64,000 nt of DNA, taken from contig NZ_KQ758604.1 of NCBI RefSeq assembly GCF_001457025.1, forward strand, positions 62,001-126,000, read 5' to 3'. Made by a program: the position numbers and the translations under genes. Under the pieces are notes generated by a model, which saw only the letters and a list, made by a program, of their open reading frames with translations, was not told where the DNA came from and searched no databases. Below are positions 1-64,000 of this stretch, piece after piece (position 1 is the first letter of the stretch; each line of letters opens with the position of its first letter). Source of the stretch: Pseudarthrobacter enclensis. Its GTDB lineage: Bacteria; Actinomycetota; Actinomycetes; Actinomycetales; Micrococcaceae.

Positions 1-2
1 CG

Positions 3-1118
3 GGCGCATCCGGCGACGGCTGCGCCTGGGCGTCCACTCCCCTGGACGCCTGCCCGCCGCTGCACGACGTCACCGCCTACGCGGTGGATGACGAGGATGA
101 CGCAGCAGCCGACGGCGGTGCGGGCGACGATTTCTGGCTGGTCGCCACGGGCTTCACCACCCCAAGCACGCTGCTCCGGGGGACGCTGGAACGCGGGGAG
201 CCGGGAACGGCCGGGGTGGTGAGCCGGCACGCGGCGGTGAAGTCTTCGCCGTCGTTCTTCTCCGATGCCGACTACGAAGTCCAGCAGCACTTCGCGGTCT
301 CGGAGGACGGAACGCGTGTCCCCTACTTCCAGGTGGCGGCGCACAACCTGCCGCTCGACGGCCAGAACCCCACGCAGCTCTCGGGCTACGGCGGCTTCGA
401 GGTATCCCGCACGCCTGCCTACAGCGGAACGGTGGGCCGGGCGTGGCTGGAGCGCCGCACCGCCGGACTGCCGGGCGACGGCGGCGCGGCGCCGCACTCA
501 CGCGGCGGAGTCTACGTGGTGGCCAACATCCGTGGCGGCGGCGAATACGGCCCCTCGTGGCACCGCGCGGCCCTGAAGGAAAACCGCCACAAGGCCTACC
601 AGGACTTCGCCGCCGTGGCCAGGGACCTCATCTCCCGGGGTGTCACCTCGCCCGAACGGCTGGGGTGCGTGGGTGGTTCGAACGGCGGGCTGCTGGTGGG
701 CAACATGCTCACCCGGTACCCGGAACTCTTCGGGGCGGTCTCCTGCGGCGTGCCGCTGCTGGACATGCGCCGCTACACCAGGCTGTCCGCCGGGCATTCC
801 TGGATTGCCGAGTACGGCGACCCTGACGACCCGGCCCAGTGGGAGTTCATCCGGACCTTCTCGCCCTACCACCTGCTCAAGGACGGGGTGGAGTACCCCG
901 AAACCTTCATCTGGACGGCAACCTCGGATGATCGTGTGGGTCCTGTCCAAGCGAGGAAAATGGCTGCCCGCATGCTCGCGATGGGCATCCCCAACGTGTG
1001 GTTCCACGAGGCCCTGGAAGGCGGCCACGCCGGTGCGTCGGACAACCGCCAGGCAGCCGCCCTGCAGGCCCGCAGCCAGCACTTCCTGTGGAAAGCGCTG
1101 GCGGGCGGAACGCCGTGA
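3..1118 (+). CDS. Prolyl oligopeptidase family (S9) serine peptidase, C-terminal part
   Basis: The reading frame is open from the window edge, so the N-terminus (most of the beta-propeller) lies upstream; 371 residues are visible. It is a cytosolic peptidase cutting short proline-containing peptides, or a close S9 relative. The alpha/beta-hydrolase catalytic domain is complete: nucleophile Ser in GGSNGG (Ser codon 678-680), Asp in the TSDDRVGP segment near 925-945, and His in LEGGHAG near 1015-1030. The stretch VANIRGGGEYG before the nucleophile is typical of prolyl oligopeptidases. The stop overlaps the next gene's GTG by 4 bp, so the two are probably translated together. Family is clear; substrate preference is not. 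Confidence 0.9.
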   Translation, partial: GASGDGCAWASTPLDACPPLHDVTAYAVDDEDDAAADGGAGDDFWLVATGFTTPSTLLRGTLERGEPGTAGVVSRHAAVKSSPSFFSDADYEVQQHFAVSEDGTRVPYFQVAAHNLPLDGQNPTQLSGYGGFEVSRTPAYSGTVGRAWLERRTAGLPGDGGAAPHSRGGVYVVANIRGGGEYGPSWHRAALKENRHKAYQDFAAVARDLISRGVTSPERLGCVGGSNGGLLVGNMLTRYPELFGAVSCGVPLLDMRRYTRLSAGHSWIAEYGDPDDPAQWEFIRTFSPYHLLKDGVEYPETFIWTATSDDRVGPVQARKMAARMLAMGIPNVWFHEALEGGHAGASDNRQAAALQARSQHFLWKALAGGTP

Positions 1119-1657
1119 CTCCGGGCACGTCCGCCGGGTTGTCCGTCCGGCGCGCCTTGGCACCGGACGTGGAGCGGCTCGCGGACGTCCATGTCCAGTG
1201 CTGGCGGGAGACCTACCGGGGAATGCTGTCCGACGCCTTCCTGGCGTCGTCCAGCCGTGACGACCGGCTCGCCCTGTGGCGGCACCTGCTGGACAGGCCG
1301 GACCCGGCGGAGGCCTGGGTGGCGTGCGACGGCGCCACGGTGGTGGGCTTTTCCGGTGCCCGCACCCTCCCCGCCCCGGGATCCCCGGAGGGACACCCGC
1401 CGCCGGCCTCGGGGAACCTGGAATTGTGGGGGCTGTACCTGCTGGCCTCGCATCAGGGGCTGGGCCTGGGCCGGCAGTTGCTGGAGGCCGCCCTCGGCAG
1501 CCGGGCGGCGAGCCTGTGGGTAGCGGCGGGCAACAGCCGGGCCATTGGTTTCTACCGGCGCTTCGGTTTTGAACCCGACGGCGCCGAGGACAGGCTGGCC
1601 AGCTGGGAGGACCTGCCCGAAATCAGGATGGTGCGCCCCGACGGGCCTCCCGCATAG
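1115..1657 (+). CDS. GNAT family N-acetyltransferase
   Basis: 180-residue acetyltransferase of the GNAT fold, transferring an acetyl group from acetyl-CoA to an unknown amine. The acetyl-CoA loop is visible as ASHQGLGLGRQLLEAAL (Q/RxxGxG/A) in the second half, followed by the beta-bulge segment with NSRAIGFYRRFGFEPDG, the usual C-terminal signature. The N-terminus (VRRALAPDVERLADVH) is standard. I chose GTG 1115 because it overlaps the peptidase stop in a GTGA junction; upstream in-frame codons lie inside the peptidase gene. No substrate can be inferred. Confidence 0.88.
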   Translation: MTPGTSAGLSVRRALAPDVERLADVHVQCWRETYRGMLSDAFLASSSRDDRLALWRHLLDRPDPAEAWVACDGATVVGFSGARTLPAPGSPEGHPPPASGNLELWGLYLLASHQGLGLGRQLLEAALGSRAASLWVAAGNSRAIGFYRRFGFEPDGAEDRLASWEDLPEIRMVRPDGPPA

Positions 1658-1788
1658 CAACACCCGGAACGCGCCGTGCTGCCGAGAACACCGCCCCTTG
1701 CTTCCCGGGGTGCCGTCGTGAGGTCCGGCGCCGGTCTGCACAGGCCGCGCTGCCTGCAGTGCGGCCTGCGCGCGGGCCCATCGACGTT

Positions 1789-1818
1789 TTGCACTGAATG
1801 CCCGGATCTGCGTATCCT
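1789..1818 (+). promoter_or_regulatory. Promoter of tRNA-Ser(GCT)
   Basis: TTGCAC (1789-1794), an 18-bp spacer and TATCCT (1813-1818) form a sigma-70/SigA-like promoter. Predicted transcription start is near 1825, about 15 bp before the tRNA. Confidence 0.6.
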
Positions 1819-1840
1819 TGGTGGGCTGGCAACAGCAATT

Positions 1841-1929
1841 GGAGACGTGCCAGAGCGGCCGAATGGACTTCACTGCTAATGAAGGGTCGGGGTTAAACTC
1901 GACCGGGGGTTCAAATCCCCCCGTCTCCG
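1841..1929 (+). tRNA. tRNA-Ser (anticodon GCT)
   Basis: Acceptor arms GGAGACG (1841-1847) and CGTCTCC (1922-1928) pair, with discriminator G at 1929. The anticodon stem CTTCA/TGAAG encloses loop CTGCTAA with GCT at 1875-1877. A long variable arm and T-arm GGGGGTTCAAATCCCCC follow, as expected for a class II serine tRNA decoding AGC/AGU. The 3' CCA is not encoded. Confidence 0.96.
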
Positions 1930-1934
1930 CGTTT

Positions 1935-1962
1935 GGCCCCGGTCTATGGACCGGGGCCTTTT
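1935..1962 (+). terminator. Rho-independent terminator after tRNA-Ser(GCT)
   Basis: Perfect 10-bp GC stem GGCCCCGGTC/GACCGGGGCC with a TATG loop, followed directly by TTTT. It sits 6 bp after the tRNA. Confidence 0.9.
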
Positions 1963-2118
1963 GCGTTCCTGGGGCAATCCGGGGAAAGCCCGGCAATCCC
2001 TGCCTGGCGCCCCGACGCCCCACCGGTCCGGAACGGCCCCTCCAGCAGCCCTTCCAAGGGCCGTCCGGGGTGCGGACCGCGCCTGCTGGCAGCCGCCGCG
2101 CGGTGGCAGGATAAACGG

Positions 2119-3657
2119 ATGGCATCACACGATCGGGCCCGCGCGCGCCAGGACGGCACGCAGCCCCCCGGAAACACCCAGGACTGGAGTCCCAGGCTGG
2201 CCCTCCTGGTGGCGGCCACCTTCTTCATGGAGTTCCTGGACGGGACCGTCCTCACCACGGCCATCCCCAACATTTCAGCCGACTTCGCTGTCCCCGCCGC
2301 AGACGTCAACATCACCATGACCGCGTACCTGCTGACCGTCGCCGTGGGCATTCCCATCAGCGGCTGGCTGGCCGAACGGTTCGGTGCGCGCCGGATCTTC
2401 TGCCTGGCCATCGCCGTCTTTACCGTCGCCTCCCTGGCTTGCGCCCTCAGCCAGGATCTCGCCACCCTGACGCTCAGCCGCGTCGCGCAGGGGGCCGGCG
2501 GCGCCATGATGGTTCCCGTGGGCACACTGGTGGTGCTCCGCGGCACGCCGAAATCGGAGCTGCTGCGCGCCACGGCGTTCCTGGTCTGGCCCGGGCTCCT
2601 GGCTCCAGTCCTGGCACCCCTGGTGGGTGGGGCGCTCACCACCTACCTGTCCTGGCACTGGATCTTCCTGATCAACCTCCCGCTGGGAGTGGCGGCATTC
2701 GTGGCAGCACTGCGGCTGGTACCTCCGTCCGCCGGCGACAAACAGCGGCGCCTGGACTGGCCCGGGCTGTTCCTGACCACAGTGGGTGTCGGGGCCCTGG
2801 TGGTGGGCCTCGAGCTGGCCAGCTCCCACCCTGACGGCCCGTGGGCTGCCCTCAGCGCGGCGGCCGGAGCGGTTTCCCTGCTTGCGGCCGTGCTCTGGAT
2901 GCGCCGGGCCCGGAACCCGCTGTTCAACCTTGCTGTGTTCCGCACCCGGACCTTCCGCGCCATGGCAACCGGCGGCTTCGTCTACCGCCTGACCATCAGC
3001 TCCGTGCCCTTCCTGCTGCCCCTCATGTTCCAAGCGGGCTTCGGTTGGACACCAATCCACGCAGGCATCATGGTGGCCGCCGTGTTCATCGGCAACATCG
3101 GCATCAAACCGGCAACCACGCCGCTGATCCGCCGCTTCGGGTTCAAGGCCATGCTGGTTTTCGCGTCCCTGGCCTCTGCCGCCACGTTCGCACTCTGTGC
3201 CCTGCTGACTCAGGACACGCCGCAGGCCCTGACCTTCGCCCTCCTGGTCTGCAGCGGTGCGTTCCGCTCCATCGGGTTCTCGTCCTACGCCTCGGTGCAG
3301 TACGCAGACATCGTTCCTGCCCAGCTGACCTCAGCCAACACCGTCTCGGCCACTTTGGTGCAGCTGGCCACCGGCGCCGGGATCGCCGTGGCTGCCCTGC
3401 TGATCCGGGTCTTCGACGGGCTGGGCACCTTTCCCTCGGACGACGCCGGCCCTTACCGGGGCGCCTTCCTGGCCATGGCGGCCCTGATGCTCGCCAGCAC
3501 CCTGGACAGCATCCTCCTGCCACGGCATGCCGGGGCGGAGGTCAGCCGTGTCCCGGCGGCACAGGAACCTGAGCCTGATGTCAGCCCGCCTGGGCCAGCA
3601 CCAGCGGAAGGACAGCCCCGGCCCCGGCCTGCCGGAGGGCCCGCCCGGCGACCGTGA
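2119..3657 (+). CDS. MFS transporter, DHA2 (14-TMS) drug-exporter type
   Basis: 512-residue membrane protein of the DHA2 branch of the major facilitator superfamily, exporting hydrophobic compounds by proton antiport. Visible features: TM1 with the family motif FMEFLDGTVLTTAIPNI, motif A-like GWLAERFGARRIF after TM2, and LSRVAQGAGGAMMVPVG in TM4. About 14 hydrophobic segments are followed by a hydrophilic Pro/Ala-rich tail of roughly 45 residues. ATG 2119 is preferred because upstream in-frame codons run through the tRNA terminator; GGCAGG lies upstream. The gene stands alone and its 3' end overlaps the convergent helicase gene by 77 bp. Substrate unknown. Confidence 0.88.
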   Translation: MASHDRARARQDGTQPPGNTQDWSPRLALLVAATFFMEFLDGTVLTTAIPNISADFAVPAADVNITMTAYLLTVAVGIPISGWLAERFGARRIFCLAIAVFTVASLACALSQDLATLTLSRVAQGAGGAMMVPVGTLVVLRGTPKSELLRATAFLVWPGLLAPVLAPLVGGALTTYLSWHWIFLINLPLGVAAFVAALRLVPPSAGDKQRRLDWPGLFLTTVGVGALVVGLELASSHPDGPWAALSAAAGAVSLLAAVLWMRRARNPLFNLAVFRTRTFRAMATGGFVYRLTISSVPFLLPLMFQAGFGWTPIHAGIMVAAVFIGNIGIKPATTPLIRRFGFKAMLVFASLASAATFALCALLTQDTPQALTFALLVCSGAFRSIGFSSYASVQYADIVPAQLTSANTVSATLVQLATGAGIAVAALLIRVFDGLGTFPSDDAGPYRGAFLAMAALMLASTLDSILLPRHAGAEVSRVPAAQEPEPDVSPPGPAPAEGQPRPRPAGGPARRP

Positions 3658-5794
3658 GGGTCCACCTGCTGTCCGCAAGGTCATCGATCAGCATGACGCT
3701 CTGGCCCTGGATGCCGCCCAGCGCGGCCTCAAGTTCCGGCCCCGGCACCAGGCGGTCCCAGACGCCGGCCAGCCGGTAGGCGCTGTTGCCGCCCCGGCTG
3801 CCGGTGGGGCCGCCGTGCGCCAACTCCAGCGAACCCAGGTATGGTATCCGGCCGATGTCGGAAATGCCCCGCGCCAGGGAATCGACCAACTGGGGCTTGG
3901 TGCGTGACGGGATACTCACGATGGCTGCGGGCCGCCCTGCTCCACTCCAGCCGGGCGTACGGGTGTCACCGGATCCCCACTCGCGCAGGACCTGGACGCA
4001 GGCCTGCAGCATGGCGGGGTCAACGGGACGGTCCTCGGCGCCGGCGGCGAAGAGCGTCCGCAGCGCGCCGCCCCACCCCAGGTCCGTGAGCCTGGCCAGG
4101 ACCCGCCCTTCGCCGACCGACTCCGCAGGCTTGATCTTTCCCTTGACGGGGACACCCAGCCGGTCCATGCCGCTGGGCCATTGCAGCCGCGGTTCCAGGA
4201 CACCCCCTGCCCGGCTCAGCGTCTGCCCGGCCGCGGCCGTGGCGTCGGAGGCGACGTCGGACGGGAACCACTGCCCCGCGCAGTTGTCGCACCGGCCGCA
4301 GGCGTGCGCGGTGTCGTCGTCCAGGACCGAGGTGATGTACTCCATCCGGCACCCCGCGGTGTCCTGGTAGATGATCATGGAGTCCTGTTCGTCCACGCGG
4401 GCCTCGGCGATGCGCCGGTACCGCTCGGCGTCGTACACCCAGGGCTGACCGGTGGAACGCCATCCGCCGCCCACCCGTTCCACGGCCCCGTCAACGGACA
4501 GGACTTTGAGGAGCAGTTCGAGCGGAGTCCGGCGAAGGTCCACGCGGGCTTCCAGCGCCACGGTGGATACGGCGGTCCCCGCCTCCGCCAGGGCCGTCAG
4601 GACAGCCGCGGCCTTTTCCTCCGAGGGCATGGACGCCGTGGCGAAGTACTGCCAGATGTCCCGGTCCTCGCTGCCGGGCAGGAGCAGCACGTCCGCGTTG
4701 GCGGCACCGCGGCCGGCACGGCCCACCTGCTGGTAGTAGGCAACCGGTGATGACGGGGCACCGAGATGGACCACGAAGCCCAGGTCCGGTTTGTCGAATC
4801 CCATTCCCAGGGCCGAGGTGGCCACCAGCGCTTTGACCTGGTTGTCCTTGAGCAGTTGCTCTGCGTGTTCCCGGTCCGCCGGGTCTGTCCGGCCGGTGTA
4901 GGACAGCACCTCATGGCCGGCCTCGGCCAGCAGCCGGGCGGTATCCTCGGCAGCGGACACGGTGAGGGTGTAGATGATGCCGCTGCCCGGGAGGTCCGAC
5001 AGGTGCGTGAGCAGCCAGCCGAGCCGCTGCCTGGCGTCCGGAAGCGTCAGAACGCCAAGCCGCAGGGAATCCCTCCCCAGGGCGCCCCGGATGGTCAGGA
5101 CACCGGCGCCGAGCTGCTCCTCGATGTCATGGACCACCCGGGAGTTGGCCGTGGCGGTGGTGGCGAGGACCGGCACCGTGCCCGGCAGTTGATCGATGAG
5201 GTCGGCGATGCGGCGGTAGTCCGGCCGGAAGTCGTGCCCCCAGTCGGAGATGCAGTGTGCCTCATCAATCACCAGCAGGCCGGTCCGCCGGATCAGCTCC
5301 GGCAGCTGGTTTTCGCGGAAGGAGGGGTTGGTCAGCCGTTCAGGAGAGACCAGCAGCACGTCCACCTGGTCAGCGGCCAGCTGTTCGCGGACATTGTCCC
5401 ATTCCAGCTGGTTGGCCGAGTTGATGGCGACGGCGCGGACACCGGCCCTGGCGGCGGCCGCCACCTGGTCCCGCATCAGCGCCAGCAGCGGCGACACGAT
5501 CAGGGTGGGCCCTGCGCCCCTGCGGCGCAGCAGCAGCGACGCCACGAAGTAGACGGCCGACTTCCCCCAACCGGTGCGCTGGACCACCAGGGTCCTGCGG
5601 CCGCCGTCGACCAGCGCCTCGATGGCCTCGAACTGCCCCTCATGGAATCCGGCGTCCGGGTTGCCCACGAGTTCACGCAGCACCGCCAGCGCTTGGCCAT
5701 GCGTGGCGGATGCAGGCGCGGCCCCGGTTGAACGCGGGTCCGCGTCGGGTCCGGCATCGGCAGGGGACAGTGTGGCGTTCCGGTTATCGACCAT
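3581..5794 (-). CDS. RecQ-family DNA helicase with C-terminal phosphoribosyltransferase-like domain
   Basis: 737-residue ATP-dependent helicase. Seen in order: motif I RTGWGKS (Walker A, with Trp where Gly is usual), motif II DEAHCISDWGHDFRPDYRR (DEAH plus the RecQ aromatic-rich loop), motif VI QVGRAGRG, and a zinc cluster with Cys of CRMEY followed by ACGRCDNC. After a linker, the last ~170 residues end in VMLIDDLADSRWT, which matches the PRPP-loop pattern of type I phosphoribosyltransferases. Such tails occur in actinobacterial RecQ-like proteins, but their role is not established. ATG 5794 starts the conserved-looking N-terminus; upstream in-frame sequence is low-complexity. Likely DNA repair or recombination. 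Confidence 0.9.
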   Translation of the reverse strand: MVDNRNATLSPADAGPDADPRSTGAAPASATHGQALAVLRELVGNPDAGFHEGQFEAIEALVDGGRRTLVVQRTGWGKSAVYFVASLLLRRRGAGPTLIVSPLLALMRDQVAAAARAGVRAVAINSANQLEWDNVREQLAADQVDVLLVSPERLTNPSFRENQLPELIRRTGLLVIDEAHCISDWGHDFRPDYRRIADLIDQLPGTVPVLATTATANSRVVHDIEEQLGAGVLTIRGALGRDSLRLGVLTLPDARQRLGWLLTHLSDLPGSGIIYTLTVSAAEDTARLLAEAGHEVLSYTGRTDPADREHAEQLLKDNQVKALVATSALGMGFDKPDLGFVVHLGAPSSPVAYYQQVGRAGRGAANADVLLLPGSEDRDIWQYFATASMPSEEKAAAVLTALAEAGTAVSTVALEARVDLRRTPLELLLKVLSVDGAVERVGGGWRSTGQPWVYDAERYRRIAEARVDEQDSMIIYQDTAGCRMEYITSVLDDDTAHACGRCDNCAGQWFPSDVASDATAAAGQTLSRAGGVLEPRLQWPSGMDRLGVPVKGKIKPAESVGEGRVLARLTDLGWGGALRTLFAAGAEDRPVDPAMLQACVQVLREWGSGDTRTPGWSGAGRPAAIVSIPSRTKPQLVDSLARGISDIGRIPYLGSLELAHGGPTGSRGGNSAYRLAGVWDRLVPGPELEAALGGIQGQSVMLIDDLADSRWTLTVAGRALRQAGAGAVLPLVLAQAG

Positions 5795-5924
5795 TGATTC
5801 AGTATCCCAGCCACCCCTGACACGAACCGCCCGGGCGGCGCCATATGTGGAAAGGCCCACACCGTCCCTTCCGTCACAATCGCCAGGTCCCTCCCCTCCT
5901 CCACAGGCACCGCGCGGGCCCACG

Positions 5925-5930
5925 TAAGAT
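5925..5930 (+). promoter_or_regulatory. -10 box TAAGAT of a leaderless manB transcript
   Basis: TAAGAT ends 7 nt before the GTG at 5938 and no Shine-Dalgarno sequence is visible, matching the spacing expected when transcription starts at the start codon. Confidence 0.5.
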
Positions 5931-5937
5931 AAAGCCC

Positions 5938-7356
5938 GTGACTAGCGAACAGACAACGACTTTTGACCTTTCGGCATCCTTCAAGGCCTACGACGTCCGC
6001 GGCATCGTGGGCGAGTCGATCACCGCCGAAATCGTCGAGGCCGTAGGGGCCGCGTTCGTGGACGTCCTGCAGCTCAAAGGGCAGACCATCCTGGTGGGCG
6101 GCGACATGCGCCCCTCCTCCCCCGAATTCAGCAAGGCGTTCGCCAACGGCGCCGCCACGCGCGGCGCCAACGTTGAGCTGCTTGACCTGATCTCCACGGA
6201 CGAACTCTACTTCGCCTGCGGATTCCTGAACCGGGCCGGCGCCACGTTCACCGCCAGCCACAACCCGGCCGGCTACAACGGCATCAAAATGTCCAAGGCC
6301 GGAGCCGTTCCCATCTCCTCCGAAACGGGCCTGAAGGACATCCAGCACCTGGCCGAGCAGTACCTGGACACCGGCCACATCCCGGCCGCTGCCACCCGTG
6401 GGCTCATCGGCGTACGGGACGTGCTGAAGGATTACGCAGAATACCTCCGCAAGCTCGTGGACCTCTCCGGGTCGCGGCCCCTCAAGGTGGTGGTGGACGC
6501 CGGCAACGGCATGGCTGGGCTGACCACGCCCGCCGTCCTGGGCGACGCCCTGCTGCCCAAGCTGCCGTTCGACATCATCCCGCTCTACTTCGAACTGGAT
6601 GGGTCCTTCCCCAACCACCCCGCCAACCCGCTGGAACCGGAAAACCTGCGCGACCTGCAGGCTGCGGTCCTCGAACACGGCGCGGACATCGGCCTGGCGT
6701 TCGACGGCGACGCCGACCGCTGCTTCGTGGTGGACGAAAAGGGCGAGCCCGTGTCGCCGTCGGCCGTTACCGGGATGGTTGCGCGCCGCGAGATCGCCCG
6801 GGCCAAGGCCCAGGGCGAGTCCACCCCGACGATCATCCACAACCTCCTCACCTCCCGTGCCGTGGCCGAACTGGTGGAGCACGACGGCGGCCGTGCGGTC
6901 CGCACGCGCGTGGGCCATTCCTTCATCAAGGCAGTCATGGCCGACGAGGGTGCCGTCTTCGGCGGTGAACACTCCGCCCACTTCTACTTCCGCGACTTCT
7001 GGAACGCGGACACGGGGATGCTGGCCGCCATGCACGTCCTGGCCGCCCTGGGCGAGCAGGAGGGGCCGCTGTCCGCGCTGTGCCACGAATACGAGCCCTA
7101 CATCAGCTCCGGCGAAATCAACTCCGAAGTGGAGGACAAGCCCGCTGCGGTGGAGCGCGTGCGCCAGGACTTCGCCGGCGAGGACATCAGCATCGACACC
7201 CTTGACGGCAGCACCTTCACGGCCAACGACGGCAGCTACTGGTTCAACCTCCGCCCGTCCAACACCGAACCGTTCCTGCGGCTGAACGCCGAAGCGACGG
7301 ACCGGGCCACCATGGAACGGATCCGGGACCGGGTCCTCGCCATCGTGCGGGGCTAG
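5938..7356 (+). CDS. manB: Phosphomannomutase/phosphoglucomutase
   Basis: 472-residue cytosolic alpha-D-phosphohexomutase interconverting mannose-6-P and mannose-1-P (and probably the glucose phosphates), feeding GDP-mannose and glycan synthesis. All four family signatures are present: phosphoserine loop TASHNPAGYNG (active Ser), metal loop DGDADRC, sugar-specificity loop GGEHSAHF, and phosphate-binding RPSNTEPFLRLN near the C-terminus. Length is typical. GTG 5938 is chosen because the coding signal starts there and a TAAGAT box lies 7 nt upstream. A hypothetical gene and nsrR follow within 3 and 14 bp, so the three may be co-transcribed. Confidence 0.93.
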   Translation: MTSEQTTTFDLSASFKAYDVRGIVGESITAEIVEAVGAAFVDVLQLKGQTILVGGDMRPSSPEFSKAFANGAATRGANVELLDLISTDELYFACGFLNRAGATFTASHNPAGYNGIKMSKAGAVPISSETGLKDIQHLAEQYLDTGHIPAAATRGLIGVRDVLKDYAEYLRKLVDLSGSRPLKVVVDAGNGMAGLTTPAVLGDALLPKLPFDIIPLYFELDGSFPNHPANPLEPENLRDLQAAVLEHGADIGLAFDGDADRCFVVDEKGEPVSPSAVTGMVARREIARAKAQGESTPTIIHNLLTSRAVAELVEHDGGRAVRTRVGHSFIKAVMADEGAVFGGEHSAHFYFRDFWNADTGMLAAMHVLAALGEQEGPLSALCHEYEPYISSGEINSEVEDKPAAVERVRQDFAGEDISIDTLDGSTFTANDGSYWFNLRPSNTEPFLRLNAEATDRATMERIRDRVLAIVRG

Positions 7357-7359
7357 GCC

Positions 7360-7851
7360 GTGGCCTCCGACCATACCGGCCCGGCCCCGGAAAGACAGGG
7401 AAGCTGGCGCGACTCGGTACCCGAAGCCACCGCCGTTGACCTTGAAAACCTCCTGGGGACCGGCGTCAGCGCCGCCCGGGAACAGCTCCAGCGCGGCGGC
7501 GGGTTCCTCCCGTTCGCCCTCACCGTGCAGAACGACGGCGAAGTGCGGCTGGTAGCCGTCTCCCCGGCTGACACGGCAGGCGGGGACGGGTCGGAGTTCG
7601 ACGCCGAGGCCATGATCAACGACCTGCAGGCTCTCCTGAAGCAGAACCGGAACGACTTCCGGGCCGCCGCCCTGGTGTGCGACATCCTGCTGGTGGAGGA
7701 CGACTCGGACGCCATCCATGTGGCCGCGGAGCATCGTGACGGCTCCGTCTTCGCCGCCGTGCTCCCCTACGCCGCGAACACGGCAACGCAGGAGTGGGAG
7801 TTCGGCCGGCTGGAGGCGGACACCAACGAGCCCGTCATCTGGGTGGACTAG
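7360..7851 (+). CDS. Conserved hypothetical protein
   Basis: 163-residue acidic soluble protein starting with GTG 3 bp after the manB stop. It has no signal peptide, membrane segment or motif I recognise. It carries segments such as GGGFLPFALTVQNDGEVRLV and HVAAEHRDGSVFAAVLPY, which suggest a compact alpha/beta fold. Tight packing between manB and nsrR points to one transcript. I do not assign a function. Confidence 0.75.
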   Translation: MASDHTGPAPERQGSWRDSVPEATAVDLENLLGTGVSAAREQLQRGGGFLPFALTVQNDGEVRLVAVSPADTAGGDGSEFDAEAMINDLQALLKQNRNDFRAAALVCDILLVEDDSDAIHVAAEHRDGSVFAAVLPYAANTATQEWEFGRLEADTNEPVIWVD

Positions 7852-7865
7852 ACCGGCGCAGCGCC

Positions 7866-8351
7866 ATGAAGATCAACGCCTTCGCCGACGTCAGCCTCCG
7901 GGCCCTGATGGTGCTTGCCGCCGCCCCGGACGGCCAGCTGCTGACCACGCAGAACATCGCCGATTCCGTGGGGACGCCGTACAACCACGTCAGCAAGGCC
8001 ATGGCCAGGCTGCGCACCATGGGACTGATCGACGTGGAACGCGGCAGGACCGGCGGTTCCCGGCTGAGCAGTGCCGGGCGCACCGCCACGGTTGGACAGA
8101 TCCTCCGCGAACTGGACACCCGCACCGACCCGGCCGAGTGCATGTCAGCCACGGGCAACTGTCCGCTCATTAATGAATGCAGGCTCCGCGCAGCGTTGGC
8201 CCGCGCCCGGGAAGCGTTCTACCGCGAGCTTGACCCGGTGGTCATTGCCGAGCTTCCCGGCTCCCGCCAGATGGCCCCGGTCTTCGCCATGATCGGCCTG
8301 CGCCCGGACCTCGACACGGGCCCGGAGAACACGCAGCTGCCCGGCATCTGA
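7866..8351 (+). CDS. nsrR: Rrf2-family transcriptional repressor, NsrR type
   Basis: 161-residue Fe-S regulator. The N-terminal winged helix (MKINAFADVSLRALMVLA ... NHVSKAMARLRTMG) is typical of Rrf2 proteins. Three cysteines in ECMSATGNCPLINEC (C-X6-C-X5-C) are placed as in NsrR and IscR cluster ligands. NsrR loses its cluster on exposure to nitric oxide and releases target promoters. The next gene is the NO dioxygenase hmp, and an NsrR-like inverted repeat lies before it (8438-8450), which supports NsrR over IscR. ATG 7866 gives the canonical N-terminus. Confidence 0.87.
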   Translation: MKINAFADVSLRALMVLAAAPDGQLLTTQNIADSVGTPYNHVSKAMARLRTMGLIDVERGRTGGSRLSSAGRTATVGQILRELDTRTDPAECMSATGNCPLINECRLRAALARAREAFYRELDPVVIAELPGSRQMAPVFAMIGLRPDLDTGPENTQLPGI

Positions 8352-8391
8352 GCCACTCCCCCACCCACCTATCCGGGTGTTGCCTCCCAGT

Positions 8392-8450
8392 TTGATTCGA
8401 AACTTCTACAGGGTGTAGAACTAAGGCAGAAATACTCGCATTTCAAATGC
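8392..8450 (+). promoter_or_regulatory. hmp promoter with putative NsrR operator and a second palindrome
   Basis: GCATTTCAAATGC (8438-8450) is a perfect inverted repeat matching the centre of the 11-1-11 NsrR consensus known from enterobacteria. Just upstream, TTCTACA-GGG-TGTAGAA (8404-8420) is a second perfect palindrome lying between a possible -35 TTGATT (8392-8397) and -10 TAGAAC (8416-8421). The two palindromes could both control hmp. Confidence 0.6.
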
Positions 8451-8503
8451 AGCATTTCATTACGGCCGGACGAAGGCCCCGGTCCCAACTTCAGGAGTCC
8501 GCA

Positions 8504-9664
8504 ATGCTCTCGGATAAATCACGCCCTGTCATCGAAGCCACCCTGCCGCTGGTGGGCTCCCGGATCGGGCAGATCACCCCCAAGTTCTACTCCCGCCTGT
8601 TTGCCGCCCACCCCGAACTGCTGGATGGCCTCTTCAGCCGTTCCAACCAGCGCAACGGCACCCAGCAGCAGGCCCTGGCCGGAAGCATCGCGGCCTTCGC
8701 CACCCACCTGGTGAACAACCCCGGAACGCTTCCGGAGGCGGTCCTCTCCCGCATCGCGCACCGGCACGCATCCTTGGGCATTACCGAATCGCAGTACCAG
8801 GTGGTCTACGAGCACCTGTTCGCAGCCATCGCCGAAGACCTCGCCGAGGTGATCACCCCCGGGATCGCCGAAGCCTGGACCGAGGTGTACTGGCTCATGG
8901 CGGACGCCCTCATCAAGCTCGAGAAGGGCCTGTACGCGGCACAGGCCAATGACCGGATGTGGGCCCCGTGGCGGGTGGCGGCAAAGACCCCCGCCGGCGC
9001 CGGGTCCGTGACCTTCACCCTCGAACCCGCCGACGAAACGCCCGTCACCGAAGCCATCCCGGGCCAGTACATCAGCGTTAAGGTCCAGCTTCCCGACGGC
9101 CTGCGGCAGGTCCGCCAGTACTCCCTGTCCGGCGAGGCCGGCACCAGCCGCACGTTCACCACCAAGCGGGACGACGGCGGCGAAGTCTCCCCGGTGCTCC
9201 ACGACACCGTCCAGCCCGGCGACATCCTGGAAATCTCCAACCCCTACGGCGAGATCACCCTCAAGGACGGCGGCGGCCCCGTGGTCCTGGCATCCGCAGG
9301 CATCGGCTGCACGCCCACCGCCTCGATCCTGCGCTCGCTCGCCGAATCCGGCTCGGACCGCCAGGTGCTGGTGCTGCACGCCGAAAGCACGCTGGAAAGC
9401 TGGGCGCTGCGCAGCCAGATGACCGCCGACGTCGAACGCCTGGGCGGCGCCGAGCTGCAGCTCTGGCTGGAAACGCCGGCAGACGGGGCGAAGGAGGGGT
9501 TCATGTCCCTGCGCGAAGTCGACCTTCCGGCCGACGCTTCCCTGTACCTGTGCGGACCGCTGCCGTTCATGAAGAACATCCGCAACGAGGCCATCAACGC
9601 CGGCATCCCCGCCACCCGGATCCACTACGAGGTCTTCGGTCCGGACATCTGGCAGGCCAGCTGA
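8504..9664 (+). CDS. hmp: Flavohemoprotein, nitric oxide dioxygenase
   Basis: 386-residue cytosolic enzyme converting NO and O2 to nitrate with NAD(P)H. Residues 1 to about 140 form the globin domain (FYSRLFAAHPELLDGLF; proximal heme His in the RIAHRHASLGI segment). The ferredoxin-reductase part carries the FAD motif RQYSLSG, the NAD(P) motif GIGCTPTASIL and the terminal EVFGPD. ATG 8504 follows a CAGGAG ribosome site 6 bp upstream. It sits directly after nsrR on the same strand, with its own regulated promoter in the 152-bp gap. Two hairpins separate it from convergent pckG. Confidence 0.95.
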   Translation: MLSDKSRPVIEATLPLVGSRIGQITPKFYSRLFAAHPELLDGLFSRSNQRNGTQQQALAGSIAAFATHLVNNPGTLPEAVLSRIAHRHASLGITESQYQVVYEHLFAAIAEDLAEVITPGIAEAWTEVYWLMADALIKLEKGLYAAQANDRMWAPWRVAAKTPAGAGSVTFTLEPADETPVTEAIPGQYISVKVQLPDGLRQVRQYSLSGEAGTSRTFTTKRDDGGEVSPVLHDTVQPGDILEISNPYGEITLKDGGGPVVLASAGIGCTPTASILRSLAESGSDRQVLVLHAESTLESWALRSQMTADVERLGGAELQLWLETPADGAKEGFMSLREVDLPADASLYLCGPLPFMKNIRNEAINAGIPATRIHYEVFGPDIWQAS

Positions 9665-9670
9665 TTGACT

Positions 9671-9732
9671 CATCGATTGCTCCGTACCGGCCCTTTTGAC
9701 GGTCTAAAAGGGCCGTTTTGGAGCAATCGATG
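9671..9732. repeat. Nested palindromic element between hmp and pckG
   Basis: Outer arms CATCGATTGCTCC (9671-9683) and GGAGCAATCGATG (9720-9732) are perfect inverts and enclose an inner stem CGGCCCTTTT/AAAAGGGCCG (9688-9697, 9706-9715). It may act as the hmp terminator (inner stem followed by TTTT) or be a dispersed palindromic repeat. Confidence 0.65.
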
Positions 9733-9748
9733 GGAACCCGTGGGGAAC

Positions 9749-9793
9749 GACGGCGGCCCCGCACCTTTTCGCAAAAGGTGCGGGGCCGCCGTC
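9749..9793. terminator. Bidirectional hairpin terminator between hmp and pckG
   Basis: 21-bp perfect stem (9749-9769 with 9773-9793), loop CGC. A TTTT/AAAA block at the top and a GC-rich base make it usable from either strand between the convergent genes. Confidence 0.75.
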
Positions 9794-9811
9794 GAACTCA
9801 GCGAAGAACCG

Positions 9812-11638
9812 CTAGGCCAGGCGGCTCTTCAGGCCGTCGAGTTCCTTTCGGAGTGCGTCCGGCAGGGATTCGCCGAAGTTGCCGAACCACTCTTCGATGG
9901 AGGCAAGCTCGGTGGCCCATTCAGCGGGATCCACCTTGACTGCTTCCTCCACCTGAGCGGGGGTCATGTCCAGGCCTTCGAGGTCGATGGCGTCACCGGT
10001 GGGCACGAAGCCGATGGGCGTCTCCACGGCGTCGGCCTTGCCCTCGAGGCGCTCGATGGCCCACTTGAGGACCCGGGCGTTGTCGCCGAAGCCGGGCCAG
10101 GCGAACCCGCCCTCGGAGTTCCGGCGGAACCAGTTGACCAGGAAGATCCTGGGCAGGCGCTCCGGGTTGGCCTTGGCGGACAGGTTGACCCAGTGGTTCA
10201 GGTAGTCGCCTGCGTCGTAGCCGATGAAGGGCAGCATGGCCATGGGGTCGCGGCGGACCACGCCCACAGCACCGGCCGCGGCAGCGGTGGTCTCCGAGGA
10301 CAGGGTGGAACCCATGAAGATGCCGTTGGTCCAGTCGCGGGCCTCGGTGACCAGGGGAATGGTCGTCTTGCGGCGTCCGCCGAACAGGATGGCGGACAGC
10401 TCCACACCGTTCGGGCTGTGGTACTCCTCGGCCAGCATGTCGATCTGGTCGATCGGCGTGCAGAAGCGCGAGTTGGGGTGCGCAGCAGGCTTGCCGGACT
10501 CGGGCGTCCAGGAGTTGCCCTGCCAGTCGGTGAGGTGCGCCGGGGTTTCCTCGGTCATGCCCTCCCACCAGACGCCGCCGTCGTCGGTCAGCGCAACGTT
10601 GGTGAAGATGCTGTTGCCCTTGGCGATGGCGCGCATGGCGTTGGGGTTGGTGCCCCAGCCGGTACCGGGAGCCACGCCGAACAGGCCAGCTTCCGGGTTG
10701 ACCGCACGGAGTTCGCCTTCCTTGCCGAACCGCATCCAGGTGATGTCGTCACCCAGGGTTTCGACCTTCCAGCCCTTGATGGTGGGGTCCAGGAGTGCAA
10801 GGTTGGTCTTGCCGCAGGCAGACGGGAAAGCGGCCGAGACGTAGTACGTCTTGTTTTCCGGCGAGGTGAGCTTGAGGATGAGCATGTGCTCGGCCAGCCA
10901 GCCCTCGTCGTGCGCCATGACGGATGCGATGCGCAGGGCGTAGCACTTCTTGCCGAGCAGGGCGTTTCCGCCGTAGCCGGAGCCGAAGGACCAGATGGAG
11001 CGCTCTTCGGGGAAGTGGACAATCCACTTGTCCGGGTTGCACGGCCACGGCACGTCCGCCTGGCCGGGCTCCAGCGGGGCGCCCAGGGAGTGCAGCGCCG
11101 GAACGAAGAAAGCGTTCGTTTCGGTGATCCGGTTCAGGACGTCCGTGCCAATGCGGGCCATGATGCGCATGGAGGCGACGACGTAGGCGGAGTCGGTGAT
11201 CTCGACGCCGAACTTGGGATCCTCGGCGTCAAGGTGGCCCATGACGAAAGGAATGACGTACATGGTGCGGCCGCGCATGGAGCCGGCGAACAGCCCGCGC
11301 AGCTTCTCCTTCATCTCAGCCGGGGGCATCCAGTTGTTGGTGAAGCCGGCGTCGTGCTTGTTTTCGGAGCAGATGAAGGTCTGTTCCTCGACGCGGGCAA
11401 CGTCAGCGGGGTCCGAGAAGGCCGCGAAGGAGTTGGGGAACAGTTCCTGGTTGAGCCTGGTCAGGGTCCCGGCTGCAACGAGCTCGTCGGTGAGGCGGGT
11501 GTTCTCCTCCTCGGACCCGTCAACCCAGTAGATGCGGTCCGGCTGGGTCAGCTCAGCAACCTCTTCTACCCATGCCAGCAGACCGGCATGTGTGGTGGGT
11601 GCTTCGTCAAGCAGCGGCTTCTGCGCCAGATCGCCCAT
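9812..11638 (-). CDS. pckG: Phosphoenolpyruvate carboxykinase (GTP)
   Basis: 608-residue cytosolic enzyme converting oxaloacetate and GTP to PEP, GDP and CO2; the gluconeogenic entry point in actinobacteria. Visible motifs: the kinase loop [11 protein letters not shown] with PEPCK-specific Cys, substrate region [20 protein letters not shown], and nucleotide region FLVNWFRRN. Length matches the GTP family rather than the shorter ATP family. ATG 11638 is preferred over ATG 11662 because GAGGAAGG lies between them at good distance from the former. The gene is monocistronic, with a 277-bp upstream region that leads into the oppositely read tRNA-Arg promoter. Confidence 0.96.
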
Positions 11639-11840
11639 TGCAGTTCCCTTCCTCGGGTTCATCGGTGTGTCCTAAATGCTATGGTCCGGACCACTGCCGG
11701 TTTTTGGCAGTTTGCTTGCTACAAGTTCGCCCTAAATTCTGATTCCGCGAGAATTCAAGGAATATTTGCGGAAAAGTCTACGATTAAGTGAGCAAGGTCA
11801 CCTATACCGGTCTAGTTGCGGAGATTACACCCGTTTCGAT

Positions 11841-11869
11841 TTGGTCCTGCGGCGAGACTCGCGTAAAGT
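11841..11869 (+). promoter_or_regulatory. Promoter of tRNA-Arg(ACG)
   Basis: TTGGTC (11841-11846), 17-bp spacer, TAAAGT (11864-11869). Predicted start is about 40 bp upstream of the mature tRNA. Confidence 0.6.
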
Positions 11870-11915
11870 AATTCGAGTTCCCGGGAGAGCGGTTCTTCTC
11901 CAAGGGAAACGGAAT

Positions 11916-11992
<77 letters not shown>

Positions 11993-11995
11993 GAC

Positions 11996-12029
11996 AAGGT
12001 CCGCACCGGTTCGCCGGTGCGGACCTTTT
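11996..12029 (+). terminator. Rho-independent terminator after tRNA-Arg
   Basis: Perfect 14-bp stem AAGGTCCGCACCGG/CCGGTGCGGACCTT with TTCG tetraloop and a T-run, 4 bp past the tRNA. Confidence 0.92.
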
Positions 12030-12060
12030 GCTTTAACCCTGCGCATGCCTCCCCCGGGCG

Positions 12061-12066
12061 TAGGCT
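12061..12066 (+). promoter_or_regulatory. -10 box TAGGCT, leaderless start of the oxidoreductase
   Basis: TAGGCT ends 6 nt before ATG 12073, and no ribosome-binding site is present. Confidence 0.5.
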
Positions 12067-12072
12067 GTCCCC

Positions 12073-13527
12073 ATGATTCCTGAGCCCGTGGGGCGCGACT
12101 TCGACGTAGTGGTGATCGGCGCCGGAGCCGCCGGCGAAAATGTGGCAGGCCGGGTGGTTCGGGGCGGCCTGACGGCGGTCCTCGTGGAGGCTGAACTCGT
12201 GGGCGGTGAATGTTCCTATTGGGCATGCATGCCCTCCAAGGCGCTGCTGCGGCCCGGCACCGCCCTGCACGGGGCGCAAACCACGCCCGGGGCCAAAGAA
12301 GCCGTGACCAGGACACTAGACGCCGCCGCGGTACTGGCCCGCCGTAACTACTTCACCTCCAACTGGCAGGACGACAGCCAGGTGGACTGGGTCAGCGACA
12401 CCGGGATTGAACTGGTCCGCGGCCGCGCCGCCCTCACCGCGCCCCGCACGGTGGAGGTGGCAGGGCTGGACGGCACGCAGCACAGGCTGCAGGCCAGGCA
12501 CGCGGTGGTCCTAGCCACCGGGTCCGTCCCCAACACGCCACCCATCGAGGGCCTCCAGGACGTGGACGCCTGGGGCACGCGGGAGGCCACGTCCGCGGGC
12601 GAGGTGCCTGAGCGGCTGGCGGTGCTGGGCGGCGGAGTGGCAGGGACCGAGCTGGCGCAGGCCTTTGCCCGGCTGGGTTCCTCGGTGACCCTCATTGCGC
12701 GCAGCGGCCTGCTGGGCAGCTTTCCGGAGGAGGCCGCACAGCTCGTGGCCGCCGGCCTGCGTGCAGACGGCGTGGAGCTGCGCCTGCACACGGCCACGGA
12801 GCGGATCCACGCGAACGACGACGGCACGGTTCATATTGCCTTGGCTGACGGTTCCACTCTCACGGCGGACAAGGTCCTGGTGTCCACCGGGCGGCGCCCG
12901 GCCCTGGCCGGGCTTGGCCTGGAGCACGTGGGGTTTGAGCCCGACGAAGAAGGACGGCTGCGCCTGGAAACCGACAACACCGGGCTCGTCACGGGCGCCG
13001 GCGGCGAAGGTTCCTGGCTGTACGCGGTGGGCGACGCTGCCGGCAGGAACCTGTACACGCACCAGGGCAAGTACGAGGCCCGGGCCACGGGTGACGCCAT
13101 CGCCGCGAGGGCGAAGGGCGGGCTGGACGGGCGCCCGGCGGACTGGAGCCGCTTCGCCCAGACCGCCAACGAACACGCCGTCCCCGGAGTGGTCTTCACC
13201 GACCCCGAGCTTGCCACGGTGGGCCGCAGCCTGGACCGGGCCCGCAAGGACGGCTACAACGCTTCCTCCGTGGAGCTTCCCATCCAGGTGGCGGGTTCCT
13301 CGCTGCACGCCGAGAACTACGAGGGCTGGGCCCAGCTGGTGATCGACGAGGACCGGAAGGTTCTGCTGGGAGCCACGTTTGCCGGGCCTGACGTTGCCGA
13401 GCTCCTGCATGCCGCCACCGTTGCCGTGGTGGGCGAGGTCCCCCTGGACCGGCTCTGGCATGCAGTTCCCTCCTACCCCACCATCAGCGAGGTGTGGCTG
13501 CGGCTGCTGGAAAAGTACGGCCTCTAG
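12073..13527 (+). CDS. NAD(P)/FAD pyridine nucleotide-disulfide oxidoreductase (class I)
   Basis: 484-residue flavoprotein related to dihydrolipoamide dehydrogenase and mercuric reductase. Seen: FAD dinucleotide fold VVVIGAGAAGENVAG, redox-active pair in GGECSYWACMPSK (C-X4-C), NAD(P) fold VLGGGVAGTELAQ, second FAD motif LYAVGDAAG, and a dimerisation-domain active-site segment HAVPSYPTISEVW near the end. There is no N-terminal metal-binding domain and no Cys-Cys tail, so mercuric reductase is unlikely. No E2 lipoyl enzyme genes are adjacent. It probably reduces a small disulfide, quinone or other acceptor; exact substrate unknown. Confidence 0.85.
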   Translation: MIPEPVGRDFDVVVIGAGAAGENVAGRVVRGGLTAVLVEAELVGGECSYWACMPSKALLRPGTALHGAQTTPGAKEAVTRTLDAAAVLARRNYFTSNWQDDSQVDWVSDTGIELVRGRAALTAPRTVEVAGLDGTQHRLQARHAVVLATGSVPNTPPIEGLQDVDAWGTREATSAGEVPERLAVLGGGVAGTELAQAFARLGSSVTLIARSGLLGSFPEEAAQLVAAGLRADGVELRLHTATERIHANDDGTVHIALADGSTLTADKVLVSTGRRPALAGLGLEHVGFEPDEEGRLRLETDNTGLVTGAGGEGSWLYAVGDAAGRNLYTHQGKYEARATGDAIAARAKGGLDGRPADWSRFAQTANEHAVPGVVFTDPELATVGRSLDRARKDGYNASSVELPIQVAGSSLHAENYEGWAQLVIDEDRKVLLGATFAGPDVAELLHAATVAVVGEVPLDRLWHAVPSYPTISEVWLRLLEKYGL

Positions 13528-13536
13528 GAACAGTAT

Positions 13537-13565
13537 TTGAACTGACCGGTCAGTTTGGTTACGCT
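13537..13565 (+). promoter_or_regulatory. TetR operator and promoter of the YhgE/Pip operon
   Basis: AACTGACCGGTCAGTT (13540-13555) is a perfect 16-bp palindrome of TetR-operator type. It overlaps -35 TTGAAC (13537-13542) and the 17-bp spacer before -10 TACGCT (13560-13565). The TetR gene at 16394 in the same operon is the obvious ligand-responsive repressor, giving autoregulation. Confidence 0.8.
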
Positions 13566-13596
13566 GGGAAGACGCACATTCTGTGAAAGGCTTTCC

Positions 13597-14364
13597 TTGC
13601 TCTCAGCACGCCAGCTTTCCGTCAAAGGCCGTCGCGACCCCCTCCTTCCCCCCACCACCCTCTCCGTGCGGAGAGGGCAGCTGCTGCTGGTGTCCGGCGA
13701 CCGCCAGGACCAGCGCACCGCCCTTGCCCTCGCCCTGAGCGGCCGGATGAAGGCCACTGGCGGGACGGTGGAGTGGGACAGGCACCAGCGCACCCGCCAG
13801 CTCAGGCTGGCCAGCGCCCTGGTGGATTCCCCCGGCGTCAACGAGCCCGAGGAACACCTCAGCGTCCGGGACCTTGTCACCGAGGACCTCGCCCTGGTGC
13901 CGCGCCGTTACCGCGGTGCCCTGCTGAGCGGGCCATGGCTGAAGGTGAACCGCTTCGAGGACATCGCCGGGCTCTGGTCCGAGCAGCTGGAACCGGCACG
14001 GCGCCTTGAGCTGCTCACGGCGCTGGCCCTGGCCAACCCCCACACGGACCTGCTGGTGGTGGATTCGCCGGACCGGCACAGCGCCGACGTCGACAACTGG
14101 CTTCCGCGGCTCCTGGAACTGGCGTCCGACGGCGGGAGGCCGCTGGCCGTCGTCGCCACCGTCCGGGCCCTTCCGCCGTCGTGGGACGGTCCCGCCGCGT
14201 CCGTGGGCAACGACCTGCCCGCCGGGCAGCCGGTTCCCGACGGACCTGGGGCTCCGGGAGACCCTGACCGCGGCACCGTTGACGTCCCCGGCGCCCCGGC
14301 CGCCCCTGCACGCACCGGGCAGCATGCCCGGACTGAACGACTCGAAACCGAGGTTGCCAAGTGA
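13597..14364 (+). CDS. ABC transporter ATP-binding-like protein with degenerate nucleotide motifs
   Basis: 255-residue protein with the outline of an ABC ATPase: beta-strand plus P-loop position (QLLLVSGDRQDQRTAL), a signature-helix-like region with RRLELLTALALANPHTDLLVVDSPD, and a disordered Pro/Gly tail. The P-loop lacks the GxxGxGKS/T lysine and the Walker B ends in DSPD rather than DE, so hydrolysis is doubtful. TTG 13597 is chosen because GAAAGG lies 6 bp upstream and the start falls after the predicted transcription start. The stop overlaps the next gene's GTG by 4 bp. It is probably an accessory or regulatory partner of the YhgE/Pip protein. Confidence 0.72.
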   Translation: MLSARQLSVKGRRDPLLPPTTLSVRRGQLLLVSGDRQDQRTALALALSGRMKATGGTVEWDRHQRTRQLRLASALVDSPGVNEPEEHLSVRDLVTEDLALVPRRYRGALLSGPWLKVNRFEDIAGLWSEQLEPARRLELLTALALANPHTDLLVVDSPDRHSADVDNWLPRLLELASDGGRPLAVVATVRALPPSWDGPAASVGNDLPAGQPVPDGPGAPGDPDRGTVDVPGAPAAPARTGQHARTERLETEVAK

Positions 14365-16397
14365 CCGTTTTGCGGCTGGCCCGCTCAGAACTCAAGCGCA
14401 TGACCGGCGGGCTGTTGCCCAAACTGACCATCCTCGCCCTGACCATGGTGCCCCTGTTGTACGGGGCGGTGTACCTGTACGCCAACTGGAACCCGTACGG
14501 GCACCTGAACAACCTGGATGCTGCGCTGGTGGTGGAGGACACGGGTGCCGCCACCAGCGATGGAACCCGGCTGGAGGCCGGAACCAAAGTGGCCGACAGC
14601 CTGGTGGAAGGCAACGTCTTCCACTGGATTCCGGTAGCCGACTCCGACGAGGCGGACCGGGGGGTCAGCAGCGGCCAGTACGCGTTCGCCTTGAAGATCC
14701 CGAAGGATTTCTCGGCCAACCTTGCGTCCCCGGGGAGCTTCGACTCCGCCAGCCAGGCCATGCTCAACGTCACCACCAATGACGCCAACAACTACCTCCT
14801 GAGCACCATCGTGGACAAACTGACCACGGCGGTCCACAGCACGGTCGCTACTGAGGTGGGCGAGGAAACTGCCAACCAGCTGCTCACGGGCTTTGGCACC
14901 ATCCATACCCAGATGCTTAAGGCTGCGGACGGCGCGGGGCAACTGGCCGACGGCGTCGCCACCCTCCGCGACGGCAGCGCCACCCTGTACCAGGGCACCA
15001 CGGAACTGAGCGCGGGGGCCTCGGAGCTGCAGGCCGGGCAGCTGAAGCTGCGGGACGGCGCCAACCAGCTGACCGACGGCGCCGGGCAGCTAAGCAGCGG
15101 GCTTTCGCTGCTGAAGGACAAGACGGCGTCCCTGCCCACCGATACCCAGACGCTGGCCGCGGGCGCGGCGCAGGTGGCAGCCGGCAATGCCCAGCTCAAC
15201 GCCAAGGTCCAGGACGTGGCATCGCAGCTTGAAGCAGCGGACCAGGGCCTGCGGACCCGGGTGGTGGAATCCAACAACAGGCTGGTGGCCTCCGGGGTCC
15301 TGACCCAGGAACAGGCCAACGCCATCCTTGCCGACTTCGATGCGGCCGCCACCTCCAGTCCGGTGGCAGCAGCCAAGACCCGGCTGCAGTCCGATGCGGC
15401 ACAGATCCAGCAGCTGGCCGACGGATCAGAGGCCGTCAGTGTGGGTGCGGCCCAGCTGGCCGCCGGCACTCCGGCACTGAAGGACGCCGTGAGCCAGGCC
15501 TCGGGGGGAGCCGACCAGCTGCACACCGGCGCCGCGGCCCTTGCCACCGGCGAACAGTCGGCACTGGACGGAGCCGCCAAACTCTCCGACGGAGCGCGCA
15601 GGCTCGATTCCGGCGCCGCGCAGCTGGCGGAGGGTGCCGGCACCGCCGCCGACGGTTCCAGGTCGCTCGCCGACGAGATCGGCAAGGGCGCCGGCCAGGT
15701 TCCCAACCCTGATGACGCGCAGAAGGACAACCTGTCCCGCGTCATGGCGGACCCGGTGGCCGTCAGCAACGTCTCCCAGGCCAAGGCGAACTCCTACGGG
15801 GCGGGGCTGGCACCGTTCTTCCTGACCCTGGCACTGTGGATCGGCATCTTCATGCTGGTGCAGGCCATGCGCCCCATCACCCAACGGGCACTGGCCTCCA
15901 ACGCGCCGTCGTGGAAGATTGCCCTGGGCGGCTGGCTCCCGTTCCTGGCCGTGTCCGTGGTCCAGGCATCCCTGCTGACGCTGGTGGTCAACGTTGCCCT
16001 GGGCCTGGACCCTGCCCACCCCGTGCTGATGTGGCTGTTCATGCTGGCGGCGGCCATGGCGTTCAGCGCCCTGATCCAGGGCATCGTGGCGCTGCTTGGC
16101 TCTCCCGGGAAGCTGGCGGTGCTCATCCTGCTGGTGCTGCAGCTCGTCTCGTCCGGCGGCACGTTCCCGTGGCAGACCACCCCGCAGCCGCTGCACGTGG
16201 TGCATGAGATCCTCCCCATGGGCTACGTGGTGACCGGGATGCGGCACCTTATCTACGGCGCGGACCTCTCCATGATCCTTCCCACCGTGGCAGGACTCGT
16301 GGGGTACACCCTGCTGGGCACGGTCCTGTCCACCCTGGCGGTCCGCAGGAACAAGTACTGGTCCCTGAAGACCCTCAAGCCGGAGATCGCCGTATGA
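14361..16397 (+). CDS. YhgE/Pip family membrane protein (ABC-2-type export)
   Basis: 678-residue protein with one N-terminal membrane helix (KLTILALTMVPLLYGAVYLY), a large extracellular region of about 470 residues, and five or six C-terminal membrane helices from about residue 480. The outer region contains repeated heptad-like blocks such as LADGVATLRDGSATLYQG and LRDGANQLTDGAGQLSSG, expected to form a long coiled coil. Families of this type include YhgE and the phage-infection protein Pip and are related to ABC-2 permeases. It sits between an ATPase-like protein and a TetR in a 4-bp-overlap operon, so export of a toxic or envelope compound is likely. Substrate unknown. Confidence 0.88.
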   Translation: MTVLRLARSELKRMTGGLLPKLTILALTMVPLLYGAVYLYANWNPYGHLNNLDAALVVEDTGAATSDGTRLEAGTKVADSLVEGNVFHWIPVADSDEADRGVSSGQYAFALKIPKDFSANLASPGSFDSASQAMLNVTTNDANNYLLSTIVDKLTTAVHSTVATEVGEETANQLLTGFGTIHTQMLKAADGAGQLADGVATLRDGSATLYQGTTELSAGASELQAGQLKLRDGANQLTDGAGQLSSGLSLLKDKTASLPTDTQTLAAGAAQVAAGNAQLNAKVQDVASQLEAADQGLRTRVVESNNRLVASGVLTQEQANAILADFDAAATSSPVAAAKTRLQSDAAQIQQLADGSEAVSVGAAQLAAGTPALKDAVSQASGGADQLHTGAAALATGEQSALDGAAKLSDGARRLDSGAAQLAEGAGTAADGSRSLADEIGKGAGQVPNPDDAQKDNLSRVMADPVAVSNVSQAKANSYGAGLAPFFLTLALWIGIFMLVQAMRPITQRALASNAPSWKIALGGWLPFLAVSVVQASLLTLVVNVALGLDPAHPVLMWLFMLAAAMAFSALIQGIVALLGSPGKLAVLILLVLQLVSSGGTFPWQTTPQPLHVVHEILPMGYVVTGMRHLIYGADLSMILPTVAGLVGYTLLGTVLSTLAVRRNKYWSLKTLKPEIAV

Positions 16398-17080
16398 CCA
16401 CGGGCCAACACGACGCCGGCAAGGGGCGGCGTCCGGGGCGCACCACGGCCACCAGGCAGAAGCTGTTCGATGCGTCCATGGAACTGATCGGGGAACGCGG
16501 TGCCGCCAACGTCACGGTGGACGAAATCGCCGCGGCCGCCGGGGTGTCCAAGGGAACGGTCTACTACAACTTCGGCAGCAAGTCCGAGCTCATCGCCCAG
16601 CTCCTGAGGCACGGTGTGGACATCCTCAAAGCCCGTCTGCTGGGTGCCGCCGGCAGCGGACTGGACGCGCCGGGGTCCCACAACCAGGCCGACCGAACAC
16701 AGCCACCGGTTGATCCGCTGCTGGCCATGGAAGCGATGATTGGCCAGGCCATGGACTTCATGGCCGCATACCCGTCCTTCGCCAGGCTGTGGGTCAGCGA
16801 AAACTGGCGCATCCCCAGCGAATGGCAGGGCACCTTCGCCGTCCTGCGCGGCGAGCTGCTCGAGGTGGTGGGACAGGCCGTGGAGAACGTGGCCAAGGCA
16901 TACCCGGTGGACCCGTCCGTGTCCCGCGGCAGCCTGGAAACGGCCATCTTCGGCGCGTGCTTCGTAGTGGGACTTGACCGGCAGACCTACAACCCCGAAC
17001 GCACTCGTGACCAAAGCGTTGCAGCAATCATGGCCATCATGCGCGGCTACGTCCTGAAGGACGCCGAACCTCGGGGATGA
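16394..17080 (+). CDS. TetR family transcriptional repressor
   Basis: 228-residue regulator. The N-terminal helix-turn-helix is clear: TRQKLFDASMELIGERG, then NVTVDEIAAAAGVSKGTVYYNFGSKSELI. The C-terminal ligand-binding domain is alpha-helical and unrelated to any domain I can name. The ATG overlaps the preceding stop in ATGA, and its own TGA overlaps the next ATG. The perfect palindrome at 13540-13555 in the operon promoter is its probable operator, so it likely represses itself and the exporter until a ligand binds. Confidence 0.92.
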   Translation: MTTGQHDAGKGRRPGRTTATRQKLFDASMELIGERGAANVTVDEIAAAAGVSKGTVYYNFGSKSELIAQLLRHGVDILKARLLGAAGSGLDAPGSHNQADRTQPPVDPLLAMEAMIGQAMDFMAAYPSFARLWVSENWRIPSEWQGTFAVLRGELLEVVGQAVENVAKAYPVDPSVSRGSLETAIFGACFVVGLDRQTYNPERTRDQSVAAIMAIMRGYVLKDAEPRG

Positions 17081-17859
17081 TGGAGCACATGCGCCAGATG
17101 GGGAACAGCGGAAAATTTGCGGTGGTGTGCGGCATCGTCGCGGCCGGGCTGCTGGTGCTCACCGCAATGACCCTGGCGGAGCCGGTGCTGGTTGCCTTCC
17201 TGGGAGTCCTGTCGATCGCCTACCTGGCAGGCGTTGCCGAACTGCTGCGCCGGCGCCGGCGGGTGGCCCTGCTGGCAACGGGAGCCGGCACCAGTATTAC
17301 CCTGGCGTGCTCGCTCGCGTTCCTTAGCACCTGGGAGCTGGCGTTCGACGGAGAATCCTCCTTCCTTGGCACTCCCCTGCCCACCGACGATCCCGACAAC
17401 TACTTCATGGTGGCCGCCGCCGCTGCGCTGGCTACCCTCGCAGTTCTCTTCCTAGGGGTCGTCTGGCCGTCTCGCCGCGGCACCGCCGGGATGCGCAGGC
17501 CTGCGGCTGCACGGCCCTCCGGACGTTCCCCTGCGCCGAAGCAGGGACGCCGCTCCCCGCAGGCCACCACCCACAAGGCCGCCCACAAGGCAGCAGCCGG
17601 CCGGACACCGGCCCCGCGCGCCGGCAACCAGCGCAGCACCGGCCAAGTTACCCCAAGCCAAAAAGTCACAGGCCCCAAAGCCACAGGCCAGCGCTCCCGC
17701 GCGCAGGGGCCTGCTGTCCAGAGAGCCCCGGGTCAGAGTGCTTCGGGGACCCGCGCCCCAGGGGTGCTGCCCCCGGCAGCCAAGCGGCCGCCGTCGCCCG
17801 CTGCTCCTGCCCGGCGCCCCGCACCCAAGTCAGGCAACGGGTCCGCTCCGCGCCGCTGA
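17077..17859 (+). CDS. Small membrane protein with long basic Pro/Ala tail, unknown function
   Basis: 260 residues. The first ~130 contain four hydrophobic segments (for example VCGIVAAGLLVLTAMTLAEP and YFMVAAAAALATLAVLFLGV). The remaining half is a low-complexity, strongly basic tail rich in Pro, Ala, Lys, Arg and Gln, which could bind nucleic acid or anionic envelope polymers. ATG 17077 overlaps the TetR stop (ATGA), so it may be the fourth gene of that operon. The tail region overlaps the convergent EamA gene by 127 bp. I do not recognise a family. Confidence 0.7.
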   Translation: MMEHMRQMGNSGKFAVVCGIVAAGLLVLTAMTLAEPVLVAFLGVLSIAYLAGVAELLRRRRRVALLATGAGTSITLACSLAFLSTWELAFDGESSFLGTPLPTDDPDNYFMVAAAAALATLAVLFLGVVWPSRRGTAGMRRPAAARPSGRSPAPKQGRRSPQATTHKAAHKAAAGRTPAPRAGNQRSTGQVTPSQKVTGPKATGQRSRAQGPAVQRAPGQSASGTRAPGVLPPAAKRPPSPAAPARRPAPKSGNGSAPRR

Positions 17860-18734
17860 GGGGAACGGCGGCCGCGGGTGAGGACCGCCGTCGCCACCCC
17901 GGCCAGGAGCAGGACGCCGCCGCTGATTTCCGCCGGCGTGGGGACCTCGCCCAGGACGAACCACGCGGTTGCCATGCCCACCACCGGCACCAGCAGGGTG
18001 AAGGGGACAACTGCCGACGACGGGTGGCTGGCCAGGAGCCGGTTCCAGATCCCGTATCCCACCAGTGAGGCGAATACAGCCGTGTAGAGCGCACTGAGGA
18101 CAGTGGGAGCCTGCAGGTGCGCCAGCGTGCCCGCCACCGCGCCCGGGCCGTCCACCACCAGTGACAGTCCGGCCAGCGGCAACGGGACAACAGCGCCGGA
18201 CCAGACCACCAGGCCCAGCCCCGAGGCCGCCTTCGCCTTCCGGGCAATAACGTTCCCGGCGGCCCAGGACAGTGCGGCCGCGAGGACGATGAGGAAGGGC
18301 AGCAGGGGTGCCACGGCGCTGCGGCCCACGGCAACGACGGCCAGCCCCGCTGCACCCAGGAACACCCCGGCAAGTTGGCGGGGTCCGGGCCGTTCACCAA
18401 GGAAGACGGCAGCCAACAGGATCGTGAGGAGCACCTGCGCCTGCAGGACCAGGGAGGCAAGCCCGGCAGGCATGCCCACCGCCATGGCGAGGTAGAGCAG
18501 CCCGAACTGCCCGGCGCTCATGAACAGGCCGACGCCGATGATCGCCTTCCAGCTGACATCGGGCTTGCGGACGAAGAAGATCCAGGGAACCACCACCAGG
18601 ACAAAGCGCAGGGCGACGAACAGCAGCGGGGGGACGTCCTGGCCGGGCGGGTGCAGGCCGATGTCGATGGCCACGAAGTTCAGGCCCCACAGGATGGCGA
18701 CCAGGACGGCGAGGAGGGAGTTGCGCGGGTTCAC
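17733..18734 (-). CDS. EamA/DMT family transporter
   Basis: About 333 residues and ten membrane helices in two EamA repeats (first AVLVAILWGLNFVAIDIGL, second LPFLIVLAAALSWAAGNVIARK), as in drug/metabolite exporters such as RhtA and YdcZ relatives. The helical core ends near residue 280; the last ~45 residues (after AGVATAVLTRGR) are low-complexity and antisense to the neighbouring gene's tail. Start is uncertain: GTG 18734 puts the first helix at the usual place, while GTG 18767 would add 11 residues; neither has a clear ribosome site. A LysR gene is transcribed divergently 70 bp away and may control it. Substrate unknown. Confidence 0.85.
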   Translation of the reverse strand: MNPRNSLLAVLVAILWGLNFVAIDIGLHPPGQDVPPLLFVALRFVLVVVPWIFFVRKPDVSWKAIIGVGLFMSAGQFGLLYLAMAVGMPAGLASLVLQAQVLLTILLAAVFLGERPGPRQLAGVFLGAAGLAVVAVGRSAVAPLLPFLIVLAAALSWAAGNVIARKAKAASGLGLVVWSGAVVPLPLAGLSLVVDGPGAVAGTLAHLQAPTVLSALYTAVFASLVGYGIWNRLLASHPSSAVVPFTLLVPVVGMATAWFVLGEVPTPAEISGGVLLLAGVATAVLTRGRRSPQRRGADPLPDLGAGRRAGAAGDGGRLAAGGSTPGARVPEAL

Positions 18735-18794
18735 CCCATCAGCGTGGCAGAACGTCCAATGAAGCACCAGCGCTTATTTGCATCCCTAATCGTG

Positions 18795-18800
18795 TACCTT
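18795..18800 (+). promoter_or_regulatory. -10 box TACCTT, leaderless start of the LysR gene
   Basis: TACCTT ends 6 nt before ATG 18807, with no ribosome site. Confidence 0.4.
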
Positions 18801-18806
18801 TGCTTC

Positions 18807-19721
18807 ATGATTGATATCGGGTCGCTCCGCGCCCTGGCCGCGATCGAACAGCACAGGTCCGTCATTGCAGCCTCCGAGGCCATGGGCTTCAGCCCCTCGG
18901 CCGTCTCCCAGCAGGTCAAGAAGCTGGAGAAGGAAGCGGGCTTCGCCGTGCTGGAACGCCGGGGACGGGGCGTGCTGCTCACCGAACGCGGCGTGGCGCT
19001 GGCGGCCTATGGGCGGCGCATCCTTGCCGAACTCGAAGAACTGCAGTCAACCCTGCTCGCAGATCCGGCCAGGCCCAGCGGGCCACTGCGGGTGGTGGCA
19101 TTCTCCACCGCATGCCGCGGGCTGGTGGGGCCGCTGCTGGGCAAGCTGGCCAAGGCCGGCAGCGACCTGGACGTCAGCGTCCTTGCCGAAGACCCACGCG
19201 AGGCCGTGGCCCGCGTGGCGAACGGCGAAGCGGACCTGGGTCTGGTGCACAACTGGAATTCCGTGCCGCTGGTAATTCCCGAGCACCTGTCGCTGGAGTG
19301 GCTGTGTGAGGACATCGCCGACGTCCTGGTGCACAGCAGCCATCCGCTGGCGGGGCGCCCGGGAGTCACACCGGCGGACCTGGTGGATGAGCAGTGGATC
19401 AGCACCCCGCACGGAGCCATCTGCAACGAAGCCCTGCTGAGGATCTTCGCCGATCTTGGCCGGGTTCCCGACATCAAGGTCTACGACCCCGATTTCGCTA
19501 CCCACATCGCCCTGGTGGAGCAGGCCGCCGTGGTGGCCCTGGTTCCGCGGCTGGGCCGCCCCGCGTTACCCGGGGACGTCGTGGCGGTGCCCGTCACCGA
19601 CCCCGTCCAGGCGCGTCAGGTGGGCATCGTCCACCGCAGGACCATGACGGCCAGCCCCGGCATCCGGTACGCGTCGGAGCTGCTGCGGGAGCTCGCTGCT
19701 AGTGGGGCCGGGGAACCTTGA
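18807..19721 (+). CDS. LysR family transcriptional regulator
   Basis: 304 residues. The N-terminal winged helix carries LRALAAIEQHRSVIAASEAM followed by SPSAVSQQVKKLEKEAGF, the diagnostic LysR recognition helix. The C-terminal two-lobed periplasmic-binding-like domain starts near residue 90 (GPLRVVAFSTACRGLVGPLL). It is divergent from the EamA transporter, the classic arrangement for a regulator and its target. The 3' end overlaps the convergent phosphatase gene by 23 bp. Inducer unknown. Confidence 0.9.
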   Translation: MIDIGSLRALAAIEQHRSVIAASEAMGFSPSAVSQQVKKLEKEAGFAVLERRGRGVLLTERGVALAAYGRRILAELEELQSTLLADPARPSGPLRVVAFSTACRGLVGPLLGKLAKAGSDLDVSVLAEDPREAVARVANGEADLGLVHNWNSVPLVIPEHLSLEWLCEDIADVLVHSSHPLAGRPGVTPADLVDEQWISTPHGAICNEALLRIFADLGRVPDIKVYDPDFATHIALVEQAAVVALVPRLGRPALPGDVVAVPVTDPVQARQVGIVHRRTMTASPGIRYASELLRELAASGAGEP

Positions 19722-20226
19722 ACCTGGTGATCCGGGCGTCCTGACCGTCGAGCTCGGCCCAGGTTTTCTCCGTCTCCAGGACCGTCAGGGCGCTGGTGGG
19801 ATAGCGGGTGGCGGCATCCATATAGGCGTCGTGGTCCGAGTCGCGGGAGGCCAGGTGCATCGCCAGGTCCTGGACGCCCGGCAGGTGCGAGATCAGCATC
19901 AGCGTGGTCACGGTGTCTGGAACGTGGTTGACCACGGAAAGCATGCGCAGGGCCGAGGCGGCGTACAGCCCATCTTCCAGCTTGGGGGTCGGCGCCTTGT
20001 CGCCGAGTTCCGAACAGACCCAGGTGCACGTCTGCCGGGTGCGCAGGGCACTGGAGCAGAGGATGAAGTCCGGGATGATGTTGTGCTTGAGCAACCAGCG
20101 GCCTGCGAGGGGCGCTTCGCGGTGTCCGCGCTCCTCCAGGGGCCGCTCATGGTCCGCCACGCCTCCGGGCCAATCCGCCTTGGCGTGCCGCATGATCACA
20201 AGCCGGTGAAGGTGGTGCTCACTCAT
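19699..20226 (-). CDS. Histidine phosphatase family protein, SixA-like
   Basis: 175-residue phosphatase of the branch-1 histidine acid phosphatase fold. The catalytic RHAK of RLVIMRHAKADWP replaces the usual RHG and is typical of SixA-type phosphohistidine phosphatases. The second catalytic His is in LMLISHLPGVQDLA, and CSSALRTRQT supplies the conserved Arg. ATG 20226 has a TAGGCT box 6 nt upstream, suggesting a leaderless message. Natural substrate unknown; phosphohistidine or a small phosphate ester are options. Confidence 0.87.
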   Translation of the reverse strand: MSEHHLHRLVIMRHAKADWPGGVADHERPLEERGHREAPLAGRWLLKHNIIPDFILCSSALRTRQTCTWVCSELGDKAPTPKLEDGLYAASALRMLSVVNHVPDTVTTLMLISHLPGVQDLAMHLASRDSDHDAYMDAATRYPTSALTVLETEKTWAELDGQDARITRFKVPRPH

Positions 20227-20232
20227 ACCCCA

Positions 20233-20238
20233 AGCCTA
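20233..20238 (-). promoter_or_regulatory. -10 box TAGGCT, leaderless start of the SixA-like gene
   Basis: On the minus strand TAGGCT is followed by exactly 6 nt and then the ATG. Confidence 0.5.
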
Positions 20239-20286
20239 TCCAAACGACTTAGCCGCTGAGGTCAATGCTTGGCTGGGCAAAACACG

Positions 20287-20429
20287 ACCGCAAGAAGGCG
20301 GCACATCCCGAAAGCGCCGTTGTTACAGGGCCCACGCCGCCCAGGTTCCCTGGCCGAGCTTGCGAGGCGAGGGAGGCGGTGGGGAGGAACGAGCGCAGGC
20401 GCAGAGGGATCGTGCCGCCTTCTTGCGGT
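20287..20429. repeat. 143-bp long imperfect inverted-repeat element
   Basis: Terminal arms ACCGCAAGAAGGCGGCAC (20287-20304) and its exact reverse complement (20412-20429) bound the element. After a single-base bulge the arms resume pairing (ATCCC, GCGCC) and again near the centre (CCCAC and CCGCC with GGCGG and TGGGG). The whole could fold into one long hairpin. It fills the gap after the winged-helix gene. No ORF or clear target duplication was seen; it may be a MITE-like repeat or a structured RNA. Confidence 0.6.
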
Positions 20430-20440
20430 GATGAGAGTTT

Positions 20441-21307
20441 CTAGATTGAGTATTCCGGAGCGGCCCAGACGACAACCTCGGGGTGCTCGTAGAAGCGGTA
20501 GCCCTGGCCGCGGACCGTGCGGACAGTGTTGGCCAGCCGGCCCAGCTTGGAGCGGAGGCGGCGGATGTGCACATCGATGGTGCGCTCGTTGGGGACTTCC
20601 TCAGCGTTGCGCCACAGGCCCTCGAGCAGCTCGTCGCGGCCCACGGTACGGGTGCCGTTCTCCACCAGGTAGTTCAGGAGCTCGAACTCCTTGAAGGTGA
20701 GGTTGAGGGATTCGCCGTCGAGGTGCACCTCGCGCCGGGCGAGGTCGATCAGGACGCCGGAGGGGCGGGGTTCCTGCGGCTGCTGGGGCCGCGGAGCCTC
20801 GGTGCGCTGCCGGGCATTGACGGTGGGGTCGCCGAACGTGGAACGGACGACGTCGAGCGCGGAACCGGGGGTGCCGGCCGGCGCCACGGCAACCGCGGCG
20901 TAGCTTTCGGCGCCGGTGACCAGGGACTGCGCGTAGGCACGGATCTCCTGGGCCAGCTTGGCGATGGAGGTACCTGCCGCGGCAGCGGTTTCCTCATCGA
21001 TGCCCATGTAGAGCACGAATCCACGGGCGACGTTCTCGTTGGGGACGGGGCGGACGGTGTTGGGCCCAGCCACGACGGGCGTGGGTGCCGTGACCGGCGC
21101 TGGCGCCTCGGAAGGCTGGACGGCGCGGAGCTGGCCGTACGAGTTGGGGTTGTAGCCCTGCGGAGCGTAGCCCTGGGCCGGGAAGCTGCTTCCGGAGGAC
21201 GGGGCAAGCGCCGGGCGGGGTCCGAAGCCCGGGCGTAGGCCGGACGGCTGGCCTGCCTTGGCGGCGTTACGGACGGAGATGTGGACGTATCCGGATGCAA
21301 CTGACAT
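20441..21307 (-). CDS. Winged-helix (OmpR/PhoB-type) regulator lacking a receiver domain
   Basis: 288 residues. The last ~100 form an OmpR/PhoB DNA-binding domain: EVHLDGESLNLTFKEFELLN, then GRDELLEGLWRNAEEVPNERTIDVHIRRLRSKLG and RTVRGQGYRFYEHPE. The N-terminal ~180 residues contain a Pro/Gln/Tyr-rich stretch and a small domain (GFVLYMGIDEETAAAAGTSI) without the Asp/Lys signature of a receiver, so it is not a classical response regulator. ATG 21307 has GAGG about 9 bp upstream. The promoter appears to lie ~235 bp upstream. Relatives are common in Arthrobacter; regulon unknown. Confidence 0.85.
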   Translation of the reverse strand: MSVASGYVHISVRNAAKAGQPSGLRPGFGPRPALAPSSGSSFPAQGYAPQGYNPNSYGQLRAVQPSEAPAPVTAPTPVVAGPNTVRPVPNENVARGFVLYMGIDEETAAAAGTSIAKLAQEIRAYAQSLVTGAESYAAVAVAPAGTPGSALDVVRSTFGDPTVNARQRTEAPRPQQPQEPRPSGVLIDLARREVHLDGESLNLTFKEFELLNYLVENGTRTVGRDELLEGLWRNAEEVPNERTIDVHIRRLRSKLGRLANTVRTVRGQGYRFYEHPEVVVWAAPEYSI

Positions 21308-21877
21308 GGAATGCTTACCTCAATGTGAATGGCCGCTGGCGCGGCTCGAATGCTGGGTTTCCCCGCACTGCGAACTGGGGAGGGGCGCCCGACGCTGGGC
21401 TGGGGGCGAATGCCTAAGAACTTCGATGGGGTGGTGGAAGGTCAGGCGTGCATTCGACAACAGCGCATGTCGGCAGCAGCGGATGTGCTGGGCCAATATT
21501 CTGCGGCTGCAGGTGCTGTTGAGTTCTTGTTCACATTGGAAGTGTGCAGCGTAACAATGCCAACTTGCAAGTAACAATGGACCAGATAGTCCGCATCGTG
21601 AGACGAATCCGCAAAATGTGCGACAGATCACGATTTCAGCGAAGCCAAATAATAACGTTCGTTATCCGGATTAAAGCCTTGCCGAGGGTCGATCAGCGAA
21701 CTTTGTTCGGTAAAACACCCTTCCATCGAATCGCTCTGAATTTCATGCGTTTGACGTTGAATCGCCTTGTATGGGCAAGCCTCTTGTCCAGCCCCGGGCC
21801 GCGCCCTAGCTGTTTTTGGCCCCGGGCATCCGGGTGCGGACTCTCACCCTGCCCGCCCGGACAACCACGCTTCACGG
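21308..21877. other. 570-bp non-coding region upstream of the winged-helix gene
   Basis: No convincing gene. On the minus strand TTGTTA (21577-21572), 18 bp, TACGCT (21553-21548) form a promoter for the winged-helix gene, leaving a leader of about 235 nt. Direct repeats GTAACAATG at 21551-21559 and 21571-21579, 20 bp apart, overlap this promoter and resemble sites of OmpR-type regulators. ATAACG-TT-CGTTAT (21652-21665) is a separate inverted repeat. The part from 21545 to 21780 is noticeably less GC-rich than its surroundings. Confidence 0.6.
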
Positions 21878-22945
21878 TCAGTTGGTGGTGGTGCCTGACC
21901 CTTGTGCTCCGGAGGAACTGGTGGCCGGGAGCAGGATCGACTGGGCCGTCCAGGTGTCCGATTCCTTGAGGGCCGTGACCCGGACAGTCGCCCCGGAGGT
22001 GACGGCGGACAGGCCCAGGCTCGTGCCGGTGCTTCCGGCGCCCCGCTGCCGCATTTCTTGCGATACCTGGACGTCTGATGTCACGGCGTAGGTCCTGCTG
22101 AAGCCGTCATCACTTTTCACCGTCAAGGAATCGGACGAGACGCTGGTGACGGTGCCCGTCTGCGATGCCATGGTCACGTAGGACGAGTCCTGCAGGACCA
22201 CGTACTCGGAATGGATGGCGGTGTTCAGGCCGCCCATGCCCATTCCCAGCCCTCCCGGTCCGGCCATGCTGCCGCCGTCCATGCCGCCGGTGGAGCCGTC
22301 GGGAGCGGCCATGCCGGGCTGGTCGCCCGGCACGAGTTGCCCGCCGGCCCCGGCCTGCCCGTCAGTTCCTCCCACTCCCGGCGTGTTGTCCGCAGCAACC
22401 GCCTGGCTGTGGCCGGCCGCGTAGGCACCGGCGCCTGCGGCCGCCGCCACCGCCACTGCAACCCCGCCGATGATGAGGCCCCTCCGGGCCGGCCGGCCCC
22501 TGCCCTCAGCTCCGCCGGACGGTCCCTCCTGCGCAGGCGCCCAGGTCGTACCCCACACCGGTGCCGGGCTGCCTGCCCGGGGAGGCTCCGCCGTCGTACC
22601 CCACTCTGACGCCGGGCTGCCTGCCCGGGGAGGCTCCGCCGTCGTACCCCACTCTGACGCCGGGCTGCCTGCCCGGGGAGGCTCCGCCGTCGTACCCCAA
22701 CCGCTTCCAGGGGCGGAGCCGGCGCCTCGCCGGTCCTCCGGCGCAGTACCCTCCGTGATGCCCGGGGTTTCCCATCCGGACGGTCCATGGCCAGTGCCGC
22801 GTCCGGCGGGAAAGACCTCCCATTGGTTTGCCGCGCTGCCATGGCCCTCCGTTGCGCCGGGCCTGCCCGCCGCATCAGGCGCCGGCTGCGGCTCCCCGTT
22901 CTGTTCTGCCGGTTGCGGGACGGCCCGGTTGTTCTGCTGGTCCAT
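21878..22945 (-). CDS. Single-pass membrane protein with DUF5666-like C-terminal domain and internal repeats
   Basis: 355 residues. The cytoplasmic N-terminal ~150 are hydrophilic and low-complexity, including three to four copies of a 16-residue unit built on WGTTAEPPRAGSPASE. One membrane helix follows (GLIIGGVAVAVAAAAGAGAY), then a Gly/Met-rich linker and a C-terminal beta domain (TGTVTSVSSDSLTVKSDDGF) resembling DUF5666, expected outside the cell. A GGAG ribosome site precedes ATG 22945. It is divergent from the two-component system at 23208, which may regulate it. Function unknown. Confidence 0.75.
   Translation of the reverse strand: MDQQNNRAVPQPAEQNGEPQPAPDAAGRPGATEGHGSAANQWEVFPAGRGTGHGPSGWETPGITEGTAPEDRRGAGSAPGSGWGTTAEPPRAGSPASEWGTTAEPPRAGSPASEWGTTAEPPRAGSPAPVWGTTWAPAQEGPSGGAEGRGRPARRGLIIGGVAVAVAAAAGAGAYAAGHSQAVAADNTPGVGGTDGQAGAGGQLVPGDQPGMAAPDGSTGGMDGGSMAGPGGLGMGMGGLNTAIHSEYVVLQDSSYVTMASQTGTVTSVSSDSLTVKSDDGFSRTYAVTSDVQVSQEMRQRGAGSTGTSLGLSAVTSGATVRVTALKESDTWTAQSILLPATSSSGAQGSGTTTN
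22563..22700. repeat. In-frame 48-bp tandem repeat
   Basis: Three nearly identical units begin at 22563, 22611 and 22659, exactly 48 bp apart, and encode the 16-residue repeat of the membrane protein. A diverged fourth copy flanks them. High identity suggests recent expansion or gene-conversion-prone DNA. Confidence 0.9.
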
Positions 22946-23147
22946 GATGTGCTCCTCGGAACAGGAACCTGCCGGCTCCCTCTGCTGTTGTGCCCTCAGC
23001 GTCGGCTGGATTCCTGTGCGGGGGCTGTGCTGCGGGGCAATCTTGCCTGTGACGGACCATCCGACGCCGGGACGCCGCCCTTTGTCGGCTGCACGCGCGT
23101 GCGCAGGTTTACGGGACGCGGCACATTCAGGTGGCTAGGCTTGGGCT

Positions 23148-23164
23148 CACAGCTGGAACACAGC
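23148..23164 (+). promoter_or_regulatory. Candidate response-regulator binding site
   Basis: CACAGC at 23148-23153 and 23159-23164 are direct repeats with 11-bp periodicity, the typical layout for tandem OmpR/PhoB-type sites, located 44 bp before the response-regulator gene. Confidence 0.4.
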
Positions 23165-23207
23165 ATCCGCAAAGCATTGGCTAACTGACAGATTGGAGAG
23201 TTGTGCC

Positions 23208-23948
23208 ATGGCATCCCCGCACTCCATGACCAACAACCTTCCCCAGCTCACCCATCCGGACGGTTCTCCCATCCGCGCCCTGGTGGTTGACGACGAGCCA
23301 AGCCTGTCAGAGCTCATGAGCATGGGCCTCCGCATGGCGGGATGGTCCGTGGCCGTCGCCGCGGATGGACCCGCTGCCGTCAAGCTGGCCAAGGACTTCC
23401 ACCCGGACGTCCTGGTCCTCGATGTCATGCTGCCCGGGTTCGACGGCGTGGAGCTGCTGGGACGGATCCGTGCCTTTGCCCCCGAGGTGCCTGCGCTTTT
23501 CCTCACGGCCAAGGACGACGTCCAGGACCGCATCGTGGGACTGGCCGCCGGCGGCGACGACTACGTCACCAAGCCCTTCAGCATGGAGGAAGTCCTGTTG
23601 CGGCTGCACCGCCTGGTCCAGCGGTCGGGCGTCGCCGCCATGGATACCGCCGAACTGGTGGTGGGCGACCTGACCCTCAACGTCGATACCCGCGAAGTGA
23701 CCCGCGGCGGCGAAGACATCCAGCTGACCGCGACGCAGTTCGAGTTGCTGCGCTACCTGATGGAGAACCCCAAGCGGGTGATCAGCAAGGCCCAGATCCT
23801 GGACCGGGTGTGGGACTACGACTTCGGCGGCCAAGCCAACATTGTGGAACTCTATATCTCGTACCTGCGCAAGAAGATCGACGCCAACCATCCGCCCATG
23901 ATCCACACCGTGCGGGGCGCAGGCTACGTCATCAAGCCTGCGGATTAG
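23208..23948 (+). CDS. OmpR-family two-component response regulator
   Basis: 246 residues. The receiver domain has acidic pocket VVDDEP, phosphoacceptor Asp in VLVLDVMLPGFDG, Thr of LFLTAKDD and Lys of YVTKPFS. The OmpR/PhoB winged helix follows (LTATQFELLRYLMENPKRVIS, then YISYLRKKI and VRGAGYVIKP). ATG 23208 has GGAGAG 7 bp upstream. The cognate histidine kinase starts 12 bp after the stop. Architecture resembles TcrA/TcrX or PrrA-type regulators; the signal is unknown. Targets may include its own promoter and the divergent DUF5666-like gene. Confidence 0.94.
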   Translation: MASPHSMTNNLPQLTHPDGSPIRALVVDDEPSLSELMSMGLRMAGWSVAVAADGPAAVKLAKDFHPDVLVLDVMLPGFDGVELLGRIRAFAPEVPALFLTAKDDVQDRIVGLAAGGDDYVTKPFSMEEVLLRLHRLVQRSGVAAMDTAELVVGDLTLNVDTREVTRGGEDIQLTATQFELLRYLMENPKRVISKAQILDRVWDYDFGGQANIVELYISYLRKKIDANHPPMIHTVRGAGYVIKPAD

Positions 23949-23960
23949 CCAGGGAACCGC

Positions 23961-25436
23961 ATGTCTTCACTGTCCGGTGCTTCCCGGCCCACTGGCCGGT
24001 CCTTGTTCAAGCCCGCCACCTGGCATCTGCGGACCCGCCTGATCCTGCTCTCCATGGCCCTGCTGGTGGCAATTTCCGGAGCCATTGGCGTGGTCAGCTA
24101 CGCCACGATGGACGTGGTCCTCACCAACCAGCTCGACGCGCAGCTGACGCAGGCCTCCCGCGGCCGTCCACCCGAGGGCAATCCCTCCGGACGTCCCGAC
24201 CCGCTGGACGCACGGGGACAAAGTGTCGGCACGCTCAACGCGAGGGTGGTGAACGGGCAGATCAGCCGCGAGGCCGGCTTCCTGTCCTCCGACGCCACCC
24301 GCACCGCCCTGACCTCAAGCGACGTCGCCACCCTGCAGGACCTCCCGCACGACGGCCAACCGGTGGACCGCGCGCTGTCCAACGGTGAATACCGGCTGCT
24401 GGCCACCGAGACCCCCTACGGCGATGTGGTGATCACCGGCCTGCCGCTGGCCACGAAGCACAGCACCGAGGTCTCACTGGTGTTGACCATGATGCTGGTG
24501 TCACTGGGGGGCCTGGTGGTCATCGGCCTTGCAGGTACGGCCCTGATCCGGCGGACCATGCGGCCGCTCGAACAGCTGTCCGACGTCGCCACCAGGGTGT
24601 CGCAGCTGCCCCTCGACGCAGGCGAAGTTGCCCTGGCCGTCCGTGTCCCGGCCACCGCTGCACACCCCGGCACCGAAGTGGGCAGCGTGGGCCACGCGCT
24701 TAACCTGATGCTGGACAACGTCTCCCGCGCCCTCGAAGCCCGGCAGAGAAGCGAGACGAAGGTCCGCCAGTTCGTCGCCGACGCCTCGCACGAGCTCCGT
24801 ACGCCCCTGACGGCCATCCGTGGCTACACGGAGTTGCTGCGCATGACCGAGGACTTTTCCGAGGACGGCCGCAAATCGCTGGCGCGTGTCCAGAGCCAGT
24901 CACTGCGGATGACTGCGCTGGTGGAGGACCTGCTGCTGCTGGCCCGGCTGGACGAGGGCAAGGCCATGGAGACCACCGACGTGGACCTGACGCAACTGGT
25001 GGTGGAAACCGTCAGTGACGAAAAGATCATGGCACCGGACCACACCTGGCAGCTGCGGCTGCCGGACGAGCCCATTACCGTGCGCGGCGACGCCACCCAG
25101 CTTCACCAGGTCCTGGCCAACCTGCTCTCCAACGCCCGCAAGCACACGCCGGCGGGAACCACAGTTTCCACCGGGGTGATGCGGTCCGCGGACGACAGCG
25201 TGGTGGTGACCGTAACGGACGACGGCCCGGGCATCCCTGCCGGATTCCAGGACCGGATCTTCTCCCGCTTCACCCGGGCGGACGCCTCCCGGTCGGGGCA
25301 GGAGGGTTCCTCAGGCCTGGGCCTTTCCATTGTTGAGTCCATCGTGGAAGCACACGGCGGCAGCGTCGAGTTGAACTCCCGTCCGGGCAGGACCGAGTTC
25401 GCCGTCCGCCTTCCCTCGGCCACGGCCCGTGCCTGA
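23961..25436 (+). CDS. Two-component sensor histidine kinase
   Basis: 491 residues. Two membrane helices (RLILLSMALLVAISGAIGVV and VLTMMLVSLGGLVVIGLAGT) flank an extracellular sensor of about 130 residues. HAMP follows, then the dimerisation/phosphoacceptor helix FVADASHELRTPLTAIRGY (His), and the ATPase with N box NLLSNARKHTPAG, G1 DDGPGIP, F box FSRFTRAD and G2 SGLGLSIV. It forms an operon with the preceding response regulator. Overall it is close to the TcrY/PhoR-like actinobacterial kinases. Ligand unknown. Confidence 0.94.
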   Translation: MSSLSGASRPTGRSLFKPATWHLRTRLILLSMALLVAISGAIGVVSYATMDVVLTNQLDAQLTQASRGRPPEGNPSGRPDPLDARGQSVGTLNARVVNGQISREAGFLSSDATRTALTSSDVATLQDLPHDGQPVDRALSNGEYRLLATETPYGDVVITGLPLATKHSTEVSLVLTMMLVSLGGLVVIGLAGTALIRRTMRPLEQLSDVATRVSQLPLDAGEVALAVRVPATAAHPGTEVGSVGHALNLMLDNVSRALEARQRSETKVRQFVADASHELRTPLTAIRGYTELLRMTEDFSEDGRKSLARVQSQSLRMTALVEDLLLLARLDEGKAMETTDVDLTQLVVETVSDEKIMAPDHTWQLRLPDEPITVRGDATQLHQVLANLLSNARKHTPAGTTVSTGVMRSADDSVVVTVTDDGPGIPAGFQDRIFSRFTRADASRSGQEGSSGLGLSIVESIVEAHGGSVELNSRPGRTEFAVRLPSATARA

Positions 25437-25732
25437 CGCGCCACTGCCCACCCCCTGACAGGACCACCGGTGCGGCCAGCCGCGGCCGCGTCAGCCCGCG
25501 GCCGGCTCGCGCACCTCAGGACGCAGGGCATAGTTACTGCCCGCTGAGTCACGGACGGATAACATGCTGGTCAGTAAACGTCCCTGGAACCCGATGCACC
25601 CCTACACGCTTACTGGAAAAGCGGGCAACGCGACTCGCCGACCGTTATGATGTCCGTTACCTTAATGTGACTTAAGCGCCCGGCTCCTGTACCGTCGATA
25701 TGGTGCGGTTCCCGTTCGGACCGCATATCCGG

Positions 25733-25894
25733 ATGACGCCAAGCTCTGCCACTTCCCGGATTTCGCTTGAACTGAGGCAGAGGCGGGGGACCCACGTCCC
25801 GGGCAATCCGTTTGCCCTTGGGGTTAAGCCAGCACGTGTTCGATCCGTGCGGCCGGATGCCCTCATCCGAACCCGACAGCTAACTCCGCAGGTG
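25733..25894 (+). ncRNA. c-di-AMP riboswitch (ydaO/yuaA class)
   Basis: The 5' leader of the secreted transglycosylase-like gene contains the conserved blocks of the actinobacterial ydaO aptamer in order: GACGCCAAGCTCTGCC, GAGGCAGAGGCGGGGGACCC, CTTGGGGTTAAGCC, CATCCGAACCCGACAGC and TAACTCCGCAGG. In actinobacteria this class precedes genes for cell-wall hydrolases and turns them off when c-di-AMP is high. The 296 bp from the kinase stop to the aptamer hold no gene; they presumably carry the promoter. Confidence 0.9.
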
Positions 25895-25913
25895 TGTGAG
25901 AGGCGAATCAAAC

Positions 25914-26630
25914 ATGTCCAAATTCACGGTAGAACCGCGCCCAAAATCGTCAGCCAGCCACCGGGCAGGAGCTGACACGCGCAAGAAAACCTCCTTCGGC
26001 AAGCGGGCCGCAGTCCTTGCCGCGTCCGCAGCCCTGCTCGTGGGAGTGGGTGCCGCAGGCCAGGCCACCGACGCCATGTCCCGCGTCGCTGCAACCGGGT
26101 CCGCGTCCCCCTCGGCCTCGGATGCGCAAATGAGCATCGAGAAGAGCGAGATCCGTTCCAACCCGGCTGAGTCGCCGGCACCGGCGGATATCAAGGTCCA
26201 GCCGCAGGAGGCCGCACCCGCGCCGGCTCCCGCACCCGAGCCGGCACCCGCTCCTGCCCCAGCCCCCGCACCGGCTCCAGCACCCGAGCCGGCACCCGAG
26301 CCCGCACCTGCCGTCGCGGTGAACGACCCCGCAGGAGCCCAGGCCTACGCTGCCGGGCAGCTGGCAAACTACGGTTGGGCGCAGGACCAGATGCAGTGCC
26401 TCGTGACGCTCTGGACCAAGGAATCGGACTGGACCACCACCGCCACCAACGCCAGCAGCGGCGCCTACGGCATTGTCCAGTCGCTGCCCGCCGAAAAAAT
26501 GGCGAGCGCCGGGCCTGACTACATGACCAACTACCGCACGCAGATCAACTGGGGCCTGAATTACATCAAGGAGCGCTACCAGTCCCCGTGCGGCGCACTG
26601 AACTTCCACTTGGGCAACAACTGGTACTAA
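25914..26630 (+). CDS. Secreted transglycosylase SLT-like cell-wall hydrolase
   Basis: 238 residues. A long N-terminal signal region (KRAAVLAASAALLVGVGAAG, ending near ATDA) is followed by a spacer and a (Ala-Pro)n/Glu-Pro linker of about 45 residues that probably spans the wall. The C-terminal ~105 residues resemble lysozyme-like SLT/resuscitation proteins: LVTLWTKESDWTTTATN holds the likely catalytic Glu, then SGAYGIVQSLP and NWGLNYIKERY. GAGAGG lies 10 bp before ATG 25914. The c-di-AMP riboswitch in its leader ties its expression to osmotic or wall state. Confidence 0.88.
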   Translation: MSKFTVEPRPKSSASHRAGADTRKKTSFGKRAAVLAASAALLVGVGAAGQATDAMSRVAATGSASPSASDAQMSIEKSEIRSNPAESPAPADIKVQPQEAAPAPAPAPEPAPAPAPAPAPAPAPEPAPEPAPAVAVNDPAGAQAYAAGQLANYGWAQDQMQCLVTLWTKESDWTTTATNASSGAYGIVQSLPAEKMASAGPDYMTNYRTQINWGLNYIKERYQSPCGALNFHLGNNWY

Positions 26631-26651
26631 ACCGCGGTTGAACCCTCACGC

Positions 26652-26688
26652 GGCCGCCGCCGAACCTTACCCAGGTTCGGCGGCGGCC
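26652..26688 (+). terminator. Hairpin terminator after the SLT gene
   Basis: 16-bp perfect stem (26652-26667 with 26673-26688), loop TACCC. The T-run is poor (GTCGTT), so efficiency is uncertain; it may also serve the convergent VOC gene. Confidence 0.65.
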
Positions 26689-26706
26689 GTCGTTAAGCCT
26701 GGGCTG

Positions 26707-27075
26707 CTAGCGGCCGGGGATGTACTGCACGGCCCATCGGTTTCCGTCAGGATCCGCGAAGTATACGAAGTGGCCCCAGTCCTGGACGTCGATGTCGCTG
26801 ACGTCCACGCCGTTGTTCTTCAGGTGGTCATGGGCTGCCTGAATGTCACTGACCACCATCTGCAGGTTGGATCCTGTGCCCGGAGGCGCGTCCGTGAGGC
26901 CTTCGCCGATGCAGATTGAGCACGCAGAACCTGGTGGGGTCAGCTGCACAAAGCGGATGGACTCCGACGGGCGGGCATCGAAGTCGGCATTGAAACCAAC
27001 CTTGTTAACGTAGAAATCCTTGGCGCGGTCCACATCGGACACGGGGACAAAGACGAGCTCAAGTTTCCAGTCCAT
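26707..27075 (-). CDS. VOC (glyoxalase/bleomycin-resistance fold) family protein
   Basis: 122 residues in two beta-alpha-beta-beta-beta modules. Start (KLELVFVPVSDVDRAKDFYV) and end (GHFVYFADPDGNRWAVQYIP) are the standard VOC signatures, with potential metal ligands in the terminal DPDGN segment. ATG 27075 is preferred over GTG 27081 because TAGCCT lies 6 nt upstream, indicating a leaderless message. The substrate cannot be deduced. Confidence 0.87.
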   Translation of the reverse strand: MDWKLELVFVPVSDVDRAKDFYVNKVGFNADFDARPSESIRFVQLTPPGSACSICIGEGLTDAPPGTGSNLQMVVSDIQAAHDHLKNNGVDVSDIDVQDWGHFVYFADPDGNRWAVQYIPGR

Positions 27076-27081
27076 GCGCAC

Positions 27082-27087
27082 AGGCTA
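27082..27087 (-). promoter_or_regulatory. -10 box TAGCCT, leaderless start of the VOC gene
   Basis: Read on the minus strand, TAGCCT is 6 nt before ATG 27075. Confidence 0.45.
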
Positions 27088-27120
27088 CGGCCGGGCGGCC
27101 CTGCGGGGAAGCCTTGAACC

Positions 27121-27756
27121 TCAGCCGGCGATGCCGTACAGGCGGTCTCCCGCATCCCCGAGGCCCGGGACGATGTACGACTTTTCGTTCAGCTTCTCGT
27201 CAATGGAGGCGAGGACGATGTGCACGTTTGCTTCGCCCAGCTCCTCTTCCAGCTTGGCCAGGCCTTCCGGGGCCGCCAGCAGGCAGATGCAGGTGACATC
27301 CGATGCGCCGCGTTTGAACAGGAACTTGATGGCCTCGCGCAGCGTTCCGCCGGTGGCCAGCATGGGGTCCAGCACGAAGACCTGGCGTCCGGTGAGGTCC
27401 TCCGGCAGGCGCTCGGCATAGGTGATGATGTCCAGCGTTTCCTCATCCCGGGCCATGCCCAGGAAGCCAACCTCGGCTGTGGGGACGAGCTTGGTCATAC
27501 CCTCAAGCATTCCCAGGCCGGCGCGCAGGATGGGCACGACCAGCGGAGTGGGTTTGGTGAACGCGGTACCCACGGTGGTGCTCACCGGCGTCTGGATGGT
27601 GACGGGTTCGGTGCGGACCTCGCGGGTGGCCTCGTACGCCAGCAGCGTTACCAGTTCTTCCGTCAGCTGCCGGAACACCGGCGACGGGGTGTTCTTGTCC
27701 CGGAGAACGGTGAGCTTATGGGCGACCAGCGGGTGGTCCACAACGAGAGTGCGCAT
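27121..27756 (-). CDS. upp: Uracil phosphoribosyltransferase
   Basis: 211-residue cytosolic salvage enzyme making UMP from uracil and PRPP. The PRPP loop [14 protein letters not shown] and the uracil-binding C-terminal region ([14 protein letters not shown]) are diagnostic; [13 protein letters not shown] is the other conserved block. Full family length. TAGTTT lies exactly 6 nt before ATG 27756, so a leaderless promoter sits immediately after the PAP2 gene's stop on the same strand. Confidence 0.97.
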
Positions 27757-27762
27757 TGGTCA

Positions 27763-27768
27763 AAACTA
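27763..27768 (-). promoter_or_regulatory. -10 box TAGTTT, leaderless start of upp
   Basis: Minus-strand TAGTTT followed by 6 nt and ATG, directly abutting the stop codon of the upstream gene. Confidence 0.45.
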
Positions 27769-28749
27769 TCATCCGGGGACGTTGCCGCCGGTGTCCCCGG
27801 TTCGCCGCTCCGGGCCCCGGGAGCTCCCGCCCCGGTGCGCCTCGGCGTCGTGCCCTGCGCTGCTGTGGGCTGCCCTGTGGCGATCAGCGCTGTTGTGCCC
27901 TGCCCTGTCCTGATCAGCGCTGTTGTGCCCTGCCCTGTCCTGATCTGCGCTGTCCTGATCTGCGCCGCGGTGGGTGCCGCCGTCGTGGTGCATGGCATCG
28001 GCGACGACGTCCCGCACCACGGGATGCTCGAATGTGGGCGCCGGACCGGCGTGCTCCCGGCGCCGTATGAGATGGAACATCCTGTGGGCCAGGATGACGA
28101 AGCCCACCCACGCCAGGCCCAGCGTCCAGCCGGCAATGACGTCCGTTAGCCAGTGGTGGCCCAGGAAGACCCTGCTCAAGCCCATGGCAATGATGAAGAC
28201 AGCGCCGGCGGTGATGGCTGTGATGCGGGCACTGAGGACCTGGAACTGCAGGCAGATGATGTACACCAGCACGCCAATCACCACGGTGGTGTTCAAGGTG
28301 TGCCCGCTGGGGAAGGACGGCGAGTCCTCATACGGCGGAACGGCATCAGCATGATCCGGCCGGGTGCGGCCCACCAGCCGCTTCCCCAGGGTGGTCGCCG
28401 TCGTGGAAACAGCGGCTGCACCGCCCACCAGCAGCAGCGGGCGCCATGACCTGCTGAGGAACGTCAGCCACGCGGTCAGGATCGTGGCGAGGATGGGCAT
28501 CCCAATGCCGCCGCCAATGTTGGTGAAGCCCGTGACGAAGGCGTCCACCTCGGGGGTGCGCAGGGATTGCGAGTACTCCAGCGCCGGGATGTCCAGGCTC
28601 GCGAGCCCCTCGTCATCAACAACGTCGGAATACACCTCTGCGCCCGTCAGCGCCATGGCGACCACCAGCGTGCCGCCGATGATCATGGTCAGCCACAGCG
28701 CTGCATAGGGTTTGATCCACTTGTCCACGCGGTCCTTGACGGTACTCAC
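27769..28749 (-). CDS. PAP2-family membrane phosphatase with repetitive C-terminal tail
   Basis: About 326 residues and six membrane helices. The tripartite acid-phosphatase motif is present: KRLVGRTRPDHAD (KX6RP), PSFPSGHTLN (PSGH) and SRVFLGHHWLTDV (SRX5HX3D). These enzymes dephosphorylate lipid phosphates such as undecaprenyl diphosphate or phosphatidate. The cytosolic C-terminal ~80 residues are hydrophilic, with a decapeptide repeat SADQDRAGHN. GTG 28749 has GGGAGG 4 nt upstream; ATG 28764 is the alternative and would add five residues. Divergent from tadA. Confidence 0.88.
   Translation of the reverse strand: MSTVKDRVDKWIKPYAALWLTMIIGGTLVVAMALTGAEVYSDVVDDEGLASLDIPALEYSQSLRTPEVDAFVTGFTNIGGGIGMPILATILTAWLTFLSRSWRPLLLVGGAAAVSTTATTLGKRLVGRTRPDHADAVPPYEDSPSFPSGHTLNTTVVIGVLVYIICLQFQVLSARITAITAGAVFIIAMGLSRVFLGHHWLTDVIAGWTLGLAWVGFVILAHRMFHLIRRREHAGPAPTFEHPVVRDVVADAMHHDGGTHRGADQDSADQDRAGHNSADQDRAGHNSADRHRAAHSSAGHDAEAHRGGSSRGPERRTGDTGGNVPG
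27882..27966. repeat. 30-bp in-frame tandem repeat
   Basis: Units at 27882-27911 and 27912-27941 are identical and are followed by truncated 15-bp copies. They encode the Asp/His-rich decapeptide in the PAP2 protein tail. Confidence 0.85.
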
Positions 28750-28793
28750 GGTGCCTCCCGACATCAGTACGCAGGCTTACTATCCCCCGAAAC

Positions 28794-28799
28794 TATCAT
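28794..28799 (+). promoter_or_regulatory. -10 box TATCAT, leaderless start of tadA
   Basis: TATCAT ends 6 nt before ATG 28806, with no ribosome site. Confidence 0.5.
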
Positions 28800-28805
28800 T
28801 GAGCC

Positions 28806-29306
28806 ATGGTCTCCGCATCGAACAGCCACGACGAGTGGATGGGCCTCGCCCTGGCGGAGGCCCATCGTGCCCTGGATACTGCCGACGTGCCGATCGGCGC
28901 GGTGGTACTTGGACCCGACGGCGCGGTGCTCGGTTCCGGTCGCAACCAGCGGGAGGAACTCGGGGACCCCACCGCCCATGCGGAGGTAGTGGCCATCCGG
29001 CAGGCCGCTGACCGGCTGCGGGAGCTGGCACAGCTCAACGGCGGCAGCGGTGACGGGTGGCGGCTCTCCGACTGCACGCTCGTGGTCACGTTGGAACCGT
29101 GCGCCATGTGTGCCGGGGCAATCGTCCTGGCGCGGATTCCCAAGGTGGTGTTCGGTGCGTGGGACGAGAAAGCCGGCGCCGCAGGTTCGGTGTTCGACAT
29201 CCTCCGCGAACGCCGGCTGAACCATTGGGTGGAAGTGTACGGCGGCGTCCGCGAAGAGGAGTGCGCCGCACTGCTGCGCGGTTTCTTCGCCGCGCACCGG
29301 CCATAG
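28806..29306 (+). CDS. tadA: tRNA-specific adenosine deaminase
   Basis: 166-residue zinc deaminase converting A34 to inosine in tRNA-Arg(ACG). Catalytic zinc ligands and proton shuttle are present: PTAHAEVVAI (His-Ala-Glu) and TLEPCAMCAGAI (PCxxC). The C-terminal helix WVEVYGGVREEECAALLRGFF fits TadA. Its likely tRNA substrate is encoded at 11916-11992 in this window. ATG 28806 follows a TATCAT box at leaderless spacing. Essential housekeeping gene. Confidence 0.95.
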   Translation: MVSASNSHDEWMGLALAEAHRALDTADVPIGAVVLGPDGAVLGSGRNQREELGDPTAHAEVVAIRQAADRLRELAQLNGGSGDGWRLSDCTLVVTLEPCAMCAGAIVLARIPKVVFGAWDEKAGAAGSVFDILRERRLNHWVEVYGGVREEECAALLRGFFAAHRP

Positions 29307-29351
29307 CAGCGGACACGAAACTTGCGTCCCGGCTTTTCCGCGGCGGTCCCG

Positions 29352-30446
29352 TTAGGACGTCACCGCCAGGACGTCGAGGACGGTAGTAGCTGTGATGTCC
29401 CAGCCCGGCAGGCGTTCGCGCGCGTCAAGGGCGCAGGCTTTCCACTCTTCCCGGGTGGCGTGGTCCTCCAGCCAGCGACGAAGGGTGGCGCCGAGCACGC
29501 CGGCGTCCGCTTCGCCGCCGCGGGGCAAATCCAGCGCCGCACCCGGAAGGCGCGTCCCGCCGTCGGCATCCTGCAGCCGCGCAACGCCCAAGGCTTCCAC
29601 AGCCCCGGTCCCCTGCCGGACCACCGCGGGGACGCCGTGTGCCAGCGATTCGATGACCACCATGCCAAACGCCTCTTCGCGGGAGACAAGGAGACTGAGG
29701 TCGGCCCGGCCCCACTCCGCCTCCAGCGCTGCGCCGGTCAGCTCACCGGACAGGTGCACCCGGCCGGCCGGCCCGCTGGTGCTGACGACTTCCCGGACCA
29801 GCCGGGCATACTCCGGATCTGCCTGTTCCGATCCCACCAGCGAGGCCGTCCACTCCAGGTCCTGGATACCGGCGAGGGCGGCCACGGTGAGGAGCTGGTC
29901 CTTGTTGGGCAGCAGGGCCGCGACGGCGAGGAGGTGTGGAGGCGTGGAGCCTTTTGCCGGAGCGGCACGTACGGTGCCGGGCAGGGCGACCCGGGCGTTG
30001 GGAAGCCCGCGCTCCTTGAGGACGGCGGCCGCACTGCTGCTGGTGCAGATGACACCGGACGCCGCACGCAATGCCCTCGCTTCTTTCTGCAACGCTTCCG
30101 GCCCGGAGGTTTCCGGGACGGGCATATGCACCAGGACGAAGGTTTGCCGGCCTGACTTGGTTGCGTATTCGAGCTCGTCCGGGGCGCCGACGGCGACGAG
30201 CCCGTCCACCAGCGCCACATCTGACCGCTGTCCCGGCTCGTGTTCCTGCTCCTGCTCCCAGGCTCCGAGAACTGAACCGAAGCGGCGCCGGTCCTTGGCG
30301 GACGCGTCGGGCCAGCTGCCATCCACGGGGACGGTTTCGACCTGCACGCCCAAGTCCCGGATGCCGTCAGCCACGCGGGCGTTGTAGACGTTGCCGCCCG
30401 AGCTGTGGCGGATATTGGCCGGGACCAGCAGCCGGATCAGGGACAT
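29352..30446 (-). CDS. Glycosyltransferase family 4 protein
   Basis: 364 residues, GT-B fold. The C-terminal nucleotide-sugar domain shows LLAVAALLPNKDQLLTVAAL and the retaining-transferase E-X7-E motif in REEAFGMVVIESLAHGVPAV. The N-terminal half (LVPANIRHSSGGNVYNARVADGI) is the acceptor domain. It follows a pterin-synthase-like gene by 3 bp and a dehydrogenase gene further upstream on the same strand, so the three probably act in one pathway. Sugar donor and acceptor unknown. Confidence 0.88.
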   Translation of the reverse strand: MSLIRLLVPANIRHSSGGNVYNARVADGIRDLGVQVETVPVDGSWPDASAKDRRRFGSVLGAWEQEQEHEPGQRSDVALVDGLVAVGAPDELEYATKSGRQTFVLVHMPVPETSGPEALQKEARALRAASGVICTSSSAAAVLKERGLPNARVALPGTVRAAPAKGSTPPHLLAVAALLPNKDQLLTVAALAGIQDLEWTASLVGSEQADPEYARLVREVVSTSGPAGRVHLSGELTGAALEAEWGRADLSLLVSREEAFGMVVIESLAHGVPAVVRQGTGAVEALGVARLQDADGGTRLPGAALDLPRGGEADAGVLGATLRRWLEDHATREEWKACALDARERLPGWDITATTVLDVLAVTS

Positions 30447-30449
30447 GGA

Positions 30450-30845
30450 TCAGGCGCGCAGGTCCAGCGAGAAGGTGGCCCAGGCGTCGGGGTTCTCGCG
30501 GAGGGTGACGTCGATTCCGTCAAGGTGGCGGCCGTCGTCGTCATTGCTGATCTTGGCCGCCACGGCCTGGGCAATGTACTGGGCCAGGGCCTCGGTGGTG
30601 CTGAGCTTGCCCTCGAAGTCGGGGTGTTCGTCCAGGTTCTTGTAATTCAGCCCGTCAAGGACCTCCTCGATGACGGTTCCGGCGGCGCCGATGTCCAGGA
30701 CGATTGCGTTCTCATTCAAGGCACGACGGCGGAACGCCACCTCGGCGACGAACGTTGCGCCGTGCAGGCCCTGGGCCGGGCCGAACGCCTCGCGCGGCAG
30801 GCTGTGGGCGATCATGAAGTGGCGGCGGACGGTCAGGCTGAACAT
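30450..30845 (-). CDS. 6-pyruvoyl/6-carboxy-tetrahydropterin synthase family protein
   Basis: 131 residues of the T-fold QueD/PTPS family, which converts dihydroneopterin triphosphate to a tetrahydropterin. Zinc-binding histidines are suggested by RRHFMIAHSL and the GLHGATF segment. The C-terminal VTLRENPDAWATFSLDL matches the family's terminal ENP..W motif. There are no queuosine genes (queC, queE, queF) nearby; the neighbours are a glycosyltransferase (3 bp downstream) and a dehydrogenase (82 bp upstream). A role outside queuosine, such as a modified pterin, is therefore plausible but unproven. ATG 30845 gives the canonical N-terminus. Confidence 0.85.
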   Translation of the reverse strand: MFSLTVRRHFMIAHSLPREAFGPAQGLHGATFVAEVAFRRRALNENAIVLDIGAAGTVIEEVLDGLNYKNLDEHPDFEGKLSTTEALAQYIAQAVAAKISNDDDGRHLDGIDVTLRENPDAWATFSLDLRA

Positions 30846-30927
30846 GGGTAACCTCTGGCTCTGTTTAACGGAATGGGTCTGGTGGGGTGAATCGGCGGGT
30901 CGGTGCACGTCAGGTTGGCCGGACGCC

Positions 30928-31950
30928 TCAGGCCGGGTTTTCCGGATGGCGGCCAGAGTCCTGCGGGTATTCGATGACGTGGCAGAGGGCTTCAAGGCTT
31001 CCATCGGACAGCCCCTGGACCACGTCCGGGAGGTCCTCGAACGCTGACTGTCCGGTGAGGAAAGCGTCAAAGACGGAGTCAGCGAGAAGTGAGACGGCCA
31101 GGTCGAGGCGGTCGGCGTTGGTCCGGCGGTGCCGGCGGGACCGGGCCACCATGCCCACTTGGCTTGCCCTGATTGAGAGGCGCCGGGCGTGGAAGTCCTC
31201 CCCCAGCGGGACGGTGACCTTCCGGTCGGCGTACCAGGACATCTCAATGACGTCACCGTCGTCGCCCACAAGCTGGAGGCTGCGTTCGAGGCCTTCCTGG
31301 GATGCGGAGCAGTGGATCACGATGTCGCAGTCGTCAAGGGCGTCCTCGGGGCTCGTGAAGTCGACGCCGATGGTGTCCGCCAGCTTCTTCCGCCCTGGAT
31401 CAATGTCAACGAGTTGTAGGCGTTGAAGCGGGAAGGTGCGCAACAGGGCGGCCACCATCCCGCCCACCAGGCCGGCCCCTACGACGGCGACGCGGTCCCC
31501 CAGTTTCGGTTCGGCCTCCCACAGGGCATTGACGGCCGTTTCCACCGTTCCCGTAAGCACGGCTCGCTGTGACGGGACGCCGTCAGGGATCCGTGTGAGG
31601 GCGGCCACCGGAACGACGTACCGGTCCTGGTGTGGGCTGAGGCAGAAAACGCGCTGCCCCTTCCACTCGTCCGGGCCTTCCTCCACGACGCCGACTGACA
31701 GGTAGCCGAACTTTACCGGGCCGGGAAAATCACCTTCCTGGTGCGGGGCGCGCATCTCATCAGCAACCCGGGGTGGAACCGCGCCCCGGTGGACGACCAT
31801 CTCGGTGCCCCGGCTGATACCGGAGTACAGTGCACGGACCACGGCCTCCCCCGGCTCTGGAGCCGGCAAGTCCTCGGACCGGAGTTCGCCTTGTTCTTTC
31901 GCGGTAGTCCAGTAGGCGGTGGCGCGGTGCGGCATTTCTGAATTAGTCAT
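30928..31950 (-). CDS. Zinc-binding-type alcohol dehydrogenase (MDR superfamily)
   Basis: 340-residue medium-chain dehydrogenase. The GroES-like N-terminal domain contains YSGISRGTEMVVHRGAVPP and FGYLSVGVVEEG. The Rossmann motif is VAVVGAGLVGGMVAALL, with an acidic residue after the second strand (LVDIDPGRK) suggesting NAD. It lacks the four-cysteine structural zinc lobe. A TAGATT box is 10 nt upstream of ATG 31950. It heads a three-gene set with a pterin-synthase-like protein and a GT4. The reaction is not known. Confidence 0.85.
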   Translation of the reverse strand: MTNSEMPHRATAYWTTAKEQGELRSEDLPAPEPGEAVVRALYSGISRGTEMVVHRGAVPPRVADEMRAPHQEGDFPGPVKFGYLSVGVVEEGPDEWKGQRVFCLSPHQDRYVVPVAALTRIPDGVPSQRAVLTGTVETAVNALWEAEPKLGDRVAVVGAGLVGGMVAALLRTFPLQRLQLVDIDPGRKKLADTIGVDFTSPEDALDDCDIVIHCSASQEGLERSLQLVGDDGDVIEMSWYADRKVTVPLGEDFHARRLSIRASQVGMVARSRRHRRTNADRLDLAVSLLADSVFDAFLTGQSAFEDLPDVVQGLSDGSLEALCHVIEYPQDSGRHPENPA

Positions 31951-32145
31951 CTTGCTGTCGAATCTAGCGGGGCGCGCGTTCGGGAGGAAGGTCCGACGGC
32001 GGGTGTCGCCATTTCAGCAGCGGCACGTGTGCGGGTGAAGGGCAACCTGAAGGGTTCTGCTGGGGCTGGTTCAACGTGCTGGCTTCCGACGTCGGAGCGG
32101 AAACCTGGGCAGCAACAGATGTCCTACAGCCTTCAGCCCGGGCGG

Positions 32146-33894
32146 TCATGTGAGCGCGAGATCATGAAGCCAGTGGTCCTTCTGCGGATCAGAGGGCAGC
32201 TCGAAGGGTCCCGCGTAGAAGGCCTCCCAGAGGGGATTATCCGGGGAGACGTCGTCGGGGACAATACGGTTCCCGCAAGCGAATTCTTCGTCCAGCAATT
32301 CGTCATCCGGTGGGTCAGCAAGGAGGTAGTCGGGGCAGACCGCCTCTCCGGCCAGAATCCTCTGTTCCAGGGAGCCTGTCATGTGCAGCGCGTCAGGGAG
32401 TCCGGGTGGCCAGTGTGGTGGTTGTGGGTCGGGGTGTTGGGCTGGGTAGTGGCGGCCTGTGGGCGAGGTCCAGCCGGGTGGTTCAGTTTCGGTGGCGGGT
32501 GTGGGGGTCCAGCCGCTGTTGTGCTTGAGCCGATGGTGCTTGGGGCAGAGTTGTGCCAGGTTGCTCACGCCTGTTGTTCCGGCGTGTTGCCAGGCGGTGA
32601 GGTGGTCCGTCTCGTTGTCCAGGGTGGGGTTGGTGCAGCCGGGGAAGGTGCAGTGTCCGTCGCGCATCCTGATCCAGCGTTTCATTGCTTCGGTGAGTCG
32701 GTAGCTGGTCCGGCCGATCTCGAGCGGTGCACCGTTGCGGGGGTCAACAAGGACCCGGTAGAACGAGCTGGCCCCGTTGGCGACGAGTTTCCGGGCCATG
32801 GCGGCGGGGATGGGCCCGTATCCGTCCAGGTCGGCTGGCTCGTCGGTGCTGCCCAGCAGTGTGAATATCGGGATGGTGACCAGGACGTCGGCCTTGGGGG
32901 CGGGGATCTTGCTGAGGTCAACGGCATAAGGGTCGGTGCCCTGGATGCCTGTGCCGTGCGTGCCGGTGCCGTGCGTGCCGGTGCCGTGGGAGCCGGCTGT
33001 GTTGCCTGGTTGTTGGCCGTCGTCGTGCCGGTCCGGGGCCGCGGTACCGGTGTGGGCGCCGAGCAGGAGCGCTGCGGCGACGTCCGGGCGAAGCTGGCTG
33101 AGGGTGCGGGTCTCGTCGGGTGCCTGGAGGCCGCGGGCGATGGCAGTGGTCTTGTTCCAGATGGCGCAGGCGGTGTCCCCGGGCAGGTGAAGGTTAATCC
33201 ATGCCATCCCGTCGGCGTCCGGCCGGTATTCCATCCGCCGGTCCGCCACACACCTGATGTGCCGTTCCTGGACGGAGGCGGGGTAGGTGCGTTCGCGCCA
33301 GGTCCTGACTTTCCGGCGGAACAGGGACGGGACGAGGTCCCCGGGCTCCGACCCCCGGGCACGGTGGGGTGCGTCCGGGTCGAAGAAATGCGCCACCAAC
33401 GCCGCAGCACCCTCCGGGGCAAGGCAGTCCGCTTCGTCGGCCACGATCACCGCGTGCCGCCAGGACATCGACCCCGCCGCCAGCGCACCCGCGACCGCTG
33501 GCATCGCGCAGACTTTCCGGGACTGGCTGATGAACGCTGCCGCGGCAGCGTCCGGGACAGTGAGGACCCCGGCGACCTCCGCCGTTGTGGACATCTCCAC
33601 GAACGCCCGCTCCGACCCGGTGGCCTCCGGCGGCGTCATCGCTTCCTGGAACTCCGCGAACTCCGCGGCGTCCCGTGACTTCCCTGCGGCGATCTGGGCC
33701 TCCAAGCGGGCCCATACCGCCAGCCGCTCCAACCGAAGCTCCGACTTCCGCTCCAAAACATCGACCGCTTCGCAGTCCACGGCCTGAGGGTCAGCCCGGT
33801 CCAGGCCCTCGTCCGTCAGGAAAAGTGCGCCAAGGGCGGCGACCGAGGTCCGAAGACCCTCCATCGCTGCTGCTCCAACGCCCGAGCTTCCCAT
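32146..33894 (-). CDS. DUF222 protein with C-terminal HNH endonuclease motif
   Basis: 582 residues. The N-terminal DUF222 domain spans about residues 20-300. The HNH nuclease fold lies near residue 460: HCTFPGCTNPTLDNETDHL, then NLAQLCPKHHRLKHN. The family is abundant in Actinobacteria (REP13E12-like proteins), often in many copies. A low-complexity GTGTHGTGTHGTG stretch lies in the middle. ATG 33894 has GAGGA about 8 bp upstream. No intron or intein context is visible. Function unknown; possibly DNA processing or selfish-element remnants. Confidence 0.88.
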   Translation of the reverse strand: MGSSGVGAAAMEGLRTSVAALGALFLTDEGLDRADPQAVDCEAVDVLERKSELRLERLAVWARLEAQIAAGKSRDAAEFAEFQEAMTPPEATGSERAFVEMSTTAEVAGVLTVPDAAAAAFISQSRKVCAMPAVAGALAAGSMSWRHAVIVADEADCLAPEGAAALVAHFFDPDAPHRARGSEPGDLVPSLFRRKVRTWRERTYPASVQERHIRCVADRRMEYRPDADGMAWINLHLPGDTACAIWNKTTAIARGLQAPDETRTLSQLRPDVAAALLLGAHTGTAAPDRHDDGQQPGNTAGSHGTGTHGTGTHGTGIQGTDPYAVDLSKIPAPKADVLVTIPIFTLLGSTDEPADLDGYGPIPAAMARKLVANGASSFYRVLVDPRNGAPLEIGRTSYRLTEAMKRWIRMRDGHCTFPGCTNPTLDNETDHLTAWQHAGTTGVSNLAQLCPKHHRLKHNSGWTPTPATETEPPGWTSPTGRHYPAQHPDPQPPHWPPGLPDALHMTGSLEQRILAGEAVCPDYLLADPPDDELLDEEFACGNRIVPDDVSPDNPLWEAFYAGPFELPSDPQKDHWLHDLALT

Positions 33895-33986
33895 ACAGGC
33901 ATCCTCGCGCGAGGGTCTGACATTCAGAGTGAGCCTCTTTGGACCGTCGAGTACGTCCCTCTCCAAGAGAGTGCCAAGGCGTCGTT

Positions 33987-34016
33987 TTGGGGATGTGCGT
34001 CTTGCTCCGGTACCCT
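33987..34016 (+). promoter_or_regulatory. Promoter of tRNA-Ser(CGA)
   Basis: TTGGGG (33987-33992), 18-bp spacer, TACCCT (34011-34016); predicted start is a few bases before the tRNA. Confidence 0.5.
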
Positions 34017-34025
34017 ATTCAGGTT

Positions 34026-34115
34026 GGTGACGTGTCCGAGCGGCCGAAGGTGCAACACTCGAAATGTTGTTTGGTGTAAAAGCCAACGTGGGTTCAAATC
34101 CCACCGTCACCGCCA
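34026..34115 (+). tRNA. tRNA-Ser (anticodon CGA)
   Basis: Acceptor GGTGACG (34026-34032) pairs with CGTCACC (34105-34111), discriminator G, encoded CCA 34113-34115. Anticodon stem CAACA/TGTTG, loop CTCGAAA with CGA at 34060-34062, long variable arm. Decodes UCG. Confidence 0.95.
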
Positions 34116-34121
34116 ATGCAG

Positions 34122-34170
34122 AAGGCGTCTGGACCGCTGATAAAACAGCGAACCAGGCGCCTTCGCTTTT
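34122..34170 (+). terminator. Terminator after tRNA-Ser(CGA)
   Basis: AAGGCGTCTGG/CCAGGCGCCTT (one G-U pair) with an inner stem CGCTG/CAGCG, followed by TCGCTTTTGT. Confidence 0.75.
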
Positions 34171-34239
34171 GTCCCACATTTCCTCAAGGGACCCTGCAAC
34201 TGGACCTGCGGGTGCCAAGGCCTCCCGCCCGGGGAAGGC

Positions 34240-34278
34240 AAAAGCGCCGGACGCAGGGGATCTCCCCGCGCCCGGCGC
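34240..34278 (-). terminator. Terminator of the gluconokinase-GH3 operon
   Basis: On the minus strand GCGCCGG (34278-34272) pairs with CCGGCGC (34250-34244), with an inner GGGG/CCCC stem, then TTTT. It lies 18 bp past the stop codon. Confidence 0.8.
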
Positions 34279-34295
34279 CCTGAGCCCGGCGGCTG

Positions 34296-36608
34296 TTACA
34301 GCCGGGTGTCGAAGGAATCGCAGAACACGTTCTCGTTGAACGTGCCCTGGAATTCAGACTTGCCCTGGATCTTCGCCACGGCAGCCCGGATGGCCTCGCG
34401 TGAGCCGGCGTGCGCGTGGATGGCGGTCTTCACCATCGGCACGTCAATCAGGTGGTTCGGCTGGTTCAAGGAGACGAAGACGGTCGGTACTTCCGTGGCG
34501 TACCAGGGGATCTCTGCGGCCATCGGTGAGGACCACTTGATCCTGATGGCTGCCTCCTGCGCGAAGCCCTTGACGTTGGCGAACACGAACGCGGCGTCAT
34601 ACCGGTCCGCGTAGTCCGCGGTGGCCTCTTCAGCCAGGACGGACATGAAGTTCACTCCTGTCTCCCCCGCGGCCTCGCGCTGCTCGGCTGTCCGGAACAC
34701 AGACACCTCGAAGCCCGCGGCAACAAGCTCTTCCTTCACCGTGTCCAGGTAGGCCAGCGGATCAGCCCGGGTGAAGTCCGCCCCGCCGGAGATGCCGTAG
34801 AGCCGGATCCGCGGATGCGTTTCGGGCGTGATGGGCAGGTTCCCGGCGGTGTCCTTGACCAGGGTGACGGTCTTGTCCGCCACCTCTGCGGCAATGGCAC
34901 GGTGTGCTTCGGAACCAATGACGGACAGCGCATCGGCCGGCGGGACAAGCTCGTCCAGGGACTTCCGGTGCAGCCCCAGCGACGCCTTCAGCCCGAGGAT
35001 CCTCCGCAGGGCGTCATGCAGCCGCTGCTCGGTAATGACGCCCGACTTGTAGCCGTCCAGCATGAACTGGAAGTCCTCGGCCGGATTGCGGCAGAACAGG
35101 AACATGTCACAGCCGGCCGCAATGGTTGCCGGCACCAGGTCCTTGCGCTTCTGCGCCTGCGTGAGTCCCACCATCAGGGAAGCATCGGTGAGCACCAGGC
35201 CGTTGAAGCCCAACTCGCCGCGCAGCAGGTCCTGGAGAAGTTCCGGCGCCAGCGTCGCAGGCAGAATGTCGGCGTCGGACAGGCCCGGACGGAAGTGCCG
35301 GGACACCTCCGGTGCACCGATGTGGCCCACCATGATGGACTGCACGCCGTGCCCGATCATTTCGCGGTACACATGCCCGTACGTCCGGTCCCACTCCTCG
35401 TAGGAGAACGTGTTGTAGGACGTGACCACGTGCTGGTCGCGCTCGTCAACGCCGTCACCCGGGAAGTGCTTCATGGCGCAGACGGTGGGCGACTCGCTGA
35501 TGCCGTCAAAGTACTCCTTGGCGCGCTCCACCACGATCTCCGGGGTGTTGCCGAACGAGCGGGTGGAGATCACCGTGTTACGCCAGTTGTAGTGGATGTC
35601 CACGATCGGCGCGAACGCCCAGTTGCACCCCAGGGCCGCAGTCTCGACGCCGGCCACCTGCCCCATCTGCCGCGCAATGTTCTTGTCCGGGTGGGAGCCG
35701 GCCTGCAGGTGCGTGGAGACAAACGTGCCGTCGTCGCAGCTGCCCGCCCCGCCCATTTCCGGGTTGGAGGCGATCAGCAGCGGGACGCGGGACTTCGACT
35801 GTGCGTACCGGATGTGCTCCTGCACCGCGGCGGACGGACCAGGCCGGTAGCGCATGCCGCCCACGTGGTAGTTCTCCAGCACGTCGTCGAGGTATTCGGG
35901 CGAGTAGCCGTTGTTGTGGTTGATGAACAGCTGCCCGATCTTTTCCTTGAGCGTCATGGCGCTGATGGTTTCTTCCACCCAGGTCACCGCGCCGTCGTCG
36001 AGATTGTACGGAGCGGCGGAAAGGTCGACGTCGAACTGCCGCGGGCGGGTGCCCGCGGCACCTTCGGCCGAGGGTACGACGGCGGCAATATTGGCCAGTG
36101 CCGACGCCACCACTTCGTCCACGGGCGCGGCGATGTCGACGACGAACCCGGCTTCGTCGGCTTCGAGCGGTTCCAGCGTGGCGAGTTGGGAGTCCAGCAG
36201 GGCGGGCGGCATGAAGTGCCCGGTCCGCCCTTCGGTGCGGGCCTTGAGGACGTCCTTGGTTCCGTGCAGGTGCAGGAAGACGGTGTCCGGCGCCTGCGCC
36301 CGGATGGCGTCGCGGTAGCTGCGGCGAAGGGCCGAGCAGGCCAGGACCAGTCCCCCGTTTCCGGCGTTGGCCAGCTCGGAACCGACGGTGGCGAGCCAGG
36401 GCCAGCGGTCCTCGTCCGTCAGCGGGGTCCCGGCCGCCATCTTGGCGACGTTCTCCACCGGGTGGAGGGAGTCGCCGTCGACGAACGGGACGCCCAGTTC
36501 GCGGGCCACGAGGTCACCGATGGTGGTCTTTCCGCAACCGGAAACGCCCATGACAACGATGCGGTGCTTGGTCATTGCTGCTGCCTTACCTGTGGTGCCT
36601 GCGCTCAC
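34296..36608 (-). CDS. Fusion protein: gluconokinase (GntK type) plus GH3 glycosidase
   Basis: 770 residues in one open frame. Residues ~12-180 are a complete thermoresistant-type gluconokinase (P-loop [13 protein letters not shown], substrate region DGDSLHP, lid with [15 protein letters not shown]). From about residue 192 ([17 protein letters not shown]) a glycoside hydrolase family 3 domain begins: [15 protein letters not shown] near the acid/base loop (Asp where NagZ-type enzymes have His), nucleophile Asp probably in [11 protein letters not shown], and the C-terminal GH3 domain to the end. GH3 members of this sort release N-acetylhexosamine or glucose. The GTG at 36608 overlaps the manD stop by 4 bp; ATG 36575 is an alternative. 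No signal peptide, so the glycosidase acts on imported substrate. Confidence 0.88.
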
Positions 36609-37834
36609 CAGTCGTGCACCGTGCCGTCCACGAGGCGGTTGTAGGGCAGGTAGGCCTGCTGGTACGGGAAGGCCGCGGCGGCTTCCTCGTTGAACTCCAC
36701 GCCGATGCCGGGTTCGTCGCCGGGGTGCAGGTAGCCGTCCTTGAAGGTCATGGTCTGGTGGAAGACCTCGTTGGTCTTGTCCGAGTGCTGCATGTATTCC
36801 TGGATGCCGTAGTTGTGGATGGCCAGGCCCACGTGCAGCTGGGCGGCGAAGCCCACCGGGGAAATATCGGTGGGGCCGTGGAAGCCGGACTTGATCTGGT
36901 ACTGCGCGGCGAAATCCATGACCTTCTTCAGCGGGGAGATACCGCCGAAGTGGGTGGACGCTGCGCGGACATAATCGATCAGCTGTTCCTTGATGATGGT
37001 CTGGTAGTCGTACACGGTGTTGAAGATTTCCCCGATGGCCAGCGGCGTGGTGGTGTGCTGCCGGACCAGGCGCAGGGCCTCCTGGTTCTCGGCCGGGGTG
37101 CAGTCCTCGAGCCAGAACAGGTCGTAGGGTTCCAGCGCCTTGCCGAGCTTCGCGGCCTGGATGGGCGTCATGCGGTGGTGCCCGTCGTGCAGCAGCGGGA
37201 TTTCCGGGCCGAACTCATTCCGGACGGCCTCGAAGACGGTGGGCAGGTGCCGCAGGTAGGCGCGGGTGTCCCAGTCCTCCTCCACGGGGAACGCGCCGCG
37301 GCCAGCAGGCTCGTAGTCATACCGCTCCCCCGAGGCCTGGGCCTGGGCGGCCACACCGTAGACGGCCTTGATGCCGGGGACGGCGGTCTGGATCCGGATG
37401 GACTTGTACCCGAGTTCCAGGTGCTCCCGCACCGAATCGAACAGCGAGGGGATGTCCGAGCCGGAGGCATGGCCGTAGGCACGCAGCCCGTTGCGGGACG
37501 CTCCGCCCAGCAGCTGGTACACCGGCATCCCGGCCAGCTTGCCCTTGATATCCCACAAAGCCATGTCGACGGCGGCGATGGCCGCCATGGTCACGGGGCC
37601 GCGGCGCCAGTAGGAGGAGCGGTACAGGAACTGCCAGGTGTCCTCGATCCGGTGCGGGTCCTTGCCGATCAGCAGCTGGGCGACATGTTCCTTCAGGTAG
37701 GCGGCGACGGCGAGTTCACGGCCGTTGAGGGTGGCATCGCCGATGCCGGTCACACCGTCCTCGGTGGTAATCCGGAGCGTCACGAAGTTCCGGGAGGGAC
37801 TGGTCACGAAGACGTCGGCGGCAATGATTTTCAC
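36605..37834 (-). CDS. manD: D-mannonate dehydratase, ManD family
   Basis: 409-residue enolase-superfamily enzyme dehydrating D-mannonate to 2-keto-3-deoxy-D-gluconate. The capping domain begins [20 protein letters not shown]. The metal ligands appear in order as [16 protein letters not shown] and LAIGEIFN, and the [12 protein letters not shown] and [11 protein letters not shown] segments complete the barrel. Length is typical of the ManD/RspA clade. GTG start with AAAGGA upstream. It completes the glucuronate route with uxaC and uxuB, and shares a transcript with the symporter and gluconokinase-GH3 genes. Confidence 0.93.
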
Positions 37835-37936
37835 AGCGGGTCCTTTCGGGCGGGGCCGGGAGGGTTGGTCAGTGGAGGGCGGTTCTGGTGCAGGTAGTTC
37901 GTGGCGGTTCGGGTGTGTCGAAGCGAGGTTTGGCTG

Positions 37937-39349
37937 TCAGTTGGCGGCAGCAGGCCTGACTGCCAGTGGTTCACCGGCTCCGTCCTGCGCTGCGCCGGCA
38001 GCGGCTGCGGCAGCTTCGCCTTCAGCACGGCGGGCGCGGATATCGGCAAGGATCCGGGCGTGCAGGGCGTCGGTGAGGTTGTACTTGGTCATGACCAGGA
38101 GAGCCAGGAGTGCAAGGGCGGCCGGGATCGCGCCGGCGGCAACCTGGATGCCAAAGACGGCGTCGGCCGTCTGGGCTGCCCCTGACTTGTAGCCGCCCAG
38201 GGCCAGGGCGTAGGCGGCCAGTGCGCCACCCACGGCCTGGCCGGTCTTGCGGGTGAAGGAGAAGAGCGCGTAGGTGATGCCCTCGGTGCGGACACCGGTT
38301 TTCCATTCGCCGTATTCGACGGTGTCGGCCTCGAGTGCCCAGACGACGATGCTGACGGCCATGACACCCACCAGGCTGATGAGCAGGCCACCGAAGCCGA
38401 TCCACGTCTGGCTGGCCGGGGTGAGGAAGACGATGACGCCGCCCACCACCGTGACCACCGAGGCGTAGACGTAGACGTTTTTCTTCCCGACTGCCCTGAC
38501 GAGGCGCGGCATGATGGCTGCCAGCACGAAGGTCAGCACCAGCTGGATGACGGACAGCACCGGGTACAGGTCCAGCCGGCCCAGCACGTCCCGGAGGTAG
38601 TAGAGCTGGACCGAGGTCAGGGCCAGGTATCCGGAGAGGAAGAGAAAGGAGCTCAGGCACAGCATCATCAGCGGTTTGTTGCCCTTGAGGGTGTCGATGC
38701 TCTGCCTAAGGGTGACGTTGGGGACGGCCCGGTGGACCTGCTCCTTGGCGGTGAAAACCGTGAAGAAGTAGAGGGCCGCGCCGATCACCACAAATGCCAG
38801 GGTGATGCCGGTGAACGTGGCCTGCAGGTCCGCGCCCGGCTTGATCAGCGGGGCAACGAAGATACCCAGGGACGAGCCCACCAGGGCCGCTCCGATCATC
38901 CGGGCCGAACCGAGCTTGGCACGCTCTCCGGGATCCTGGGTCATGGCACCGGCAAGGGATCCGTAGGGAATGTTCACCAGGCTGTAGGCCAGGCCCAGCG
39001 CGGCATAGGTGACGTAGGCGTAGAGGAGGGTTCCGGTCTCGCCGATCTGCGGCACCGAGAACGTCGCAACGCTGAGCAGGAGCAGCGGGATGGAACCGAA
39101 CATGATGAACGGGCGGAACTTGCCAAAGCGCTTGCTGAAGGTGCGGTCCACCACCCGTCCGGCCACCACGTCGGCGAATGCGTCAAAGATCCTGACGGCC
39201 AGGAGCAGGGTTCCGGCGGCGGCCGCGGAGATTCCGGCAACATCGGTGTAGTAGACCAGCAGGAACATGGTGGCGGTGGTGAATGCGAGGTTGTTGGCTG
39301 CGTCGCCGGCGCCATAGCCGATGATGCTGAGCCTGTTCAGCTTCTTCAC
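37937..39349 (-). CDS. GPH-family glycoside/uronide:cation symporter
   Basis: 470-residue transporter with twelve membrane helices, of the glycoside-pentoside-hexuronide:cation family (MelB/GusB/UidB relatives). The N-terminus LSIIGYGAGDAANNLAF, the helix 2-3 region RIFDAFADVVAGRVVDRTFSKRFGKFRP and the middle WALEADTVEYGEWKTGVRTEG (helix 10-11 loop) are the family's hallmark segments. GTG 39349 has AAAGGAG 6 bp upstream. It heads the symporter-manD-gntK/GH3 operon and is controlled by a LacI-type operator at 39424-39447. Likely cargo is a uronate or glucuronide. Confidence 0.92.
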   Translation of the reverse strand: MKKLNRLSIIGYGAGDAANNLAFTTATMFLLVYYTDVAGISAAAAGTLLLAVRIFDAFADVVAGRVVDRTFSKRFGKFRPFIMFGSIPLLLLSVATFSVPQIGETGTLLYAYVTYAALGLAYSLVNIPYGSLAGAMTQDPGERAKLGSARMIGAALVGSSLGIFVAPLIKPGADLQATFTGITLAFVVIGAALYFFTVFTAKEQVHRAVPNVTLRQSIDTLKGNKPLMMLCLSSFLFLSGYLALTSVQLYYLRDVLGRLDLYPVLSVIQLVLTFVLAAIMPRLVRAVGKKNVYVYASVVTVVGGVIVFLTPASQTWIGFGGLLISLVGVMAVSIVVWALEADTVEYGEWKTGVRTEGITYALFSFTRKTGQAVGGALAAYALALGGYKSGAAQTADAVFGIQVAAGAIPAALALLALLVMTKYNLTDALHARILADIRARRAEGEAAAAAAGAAQDGAGEPLAVRPAAAN

Positions 39350-39404
39350 GATGGGCTCCTTTACCCACTGCCGCGAGGCAGCACTTCGATTGAGTCTGGT
39401 TGTA

Positions 39405-39447
39405 ATCCTAGTCACGTGGCAAGAAAATGGCAAGCGGTTGCCATTTT
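39405..39447 (-). promoter_or_regulatory. LacI operator and promoter of the symporter-manD operon
   Basis: Palindrome 39424-39447 with core TGGCAAGCGGTTGCCA (arms AAAATGGCAA and TTGCCATTTT). On the minus strand TTGCCA (39433-39428) serves as -35, then 17 bp, -10 TAGGAT (39410-39405). Repressor binding would cover the -35. Confidence 0.85.
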
Positions 39448-39527
39448 GTTTTGCGCAGCAGGATTTTGCTGTGCGCCCGTGGTGCCGCGAACGCCTGTGT
39501 GCCGGGGCCACGGCCGGCGCCGGACCA

Positions 39528-39565
39528 TAAAAAACTGCCCGGAAGCACAGGGCTCCCGGGCAGTT
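39528..39565 (-). terminator. Terminator of the uxaC-uxuB operon
   Basis: Minus-strand stem AACTGCCCGG/CCGGGCAGTT (39533-39542, 39556-39565) followed by TTTTTT, 28 bp after the uxuB stop. Confidence 0.92.
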
Positions 39566-39593
39566 GGTGCACCGGTTGGGGCGCAGACCCGTT

Positions 39594-41072
39594 CTACGCC
39601 TGCGCCTCCTGGCGGACAAATCCTGCGGCGAGCGTTGCCACAAGCTCCACAGTCCCGCCGTCCTGCGAAAGCGGTTCGTTCAACAGCGCAACCAGGGCCC
39701 GCACACGGTCCGGTCCGGGAAGCGCGCACGCGGCGGCTATGTCACCGGCGAGCGGGTCCTGGATGGCCTGGCCCTCCTGTGTAGCCGCCCCGCAGAAGGC
39801 GACCCACGCCGCGATCATGCCGGCTGCCCCCTCCCCGGTCCGCCCGGCTTCCCGCTCTGCCGCCAGGACGGGGACCGCACGCATCCGCAGCTTGGTGCTG
39901 CCATCCATGGCGATCTGCGTGAGGTGGTGGGCAATCCGGGCGTTGCGGAAGCGTGCCAGGAGCTGCACCCGGTAGGCCGGGATCTGCAGGTCCGCGCCGT
40001 CTGCAGCAGCACCCGAGAGGTTGGCTTCGGCCTCGTCCCAGAAACGCTCGACGGCGGCAAGGCACGCCGGGTCCGCCAGCGCCTCGGCAACCGTCGTGTG
40101 ACCGCGCAGTTGCCCCAAGTAGGCCAGCAGCGAATGGGCGCCGTTCAGCAGCCACAGCTTGCGGTTCTCGTAGGGTTCAATGTCGTCGACGAAGACGGCG
40201 CCGGCGTCCTCCCAGCGCGGCCGCCCCGCAGGGAAGTCCCCACTCAGGACCCAGTTACGGAACGGTTCGGCCACCACCGGGGAGTTGTCCCGGTAGCCGC
40301 ACGCAGCCGTCACAGCCTCGACATCAGCATCGGTGGTCCGCGGGGTGATGCGGTCCACGGAGGTGCTGACGAAGCTGACGTTCGCGTCGATCCACGCGGC
40401 GAGCCGCGGGTCCCAGGCTTCGGCCATGCCCACCACGGCGTTGCGTGCCACGGTGCCATTGTGGGAGAGGTTGTCACAGCAGACGACGGCGAGTGGTCCG
40501 GCGCCCGCGGCCTGGCGGGCAGCCAGGGCATTGACCAGCCGGCCCACCGGAGTGGTGGGCATGCCGTCCGGGCCGGCCTTCAGCTGCTGGAGGTCGTCCG
40601 CAACGCCCGGGTCCTTTGGGTCGAGCCGGCCGTCGGCCCGGAGTCCGTAGGCGGCCTCCGTGATGGTCAACGTCACCACCGCGGTACCGGGGGCCGCAAT
40701 CAGCCCGGCGAGCCGGCCTATATCGGCGCCATCCACGGCTTCGACAATGCTGCCGACCACTTCAAAGGTGTCGCCCTCATCGCCGCGCTCCACCACCGTG
40801 TACAGGCCGTCCTGTCCGGACAGGGATGCGGCGGCGTCGGGCCGGCGGCCGGTGAAGGCCGCGATCCCCCAGTCCGGGGCGTCACCGGCATGCTGGGTGT
40901 ACCAGGCCTGGTGTGAGCGGTGGAAGGCACCCAGCCCCAGGTGCACGATCCGCACCGGCGCCTTCGGCACCGGGCGGACCGTGCGGGACAGTTGGGGAAC
41001 GGAAGGTGAGGCTTTCCCGGGAAGGAGGGCGCCGGCGTCGGACGTTCCGGGAGCAGTCTTTTCCATGGTCAC
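39594..41072 (-). CDS. uxuB: D-mannonate oxidoreductase / fructuronate reductase, mannitol dehydrogenase family
   Basis: 492 residues of the polyol-specific long-chain dehydrogenase family. The N-terminal Rossmann motif is VRIVHLGLGAFHRSHQAWYT. The C-terminal domain holds the catalytic Lys-Asn-His region (ENRKLWLLNGAHSLLAYLG). Pairing with uxaC (GTGA overlap) and manD in the next operon supports fructuronate reduction to D-mannonate rather than mannitol oxidation. The GTG start at 41072 is fixed by the overlap with the uxaC stop. Confidence 0.9.
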   Translation of the reverse strand: MTMEKTAPGTSDAGALLPGKASPSVPQLSRTVRPVPKAPVRIVHLGLGAFHRSHQAWYTQHAGDAPDWGIAAFTGRRPDAAASLSGQDGLYTVVERGDEGDTFEVVGSIVEAVDGADIGRLAGLIAAPGTAVVTLTITEAAYGLRADGRLDPKDPGVADDLQQLKAGPDGMPTTPVGRLVNALAARQAAGAGPLAVVCCDNLSHNGTVARNAVVGMAEAWDPRLAAWIDANVSFVSTSVDRITPRTTDADVEAVTAACGYRDNSPVVAEPFRNWVLSGDFPAGRPRWEDAGAVFVDDIEPYENRKLWLLNGAHSLLAYLGQLRGHTTVAEALADPACLAAVERFWDEAEANLSGAAADGADLQIPAYRVQLLARFRNARIAHHLTQIAMDGSTKLRMRAVPVLAAEREAGRTGEGAAGMIAAWVAFCGAATQEGQAIQDPLAGDIAAACALPGPDRVRALVALLNEPLSQDGGTVELVATLAAGFVRQEAQA

Positions 41073-42493
41073 AGCTTGAAGACCCTTCGCGGGGAGGCAT
41101 CCACGATGTCAAGGATCAGCTCGTGCGCGCGGTCCTCGCTGACCCGGTGCTCGGCGACCAGGCGGGCCAGGAAAGAGGCCTCGATCCGGCGGGAGGCATC
41201 ATGCCGGGCGGGGATGGAGCAGAAGGCACGGGTGTCGTCGATGAAGCCGGACGAGCGGGAGAACCCTGCGGTCTCGGTGACGGCGGAGCGGAAGCGGAGC
41301 ATCGCGTCCGGTGCATCCAGGAACCACCAGGGGGCGCCCAGGAAGACGGAGGGGTAGAACCCGGCCAGCGGCGCGAGTTCGCGGGAGAAGACCGTCTCAT
41401 CCATGGTGAAAAGGACCAGGTGGAAGTCCTTGGCCGTGCCGAAGTCCTCCAGCAGCGGACGGACGGCTTCGGTGTAGTCGATGGCGAACGGGATGTCATG
41501 GCCGCTGTCCGCGCCGTAGGTGTTGAAGGTGGGTTCGTGGTGGTTGCGGAAGGACCCGGGATGGATGGTCATCACCAGGCCGTCCTCGACGGACATCCGG
41601 GCCATCTGGTACATCATGTGCGCCTCGAAGTCCTCGCGGTCCTGGGCAGTGGCCTTGCCGGACCGGGCTGCGTCGAAGAGGCGGGACGCTTCGGCGTCCG
41701 TGAGCTTGAGGGTGCGCGGCGTGCGGACACCGTGGTCCGCCGAGACGGCGCCGTTGTCCACGAAGTAGCGGCGGCGGTTTTCAAGGGCGGTGATGTACCC
41801 CGCGTAGCCGGTGCCGCCGTCCCCCGCCGCGGTGATCAGGCGGTCCACGTTGTCCCGCCACTGCGGGTGGGCGATGTTCAGGTACTGGTCCGGACGGAAC
41901 GTGGGCAGGACGCGGCCGTGGAAGGACGGGTCCGCGGCGATGGCCTGGTGGCTGGACAGGCTGTCCAGCGGATCATCGGTGGTGGCCAGCACCTCGATGT
42001 TGAAGTCCTTGAAGAGCTCGCGCGGTCGGAAGCCGGGTTCCTGCAGGCGGGCGGAGATGGCGTCGTAGCTGGCATCGGGGTTCCCGGCGTCCGGCTCTTC
42101 CTGCAGGCCGAAAACGCTCTGGAACTGGGTGCGCAGCCAATATCCGGAGGCGGTGCCCTCGAACAGGGGCCAGGCCTTGCAGAACTCCCGCCAAACAGTC
42201 CGCGCGTCCGGCACGGCCCGGGGATCACCGTGAGCGCCGGTCTGGGGTCGCAGCAGGTCGTGGTCCACGCCGCTGGCATGAATCAGGCGGGTGACGTAAT
42301 GGTCCGGGCTGACCAGCAGCGCTGCCGGGTCCGGAAAGGGAGTGTTGTGCTCGATGACAGCGGCGTCAACGTGGCCGTGGGGCGAAATGATGGGCAGGTC
42401 CTGGACGCGGGCCAGCAGGTCGCGGGCGATGCTCCGCGTTCCGGGGTCAGCGGGCAGAAGCCGGTCGGGGTGGGAAGCAATCGACTGTGACAT
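41069..42493 (-). CDS. uxaC: Glucuronate (uronate) isomerase
   Basis: 474-residue amidohydrolase-superfamily enzyme converting D-glucuronate to D-fructuronate (and D-galacturonate to tagaturonate). Metal and active-site segments: ISPHGHVDAA, NIEVLATTDDPLDSL, VMTIHPGSFRNHH and FSRSSGFIDDTRAFCSIPARHD. Length and order are as in characterised UxaC. It has no ribosome site but a GATCAT box 6 nt upstream, with a -35 TTGACA inside a LacI operator. First gene of the uxaC-uxuB operon. Confidence 0.96.
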   Translation of the reverse strand: MSQSIASHPDRLLPADPGTRSIARDLLARVQDLPIISPHGHVDAAVIEHNTPFPDPAALLVSPDHYVTRLIHASGVDHDLLRPQTGAHGDPRAVPDARTVWREFCKAWPLFEGTASGYWLRTQFQSVFGLQEEPDAGNPDASYDAISARLQEPGFRPRELFKDFNIEVLATTDDPLDSLSSHQAIAADPSFHGRVLPTFRPDQYLNIAHPQWRDNVDRLITAAGDGGTGYAGYITALENRRRYFVDNGAVSADHGVRTPRTLKLTDAEASRLFDAARSGKATAQDREDFEAHMMYQMARMSVEDGLVMTIHPGSFRNHHEPTFNTYGADSGHDIPFAIDYTEAVRPLLEDFGTAKDFHLVLFTMDETVFSRELAPLAGFYPSVFLGAPWWFLDAPDAMLRFRSAVTETAGFSRSSGFIDDTRAFCSIPARHDASRRIEASFLARLVAEHRVSEDRAHELILDIVDASPRRVFKL

Positions 42494-42499
42494 ACGTCA

Positions 42500-42540
42500 A
42501 TGATCCGTTTGGCAACCTTCCTTTGTCAACCGGTTGCCAA
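42500..42540 (-). promoter_or_regulatory. LacI operator and leaderless promoter of uxaC-uxuB
   Basis: TTGTCAACCGGTTGCCAA (42523-42540) is an 18-bp near-perfect palindrome. On the minus strand -35 TTGACA (42529-42524) lies inside it; 18 bp later comes -10 GATCAT (42505-42500), which is 6 nt before the uxaC ATG. Confidence 0.85.
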
Positions 42541-42581
42541 AAATTGCCATTTGGTTGGCGTTCCGCACGCCGGCTGACGTG

Positions 42582-43640
42582 TCAGCTGGCCAGGAGCCTT
42601 CCGCTGGAGCCGCGCAGGACCAGTTCGGTCTCTACCTGCAGGGCGGGTACTGCTTCCCCTCCGCCGTGCAGCAGGTCCAGGAGCAGCGTGGCAGCCTCCG
42701 TGCCGCAGTCGGTCATGGGCGACCGGATAGTGGTCAGCGCCGGGGTGGTGAAGTCCGCACCGAAGATGTCGTCGAAGCCCACGATGCTGATCTGGTCCGG
42801 GACCTGCATGCCGGCGGCCTGGAGCTCCTGCATCAGGCCGATGGCCAGGAGGTCGTTGTACGTCATTACTGCCGTGGCACCGCTGGCGACGACGTCGCGC
42901 GCAACCTGCCGGCCGCCGTCGACCGTTGGCTTGGTGGACGGGAGCTGAACGCACTCCAGGTGGGACCACTCGCACGCCGCCTTCACGCCCTCCCAACGGC
43001 GCGCGGTCATCCAGGACTGTGGCGGCCCGGCGACGTAGGCAATCTTCCGGTGGCCGTTGGCGGCCAGGTTCCGGACGGCCTCACCGATGCCCTTATTGAC
43101 GTCCGGCACCACAGACGGCACTCCCTCGACCTGGCGGTTGATCACCACTACCGGCTTTTCCCTGGCCAGTTCGAGGATCCTGGTGTCCTCCATCCGCGGG
43201 CTGGCAAGGATGATCCCGTCCACGGTGGCCAGCATGCGCCGCGCGGCCGTCAGTTCGGTATCCGGGGATTCCGCGGACTCGGCCAGCATCATGGTGTAGT
43301 CGCGCGCCGTGGCAGTGGCTTCAGCGCCGCGGATGATGCCGAAGAACGTGGGGTTGGTGATGTCCGCGACGATGAGCGCCAGCGTGTTGGTCCTGCCCGT
43401 GGGAAGTGCGCGGGCAAAGGGGTTGACCCGGTACTCCAGCTGGGCTGCGGCGTCCTCGATCAACTTCTGCGTCTTGGCGCTGACCCGGCCGGGCTTGCTG
43501 AGCGCCCGGGAAACCGTGGACGGATTCACGCCGGCAAGCTTGGCGATGTCGTAGATGGTGGGGCTCGATTTTCCGCCCCGGGCCGGCTTGGGCGCGTCGG
43601 CGGGCGGCTCGGAAAGGTCCTGCGTCCTGGGTTCGCTCAC
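42582..43640 (-). CDS. LacI family repressor of the uronate/glycoside region (first)
   Basis: 352 residues. DNA-binding headpiece TIYDIAKLAGVNPSTVSRAL with hinge helix NPFARALPTGRT; periplasmic-binding-like effector domain from about residue 85 (TLALIVADITNPTFFGIIRG) ending in the QVETELVLRGSS dimer region. Start GTG 43640: TAGGAT lies 6 nt upstream, indicating a leaderless message. It sits between the uxaC operator and the ABC operon terminator and is a likely binder of the shared TTGGCAACCGGTTGCCAA-type sites. Effector unknown; a uronate intermediate is plausible. Confidence 0.93.
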   Translation of the reverse strand: MSEPRTQDLSEPPADAPKPARGGKSSPTIYDIAKLAGVNPSTVSRALSKPGRVSAKTQKLIEDAAAQLEYRVNPFARALPTGRTNTLALIVADITNPTFFGIIRGAEATATARDYTMMLAESAESPDTELTAARRMLATVDGIILASPRMEDTRILELAREKPVVVINRQVEGVPSVVPDVNKGIGEAVRNLAANGHRKIAYVAGPPQSWMTARRWEGVKAACEWSHLECVQLPSTKPTVDGGRQVARDVVASGATAVMTYNDLLAIGLMQELQAAGMQVPDQISIVGFDDIFGADFTTPALTTIRSPMTDCGTEAATLLLDLLHGGGEAVPALQVETELVLRGSSGRLLAS

Positions 43641-43673
43641 TGCCCCATCCTAACGAGGGAGGGACCGGAAAAT

Positions 43674-43713
43674 GGCCAGCGGTTGCCCTGTTGTTGCAGG
43701 GCAACCGCCGGCC
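43674..43713 (-). terminator. Terminator of the ABC importer operon
   Basis: 17-bp stem (43674-43690 with 43697-43713, one G-U pair) and loop CAACAA, followed on the minus strand by ATTTTCC. The stem contains GCGGTTGCCC, partly resembling the LacI half-site, so a secondary operator role is conceivable. Confidence 0.8.
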
Positions 43714-43724
43714 AAACATGCGCG

Positions 43725-44891
43725 TCAGCTCCGCTCTGGGAACTGGCCTTCGGCGGCGATCCGTTTATTGAGCTCGGACAGGAACTCGTCCTCGTCAAAG
43801 TCCAGGCCCACCTCGGTTCCGGTCCAGCTGGAGAGGTGGATGGCGTTGGCCAGCCGGACGCCGTTGATCCCGTCCGAACCCGGCGCCAGCAGCGGGGTGC
43901 CGTCAAGGATGTTCGCGGCGAAGTTCTCCAGGACGCCGGCGTGCTGGCCGCCCCAGGCCGATTCGAACTCGATGACCTCGGTGGTGTAGTACTCCTCGGG
44001 CTTGAGCTGGCCCATGAAGAGCTTGCGGACATCCTCCATGTCCATGCCGTCGCTCAGCTCACGCTCCGGCTTGGCCAGGCGGGTCACCGTGGCGGTCTTG
44101 GAACCTTCGACGACGATCTTGCCCTGGTCGCCCAGGATCTCGAAGCGGTCGGTTCCGGTGAGGTCGTGCGTGGCCGTGACGAACACGCCCGTGGCGCCGT
44201 CGCCGTAGTCCACCACGGCGGTGACTTCATCCTCGACGGCGATGTTTCGGCGGAAGCCGTACGCCACCTTGGCGTACACGGACTTGGGGATGCCGCAGAT
44301 CCACTGCCACAGGTCCAGCTGGTGCGGAGCCTGGTTGACCAGGACGCCGCCGCCCTCGCCGCCCCACGTGGCGCGCCAGGCGCTGGAGTTGTAGTACCCC
44401 TGCGGGCGCCACCAGGTGGTGATGATCCAGTTGGTGCGGCGGATGGCTCCGATCTCGCCGTTGTCCACGATCTCCTTGATCCGGCGGTACAGCGGGTTGT
44501 TCCGCTGGTTGAACATGATGGCAAAGGAGAGCTCAGGCTTGGATGCCGCGAACCCGTTCAGTTCCTTGACCTGTTTGGTGTAGACCCCGGCGGGCTTCTC
44601 CACCAGGGCGTGGACGTTCCGCTGGAGCGCGGCGATGCCCATCTCCGGGTGCAGGTAGTGCGGCACGCAGGTGACAACGGCGTCGACGTCGCCGCTTTCC
44701 AGCAGGGCGACGTAGTCGTCATGGAAGGGGACGTCCGGGTACGTGGACGCTGCGAGTTCCTTCTTGGCCGGGTCAGTGTCGCAGATGGCACCGATCTCCA
44801 TGTTGGGGACCAGGCCGTCGGTGATGAACTTGGCGTAGGCGCCGCCCTGTTGGCCCAGGCCGATGATGCCGAGGCGTACTTTCTTGCTCAT
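43725..44891 (-). CDS. Gfo/Idh/MocA family NAD(P)-dependent sugar oxidoreductase (first)
   Basis: 388 residues. Rossmann start RLGIIGLGQQGGAYAKFI, then AVVTCVPHYLHPEMGIAAL and the catalytic EKPAG (Lys). The C-terminal alpha/beta domain has GGGVLVNQAPHQLDLWQWICG, with the conserved active-site His. Members oxidise or isomerise sugars at C1, C2 or C3. It is translated after a TIM-barrel isomerase gene with a 23-bp gap. A strong AGGAG lies before ATG 44891. Together they may oxidise and cleave an imported glycoside; the exact reaction is unproven. Confidence 0.9.
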   Translation of the reverse strand: MSKKVRLGIIGLGQQGGAYAKFITDGLVPNMEIGAICDTDPAKKELAASTYPDVPFHDDYVALLESGDVDAVVTCVPHYLHPEMGIAALQRNVHALVEKPAGVYTKQVKELNGFAASKPELSFAIMFNQRNNPLYRRIKEIVDNGEIGAIRRTNWIITTWWRPQGYYNSSAWRATWGGEGGGVLVNQAPHQLDLWQWICGIPKSVYAKVAYGFRRNIAVEDEVTAVVDYGDGATGVFVTATHDLTGTDRFEILGDQGKIVVEGSKTATVTRLAKPERELSDGMDMEDVRKLFMGQLKPEEYYTTEVIEFESAWGGQHAGVLENFAANILDGTPLLAPGSDGINGVRLANAIHLSSWTGTEVGLDFDEDEFLSELNKRIAAEGQFPERS

Positions 44892-44914
44892 GTGGGTTCT
44901 CCTGTGTTGAAAAT

Positions 44915-45775
44915 CTAAAAAAGGCCGCTGTGGCCCATGGCCACCAGGTTGTCGTGGGAGGTCTGGAGCGCGTCCCAGACGGTGCGGCCGTACAGTTCGT
45001 CCTGCTCCACCAGGAGGTACTGCGCACCGGCCTGGACCGCCGCGGGCACGATCGACGGGAAGTCGAGGTTGCCCTCCCCCACTTCGGCGAACTGGACAAC
45101 GTTCTTGAACTCGGCCATGAAGCCGGGGAAGTCTCCGGTTTCGAGCATGCCGAAGGCTTCCGCGGGCATGCTTCCGATCCGGTAGTCCTTCAGGTGCACC
45201 ATGGCCGTCTTTCCGGCGTACTTCTCGAGGGTCCGGACGGGATCAAGGCCGCCGCGCTGGACCCAGTGGACGTCGATCTCCATGCCCATTGCCGGGGAGT
45301 TCTCCGCGATGATGTCCAGCATGTACTTGCCGTCGAACTTCGCAAACTCCACGTGGTGGTTGTGGTAGTAGAGGCTGATGCCGTGCTCCTGGAGGCGTTC
45401 GGCGTAGCCGTTGGCTTGCTTGGCGAACTCCACCACGGCATCCAGTGACTTCATGGCCGGAAACGGCAGCATCCCGATGCGCAGGAGGTTGCTGTCCAGC
45501 CGCTTGGCGTCGTCAACGATCTTGTCGAAGTTGTCCGCCAGGGACTCCACGGGCATGCCTTTGCGGCCCTCGACGTTGACGGACAGCGCTGCGATGTCCA
45601 TGCCCAGCTCGGAGCGGGCACGGTCCAGTTCCGTCACGTTCTCCGGCGTCATGGGGATCTGGGAGATCTCCACCGCGTTGTAGCCGATCGCGCTGACTTT
45701 CCGCAGGGTTTCGAATGCTCCGATGTCGGCGAAGCTCTCCTTGAGCATCATCGCCTGTACGCCAATTGTGGCCAC
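44915..45775 (-). CDS. Sugar phosphate isomerase/epimerase-like TIM barrel protein (first)
   Basis: 286 residues of the AP-endonuclease-2/xylose-isomerase-like TIM barrel family. Metal-site residues are suggested by ISLYYHNHHVEF, GMEIDVHWVQRGG, MVHLKDYRIG and YLLVEQDELYG. It contains no signal peptide. It follows the ABC ATPase gene by 63 bp and precedes a Gfo/Idh gene. Family members include IolE, IolI and the C-glycoside deglycosidase subunits; which one applies here cannot be told from sequence alone. Confidence 0.88.
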   Translation of the reverse strand: MATIGVQAMMLKESFADIGAFETLRKVSAIGYNAVEISQIPMTPENVTELDRARSELGMDIAALSVNVEGRKGMPVESLADNFDKIVDDAKRLDSNLLRIGMLPFPAMKSLDAVVEFAKQANGYAERLQEHGISLYYHNHHVEFAKFDGKYMLDIIAENSPAMGMEIDVHWVQRGGLDPVRTLEKYAGKTAMVHLKDYRIGSMPAEAFGMLETGDFPGFMAEFKNVVQFAEVGEGNLDFPSIVPAAVQAGAQYLLVEQDELYGRTVWDALQTSHDNLVAMGHSGLF

Positions 45776-45838
45776 GTCGTTCCTCCGTTGTTCCGGCCCG
45801 GTGGGGCCTTGTGGGTCTGTGCTGCGGGGGCGGCTGCG

Positions 45839-46720
45839 TCAGGCTGCCGCTCCCGCCTGTTCGGTCTGTTGGCGCTGCTGCTCCAGGAGCCGGTGCCGGT
45901 CGGCGCGGCGTTGTTCCTGCCGGTCCGGGTCCGGAACCGGGGAAGCCAGGAGCAGGCGCTGCGTGTAGGGGTGTTCAGGGTCCCGGGTGACGGTCCCGGC
46001 CAGCCCCTGCTCCACGATTTCGCCGCGGAACATGACGGCCACGCGGTGGCTGATGTGCCGGACAACGTCCAGGTCGTGGGAGACGAACAGGTAGGAGACG
46101 CCGGTGTCCCGCTGGATCTGCAGGAACAGGTCCAGCACCCGGGCCTGGGTGGAAAGGTCCAGCGCGCTGACGGGTTCGTCGCAGACAATCAGCTTGGGAG
46201 ACAAGGCCAGGGCGCGGGCGATGGCCACACGCTGCCGCTGCCCGCCGCTGAATTCGCGCGGCAGCCGGTGGATGGCATCCGACGGCAGGCCAACCTGGTC
46301 CAGCAGCTCCTTGACGCGCTTCCGGGCGGCATCCTTCTGGAGGCCCTGGACGCCCAGGGGTTCAGCGAGGATGTCGCCGATCTCCAGGGCCGGGTTCAGC
46401 GACGTGTAGGGGTCCTGGAAGACCACCTGCAGGTCCCGGCTCAGCGTCCGGCGTTCCCTGCGGGAGGCGTTGCTGATGTCATTGCCTTCGAAGATGACCT
46501 TTCCCCGGGTGACCGGCGCCAGGCCCAGGACCGCGCGGCCCAGGGTGGTTTTGCCGGAACCGGACTCGCCCACCAGGCCCAGGGTTTCGCCCTGGCCGAT
46601 AGTGATGTTGATGTCCGTCAGCGCGCGGAACGGTTTGGCCCGGAACTTCTTGCTGGGGTACTCCACCACCAGGTCCTCGACGCTCAGCAGTGGTGCGTCC
46701 TGCCGTGAAACTGTGCTCAT
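45839..46720 (-). CDS. Peptide/oligosaccharide-type ABC importer ATPase (DppF/OppF class)
   Basis: 293 residues. Walker A GESGSGKTTLG, Q-loop VVFQDPYTSLNP, signature FSGGQRQRVAIARAL, Walker B LIVCDEPVSALD and H-loop VSHDLDV. The C-terminal HPYTQRLLLASP extension is characteristic of OppD/OppF/DppF ATPases. The start overlaps the fused permease-ATPase gene by 4 bp. With that protein it provides the two ATPase halves. The C-terminus is rich in Arg, Gln and Ala. Confidence 0.95.
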   Translation of the reverse strand: MSTVSRQDAPLLSVEDLVVEYPSKKFRAKPFRALTDINITIGQGETLGLVGESGSGKTTLGRAVLGLAPVTRGKVIFEGNDISNASRRERRTLSRDLQVVFQDPYTSLNPALEIGDILAEPLGVQGLQKDAARKRVKELLDQVGLPSDAIHRLPREFSGGQRQRVAIARALALSPKLIVCDEPVSALDLSTQARVLDLFLQIQRDTGVSYLFVSHDLDVVRHISHRVAVMFRGEIVEQGLAGTVTRDPEHPYTQRLLLASPVPDPDRQEQRRADRHRLLEQQRQQTEQAGAAA

Positions 46721-48627
46721 GCCACCGGCTCCTTTTCTGCGCTTGCGTGACGGGATGCTTCACCGTGTGCCACGGGTCCTTCGGGCGGGGACACCAGCAT
46801 GGTCATGGGCGTCTTGCCTTCGAGCATGGACCCCAGGAGGGTCCGGGTGTAGTTCTCTTTCGGGTTGCGGAGGATCTCGCGGACGGTGCCTTCCTCCACG
46901 AGCCGGCCGTTCTGCATCACGGCCACGCGGTCGCAGAGGTCGGCCACCACGCCGAAGTTGTGGGTCACCAGGATGACTCCGATATTCAGCCGCTGCTGCA
47001 GCTCGCGCAGCAGGTCCAGGACATCCGCCTGCACGGTGACGTCCAGGGCGGTGGTGGGCTCATCCGCGATGACCAGGTCCGGTTCGCAGCTGATGGCGCC
47101 GGCGATCAGCACGCGCTGGGCCATGCCGCCGGAGACCTCGTGCGGGTAGGCGTTGAAGGTGCGTTCCGGGTTCACGATGCCGACGTCGGTCAGCAGCTTC
47201 AGCGCCCGGGTCCGGGCTTCCGCCTTGCTGATCCCCAGCACCCTGACCATGGGAGTGACCAGCTGGTATCCGATGGTGAATGCCGGGTCCAGGTTGCTCA
47301 TGGGTTCCTGCGGGATGTAGGAGATGCGCTTGCCGCGCAGCTTGGACAGCCGTTCCTGGCTGACCCGGTCCTCCCCCGGCGCCACCGTGTAGTTGCCGTC
47401 GAACTGGATGGAGCCTGCAACGATCCGTGCATTGTCCGGGAGCAGGCCCAGGATGGAGAACGCGGTCTGGGACTTGCCCGAGCCCGACTCCCCCACGATG
47501 CCCAGAATCTCGCCGCGGTCCACGTGGAAGGAGACGTTGTCCACCACCTTTTTGATGGAACCGTCTGCCTGGGGGTAGCCGACGCCGAGGTTGGTCACCT
47601 TGACCAGGTGGTGCTCGGTCCCGTGTTCGACGGCGGCAACGGACTTCCGTGACGGGCGCGCCTTGGCGGGTGCCGCCGTCGTGCTCCCTCCGCTGGGGCC
47701 GGAAGCGGGCCCGCGCTTCCTGCGGTGCTTGATCTTTTCGCCGTCTTCCAGGGCATCGCGGATGGCGTTGCCCAGGAGCACCAGCCCGCCGATGGTGAGG
47801 GCCATGGCCAGGGCCGGCCACAGGAGCAGGCTTGGCGTCAGGTAGACGTTCTTGAAGCCTTCGGAGAGCATGACGCCCCAGGTTGCCTTGGTGGGATCAC
47901 CGAGGCCCAGGAACTCCAGGCCGGATTGGATGGCGATGGCCACGCCGGCGATGGCGGCGGTCTGGATGATGATCGGCGCACGGACCACGGAGAAGATGTG
48001 GCGGGCCACGATGCTCAGGTCCGAGAGGCCGGAGACGCGGGCTGCGTCCACGTAGAGCTCATTGCGGACCGACTGGACCGCGGCCCGGGTGAGCCTGAAG
48101 TAGGACGGGCTGATGAGGATGCCGAAAGCGATCATCGAAAACCACACGGACGGGCCGAAGGCCGCGCGGATGGTGAGCAGCACGATCAGGCCGGGCAGGC
48201 TCATGAGGATGCTGACCACCCAGTTGGAGACGGCCTCGAACCTGCCGGCGTAGTATCCGGCGATCAGTCCTGCGGGGAGGCCGATGGCGATGGCAACCCC
48301 GGCGCAGAGCAGGGCGGAGAGCAGCGTCAGCTGGGCTCCGAAGAGCAGGCGGCTCCAGGTGTCCCGTCCGGCGCTGTCCGTTCCCAGGATGTTGGTGGAG
48401 TCCGGGGCCGCCAGGGTCTTGGAGATGTTGGCGAAGTTTTCCTCGAAGGGGGCCAGCACCGGTGCCAGGATCGCCAGCAGGGCGATGGTGGTGAGGATGA
48501 CCAGCGAGGCAATGCCGAGCGGGTTCTTCAGGAGCCGGCGCATCACGGTGGAGCGGACCACGGTGCCGCTTTGCCCCGTGGGGAGGGCCGACGGCGCAAC
48601 TGCTGCTGTTTCTACGGAATCGCTCAT
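46717..48627 (-). CDS. Fused ABC permease (DppC) and ATPase (DppD)
   Basis: 636 residues. Residues 1 to about 295 are a DppC-type permease (helix after RLLKNPLGIASLVILTTIAL, DSAGRDTWSRLLFGAQLTLL, EAA-loop DAARVSGLSDLSIVARHIF). A linker of about 50 residues, rich in Ser, Ala and Lys, leads to an ATPase: Walker A GESGSGKSQ, signature VSGGMAQRVLIAGAI, Walker B LVIADEPTTALD, and oligopeptide-type C-terminal NYTRTLLGSML. The single-chain arrangement fixes permease:ATPase stoichiometry. It overlaps its neighbours by 4 bp on both sides, as in a tightly coupled operon. Confidence 0.93.
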   Translation of the reverse strand: MSDSVETAAVAPSALPTGQSGTVVRSTVMRRLLKNPLGIASLVILTTIALLAILAPVLAPFEENFANISKTLAAPDSTNILGTDSAGRDTWSRLLFGAQLTLLSALLCAGVAIAIGLPAGLIAGYYAGRFEAVSNWVVSILMSLPGLIVLLTIRAAFGPSVWFSMIAFGILISPSYFRLTRAAVQSVRNELYVDAARVSGLSDLSIVARHIFSVVRAPIIIQTAAIAGVAIAIQSGLEFLGLGDPTKATWGVMLSEGFKNVYLTPSLLLWPALAMALTIGGLVLLGNAIRDALEDGEKIKHRRKRGPASGPSGGSTTAAPAKARPSRKSVAAVEHGTEHHLVKVTNLGVGYPQADGSIKKVVDNVSFHVDRGEILGIVGESGSGKSQTAFSILGLLPDNARIVAGSIQFDGNYTVAPGEDRVSQERLSKLRGKRISYIPQEPMSNLDPAFTIGYQLVTPMVRVLGISKAEARTRALKLLTDVGIVNPERTFNAYPHEVSGGMAQRVLIAGAISCEPDLVIADEPTTALDVTVQADVLDLLRELQQRLNIGVILVTHNFGVVADLCDRVAVMQNGRLVEEGTVREILRNPKENYTRTLLGSMLEGKTPMTMLVSPPEGPVAHGEASRHASAEKEPVA

Positions 48628-49565
48628 GACACACGTACTTTCGGGTTGAGCCAGCCATTGAGGATGTCCACCAGGAGGTTCACCACGATGACCACCACCA
48701 CGGTGTACATGACCACGCCCATGACGACGGGGAGGTCGGTCTGCCCTGTTGCCGCGACCGCCAGCGGGCCCATGCCGGGAAGGGCGAAAATTTGTTCGAT
48801 GATCACCACGCCGCCCAGCATGCCGATCAACTGGAGGCTCAGCACCGTGAGGCCCGCCGGTGCCGCGCTGCGGAGGACGTGCTTGAACAGGATCTCCCGC
48901 TCCCCGATTCCGCGGCTGCGGAGGGTCCGGACGTAGTCCCGTTCGAGCTGTTTGATGACGGCGCTGCGGATCTGCTGGGCGCCGCCGGTCACGCCGTTGA
49001 TGAGCAGGGCGATGACGGGGAGGGTCATGGACACGACCCAGGCTTCGGGCCCGACCTCCGGGGAGATGGTGCTCGTTGCCGGGAACATGCCAAGCTGGAT
49101 GGCCAGGATGGTCACCAGGAACACGCCGATCACGTACCCCGGGATGGAGTCGCCGATGATCGCGCCGATCTGGACCACCCTGTCCACCCAGCCGCGCCTC
49201 ACGGCTGCGGCAACACCAATCAGTGCTGCGCAGATGGCGATCAGGATCATTGCGGCGAAAACCATGGTCATGGTGACCGGGATCCGGGTGGCCAGGGAGT
49301 TGGCCACCGGTTCATTGGTGAACCACGAGGCCCCAAGGTTTCCGCTCAGGGCATCGCCCAGCCAGGAGAAGTAACGGGTGAACAGCGGCTGGTCGAGCCC
49401 GAGTTCATGTTCCTTCGCGGCGACCTGCTCAGGGGTGGCCTGGTCGCCGAGGATGTTTTGGGCAATGCTGCCGCTGGCCGTGTACAGCAGGGTGAAGGTG
49501 AGCACGGAGACAACGAACAGCACCACCACCCCGCTGCCCAGCCTCTTCGCAATGAACTTGATCAT
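48624..49565 (-). CDS. ABC transporter permease (DppB class)
   Basis: 313 residues and six membrane helices. The N-terminus (MIKFIAKRLGSGVVVLFVVS) and the conserved DQPLFTRYFSWLGDALSGNLGASW region are typical of DppB/OppB. The cytoplasmic coupling loop is RDYVRTLRSRGIGEREILFKH. It starts 6 bp after the substrate-binding protein gene and overlaps the fused permease-ATPase gene by 4 bp. Forms the pore with the DppC half. Confidence 0.95.
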   Translation of the reverse strand: MIKFIAKRLGSGVVVLFVVSVLTFTLLYTASGSIAQNILGDQATPEQVAAKEHELGLDQPLFTRYFSWLGDALSGNLGASWFTNEPVANSLATRIPVTMTMVFAAMILIAICAALIGVAAAVRRGWVDRVVQIGAIIGDSIPGYVIGVFLVTILAIQLGMFPATSTISPEVGPEAWVVSMTLPVIALLINGVTGGAQQIRSAVIKQLERDYVRTLRSRGIGEREILFKHVLRSAAPAGLTVLSLQLIGMLGGVVIIEQIFALPGMGPLAVAATGQTDLPVVMGVVMYTVVVVIVVNLLVDILNGWLNPKVRVS

Positions 49566-49571
49566 GGGGTC

Positions 49572-51104
49572 CTACTTGGCAGGCGAGTAGTTGTAGATGG
49601 AGGGGACGGCCTGCTGCGCCTGCGGCACCACGTTGACTTTGTCATTGTGGTAGTACATCTGGTTCACGCGGAACAGCGGCGCGAACCAGGCCTGCTCCAC
49701 CACGTACTTGTTGACTTCCTTGGCTTCTTCGCCGGCCGCATCCCCAGCCGCGCGAACGGCCTGGATCTTGGCTTCCAGCTCAGGCGTGGTCGTCTTGAAC
49801 GGGTTGTACAGGGCCTTGGTGGAGACGATCTGGTCGATGGCCACCGTGGGCTCGCCCTGGAAGAGGTTGAAGTACATGGCGCTGTACTTCTGGGCTGCGA
49901 CGTCCGCGGTGAAGGTGTTGGTGATGGCGGCGCCCGGGTTCAGGGTGATGCCTACGTCGGCGAGCTGCTGCTTGAGCACGGAGATCAGTGTTTCGGCGCC
50001 GGGAAGGGTGGGAACGTCGATGCTGACCTTGCCCTCGAAGCCGGACTCCTTCAACAGCTGCCTGGCCTTCTCAGGATCGTAGCTGTAATAGTTCTCCAGC
50101 TCCTCGGACCACGCCCCGCTGTCCTTGCCGAACGGCTGCGACGTCGGCGTGCCCTGGCCCAGCATCACCTGGTCCAGGATGGTCTTGCGGTCGAACGCGT
50201 AGTTGATGGCCTGGCGGACCTTGACGTTGGCCAGTGCCGGGTTCTTGGCACCATCGCGGTCCAGCAGGAGCAGGCCGGCCCAGTCCACCTGGTTGGCCTC
50301 CAGCTTCATCTTGGCCCCCTCGGCCTGCTTGCCGTTCTTGGGGTCCAGCAGGGTGGCGTCAATCTGGCCGGAGACCAGCGCGTTGGTGCGGGCGGTGGGG
50401 TCCAGGAGGATCTTGAGGGTCAGCTTCTTGTACTTCTGGAGGTCCTTGTTCCAGTACCCCTCGCGGGCGTTGAAGACGGTCTGGGAGTCCTTGACCGAAG
50501 CCGCCTTGTCCATCACGTAAGGGCCGGAGCCGACCGGCTCGGTCTTGATGGCGTCCGTGCCGAGTGCCTTGGGGCTGCCCATCAGGCCGGCCGCCTGGCT
50601 GAGGAAGAATTCAAGGGCCGGTTCCGGGGCGCTGAGATTGATGTCGATGGTATCCGCGTCCACCACGGCAACGTCGGAGACAGTGCTGAGCTGCGCCATC
50701 TGCGGACCGTTGGCCTTCTTGAAGTGGTCCAGGTTCGCCTTGGCGGCCTCGGCGTCGAACTTGGCACCGTCGCTGAAGGTGACGTCGGTGCGCAGGTCCA
50801 GGGTCAGCTTGGTCCGGGCATCGTTGTACTTCCAGTCGGTGGCCAGCATGGGGCTGAGCTTGCCGTCCGGCTCACGAAGGAGGAGGGAGTCGTACGCCGC
50901 CTGGTAGGGCTGGAGCGCGTGGCCCACGTGGGCCTGGGCCGGATCCCACGAGGTCAGGTCACGCAGGGTTCCCAGCGTGAGTGCCGTGACAGTGGTGCCG
51001 CCTGCATTCGCTCCTGCACCGGCATTGCCGCCGCCGCAGGCAGTGAGGGCCAGTGAGGCACTCAGCACGAGGGCGGCAGCTGCCGCCTTGGGACCTAACT
51101 TCAT
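49572..51104 (-). CDS. Extracellular solute-binding lipoprotein, family 5
   Basis: 510 residues. Lipoprotein signal with lipobox LTAC at residues 20-23 (SASLALTACGGG), then a family 5 binding domain: LRDLTSWDPAQAHVGHALQP, LLREPDGKLSPMLATDWKY, GSGPYVMDKAASV and VRQAINYAFDRKTILDQVML. Family 5 proteins bind peptides, nickel, or in some actinobacteria oligosaccharides and glycosides; the neighbouring sugar genes favour the latter. First gene of the six-gene importer operon, with a LacI operator in its promoter. Confidence 0.94.
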   Translation of the reverse strand: MKLGPKAAAAALVLSASLALTACGGGNAGAGANAGGTTVTALTLGTLRDLTSWDPAQAHVGHALQPYQAAYDSLLLREPDGKLSPMLATDWKYNDARTKLTLDLRTDVTFSDGAKFDAEAAKANLDHFKKANGPQMAQLSTVSDVAVVDADTIDINLSAPEPALEFFLSQAAGLMGSPKALGTDAIKTEPVGSGPYVMDKAASVKDSQTVFNAREGYWNKDLQKYKKLTLKILLDPTARTNALVSGQIDATLLDPKNGKQAEGAKMKLEANQVDWAGLLLLDRDGAKNPALANVKVRQAINYAFDRKTILDQVMLGQGTPTSQPFGKDSGAWSEELENYYSYDPEKARQLLKESGFEGKVSIDVPTLPGAETLISVLKQQLADVGITLNPGAAITNTFTADVAAQKYSAMYFNLFQGEPTVAIDQIVSTKALYNPFKTTTPELEAKIQAVRAAGDAAGEEAKEVNKYVVEQAWFAPLFRVNQMYYHNDKVNVVPQAQQAVPSIYNYSPAK

Positions 51105-51196
51105 TGTTGGCTCCTAATGAGTCTTGCCTGATGCGAACGGGTTCCGGATCAGAGCGGGAGTGTGTTCTGTGACACATATTTGTGGCTGTGGGACTT

Positions 51197-51236
51197 ACGG
51201 TACGGTCTTTGAACGGTCTTGGCAACCGATTGTCAA
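51197..51236 (-). promoter_or_regulatory. LacI operator and promoter of the ABC importer operon
   Basis: TTGGCAACCGATTGTCAA (51219-51236) is an imperfect palindrome of the same type as the other three sites. On the minus strand -35 TTGCCA (51225-51220), 17 bp, -10 TACCGT (51202-51197). Confidence 0.82.
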
Positions 51237-51298
51237 AAGTTTCTAAAAATGTTGCCAGGCCGGCTGCCCCTCCAGTCCCTGACCCTGTATCGGCGCGG

Positions 51299-51329
51299 AA
51301 AAGGCCGGAAACCGTTTCGGTTCCCGGCC
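51299..51329 (-). terminator. Terminator of the isomerase-oxidoreductase operon
   Basis: Stem GGCCGGGAACCG/CGGTTTCCGGCC on the minus strand (51303-51329, one mismatch), then TTTTCC. Confidence 0.8.
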
Positions 51330-51357
51330 GTCTCCAAGCGCCCGAAAGGCAGGCCGG

Positions 51358-52365
51358 TCAGGCCACCCGGCCGGCGTGGTCGGGGTAGGCCTGGGCGTAG
51401 AGGTCCTTAACCACCTGCAGCGACTTCGCGGCCTCCGCCGCATCGATCCAGAAGGACCCAGGCTCATGCAGCGTGGCGTAGAAATCCTTGATGAGGAGCT
51501 CATGGGACGCTCCCCAGTAGGAGCGCCCGCCGGTGTCCAGGACACGTTCGGGTACCACCTCCACCGTCCCGTCCGAGTAGGTGACCGTGAGGTCGCCGCG
51601 CAGGCTCAGGGAAGCATTCTCAGTGGTGATATCCAGCGTCACCGGGGCATTGACGGGATTGGCCAGGGTGGCATAAAAGACGCTGCGGGTACCGTTGTCG
51701 TGCTCCGCCGCAAACTCGGCGGTGTCCTCCACTTCGATGACGGCCGCCAGGGCCCGCGTCGAGGCGCTGCCTTCCACTTTCGCCACCGGACCTACCAGCC
51801 ACTGCAGCAGGTCAACGGTGTGGATGGCCTGGTTCATCATCAGGCCGCCGCCGCCTTTGGCCCACGTGCCGCGCCATGGCCGGTCCCGGTAGTAGTCGGC
51901 AGTGCGGTGCCACATCACGGTGGCGGAGGCGCCGAGCACCCGACCCAGCGTGCCGCCGTCGAGCAGTTCACGCATGGCCTGCGACGTGGCGTTGTAGCGG
52001 TTCTGGAAGCAGACTGCGATCCGGGCGGAGCTTTGCTCCGCCGCGGCGGCCACCCGCCGCCCCTCCTCGAGCGTGTGGGCCAGCGGTTTCTCGACGATCA
52101 CGTTGATCCCGCGCTCAAGGCAGTCGATGGCCATTGCGGCGTGCAGGTGGTGCGGCGTGCAGATGTGGACGACGTCGGGGCGGGCCGTGGCCAGCATGTC
52201 GAGGTGGTCCGCGTAGCCGGGGACGCCGTGGGCAGCTTCCGCCGCGGCCAGCCGCCCGGGATCGGCGTCGCACACTGCCACGAGCGTGGCATCAGGCATG
52301 CCGGCCAGGGCCGCGAAGTGGACACTGGACACATCGCCGCACCCGATGATTGCCGCTGTGGTCAT
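51358..52365 (-). CDS. Gfo/Idh/MocA family sugar oxidoreductase (second)
   Basis: 335 residues. Rossmann start TTAAIIGCGDVSSVHFAAL, VVHICTPHHLHAAMAIDCL, catalytic EKPLAHTLEEG, and GGGGLMMNQAIHTVDLLQWL with the active-site His. AAGGAGCAGG precedes the ATG. It is the second gene of a two-gene operon after a TIM-barrel isomerase, mirroring the first pair at 43725-45775. Likely oxidises a glycoside or free sugar ring with NAD(P); substrate not known. Confidence 0.9.
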   Translation of the reverse strand: MTTAAIIGCGDVSSVHFAALAGMPDATLVAVCDADPGRLAAAEAAHGVPGYADHLDMLATARPDVVHICTPHHLHAAMAIDCLERGINVIVEKPLAHTLEEGRRVAAAAEQSSARIAVCFQNRYNATSQAMRELLDGGTLGRVLGASATVMWHRTADYYRDRPWRGTWAKGGGGLMMNQAIHTVDLLQWLVGPVAKVEGSASTRALAAVIEVEDTAEFAAEHDNGTRSVFYATLANPVNAPVTLDITTENASLSLRGDLTVTYSDGTVEVVPERVLDTGGRSYWGASHELLIKDFYATLHEPGSFWIDAAEAAKSLQVVKDLYAQAYPDHAGRVA

Positions 52366-52403
52366 GATCCTGCTCCTTCGAAGGATGTAATGGAACGGCC
52401 GGC

Positions 52404-53246
52404 TCAGCTGAGCTGCACGCCGTGCTTGTCGGCGAGGGCGGCAAAGGCCCGGGCGGCAATGCCGAAGGCGACCGGACCGGAGAAACCGCCCAGCTCGTGG
52501 GCGCTGGCAAGGTGGGGTTCCAGGGAGGCGAAGCCGTTGAAGCCGTCGGCCTTGAGGGCGGCCACCGTGGCGTCCAGCTCGCCGTCGCCCTGGCCGGAGG
52601 GCACCACTTCGCCGGTGCCGGACAGGGCGTCCTTGACTTGGAAGTATTCAAGGTAAGGGCGCAGCATGGCGTAGCCGTCGCTGTACGGCTTGACCCCCAC
52701 CTGGACGAAGTTGGCGTTGTCCCAGGCCACCCGCAAAGCAGGGGAATTTACGGTTTCCATGATGTCCAGGACGCGCTCCGGGGTGTCACCGTAGATGTCC
52801 TTCTCATTTTCGTGCAGGAGCACGACGCCGGCCGCTTCGGCTTCGGCTGCCAGTGCGGCCATGCGGACCATGACGTCGTCGCGGATGGCTTCTGCGCTTT
52901 GGCCGTCCGCGCGGTAGAAGGAGAAGATCCGGATGTATGTGGCCTGCAGCCCCTTGGCCACCGAGATGACCTGGCGGAGCCGCTGCACTTCGTGTTCAAC
53001 GGGCAGGCTCACGTCCACCTTGCCGATGGGGCTGGCAACGGCTGAAACCTTCAGTCCCCGTTCATCGAGGATGGCCTTGAGCCGCTCCACCTGTTCCGGA
53101 GTGAACTCGGAAACGTTGGTTCCCCAGGCGCTGCGGACCTCGATGTGGCTGGCGCCCAAGGCCAGCAGGACGGCCGCCTGGACGTTCGGATCGGGATCCA
53201 CCTCGTCGCCGAATCCGGACAGGGGCCAGGTTGCGTTCTCGCTCAC
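52404..53246 (-). CDS. Sugar phosphate isomerase/epimerase-like TIM barrel protein (second)
   Basis: 280 residues of the xylose-isomerase-like TIM barrel family. Segments include LSGFGDEVDPDPNVQ, SHIEVRSAWGTNVSEF, VVLLHENEKDIYGDTPERV, LRVAWDNANFVQVG and FASLEPHL, placing Glu/Asp/His ligands as expected for a metal-dependent isomerase or epimerase. GTG 53246 has AAGGAG 6 bp upstream. First gene of the operon, with promoter overlapping a LacI operator and divergent from the second lacI-type gene. Confidence 0.87.
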   Translation of the reverse strand: MSENATWPLSGFGDEVDPDPNVQAAVLLALGASHIEVRSAWGTNVSEFTPEQVERLKAILDERGLKVSAVASPIGKVDVSLPVEHEVQRLRQVISVAKGLQATYIRIFSFYRADGQSAEAIRDDVMVRMAALAAEAEAAGVVLLHENEKDIYGDTPERVLDIMETVNSPALRVAWDNANFVQVGVKPYSDGYAMLRPYLEYFQVKDALSGTGEVVPSGQGDGELDATVAALKADGFNGFASLEPHLASAHELGGFSGPVAFGIAARAFAALADKHGVQLS

Positions 53247-53323
53247 GGTTTCTCCTTGGTGCTGGCATGCGGGGCCCTCGTTGGCCGGAGGCATGCCGTG
53301 GCTGCTATCACATCTCCCTCGCA

Positions 53324-53385
53324 ACCTTAGCCGTGTTGCAACTCGCTGACAACCGGTTGCCATTCGATGCGATCCGTGACATCCT
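53324..53385. promoter_or_regulatory. Shared LacI operator with divergent promoters
   Basis: TGACAACCGGTTGCCA (53347-53362) is the operator. Minus strand: -35 TTGTCA (53352-53347), 17 bp, -10 TAAGGT (53329-53324) for the TIM-barrel operon. Plus strand: -35 TTGCCA (53357-53362), 17 bp, -10 CATCCT (53380-53385) for the lacI-type gene. One bound dimer would block both -35 boxes. Confidence 0.85.
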
Positions 53386-53451
53386 AGGGCTTTCAGCGCC
53401 GTGTCTCCGGTCACAACCGCGCTTCCGCCAGTCCGTTCAGAGAGGAACGCC

Positions 53452-54471
53452 ATGGCATCGCCGCCAGTTTCCGTGGGCCGTCCCGCCACCATCCACGACA
53501 TCGCTGCCCTGTGCGGTGTGGCGCCTTCAACCGTGTCCCGTGCACTGTCCACGCCGGACCGCGTCAACGTCAGGACCCGCGAGCGCATCCAGGCGGCCGC
53601 CGTCGAACTCAACTACACGCCCAATTCGCAGGCCAAGGCACTGAGTTCCGGCCGCACCGCAGCGGTGGGGGTGCTGGTTCCGGACATTACCAATCCGTTC
53701 TACTTCGACCTCATCCGGGGCACCCAGCTCCAGCTCAAGGCCGCCGGCTACACGCAGCTCCTGGTGGACACGGAGGAATCGGACGAGGTGGAGGCCAGCA
53801 CGCTGGAACAGCTGCGGAAGAGTTCCGACGGCGTCATTGTGGCTGCCTCGAGGCTCAACGATGAATCCCTTGCCGCTGCCGCCGCGCGGATGCCCATGGT
53901 CACGGTGAACCGGGATGTGGACGGTGTTCCGGCGGTCATCATCGACACCCCCTCCGCCATGACCCAGGCCCTGGACCACCTCATCTCGCTGGGCCACATC
54001 TCCGTTGCCTACATCGCCGGGCCGGTGGTGTCCCAGTCAAGTGCCCGGCGCTGGGCGGCGCTGACCCAGGTGGCCGAGGACCGCGGCGTCCAAGTGCGCA
54101 ACCTGGGACCCTTTGCGCCGAAGAAACAATCCGGCGCGGCCGCTGCGGATGCTGCGGTGCACAGCGGGGTCACGGCCTGCATCGTCTTCAACGACCTCAT
54201 TGCCATCGGCATGCTGCAGCGGCTGCGTGAGCGCGGCATCCGGGTCCCGGAAGACATGAGCATCGTGGGCTGCGACGACATCTTCGGGGCAGATTTCTGC
54301 AACCCGCCCCTGACCACCCTCTCCTCCCCCATCGAGCAGGCCGGCCGCGTGGCGGTGTCAATGCTCCTGGCGCAGCTTAATCCCCTGGGCGGCGGCGGCG
54401 TCCGCAGCCGCTCGGTGATGCCTACCCACCTCACGGTGCGGGGCTCCACCACGTCGGCGCCGGGGAACTGA
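53452..54471 (+). CDS. LacI family repressor (second)
   Basis: 339 residues. Headpiece TIHDIAALCGVAPSTVSRALSTP, hinge NSQAKALSSGRT, effector domain AAVGVLVPDITNPFYFDLIR, and VGCDDIFGADFCNPPLTTLS near the C-terminus. ATG 53452 has AGAGAGG 5 bp upstream. The gene's own promoter shares the operator with the divergent isomerase-oxidoreductase operon, so autorepression is likely. It resembles the repressor at 42582 in the effector domain (both have GxDDIFGADF), and the two may have overlapping operators. Confidence 0.93.
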   Translation: MASPPVSVGRPATIHDIAALCGVAPSTVSRALSTPDRVNVRTRERIQAAAVELNYTPNSQAKALSSGRTAAVGVLVPDITNPFYFDLIRGTQLQLKAAGYTQLLVDTEESDEVEASTLEQLRKSSDGVIVAASRLNDESLAAAAARMPMVTVNRDVDGVPAVIIDTPSAMTQALDHLISLGHISVAYIAGPVVSQSSARRWAALTQVAEDRGVQVRNLGPFAPKKQSGAAAADAAVHSGVTACIVFNDLIAIGMLQRLRERGIRVPEDMSIVGCDDIFGADFCNPPLTTLSSPIEQAGRVAVSMLLAQLNPLGGGGVRSRSVMPTHLTVRGSTTSAPGN

Positions 54472-54515
54472 CGGCGGCGGCCCAACTTCGCTGCAAATAA
54501 GCGTTTTCGCTGCGG

Positions 54516-54559
54516 ATATTCGATGGCGCACCCCGTATATACGGAGCGACATCGAATAT
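54516..54559. repeat. 44-bp palindromic element between convergent genes
   Basis: Arms ATATTCGATG (54516-54525) and CATCGAATAT (54550-54559) flank an inner palindrome CCGTATATACGG (54533-54544). There is no T-run, so it is not a standard terminator. Confidence 0.6.
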
Positions 54560-54619
54560 GCGCGTCGGGATCGGAACAGCGCGTCTGAAACGGGATCCGG
54601 GAGCCGGCGGCGTTGCCGG

Positions 54620-55489
54620 TCACCAGCGCTCCAGTGCCTCGCGCAGCATGCGGTGGCCTTGGTTCTCGAAGGCTTCGTCCCCCACCTGGTACGCCCACAC
54701 CGCGGTGCCGATGGCTTCCCGGAGCAGGGCGATCCGCCAAACCGGCGCTGACCGCGGGTCCCCGCCGTAGCCGTCCAGGAACGCCTGTTCAAGGTCCGGG
54801 CGTCCCCGCCACTGCTGCACGGCCAGCCGGCACAGGTCCGTGGCGGCAGGCCGGAACGCGAACCTGCTGAAGTCGATGATGCAGACCTCGCCCCGGTGGA
54901 CAAGCCAGTTCCGCGGCTGCCAGTCCCCGTGGGTGGGAACGACGGCGGCAGGTTCCGTGCGGTAGTCCGCCAGCCGCCGCCGGGCCTCCTGTTCAATATC
55001 GGAGTCAATCCGGTGGTCACGCTCCAGCCACGCGAGCGCCGCCGAGGTGGCCCGGGCTTCGTAGCTCCCATCAGTGCGGGTTTCCTGGCCGTGCAGCAGC
55101 CTGAGCAGCCGGCCGGCCTGGGCATGCGTGTCCGGAGACTGTTCTGCCGCTGTTCCCTCCACCAGCACGCCCTCAAGGTACTCAGTCACCAGGATGTTGG
55201 CAGCAGGGTCCGCGTGCAGCAGGCGGGCTGCCCGCGCGCGCTCCACCAGCGGACGGGTAACGGCGCGGTGGGCTGCGATCTCGCGGGCCAGGTGGTGGTT
55301 GGCCGGTGCCCCGGCCTTGACGATCACCTGTCCGGCGGGCGCCTGGACGTGCAGGACCTTGGTGTCGACGAGCCCCCAGGACAGGTCGGCCACGAGCTGC
55401 GGCACCTCAAGCCACGATTCGACGAGCCTGGACTGTTCGGGGCCCAACAGCCCGCCGTCCCACTGCCCGGTCCCGAAGACTTGCCCCAT
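54620..55489 (-). CDS. Aminoglycoside phosphotransferase (APH) family kinase-like protein
   Basis: 289 residues of the APH/choline-kinase fold. Catalytic loop VVPTHGDWQPRNWLV (HGDxxxxN) and metal-binding IIDFSRFAF are visible; the N-lobe has VIVKAGAPANHHLAREI. The substrate is unknown; these proteins phosphorylate small alcohols or aminoglycosides, and no resistance role can be claimed. ATG 55489 has TAGGCT 6 nt upstream (leaderless). Convergent with the second lacI-type gene. Confidence 0.85.
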   Translation of the reverse strand: MGQVFGTGQWDGGLLGPEQSRLVESWLEVPQLVADLSWGLVDTKVLHVQAPAGQVIVKAGAPANHHLAREIAAHRAVTRPLVERARAARLLHADPAANILVTEYLEGVLVEGTAAEQSPDTHAQAGRLLRLLHGQETRTDGSYEARATSAALAWLERDHRIDSDIEQEARRRLADYRTEPAAVVPTHGDWQPRNWLVHRGEVCIIDFSRFAFRPAATDLCRLAVQQWRGRPDLEQAFLDGYGGDPRSAPVWRIALLREAIGTAVWAYQVGDEAFENQGHRMLREALERW

Positions 55490-55495
55490 CCCTGG

Positions 55496-55501
55496 AGCCT
55501 A
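55496..55501 (-). promoter_or_regulatory. -10 box TAGGCT, leaderless start of the APH-like gene
   Basis: Minus-strand TAGGCT followed by 6 nt and ATG 55489. Confidence 0.5.
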
Positions 55502-55538
55502 ACAATGGCCTTGGCCCCGCAATGATCTGAGCCTGCCC

Positions 55539-56318
55539 CTACACGGCCGACCAGCCGCCGTCGGACGCGAGGATGGCGCCGTTGATGTTGGTGCCATCCC
55601 CGCTGAGGAGGAAGGTGATGGACGCGGCCAGCTGCGCCGCCGTGGCGGGCGCGGGAATGTTGGCCTGCATGAGCGGACCAAGGCGTCCTGCCGCCAGCTC
55701 CGAGCCCCAGTTGGCCTCGATGTTGGTGATGGTGGCGCCGGGCGCAACGGCGTTGAACCGCAGCCCCCTTGGCCCGTACATGACAGCGGAATTCCTGGTC
55801 AGCCCCACCACGGCGTGCTTTGACGCGGTATAGGCGGCACCGGCGGCCGAGCCCCGCAGGCCGGCCTCGGACGCGACGTTGACCACCGACCCTTCACCGG
55901 CCTCCAGCATCAGCGGGACCACGGCACGGGTGAGCCGCATCAGCGCCGTGACGTTGATCCGGAACACCCGGTCCCACAGGTCGTCGTCAACCTCGTGCAC
56001 GGGAGCGAAGTTGTCCATGATCCCGGCTACGTTGGCCAGGGCATCCACGCGGCCCGCGGCGGCGGCCACCGCCGCGGCCACAGTCTCTTCCGTGGAAATA
56101 TCGCCGGCCACCGGCACCAGGTCCAGGCCGGCGTTCTCCGCCACGAGGTCATCGAGCCGCTGCTTGCTGATGTCCGCGGCGATAACACGGCCGCCCTCCC
56201 TGGCAACCCGAAGCGCGGTGGCCTGGCCGATGCCCGAGCCTGCGCCCGTGACAATAACGGTCCTGCCCGCGAACCGGCCGGGTGTTGCGTTTTCCTGCCA
56301 TGCGGCGTCGTTGCCCAT
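55539..56318 (-). CDS. Short-chain dehydrogenase/reductase (SDR)
   Basis: 259-residue classical SDR. Cofactor motif TVIVTGAGSGIGQATAL, structural NVAG, catalytic Ser region VVNVASEAGLRGSAAG and YTASKHAVVGLT (YxxxK), with C-terminal GTNINGAILASDGGW. An Asp after the second strand (VIAADIS) suggests NAD(H). AAAGGGG lies before the ATG. It is divergent from a TetR gene with a palindrome between them, so it is probably under that regulator. Substrate unknown. Confidence 0.92.
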   Translation of the reverse strand: MGNDAAWQENATPGRFAGRTVIVTGAGSGIGQATALRVAREGGRVIAADISKQRLDDLVAENAGLDLVPVAGDISTEETVAAAVAAAAGRVDALANVAGIMDNFAPVHEVDDDLWDRVFRINVTALMRLTRAVVPLMLEAGEGSVVNVASEAGLRGSAAGAAYTASKHAVVGLTRNSAVMYGPRGLRFNAVAPGATITNIEANWGSELAAGRLGPLMQANIPAPATAAQLAASITFLLSGDGTNINGAILASDGGWSAV

Positions 56319-56352
56319 GGTGCCCCTTTCATCTGCTCCAGTACGTGCGGAC

Positions 56353-56378
56353 AGCTTATGACACTGAGTGTCTTTATG
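56353..56378. promoter_or_regulatory. Candidate TetR operator in the SDR/TetR divergent region
   Basis: GACACTGAGTGTC (56360-56372) is a perfect palindrome with one central base. It sits in the 17-bp spacer ahead of a minus-strand -10 TAAGCT (56358-56353) for the SDR gene, while GGAAGGG (56378-56384) is the ribosome site of the TetR gene. Confidence 0.6.
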
Positions 56379-56392
56379 GAAGGGTGCGTTGG

Positions 56393-57022
56393 GTGAATAC
56401 TGGGGGCATGCCCACGGTCGAGCCAGCCACCCGGTCCACAGGACGTCCCGTCACCATTGATCCGGAATCCGTGGCCCGCGTGGCCATGGAGCTTTTCTCC
56501 CGGGACGGGTATGAAAACACGTCCATGGAGGACATCGCCCGCGCGGCGGGGATTGGCCGGAAGAGCCTTTACCGCTACTTCGCCACCAAGGCGGACCTGG
56601 TGTGGGGCGGCACCGAGCCGGCGGTCGAAGCCTCGGTGGTGCAGTTGGAGGCCGGTGCCGCCGGCCGCGCGGACGACCCTCTCTCGGCGCTGCGGCAATC
56701 CGTCGTTGCCGGCGCCGCGGCCCTGCCGGACCTGGCGGTCACCCGGGCCCGGCTCCGCCTGATCGGTACCCACCGGGACCTGCTCAACCGCAGCTATGAG
56801 GCGCTGGGTTCGCAGCGGGACGTCACCCTGGAGCACCTCAAGGCGGCGGGTGTTCCGGCTGCCACCGCCCGCTATGCCTGCGCAGCCTTCATCGGCGCCA
56901 CCTTCCAGGCGTGGCTTGAGTGGGCCGCCGGAAACGACCCGGATCCTGCCCCCTACCTTGAGGCGGCCACCGCCGTAGTCCGGCTGCCGCAGGGCCACGG
57001 CTCCGTTGGGAAGCAACTGTGA
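56393..57022 (+). CDS. TetR family transcriptional regulator
   Basis: 209 residues. The helix-turn-helix reads SVARVAMELFSRDGYENTSM then EDIARAAGIGRKSLYRYFATKADLV. The C-terminal domain has AGVPAATARYACAAFIGATF. GTG 56393 is chosen for the GGAAGGG site 8 bp upstream; ATG 56408 would remove five residues and leave the ribosome site too far. It is divergent from the SDR gene and its stop overlaps the next gene by 4 bp. Probably controls the SDR and itself through the palindrome at 56360-56372. Confidence 0.88.
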   Translation: MNTGGMPTVEPATRSTGRPVTIDPESVARVAMELFSRDGYENTSMEDIARAAGIGRKSLYRYFATKADLVWGGTEPAVEASVVQLEAGAAGRADDPLSALRQSVVAGAAALPDLAVTRARLRLIGTHRDLLNRSYEALGSQRDVTLEHLKAAGVPAATARYACAAFIGATFQAWLEWAAGNDPDPAPYLEAATAVVRLPQGHGSVGKQL

Positions 57023-57744
57023 AGCCCCTGACGGACACCAGCCCACCGGCGGACTTGGTTCAACTGGGCACCTGGGACATCCCGTCAACGATGCTCGACG
57101 GGCTTGGAACCACGTGGCCCGGCATCATCGCGGGCCACCCTCCGTTGGACCCCGCCGCCAAGCCCCGGCGTGCCGGCGACGGGTTCCCGGAGCAGGGGTG
57201 GCGCGTGGTCCTCCGGGACGCCGCGCCGTGGGCATCCGAGACACTCGTCCTGGCGGCCCCGTCCACAGTCCGCCCCGGCCACTGGATCACGGTGCAGCTG
57301 CACAGGGGCAGCAATGGATGGGTCCTGGCCGCACCGTCAAGCAACCCGCCGGTTCCGACGAAGCGCCAGCGCAGCCGCGGCCTGCGGCTGGAATGGGCGG
57401 CCAGCAGGTTCTCCACGCCGCACGGGGAACAGGCTGCGCTGGACACCGTGCTGGTCAACGGGAGCGGACAGCCATGGGCACCTACGGAGGAGGATGTTGC
57501 CCACCTTCACGGCATCATCCACGATTCGCGGGGACGCCGCCTGGGAACCGGGGGACTCGCCTATGGAAGGCTGGGGCTGCCTCCCTTTCCCGAACTGTTG
57601 CCCGGAGGCCGGGCCACCCTGCAGGTAACAGCCTGCACCCCCGCCCTGTCCGGGTTGGCGGCCGGCCGTTATCTGGTGCTGGCGTACCTGCCGTCCCTGG
57701 ACCTCCGGACACCGGACATGGCCACGCTGACCGTGCACCCCTGA
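57019..57744 (+). CDS. Hypothetical protein
   Basis: 241 residues starting with GTG in a GTGA overlap with the TetR stop. It is soluble, has no signal peptide and is rich in Pro, Leu and Gly. Segments such as PGHWITVQLHRGSNGWVLA, LRLEWAASRF and AAGRYLVLAYLPSLDL suggest a beta-rich fold. No domain recognised. Translational coupling to the TetR gene suggests a shared role, but nothing more can be said. Confidence 0.7.
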   Translation: MKPLTDTSPPADLVQLGTWDIPSTMLDGLGTTWPGIIAGHPPLDPAAKPRRAGDGFPEQGWRVVLRDAAPWASETLVLAAPSTVRPGHWITVQLHRGSNGWVLAAPSSNPPVPTKRQRSRGLRLEWAASRFSTPHGEQAALDTVLVNGSGQPWAPTEEDVAHLHGIIHDSRGRRLGTGGLAYGRLGLPPFPELLPGGRATLQVTACTPALSGLAAGRYLVLAYLPSLDLRTPDMATLTVHP

Positions 57745-57786
57745 ACAGGCGCACGCGCGGCCACAGGGGTCCCGGGCGTTATGCGG

Positions 57787-58134
57787 CTACAGCCTGTCGG
57801 TACGGTCCTCGCCGCCCTTGTGGCTGCTGCCGCGAAGGTTCTCCTGGACCTTGCCGAAGAGGTCCTTGATGGTGGACTCCGCGTTGGTGATGACATCCAC
57901 CGGCACGTAGACGTCGTGGGAAACCGGCAGGTCGTACTCATCTTTCAGGTGCGTGCCGCTGCCAACGCCCTGGAGGGACAGGTAAACCATCGCTTCCGTC
58001 CGGGCAATCCCGGCCAGCTTGCCGAAGACCACCGTAAACTCGTTGGGCTGGAACGTGATGGTCTGGCCAATATGGCTGCGGCCAAGTTCACCAGCGGGAA
58101 CAACCTTTTCTGACTGGCTTCCGGTGTAGTCCAT
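57787..58134 (-). CDS. Conserved hypothetical protein
   Basis: 115-residue soluble protein. The stretch ITFQPNEFTVVFGKLAGIARTEAMVYLS and the later VYVPVDVITNAESTIKDLFGK look like a small alpha/beta domain, ending in a charged tail. ATG 58134 follows AAGGAGAAGTTC, a strong ribosome site. It stands alone between two plus-strand genes. I do not recognise a family. Confidence 0.75.
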   Translation of the reverse strand: MDYTGSQSEKVVPAGELGRSHIGQTITFQPNEFTVVFGKLAGIARTEAMVYLSLQGVGSGTHLKDEYDLPVSHDVYVPVDVITNAESTIKDLFGKVQENLRGSSHKGGEDRTDRL

Positions 58135-58287
58135 GAACTTCTCCTTAGATCGCCTGCGCGGATGCACAGCAGTCTAGCCCCGGCGGGTGGGCCCGGGCCC
58201 GGCTTGGCAGGACTTTGGGGGCACCCCCTTCCCCTGCAAGACTGGGCGGACCAGCCCCGCAGCCCAGACCCCCGCCAGGAGAACGCC

Positions 58288-59355
58288 ATGACCCAGCAGG
58301 ACCACTCCGTTTCGCGCCCGCGCACCCTCCAGGACCTGCTGGGCATTGAGGCCCCGGTGGTTCTGGGGCCCTTCGGCGGCGTCTCCTCGGTGGCGCTCAC
58401 CGCTGCGGTGTCCGACGGCGGCGGGCTGGGTTCCTATGGCCTGTACGGGTACGACGGCGGGGCGATCCGGAAGACCGCAGCCGACATTCGCGCCGCCACG
58501 GCAAAGCCCTTCGCGCTCAACCTGTGGGTCCCCACCGGCAGCGAGGCAACGGACCTGCCGGAGGCCGAGTTCGACAGCTACGTCCGCGTCCTGCAGCCCT
58601 ACTTCGAGGAACTGGGGATCCCGCTGCCGGAGATGCCCGCCCGTTACATGCCCGACTACGGCGAGCAGGTGGAGGCAACGCTGGAAGCGGCTCCCGCCGT
58701 CGTCAGCTTTGTTTTTGGCGTGCCGGCGTCGGAGGTGGTGGAAGAGGCCCACCGGCGGGGCATCCGCGTGGCCGGCACCGCCACCACCGTGGACGAGGCG
58801 GTGGCTCTCGAGGCCGGCGGGGTTGACGCCGTGGTGGCCAGCGGGATGGAGTCGGGCGGGCACCGCGTCTCCTTCCTTCGCCCCGCGGAGGAATCCCTGG
58901 TGGGCACCTTCGCCCTGGTGCCGCAGGTTGCCGACGCCGTCAGCATCCCCGTGATCGCGGCCGGCGGAATCGCCGACCGGCGCGGCTTCGCCGCCGCCAC
59001 CGCGCTGGGCGCCGCCGGCGTCCAGGTGGGTACAGCCTTCCTGGCCACCCGGGAATCCGCTGCCGCACCCGCTTACCGCGAACTGCTCCACAGCCCCGCG
59101 GCAGGCACCACCGTCCTCACCCGGGCACTGAGCGGACGCCTGGCCCGCGGCATTCCCAACCGCGTCACCGCAGAACTGGCAGCACCCGCCATCGCCCCGT
59201 TCCCCGTGCAGAACTGGCTGACCGGCCGGTTCAGGCCCCAGGCGGCCGCCGCCGGAAACACCGACCTCATGTCCCTGTGGGCCGGCCAGGCAGCACGGCT
59301 GGTCCGGCACCACACGGCGGCGGACGTCCTGGCCGAACTGCTGGCCGGCTCCTAA
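58288..59355 (+). CDS. Nitronate monooxygenase (2-nitropropane dioxygenase-like)
   Basis: 355-residue FMN-dependent TIM-barrel enzyme oxidising alkyl nitronates. Start QDLLGIEAPVVLGPFGGVSS, the FMN/active-site segment DAVVASGMESGGHRVSFL (His), VIAAGGIADRRGFAAATAL and GAAGVQVGTAFLAT match the family. ATG 58288 has CAGGAG 7 bp upstream. Family members also act on related substrates, so the name is by similarity. No partner genes adjacent. Confidence 0.9.
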   Translation: MTQQDHSVSRPRTLQDLLGIEAPVVLGPFGGVSSVALTAAVSDGGGLGSYGLYGYDGGAIRKTAADIRAATAKPFALNLWVPTGSEATDLPEAEFDSYVRVLQPYFEELGIPLPEMPARYMPDYGEQVEATLEAAPAVVSFVFGVPASEVVEEAHRRGIRVAGTATTVDEAVALEAGGVDAVVASGMESGGHRVSFLRPAEESLVGTFALVPQVADAVSIPVIAAGGIADRRGFAAATALGAAGVQVGTAFLATRESAAAPAYRELLHSPAAGTTVLTRALSGRLARGIPNRVTAELAAPAIAPFPVQNWLTGRFRPQAAAAGNTDLMSLWAGQAARLVRHHTAADVLAELLAGS

Positions 59356-59391
59356 GGGGCCCAACGGACCGTTCCGGCCGCACGCCGCCGG

Positions 59392-59430
59392 TAGAATCAG
59401 GACGGCGGGAACAGCCACGGTTTCCCGCCG
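59392..59430 (+). promoter_or_regulatory. Promoter element and 5' leader hairpin of the YcnI-linked operon
   Basis: TAGAAT (59392-59397) is a good -10; no strong -35 is seen. The hairpin CGGCGGGAA/TTCCCGCCG (59403-59411, 59422-59430) begins about where transcription would start, so it would sit at the mRNA 5' end. Confidence 0.45.
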
Positions 59431-59467
59431 CCCAACCACGCCAGGCCACGCCGGGAGAGGAGCGTCC

Positions 59468-60097
59468 GTGCCAGCACACCGCACGCGCACGCCTTTCCAC
59501 TTCCTGCGTGCCTCCGCCCTGGCCACGGGCATCCTGACCCTGGCCTCAGGCGCGCACACGTCAGCGGGCGGACAGTTGCCCGCCCCGGGCATCCTGCTGG
59601 CCATGCTGGCGCTGACCGGTCTGGCGAGTACCGTCGCCACCCGGCTGAGGCTCTCATTTCCTGCGATGGCGGCGCTGATGGGCGGCGGACAGGTGGCACT
59701 GCATGAGCTCTTCACGGCTTTGAGCGCGGCAGGCGGCCCGGCGGTAACGTCAGTGCCTGCCGGCCACCAGCACGGACTCCCTGCCTTCCCGCCCGACCTG
59801 CCGTCCCTGGCGGGGCACCTCAGCCCCGCCGATCCCGCGGCAGCTCCCCTGATGGTGGCAGCACACGCCGTGGCCACCCTCGGCTGCGCCCTCCTGCTGG
59901 CCAAGGGCGAGGCCGCCCTTTGGGCCCTGGCCGCATGGCTCAGGCCCTTCGCCGCGCTTCCCGAACCTGCCCGGCCTGCCCCGGCCGTGCCCGCCGTCCA
60001 GGCCTTCCCCTCCCCCGCCGCCCCCCGCCCGCCCTGGCGGAACCTGCGGCAAGACAGCCGGCGCGGCCCGCCTTCCGCCGTCGTGCTTCCCTCCTGA
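59468..60097 (+). CDS. Membrane protein linked to YcnI, unknown function
   Basis: 209 residues with about four hydrophobic segments (FLRASALATGILTLASG, GILLAMLALTGLASTVA, a third near FPAMAALMGGGQVALHEL, and MVAAHAVATLGCALLLA). A His-containing loop (PAGHQHGLPAF) sits between them, and a Pro/Ala/Arg-rich tail ends the protein. GTG start with GGGAGAGGAG about 7 bp upstream. The YcnI-like gene follows 70 bp later, suggesting a copper-related or envelope function, but no domain is recognised. Confidence 0.7.
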   Translation: MPAHRTRTPFHFLRASALATGILTLASGAHTSAGGQLPAPGILLAMLALTGLASTVATRLRLSFPAMAALMGGGQVALHELFTALSAAGGPAVTSVPAGHQHGLPAFPPDLPSLAGHLSPADPAAAPLMVAAHAVATLGCALLLAKGEAALWALAAWLRPFAALPEPARPAPAVPAVQAFPSPAAPRPPWRNLRQDSRRGPPSAVVLPS

Positions 60098-60167
60098 CCA
60101 CCGGCCCCTGCGCCGGACCTGACATTCTGCACCCGGGACTTCCCGTGTGCGCCAGAAAGGCAAACCC

Positions 60168-60902
60168 ATGAATACCCCCGTCCTTCGCCGTGCCCTGACT
60201 ACCGCCGCAGCAGCAGGCGGCACCGCCGCACTGATCCTTGCAGGCGCAGGCGCCGCCTCCGCCCACGTGGGCGTGACCCCGGACAAGACGTCGGCCAACT
60301 CCTATGCCCTGCTCACCTTCGCCATCCCGCATGGCTGTGAGGAATCGGGAACCACGAAGGTGGCCATCACCCTGCCGGAGGAACTGAACGACGCCCAACC
60401 CACGGTCAACCCCAACTGGACCGTTGAGAAGGTAACGCAGCAGCTGTCCGAGCCGAAGAAGCTCGCCGACGGCAGTTCCATCACCAAGCGCACCAGCCAG
60501 ATCGTCTACACGGCCAAGGCCCCCCTGCCGCATGAACTGCGCGACACGCTGGTGTTGTCCGTCAAGCTCCCCGACCTTCCCGGCACGACCCTGAATTTCC
60601 CCACGCTCCAGACGTGCGAAACAGGCCAGACGGACTGGTCCGAGATTGCGAAGGACGGGCAGGACCCGCACTCGCTTGAGGCCCCCGCGCCGTCCGTCAC
60701 CATCACCGAGGCGGCCGCCGCGGACGGTCACGGCGCCGCCGCCACCGGTGCGGCACACACCGAACAGGCGTCCGCTGTGACGGACAGCGGCGCAGATGCC
60801 AGGAGCTGGGCGGGCCTCGGCGCCGGCGTGGCCGGGCTGGTGCTCGGCGGCGTGGCCCTGGTCCGCAGCGGATCACGCCGCAAGGCCGGCGCCGGCAAGT
60901 AG
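60168..60902 (+). CDS. YcnI-like protein (DUF1775), secreted and membrane-anchored
   Basis: 244 residues. Signal peptide with hydrophobic ALTTAAAAGGTAALILAGAG and cleavage predicted at ASA|HVGVTPD, leaving an N-terminal His. Copper-binding YcnI domains use exactly this N-terminal His. Conserved segments: NSYALLTFAIPHGCEESGT and PLPHELRDTLVLSVKLPDLPG. A Ser/Ala/His spacer and one C-terminal helix (WAGLGAGVAGLVLGGVALV) anchor it outside the membrane. ATG 60168 has AGAAAGG upstream. Likely copper handling with the preceding membrane protein. Confidence 0.88.
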   Translation: MNTPVLRRALTTAAAAGGTAALILAGAGAASAHVGVTPDKTSANSYALLTFAIPHGCEESGTTKVAITLPEELNDAQPTVNPNWTVEKVTQQLSEPKKLADGSSITKRTSQIVYTAKAPLPHELRDTLVLSVKLPDLPGTTLNFPTLQTCETGQTDWSEIAKDGQDPHSLEAPAPSVTITEAAAADGHGAAATGAAHTEQASAVTDSGADARSWAGLGAGVAGLVLGGVALVRSGSRRKAGAGK

Positions 60903-60907
60903 CCGTA

Positions 60908-60942
60908 TTTGATGCCCGGATCATCACGATCCGGGCATCAAA
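60908..60942 (+). terminator. Terminator after the ycnI-like gene
   Basis: 15-bp perfect stem TTTGATGCCCGGATC/GATCCGGGCATCAAA with loop ATCAC, 5 bp past the stop; the stem ends in AAATT rather than a long T-run. Confidence 0.75.
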
Positions 60943-61001
60943 TTGGCCATCAGTCACGCGGCATCGTTGACGCCGCCACCCGCTGCGGCGAAGGTGGTGC
61001 C

Positions 61002-61640
61002 ATGAGGTCTCAGAAAACACTCCGGGGCATAGCCCTGCCGACGGCAGCCGCAGCGGCTGTCCTCCTGCTCGCCGCGTGCGGTCCGGCACAGCCGCAAAGC
61101 CAAACCACCTCCCCGGCTGCGACGGGCACGGGCACTGCCAGCCCGTCGCAGTCCGCACCTCCGGCCACCGCGTCCGCGCCGCCGTCGACCGGTGCCCCGA
61201 CCAGCGCGGCACCGTCCGGGCCCGGGCTGTGCAAGGCGGCGGGCCTTTCCGCCGCGACCGACGCTTCCGGCGGCGGCGCCGCGGGAAGCGTCTACATGAA
61301 ACTCAACCTCACCAACACCGGCAGCGAGCCGTGCATCCTGCGTGGCTTCGCGGGCGTGTCACTGGCTGCCGACGGCTCCGGCGGCCCCATCGGCGCGGCG
61401 GCGGCCCGGGACGAGTCAGTCCCCGTGACGGATGTTGTGCTGGCACCCGGCCAGACGGGCACCGCCCAGCTGCGCTACACCCAGGCGGGCAATTACACCG
61501 ACTGCTCGCCGGTGGATGCGGCGGGCTACCGGATCTACCCGCCCGAAGACACCGCGTCCTTGTTCCTGCCGCAGCCCACCACTGCCTGCAGCAACGCCGA
61601 CATCAAGCTGTTGACCATCGGAGCATTCCAGCCCGCCTAG
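61002..61640 (+). CDS. DUF4232 domain lipoprotein
   Basis: 212 residues. Lipobox LLAAC after PTAAAAAVLLLAACG, then a Ser/Thr/Pro-rich linker of about 50 residues (likely wall-spanning) and a C-terminal DUF4232 beta-sandwich with paired cysteines (GLCKAAGL, EPCILRGF, TDCSPVD, TACSNADI). ATG 61002 has AAGG nearby. Function of the domain is unknown. It is separated from the ycnI-like gene by a terminator. Confidence 0.85.
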   Translation: MRSQKTLRGIALPTAAAAAVLLLAACGPAQPQSQTTSPAATGTGTASPSQSAPPATASAPPSTGAPTSAAPSGPGLCKAAGLSAATDASGGGAAGSVYMKLNLTNTGSEPCILRGFAGVSLAADGSGGPIGAAAARDESVPVTDVVLAPGQTGTAQLRYTQAGNYTDCSPVDAAGYRIYPPEDTASLFLPQPTTACSNADIKLLTIGAFQPA

Positions 61641-61660
61641 GCCGGCATCTCCTTCCACGC

Positions 61661-61696
61661 AAGCAGGCGGCCCGGCAACTGCCGGACCGCCTGCTT
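61661..61696. terminator. Hairpin between convergent genes
   Basis: AAGCAGGCGG-C-CCGGCA / TGCCGG-A-CCGCCTGCTT (61661-61677, 61680-61696) with one internal mismatch; works from either strand. Confidence 0.75.
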
Positions 61697-61721
61697 GGTT
61701 GTGGTTGTGGTTGTGGACGGA

Positions 61722-62189
61722 TCAGGCCGCGGTGGTGCGGCCCGTCCGTGCAGTGTTGCGGGAGAGGGCGACGCCCAGGCCGATCATGGCCACACCGAGG
61801 ACAAAGTGCAGCCAGTTGTCCGCCGTGTTGACCGGCACGAAGTTTGCCGCGGAATCCTGGCCGATCAGCAGGCCATACAGCCAGAGGACCAGGTAGATGG
61901 CGCCGCCGCCGATCAGGTAGTTGCGGGACTGCGCAGCGCTGCTTGCCATGGCGATGCCGGCGATACCGAAGAGCAGGTGCACGATGTTGTGCAGGACGGA
62001 CACCTGGAAGATGCCCAGCAGCAACGCTTCGGAACCGTGCCCGGCAAAACCGAGGCTCTCGTAGTTGGACGTGATGCCCGGGATGAAGCCCAGGACCCCG
62101 ACCAGGAGGAAGACGGCGCCTACCGCCAGGGATGCCTTTTGGATGGTGGTCCGGCCTGCGGTGCGACCGGTGGAACTCATGCTGGTCAT
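61722..62189 (-). CDS. DUF4383 membrane protein
   Basis: 155 residues and four membrane helices: LAVGAVFLLVGVLGFIPGI, VSVLHNIVHLLFGIAGIAM, YLIGGGAIYLVLWLYGLLIG and WLHFVLGVAMIGLGVAL. The HNIVHLLFG and DNWLHFVLG repeats are typical of DUF4383. AGCAGG lies before the ATG. Divergent from the FAD/Rieske gene with a 16-bp palindrome between them, so the two may be co-regulated. Function unknown. Confidence 0.87.
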   Translation of the reverse strand: MTSMSSTGRTAGRTTIQKASLAVGAVFLLVGVLGFIPGITSNYESLGFAGHGSEALLLGIFQVSVLHNIVHLLFGIAGIAMASSAAQSRNYLIGGGAIYLVLWLYGLLIGQDSAANFVPVNTADNWLHFVLGVAMIGLGVALSRNTARTGRTTAA

Positions 62190-62268
62190 GATTTGTCCTG
62201 CTTTCAGTCGTTTACGTGCACGTCATCACTGCCGGGCTGTAGGTGACCATCGACTTAAGCCCCGACAA

Positions 62269-62284
62269 GATAAGTATACTTATC
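62269..62284. promoter_or_regulatory. Palindromic operator overlapping a bidirectional -10
   Basis: GATAAGTATACTTATC is a perfect 16-bp palindrome. TATACT at 62275-62280 reads as a -10 on the plus strand, and by symmetry also on the minus strand, between the divergent DUF4383 and FAD/Rieske genes. Confidence 0.65.
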
Positions 62285-62370
62285 AAATCCGCTACGGACA
62301 GGCAGGGCCCATAACGGACCCATCACGGATTCGGCCCGCGGGCCCCTCGGATGAGGCAGGTTGAACAGGC

Positions 62371-63924
62371 ATGACGTCGATTTGGCTGGACCATAAGGAA
62401 GCATTCGTCTCCGACCCGTTTGAGCCGGACACCATCTATGACACCGTGGTGGCCGGGGCGGGGTTGACAGGACTGGTCACGGCCCTGCTCCTGTCCCGGG
62501 CCGGGCACAGGGTGCTCGTGCTGGAGGCGCGCTACCCGGGCGCCGTCACTACGGGCAACACCACCGCCAAGGTGACGCTCCTGCAGGGGACTTTCCTGTC
62601 ACAGCTTGCCCGCCAGTACCCGGCCAAACAGGTGCAGGCGTATGTGGACGCGAACCGGGAAGGCCAGGCCTGGCTGCTGCGCTACCTCGACGACCACGCC
62701 GTGCCGTACCAGCGGCGGGACGCGTACACCTATGCGGCCACCGCGCAGGCCACCGAAAAGCTGAGGGCGGAGGTCAGCGCCGCCACTACCGCCGGCCTGG
62801 ATGTGGAATACGTGCGCGACGCCGGGCTGCCCTTCGCCATTCACGGCGCCGCACGCCTCGCGGACCAGGCGCAGATCCACCCCCTCCTGGTCCTGGACGC
62901 GCTCGTCGCGGACATCCGCAGCCGCGGCGGCAGCGTGGTGGGCGGGGTGCGCCTGCGCGACGTCACGGGCACCTCACCGGCAGCGGTCAGGACCGACAAG
63001 GGAAGCGTGCGCGCGGACCGGGTGGTCCTGGCCACCGGCATCCCTGTCCTGGACCGCGGCCTCTACTTCGCGAAACTGACGCCCAGCCGCTCCTATGCCG
63101 CTGCCCTCGAACTGCCCGGGGACCAGGAGCCGCCCGCGGGCATGTACATCTCAGTGGAACAGCCCACCCACTCCCTGCGGGACTTTGAGCAGGGAGGCCG
63201 CCGGCTCCTCCTGGTGGGAGGCCACGGCCACCACGTGGGCAGGACCGGCTCCGAAAAGGAACACCTTGCCGGGTTGCTGGACTGGACCCGGCAGCACTGG
63301 CCGGGGGCCGCCGCAACGCACACCTGGTCCGCCCAGGACTATTTGCCCACCAACCTCATGCCGTTCTTCGGCAAGCTTCCCCGGGGCAAGGGCAACATCT
63401 ACTTTGGAACCGGCTACAACAAGTGGGGCATGACCAACGCCGTGGCCGCAGCCCTGGACATCTCGGCCGACATCCTGGGCGGCAACGTTCCCTGGGCAAA
63501 GACCATCCACCACCGGGTCACGGCACCCGCCGGCGCCCTGTCCGCCGTCGCCCTCAACGCCGGCGTGGCAGCCAGGCTTGCCACCGGCTGGGGAACATTG
63601 GCTGCTGAAGGGTTGAAGACCGAAGGCGGAAAAGCATTGAAACGCGACGGCGGCCCCTCCGCCGCACCGCCGTCGTCACCTCCCGTACCGGCCGAAGGGA
63701 CCGGCACCGTATACCGCGACGGCACCCGCCCGGTAGCTGCCTCCACCGTGGACGGAACGACGTGCAGGCTGTCGGCGGTCTGCACGCACCTGGGCGGGAT
63801 TCTCCACTGGAATGACAGCGAACGCAGCTGGGACTGCCCCCTCCACGGCTCACGTTTCAGCAGCGACGGGACGCTCCTGGAAGGGCCCGCCACCCGCAAC
63901 CTGCCGCAGGCCGGGAAGGATTGA
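62371..63924 (+). CDS. FAD-dependent oxidoreductase with C-terminal Rieske domain
   Basis: 517 residues. Residues ~25-390 are a DAO-type FAD oxidoreductase (TVVAGAGLTGLVTALLLSRA; VVLATGIPVLDRG; YFGTGYNKWGMTNAVAAAL). After a Pro/Ser linker, the last ~80 residues are a Rieske [2Fe-2S] domain with CTHLGG and CPLHGSRF (C-X-H...C-X2-H). This FAD-plus-Rieske architecture is widespread in bacteria and its substrate is unknown. ATG 62371 sits after a short leader; the upstream palindrome at 62269-62284 is the likely control site. Confidence 0.88.
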   Translation: MTSIWLDHKEAFVSDPFEPDTIYDTVVAGAGLTGLVTALLLSRAGHRVLVLEARYPGAVTTGNTTAKVTLLQGTFLSQLARQYPAKQVQAYVDANREGQAWLLRYLDDHAVPYQRRDAYTYAATAQATEKLRAEVSAATTAGLDVEYVRDAGLPFAIHGAARLADQAQIHPLLVLDALVADIRSRGGSVVGGVRLRDVTGTSPAAVRTDKGSVRADRVVLATGIPVLDRGLYFAKLTPSRSYAAALELPGDQEPPAGMYISVEQPTHSLRDFEQGGRRLLLVGGHGHHVGRTGSEKEHLAGLLDWTRQHWPGAAATHTWSAQDYLPTNLMPFFGKLPRGKGNIYFGTGYNKWGMTNAVAAALDISADILGGNVPWAKTIHHRVTAPAGALSAVALNAGVAARLATGWGTLAAEGLKTEGGKALKRDGGPSAAPPSSPPVPAEGTGTVYRDGTRPVAASTVDGTTCRLSAVCTHLGGILHWNDSERSWDCPLHGSRFSSDGTLLEGPATRNLPQAGKD

Positions 63925-63982
63925 CCGGCGTCCGGCGCTGCCCGCCTCCGAGGGTCCGGGCCGTCGTGTCGGTGAGGTGGGG

Positions 63983-64000
63983 CATGATGGAGGCATGAAC
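63983..64000 (+). other. Possible start of the next gene
   Basis: CATGAT (63983-63988), 6 nt and ATG 63995 match the leaderless pattern seen elsewhere, and GGAGG is also present but too close to act as a normal ribosome site. Only two codons are visible, so this is weak. Confidence 0.3.

Follow-up and report, generated by a model that had tools for sequence, protein, structure and literature searches.

Why a gluconokinase and a GH3 glycosidase should be encoded as a single protein, and which pathway such a protein serves, is the question raised by a gene of Pseudarthrobacter enclensis that lies in a 64,000-nucleotide stretch of contig NZ_KQ758604.1 (positions 62,001 to 126,000; referred to here as the window).

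Architecture and occurrence of the fusion

The open reading frame is translated without an internal stop (Table 1). In profile searches, residues 17-173 match the gluconokinase family TIGR01313 (GntK/IdnK type; 183.4 bits versus a cut-off of 113.75) and residues 219-539 match the GH3 domain PF00933 (191.7 bits versus 27), while the solved chain 5vqd aligns with residues 194-770 (386.9 bits); since this alignment reaches residue 770, the GH3 C-terminal domain is also present. The first-pass annotation, which described a complete GntK-type kinase continuing in the same frame into an entire GH3 enzyme, is borne out by these matches, as is the short linker that it placed around residues 180-192; the linker is seen at about residues 178-192, with pLDDT values below 50 at residues 179-192 of the structure model. 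The GTG start shares a GTGA overlap with the stop codon of manD, and the alternative ATG start, which corresponds to residue 12 and is preceded by AGGTAAGG, is at least as likely.

Table 1. Features of the fusion gene and of the surrounding operon in the window.
Feature	Coordinates	Strand	Basis or remarks
gntK::GH3 fusion gene	34296..36608	(-)	770 aa from GTG 36608 / 759 aa from ATG 36575
GntK-type kinase domain, residues 14-177	36078..36569	(-)	TIGR01313; aligns to 3t61, 4eun and E. coli 1knq
P-loop GVSGCGKTT, residues 21-29	36522..36548	(-)	Translation
Linker, about residues 178-192	36033..36077	(-)	Low pLDDT; variable match distances in fused relatives
GH3 enzyme, BglP-like, residues 193-770	34299..36032	(-)	5vqd alignment and structure match to 5vqe
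R253, candidate contact for the glucuronate carboxylate	35850..35852	(-)	Conservation; end of model strand
Motif of residues 380-393, with His-Asp dyad D391/H393 and Q392	35430..35471	(-)	Alignments and conservation
D475, predicted nucleophile, TDA motif	35184..35186	(-)	Conservation
ManD-type mannonate dehydratase (enolase superfamily)	36605..37834	(-)	NF043051, 689.2 bits, cut-off 550
GPH-family glucuronide transporter	37937..39643	(-)	NF007353, 653.8 bits, cut-off 528
UxuB-like fructuronate reductase (mannitol dehydrogenase family)	39594..41072	(-)	PF01232 and PF08125
UxaC, glucuronate isomerase	41069..42493	(-)	NF002794, 558 bits, cut-off 387
LacI-family regulator	42582..43640	(-)	
Gfo/Idh/MocA oxidoreductase (43725-44891) and xylose-isomerase-like TIM barrel (44915-45775)	43725..45775	(-)	
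Opp-type ABC transporter, four genes	45839..51104	(-)	Solute-binding protein at 49572-51104
Second Gfo/Idh/MocA oxidoreductase and second xylose-isomerase-like protein	51358..53612	(-)	

An architecture search of related genomes, as the first-pass annotation had proposed, found kinase and GH3 in a single frame with no stop between them at 46 of the 50 Micrococcaceae loci that carry this GH3, and an assembly error or missing stop is rejected on this ground. The distance between the kinase and GH3 matches takes 23 distinct values at the fused loci, ranging from 6 to 132 nt. At the remaining loci, kinase and GH3 are separate adjacent genes (L068, L071), the GH3 lacks a kinase (L069) or the kinase contains a frameshift (L070); in addition, the GH3 part contains a stop, or gives a broken or shortened match, at four of the 46 fused loci (L038, L073, L079, L089). 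The earlier concern that relatives might encode the two parts separately and that a stop had been lost here is thus upheld in its first part by two exceptional loci, but the fused form is the usual one in the genus. In the first genome search, a match to the whole protein (beginning at or before residue 15 and continuing through residue 770) was obtained in 24 of 37 same-genus genomes, the present one included, and a 25th (G013) gave a match in two pieces within one 844-codon frame. Many Arthrobacter-type soil bacteria possess a kinase-GH3 fusion protein. The kinase stands alone after manD, with no GH3, in three further genomes (G002, G008, G010), and the GH3 is found without the kinase at 30 loci more distant than the Micrococcaceae. 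The GH3 clade is patchy, as a phylum-wide GH3 search at E 1e-60 matched one of 396 genomes, that of the present organism.

The operon and the glycosidase half

The operon in which the fusion is set is one of glucuronide catabolism. UxaC, ManD and the GPH transporter each exceed their NCBIfam equivalog cut-offs, and the UxuB-like protein scores 293.2 bits with NF011611, under the cut-off of 603. The TTG start of the transporter frame is too early, the family match beginning at residue 99. ManD matches solved ManD-subgroup chains over its full length and retains the loop Arg and Tyr as well as the HDxHH and GE motifs; a loss of its catalysis was considered and rejected, these subgroup motifs being kept. 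It has HGP where 4fi4 has HGA, and the Pro at this position, reportedly linked to low activity in one paper, was given no weight. The suggestion in the first-pass annotation that the protein releases a hexose or a hexonate-linked sugar does not stand as written, the operon being devoted to glucuronide use. Because no GH2 beta-glucuronidase in the genome exceeds the cut-off (the best NF007538 match scores 111.8 bits versus 544), the GH3 half is the operon's candidate glycosidase.

Clusters containing UxaC and/or UxuA surround the stand-alone GH3 at 10 of the 31 non-Micrococcaceae loci examined, and neither gene is nearby at the other 21. The gene order at L110 (Intestinibacter) is GPH-UxuA-UxuB-GH3-HAD-UxaC-Eda-PfkB kinase, and L106 carries a GH2 beta-glucuronidase (807.9 bits). 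In Cryobacterium and Microterricola (L075, L078, L082), the GH3 gene is accompanied by Opp, Gfo and isomerase-like genes, with relatives of the genes at 51358-53612 beside it, and no ManD or UxaC match is present in the fetched flanks.

The structure search, which bore mainly on the GH3 part, returned GH3 enzymes as its top matches, among which 5vqe/5vqd stand out (5vqe: Z 53.2, rmsd 2.3, 547 aligned residues, 36% identity). In alignments, the D-x-H that closes the KHFPG motif (here D391-Q-H393) is in register with that of NagZ/YbbD (3bmx) and BglP (5vqd), and D391 and H393 are both kept in all 82 clade sequences and all 11 of the more distant ones. The first-pass annotation had noted an Asp instead of the usual His in KHFPGDG and suggested that the chemistry might differ; the letters are correct, but the catalytic reading is not, as D391 and H393, which close the motif, form the dyad. 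The position of D475, the predicted GH3 nucleophile, is likewise Asp throughout both sets (82 of 82 and 11 of 11). R253, a candidate for contacting the glucuronate carboxylate, is present in 81 of the 82 clade sequences and is the sole column that is kept in at least 80 of them and missing from all five glucose-type relatives (which have M, M, M, T and M); it also occurs in 5 of the 11 more distant relatives. In the structure model, which contains no ligand and in which the catalytic loop (391-395) has pLDDT values below 50, R253 lies at the end of strand 251-253. A second possible mark of uronate specificity, W342-R343-N344 (82 of 82), was dropped in favor of R253 because WRN also occurs in Carnobacterium (L145, beside pgmB) and FRN in L142 and L144. 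That the GH3 half acts on beta-glucuronides is considered probable.

Less can be claimed for the use of phosphate by this half in the cell, which is put forward tentatively, as somewhat short of an even chance. According to a review (PMC8950772), GH3 members with the His/Asp dyad act as phosphorylases, and only two characterised phosphorylases of the phosphorylase-type clade are listed there, for GlcNAc and glucose. A gene for a HAD phosphatase-like protein, with conserved DSDG, K and GDxxGD motifs, is found at 16 of the 31 non-Micrococcaceae loci and adjoins the GH3 gene in 14; like the annotated beta-phosphoglucomutase near two glucose-type relatives (L142 and L145), it speaks for phosphorolysis indirectly. 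It was detected at none of the 50 Micrococcaceae loci and not in the window, in a run that matched 5 of 28 other loci (L110, L088, L021, L140 and L090, all but L140 belonging to the set that built, or was grouped with, the search model), and a search of the genome, which had no positive control of its own, gave no match at E 0.001. Phosphorolysis in this organism would therefore proceed without its usual partner. The absence of the HAD gene is consistent with a GH3 half that is a plain hydrolase (a beta-glucuronidase with an inherited dyad and no role for phosphate), as is the fact that free glucuronate is the substrate of UxaC, and a hydrolytic GH3 beta-glucuronidase, SN243, does exist (PMC9730296; 7qea). 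This reading is possible, if somewhat doubtful: the dyad that the review ties to phosphorolysis is invariant in the clade, and the nearest solved relative is a phosphorylase.

The kinase half and the end of the pathway

The kinase half falls under both E. coli-type equivalog gluconokinase cut-offs, and its P-loop and family motifs are mostly invariant across the 55 fused domains compared, which represent both lineages described below. It is quite likely that this half serves the glucuronide pathway. In the classical form of that pathway (UxaC-UxuB-UxuA/ManD-KdgK-Eda), UxaC and a mannonate dehydratase are found here, while KdgK and Eda are not: the best score with the PfkB-family KDG kinase model among nine of the ten PF00294 matches of the genome (the fragment L120 being excluded) is 120.5 bits versus a cut-off of 400, and PF01081 (Eda-type KDPG aldolase) has no match in this genome, in a search whose controls matched in 8 of 14 genomes. 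The idea that Eda is missing across the genus, which would have supported an Eda-free pathway, proved wrong, as PF01081 is present in 135 of 150 genus genomes. Of the 15 genomes without it, the present one included, ten carry a full-length GH3 and another carries a fragment of it; at least 10 of these 15 retain the operon.

It is unlikely, on this evidence, that the fused domain is itself the KDG kinase, phosphorylating the KDG produced by ManD to KDPG in a classical pathway that uses a kinase from a different family. Such a role would suit the ManD score above the equivalog cut-off, the lack of a KDG kinase among the PfkB matches scanned and the prevalence of PF01081 in the genus; it is opposed by the absence of PF01081 here and in 14 other genomes of the 150 (where an aldolase from a different family might cleave KDPG), by the retention of the GH3 in most of them, and by the naming of TIGR01313 kinases for gluconate.

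The fused kinases fall into two lineages that are approximately 60% identical, the accompanying GH3 parts being about 90% identical, and the kinase half appears from its sequences to have switched between these lineages at least four times, with the GH3 unchanged in type. Kinase matches of fewer than 130 residues (L070 among them) were left out of the kinase tree, and L070 and the short L089 were left out of the GH3 tree, for which the outgroup was 10 chosen of 30 non-Micrococcaceae loci; the mosaic scan of five pairs covered three of the four inferred lineage B placements, and the fourth (L057) was assessed by protein identities only. A neutral fusion, in which neighboring genes are read through and a single protein brings no gain, would be compatible with the exchange of the kinase half between lineages, with the separate genes of L068 and L071 and with the lone kinase of three genomes. 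It is nevertheless regarded as rather improbable, as one frame is kept at 46 of 50 loci over 23 match distances and the fusion is again the product after each inferred exchange.

There is a small chance that the GH3 half is a BglP-like beta-glucoside phosphorylase or beta-glucosidase carried in a glucuronate operon next to an ordinary gluconokinase. BglP is the closest characterised relative (about 36% identity along its full length), the fusion protein keeps the Gln of D-Q-H (Q392), which is said to mark glucoside as opposed to GlcNAc specificity in BglP, and an annotated beta-phosphoglucomutase lies near two glucose-type relatives (L142 and L145). Against this, R253 takes the place of the Met or Thr of the five glucose-type relatives, distant stand-alone members are found recurrently amid glucuronate genes, and no phosphoglucomutase is seen in this operon. 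Very improbable is the direct hand-over proposed in the first-pass annotation, with the GH3 half cutting sugar-gluconate disaccharides (aldobionates) and the kinase taking the gluconate, since this reading, the only one in which one half supplies the substrate of the other and one that suits the kinase family, does not account for UxaC, UxuB, ManD or the glucuronide transporter, and the kinase is found at the same spot without the GH3.

Proposed role and comparison with known systems

We favor, with fair confidence, a bifunctional enzyme of beta-glucuronide catabolism. Beta-glucuronides would be imported by the GPH transporter, and perhaps by the Opp transporter as well, and opened by the GH3 half in a double displacement, with D475 forming the glycosyl-enzyme, the H393/D391 dyad acting as acid/base and R253 holding the C6 carboxylate; phosphate or water would complete the reaction, giving beta-glucuronate 1-phosphate or glucuronate. 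Glucuronate would then be converted to fructuronate and mannonate by UxaC and the UxuB-like enzyme, ManD would act next, and the fused kinase would use ATP to phosphorylate the sugar acid so formed. The fusion would thus couple the first and last known steps of the operon in equal amounts, with no need for channeling; as the two halves would act at opposite ends of the pathway and not on each other's product, equal dosage is still a possible role of the fusion. It may have arisen from a gntK adjoining the GH3 gene after manD, the kinase cassette having later been exchanged several times.

A more specific scheme, distinctly improbable as a whole, would make the GH3 half the first retaining beta-glucuronide phosphorylase, yielding beta-D-glucuronate 1-phosphate, from which the HAD phosphatase would free glucuronate in distant relatives; in the Arthrobacter group, where the HAD gene is missing, the fused kinase would convert a C2 aldonate (gluconate/mannonate) to 6-phosphogluconate, with no need for a KDPG aldolase and with ManD acting at least partly as a mannonate/gluconate epimerase. 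The superfamily of ManD also holds C2 epimerases.

If the proposal is true, the phosphorylase-type clade of GH3 gains glucuronides as substrates, the indicated HAD partner makes the chemistry testable in one assay, the first glycosidase and last kinase of a pathway are one protein, and a cassette exchanged at least four times lets the reasons for enzyme fusion be examined in a clean natural experiment. It also sharpens the question of how glucuronate breakdown is completed in bacteria that have UxaC and ManD and lack Eda. Neither a GntK-GH3 architecture nor a GH3 glucuronide phosphorylase was found reported in the open-access literature, subscription papers lying outside the search.

Among known systems, the GH3 half most resembles BglP (5vqd/5vqe, called BglX there), a retaining GH3 beta-glucoside phosphorylase from a metagenome, in its whole-length homology, domain layout and motif of residues 380-393. 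It differs in sequence (about 36% identity), in having R253 where BglP has Met and WR where BglP has PE (342-343), and in its kinase domain, which the solved chain lacks. The GH3 beta-N-acetylglucosaminidases and phosphorylases of the NagZ/YbbD (3bmx) and Nag3 type have the His-Asp dyad at the same place in the 3bmx alignment, but 3bmx has D-S-H in place of D-Q-H and is only weakly similar (138.6 bits). SN243 (7qe1/7qea) shares the GH3 fold and takes beta-glucuronide as its substrate, but is a distant relative (18% identity, Z 32) and is known as a hydrolase (PMC9730296). The GH94 3-O-beta-glucopyranosyl beta-glucuronide phosphorylase of Paenibacillus borealis likewise places phosphorolysis in an acidic-sugar pathway, but is not a GH3 enzyme and, to judge by its name, cleaves a glucosyl-glucuronide rather than a glucuronosyl bond.

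The kinase half shares with the GntK/IdnK gluconokinases (TIGR01313; E. coli 1knq) the P-loop and the DGD, HP, DxDRxPWL, CSAL, RD, HF, Q and TL motifs, and is unlike them in following manD in a uronate operon and in being fused to a GH3 enzyme. The closest parallel in pathway is the Lactobacillus suebicus route through a mannonate kinase and a 6-phosphomannonate 2-epimerase, together with the gntE proposal for Thermotoga, in which a gluconate-type kinase similarly follows UxaC and UxuB in uronate breakdown; there (PMC6978723), the genes are unassigned and neither a GH3 nor a ManD fusion is described.

Fused and unfused forms of the kinase-GH3 gene

As the first-pass annotation had proposed, a GntK-type kinase runs in frame with a GH3 domain in one open ORF, in which domain searches match both families: TIGR01313 (GntK/IdnK gluconokinase) at residues 17-173 (183.4 bits), which places the kinase half in the GntK-type family, and PF00933 (GH3) at residues 219-539 (191.7 bits). 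The GTG start overlaps the stop codon of manD (mannonate dehydratase), and a good alternative start, an ATG at residue 12, is preceded by AGGTAAGG.

Relatives of the GH3 half were collected by a scan of genome contigs, the best 80 of 331 confirmed loci being used. Fifty of these 80 belong to Micrococcaceae (Arthrobacter, Pseudarthrobacter, Paenarthrobacter, Specibacter and one unplaced MAG), and in 46 of the 50 the two parts share a single frame with no intervening stop, at 23 different match distances, so that the architecture recurs in related genomes. Separate genes in relatives, which the annotation had held to count against a genuine fusion, do occur as adjacent pairs at two loci (L068 and L071), whereas the family's other loci are mostly fused. 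Elsewhere manD is followed by GH3 with the kinase missing (L069), or the kinase carries a frameshift (L070); in three genomes (G002, G008 and G010), none of which has a GH3 match, a kinase alone immediately follows manD. The remaining 30 loci, which range from Cryobacterium to Firmicutes, gave no kinase match, and their GH3 therefore stands alone. In this genus, where GH3 is present at E 1e-60 in 97 of 150 genomes, the fused form is thus the norm, flanked by every partial state.

The GH3 match is damaged or shortened in four of the 46 fused loci (L038, L073, L079 and L089). In L038 (Pseudarthrobacter phenanthrenivorans SWC37) a stop occupies the codon of residue 392, the active-site glutamine position, and this copy therefore appears broken or misread. 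Two Micrococcaceae loci, L045 and L046, are contigs of the same strain, Arthrobacter sp. UNC362MFTsu5.1, with identical kinase and GH3 parts, possibly a duplication. A plasmid of 1 Mb in Arthrobacter sp. StoSoilB13 (L150, NZ_AP024649.1) carries a further GH3 relative, with 88.8% identity across two joined pieces.

Features of the operon, its surroundings and the HAD-encoding loci (cut-offs in bits)
Feature	Position	Strand	Remark
Kinase-GH3 fusion gene	34296-36608	-	770 open codons
UxaC (glucuronate isomerase)		-	558, cut-off 387
UxuB-like mannitol-dehydrogenase-family protein		-	293, under cut-off 603
GPH transporter		-	654, glucuronide-transporter cut-off 528
ManD		-	689, cut-off 550
LacI			ahead of uxaC-manD genes
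Two Gfo/Idh/MocA oxidoreductases, two isomerase-like barrels, Opp-type ABC transporter	42582-53612	-	ahead of uxaC-manD genes
tRNA-Ser (anticodon cga)	34026-34115	+	directly downstream of fusion gene
HNH-endonuclease-like ORF	32146-33966		past tRNA-Ser; HNH match slightly under Pfam cut-off
HAD family protein, ~280 aa	L110:11858-12697		beside GH3; also at 15 other loci
GH2 enzyme + same HAD domain	L090:11806-14859		1017 aa; adjoins GH3 gene

The kinase half, its probable pathway and its exchange

The kinase remains with uxaC-uxuB-manD even without GH3 and therefore probably serves that pathway. The classical KdgK-Eda ending of the pathway could not be recognised: PF01081 and TIGR01182 (Eda) have no match in the window's genome, and none of nine PfkB proteins scanned reaches a KDG-kinase cut-off. 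Five DHDPS-family proteins are present, of which two exceed the DapA cut-off, one the KdgD equivalog cut-off and one only the broader KdgD-subfamily cut-off, the fifth being without assignment; a non-phosphorylating KDG aldolase is therefore possible. PF01081 is found in 135 of 150 genus genomes, and the 15 lacking it include ten with a full-length GH3 and one with a piece. In Lactobacillus suebicus, the available text of one report links UxaC/UxuB to a gluconate-type kinase through a mannonate kinase and a 6-phosphomannonate 2-epimerase, the genes not being identified there, and cites a comparable route proposed earlier for Thermotoga (PMC6978723).

Across 55 fused kinase domains, invariant positions cover the nucleotide and substrate motifs, and the domains split into two lineages about 60% identical, A (41, including the window's) and B (14). 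Lineage B corresponds to four changes on the GH3 tree (67 rows), all forced by starred branches; judged from operon sequences, each may be a gain or a return. Pairs of loci bear this out: GH3 and kinase identities are 92.5% and 60.8% for L067 versus L025, 90.3% and 60.3% for L033 versus L024, 91.9% and 60.7% for L091 versus L039, and 88.8% and 60.0% for L037 versus L057. In all five pairs scanned, DNA identity, mostly 83-97% at the manD end, drops across the kinase to about 44-76% and has recovered to about 87-93% where GH3 starts, a dip that argues for the kinase half as a cassette apparently swapped between manD and GH3. L068, L071 and L074 carry a second GntK gene, distant from manD, which forms a well-supported separate lineage.

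The GH3 half, its neighbours and its active site

No GH2 beta-glucuronidase in the genome exceeds the cut-off (one weak match, 111.8 bits versus 544), and GH3 is therefore the candidate enzyme for cleaving any glucuronide that the transporter brings in. The two halves would then act at opposite ends of the operon's pathway. In Cryobacterium and Microterricola (L075, L078, L082), relatives of most of the Opp, Gfo and isomerase-like genes lie beside stand-alone GH3, and ManD/UxaC matches were not found in the fetched flanks; these genes hint that the same sugar may have a second route.

Neighbours were examined in 31 non-Micrococcaceae loci, the 30 above and L021, from another family of the same order. 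UxaC or UxuA clusters occur in ten; neither was seen in the fetched stretches, some short, of the other 21. L110 (Intestinibacter bartlettii) encodes in a row on one strand GPH transporter-UxuA-UxuB-type SDR-GH3-HAD-UxaC-Eda-PfkB-type kinase, and L106 (Muribacter) adds a GH2 beta-glucuronidase over the cut-off. The HAD-superfamily protein (PF13419), with conserved DSDG, Lys and GDxxGD motifs, accompanies 16 of the 31 loci, as the ORF next to GH3 in 14, and is a candidate beta-glucuronate-1-phosphate phosphatase; three members scanned at E 1e-6 gave no NCBIfam name. A beta-phosphoglucomutase is annotated near GH3 in two of eight annotated plasmid-relative regions (Melissococcus L142, Carnobacterium L145). 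Both neighbours would fit a beta-sugar 1-phosphate product, as for the GH3 beta-glucoside phosphorylase BglP. The HAD partner is absent from the window and from all 50 Micrococcaceae loci, and none was detected in the window's genome at E 0.001, in a search lacking its own positive control. At two alphaproteobacterial plasmid loci (L147, L149), GH3 relatives adjoin genes for sulfatase and formylglycine-generating enzyme, an association suggestive of sulfated substrates.

The first-pass annotation had read the acid/base His as replaced by Asp. The 14-residue motif 380-393 aligns with KHFPGHGDTDVDSH of NagZ/YbbD (3bmx) and the corresponding BglP motif, so that the His-Asp dyad is D391/H393 and intact, making this a dyad-type GH3. 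D391, H393 and D475 are kept in all 82 sequences (window, 80 loci and L021), as they are in all 11 of a more distant set; the available text of PMC8950772 associates the dyad with phosphorolysis. R253 (81/82) is the sole column kept in at least 80 of the 82 yet missing from all five glucose-type relatives (BglP, Melissococcus, Enterococcus, L. plantarum and Carnobacterium), which have M, M, M, T and M. The other six of the 11 distant relatives have Arg (five) or His (one) there, and R253 is therefore no proof of glucuronide specificity. In the predicted structure (mean pLDDT 79.7) it closes strand 251-253, two strands' edge from N282, which follows strand 278-281.

The fusion thus looks like a functional, conserved bifunctional enzyme of glucuronide catabolism, for which we infer the substrates, phosphorolysis and pathway end. 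Chain 5vqd of BglP aligns over residues 194-770, and the model's top structure matches are 5vqe (Z 53.2) and 5vqd (Z 53.1), at 36% identity, whereas SN243, described in the available text as a hydrolytic GH3 beta-glucuronidase (PMC9730296), is remote from the GH3 half (18% identity, Z 32).
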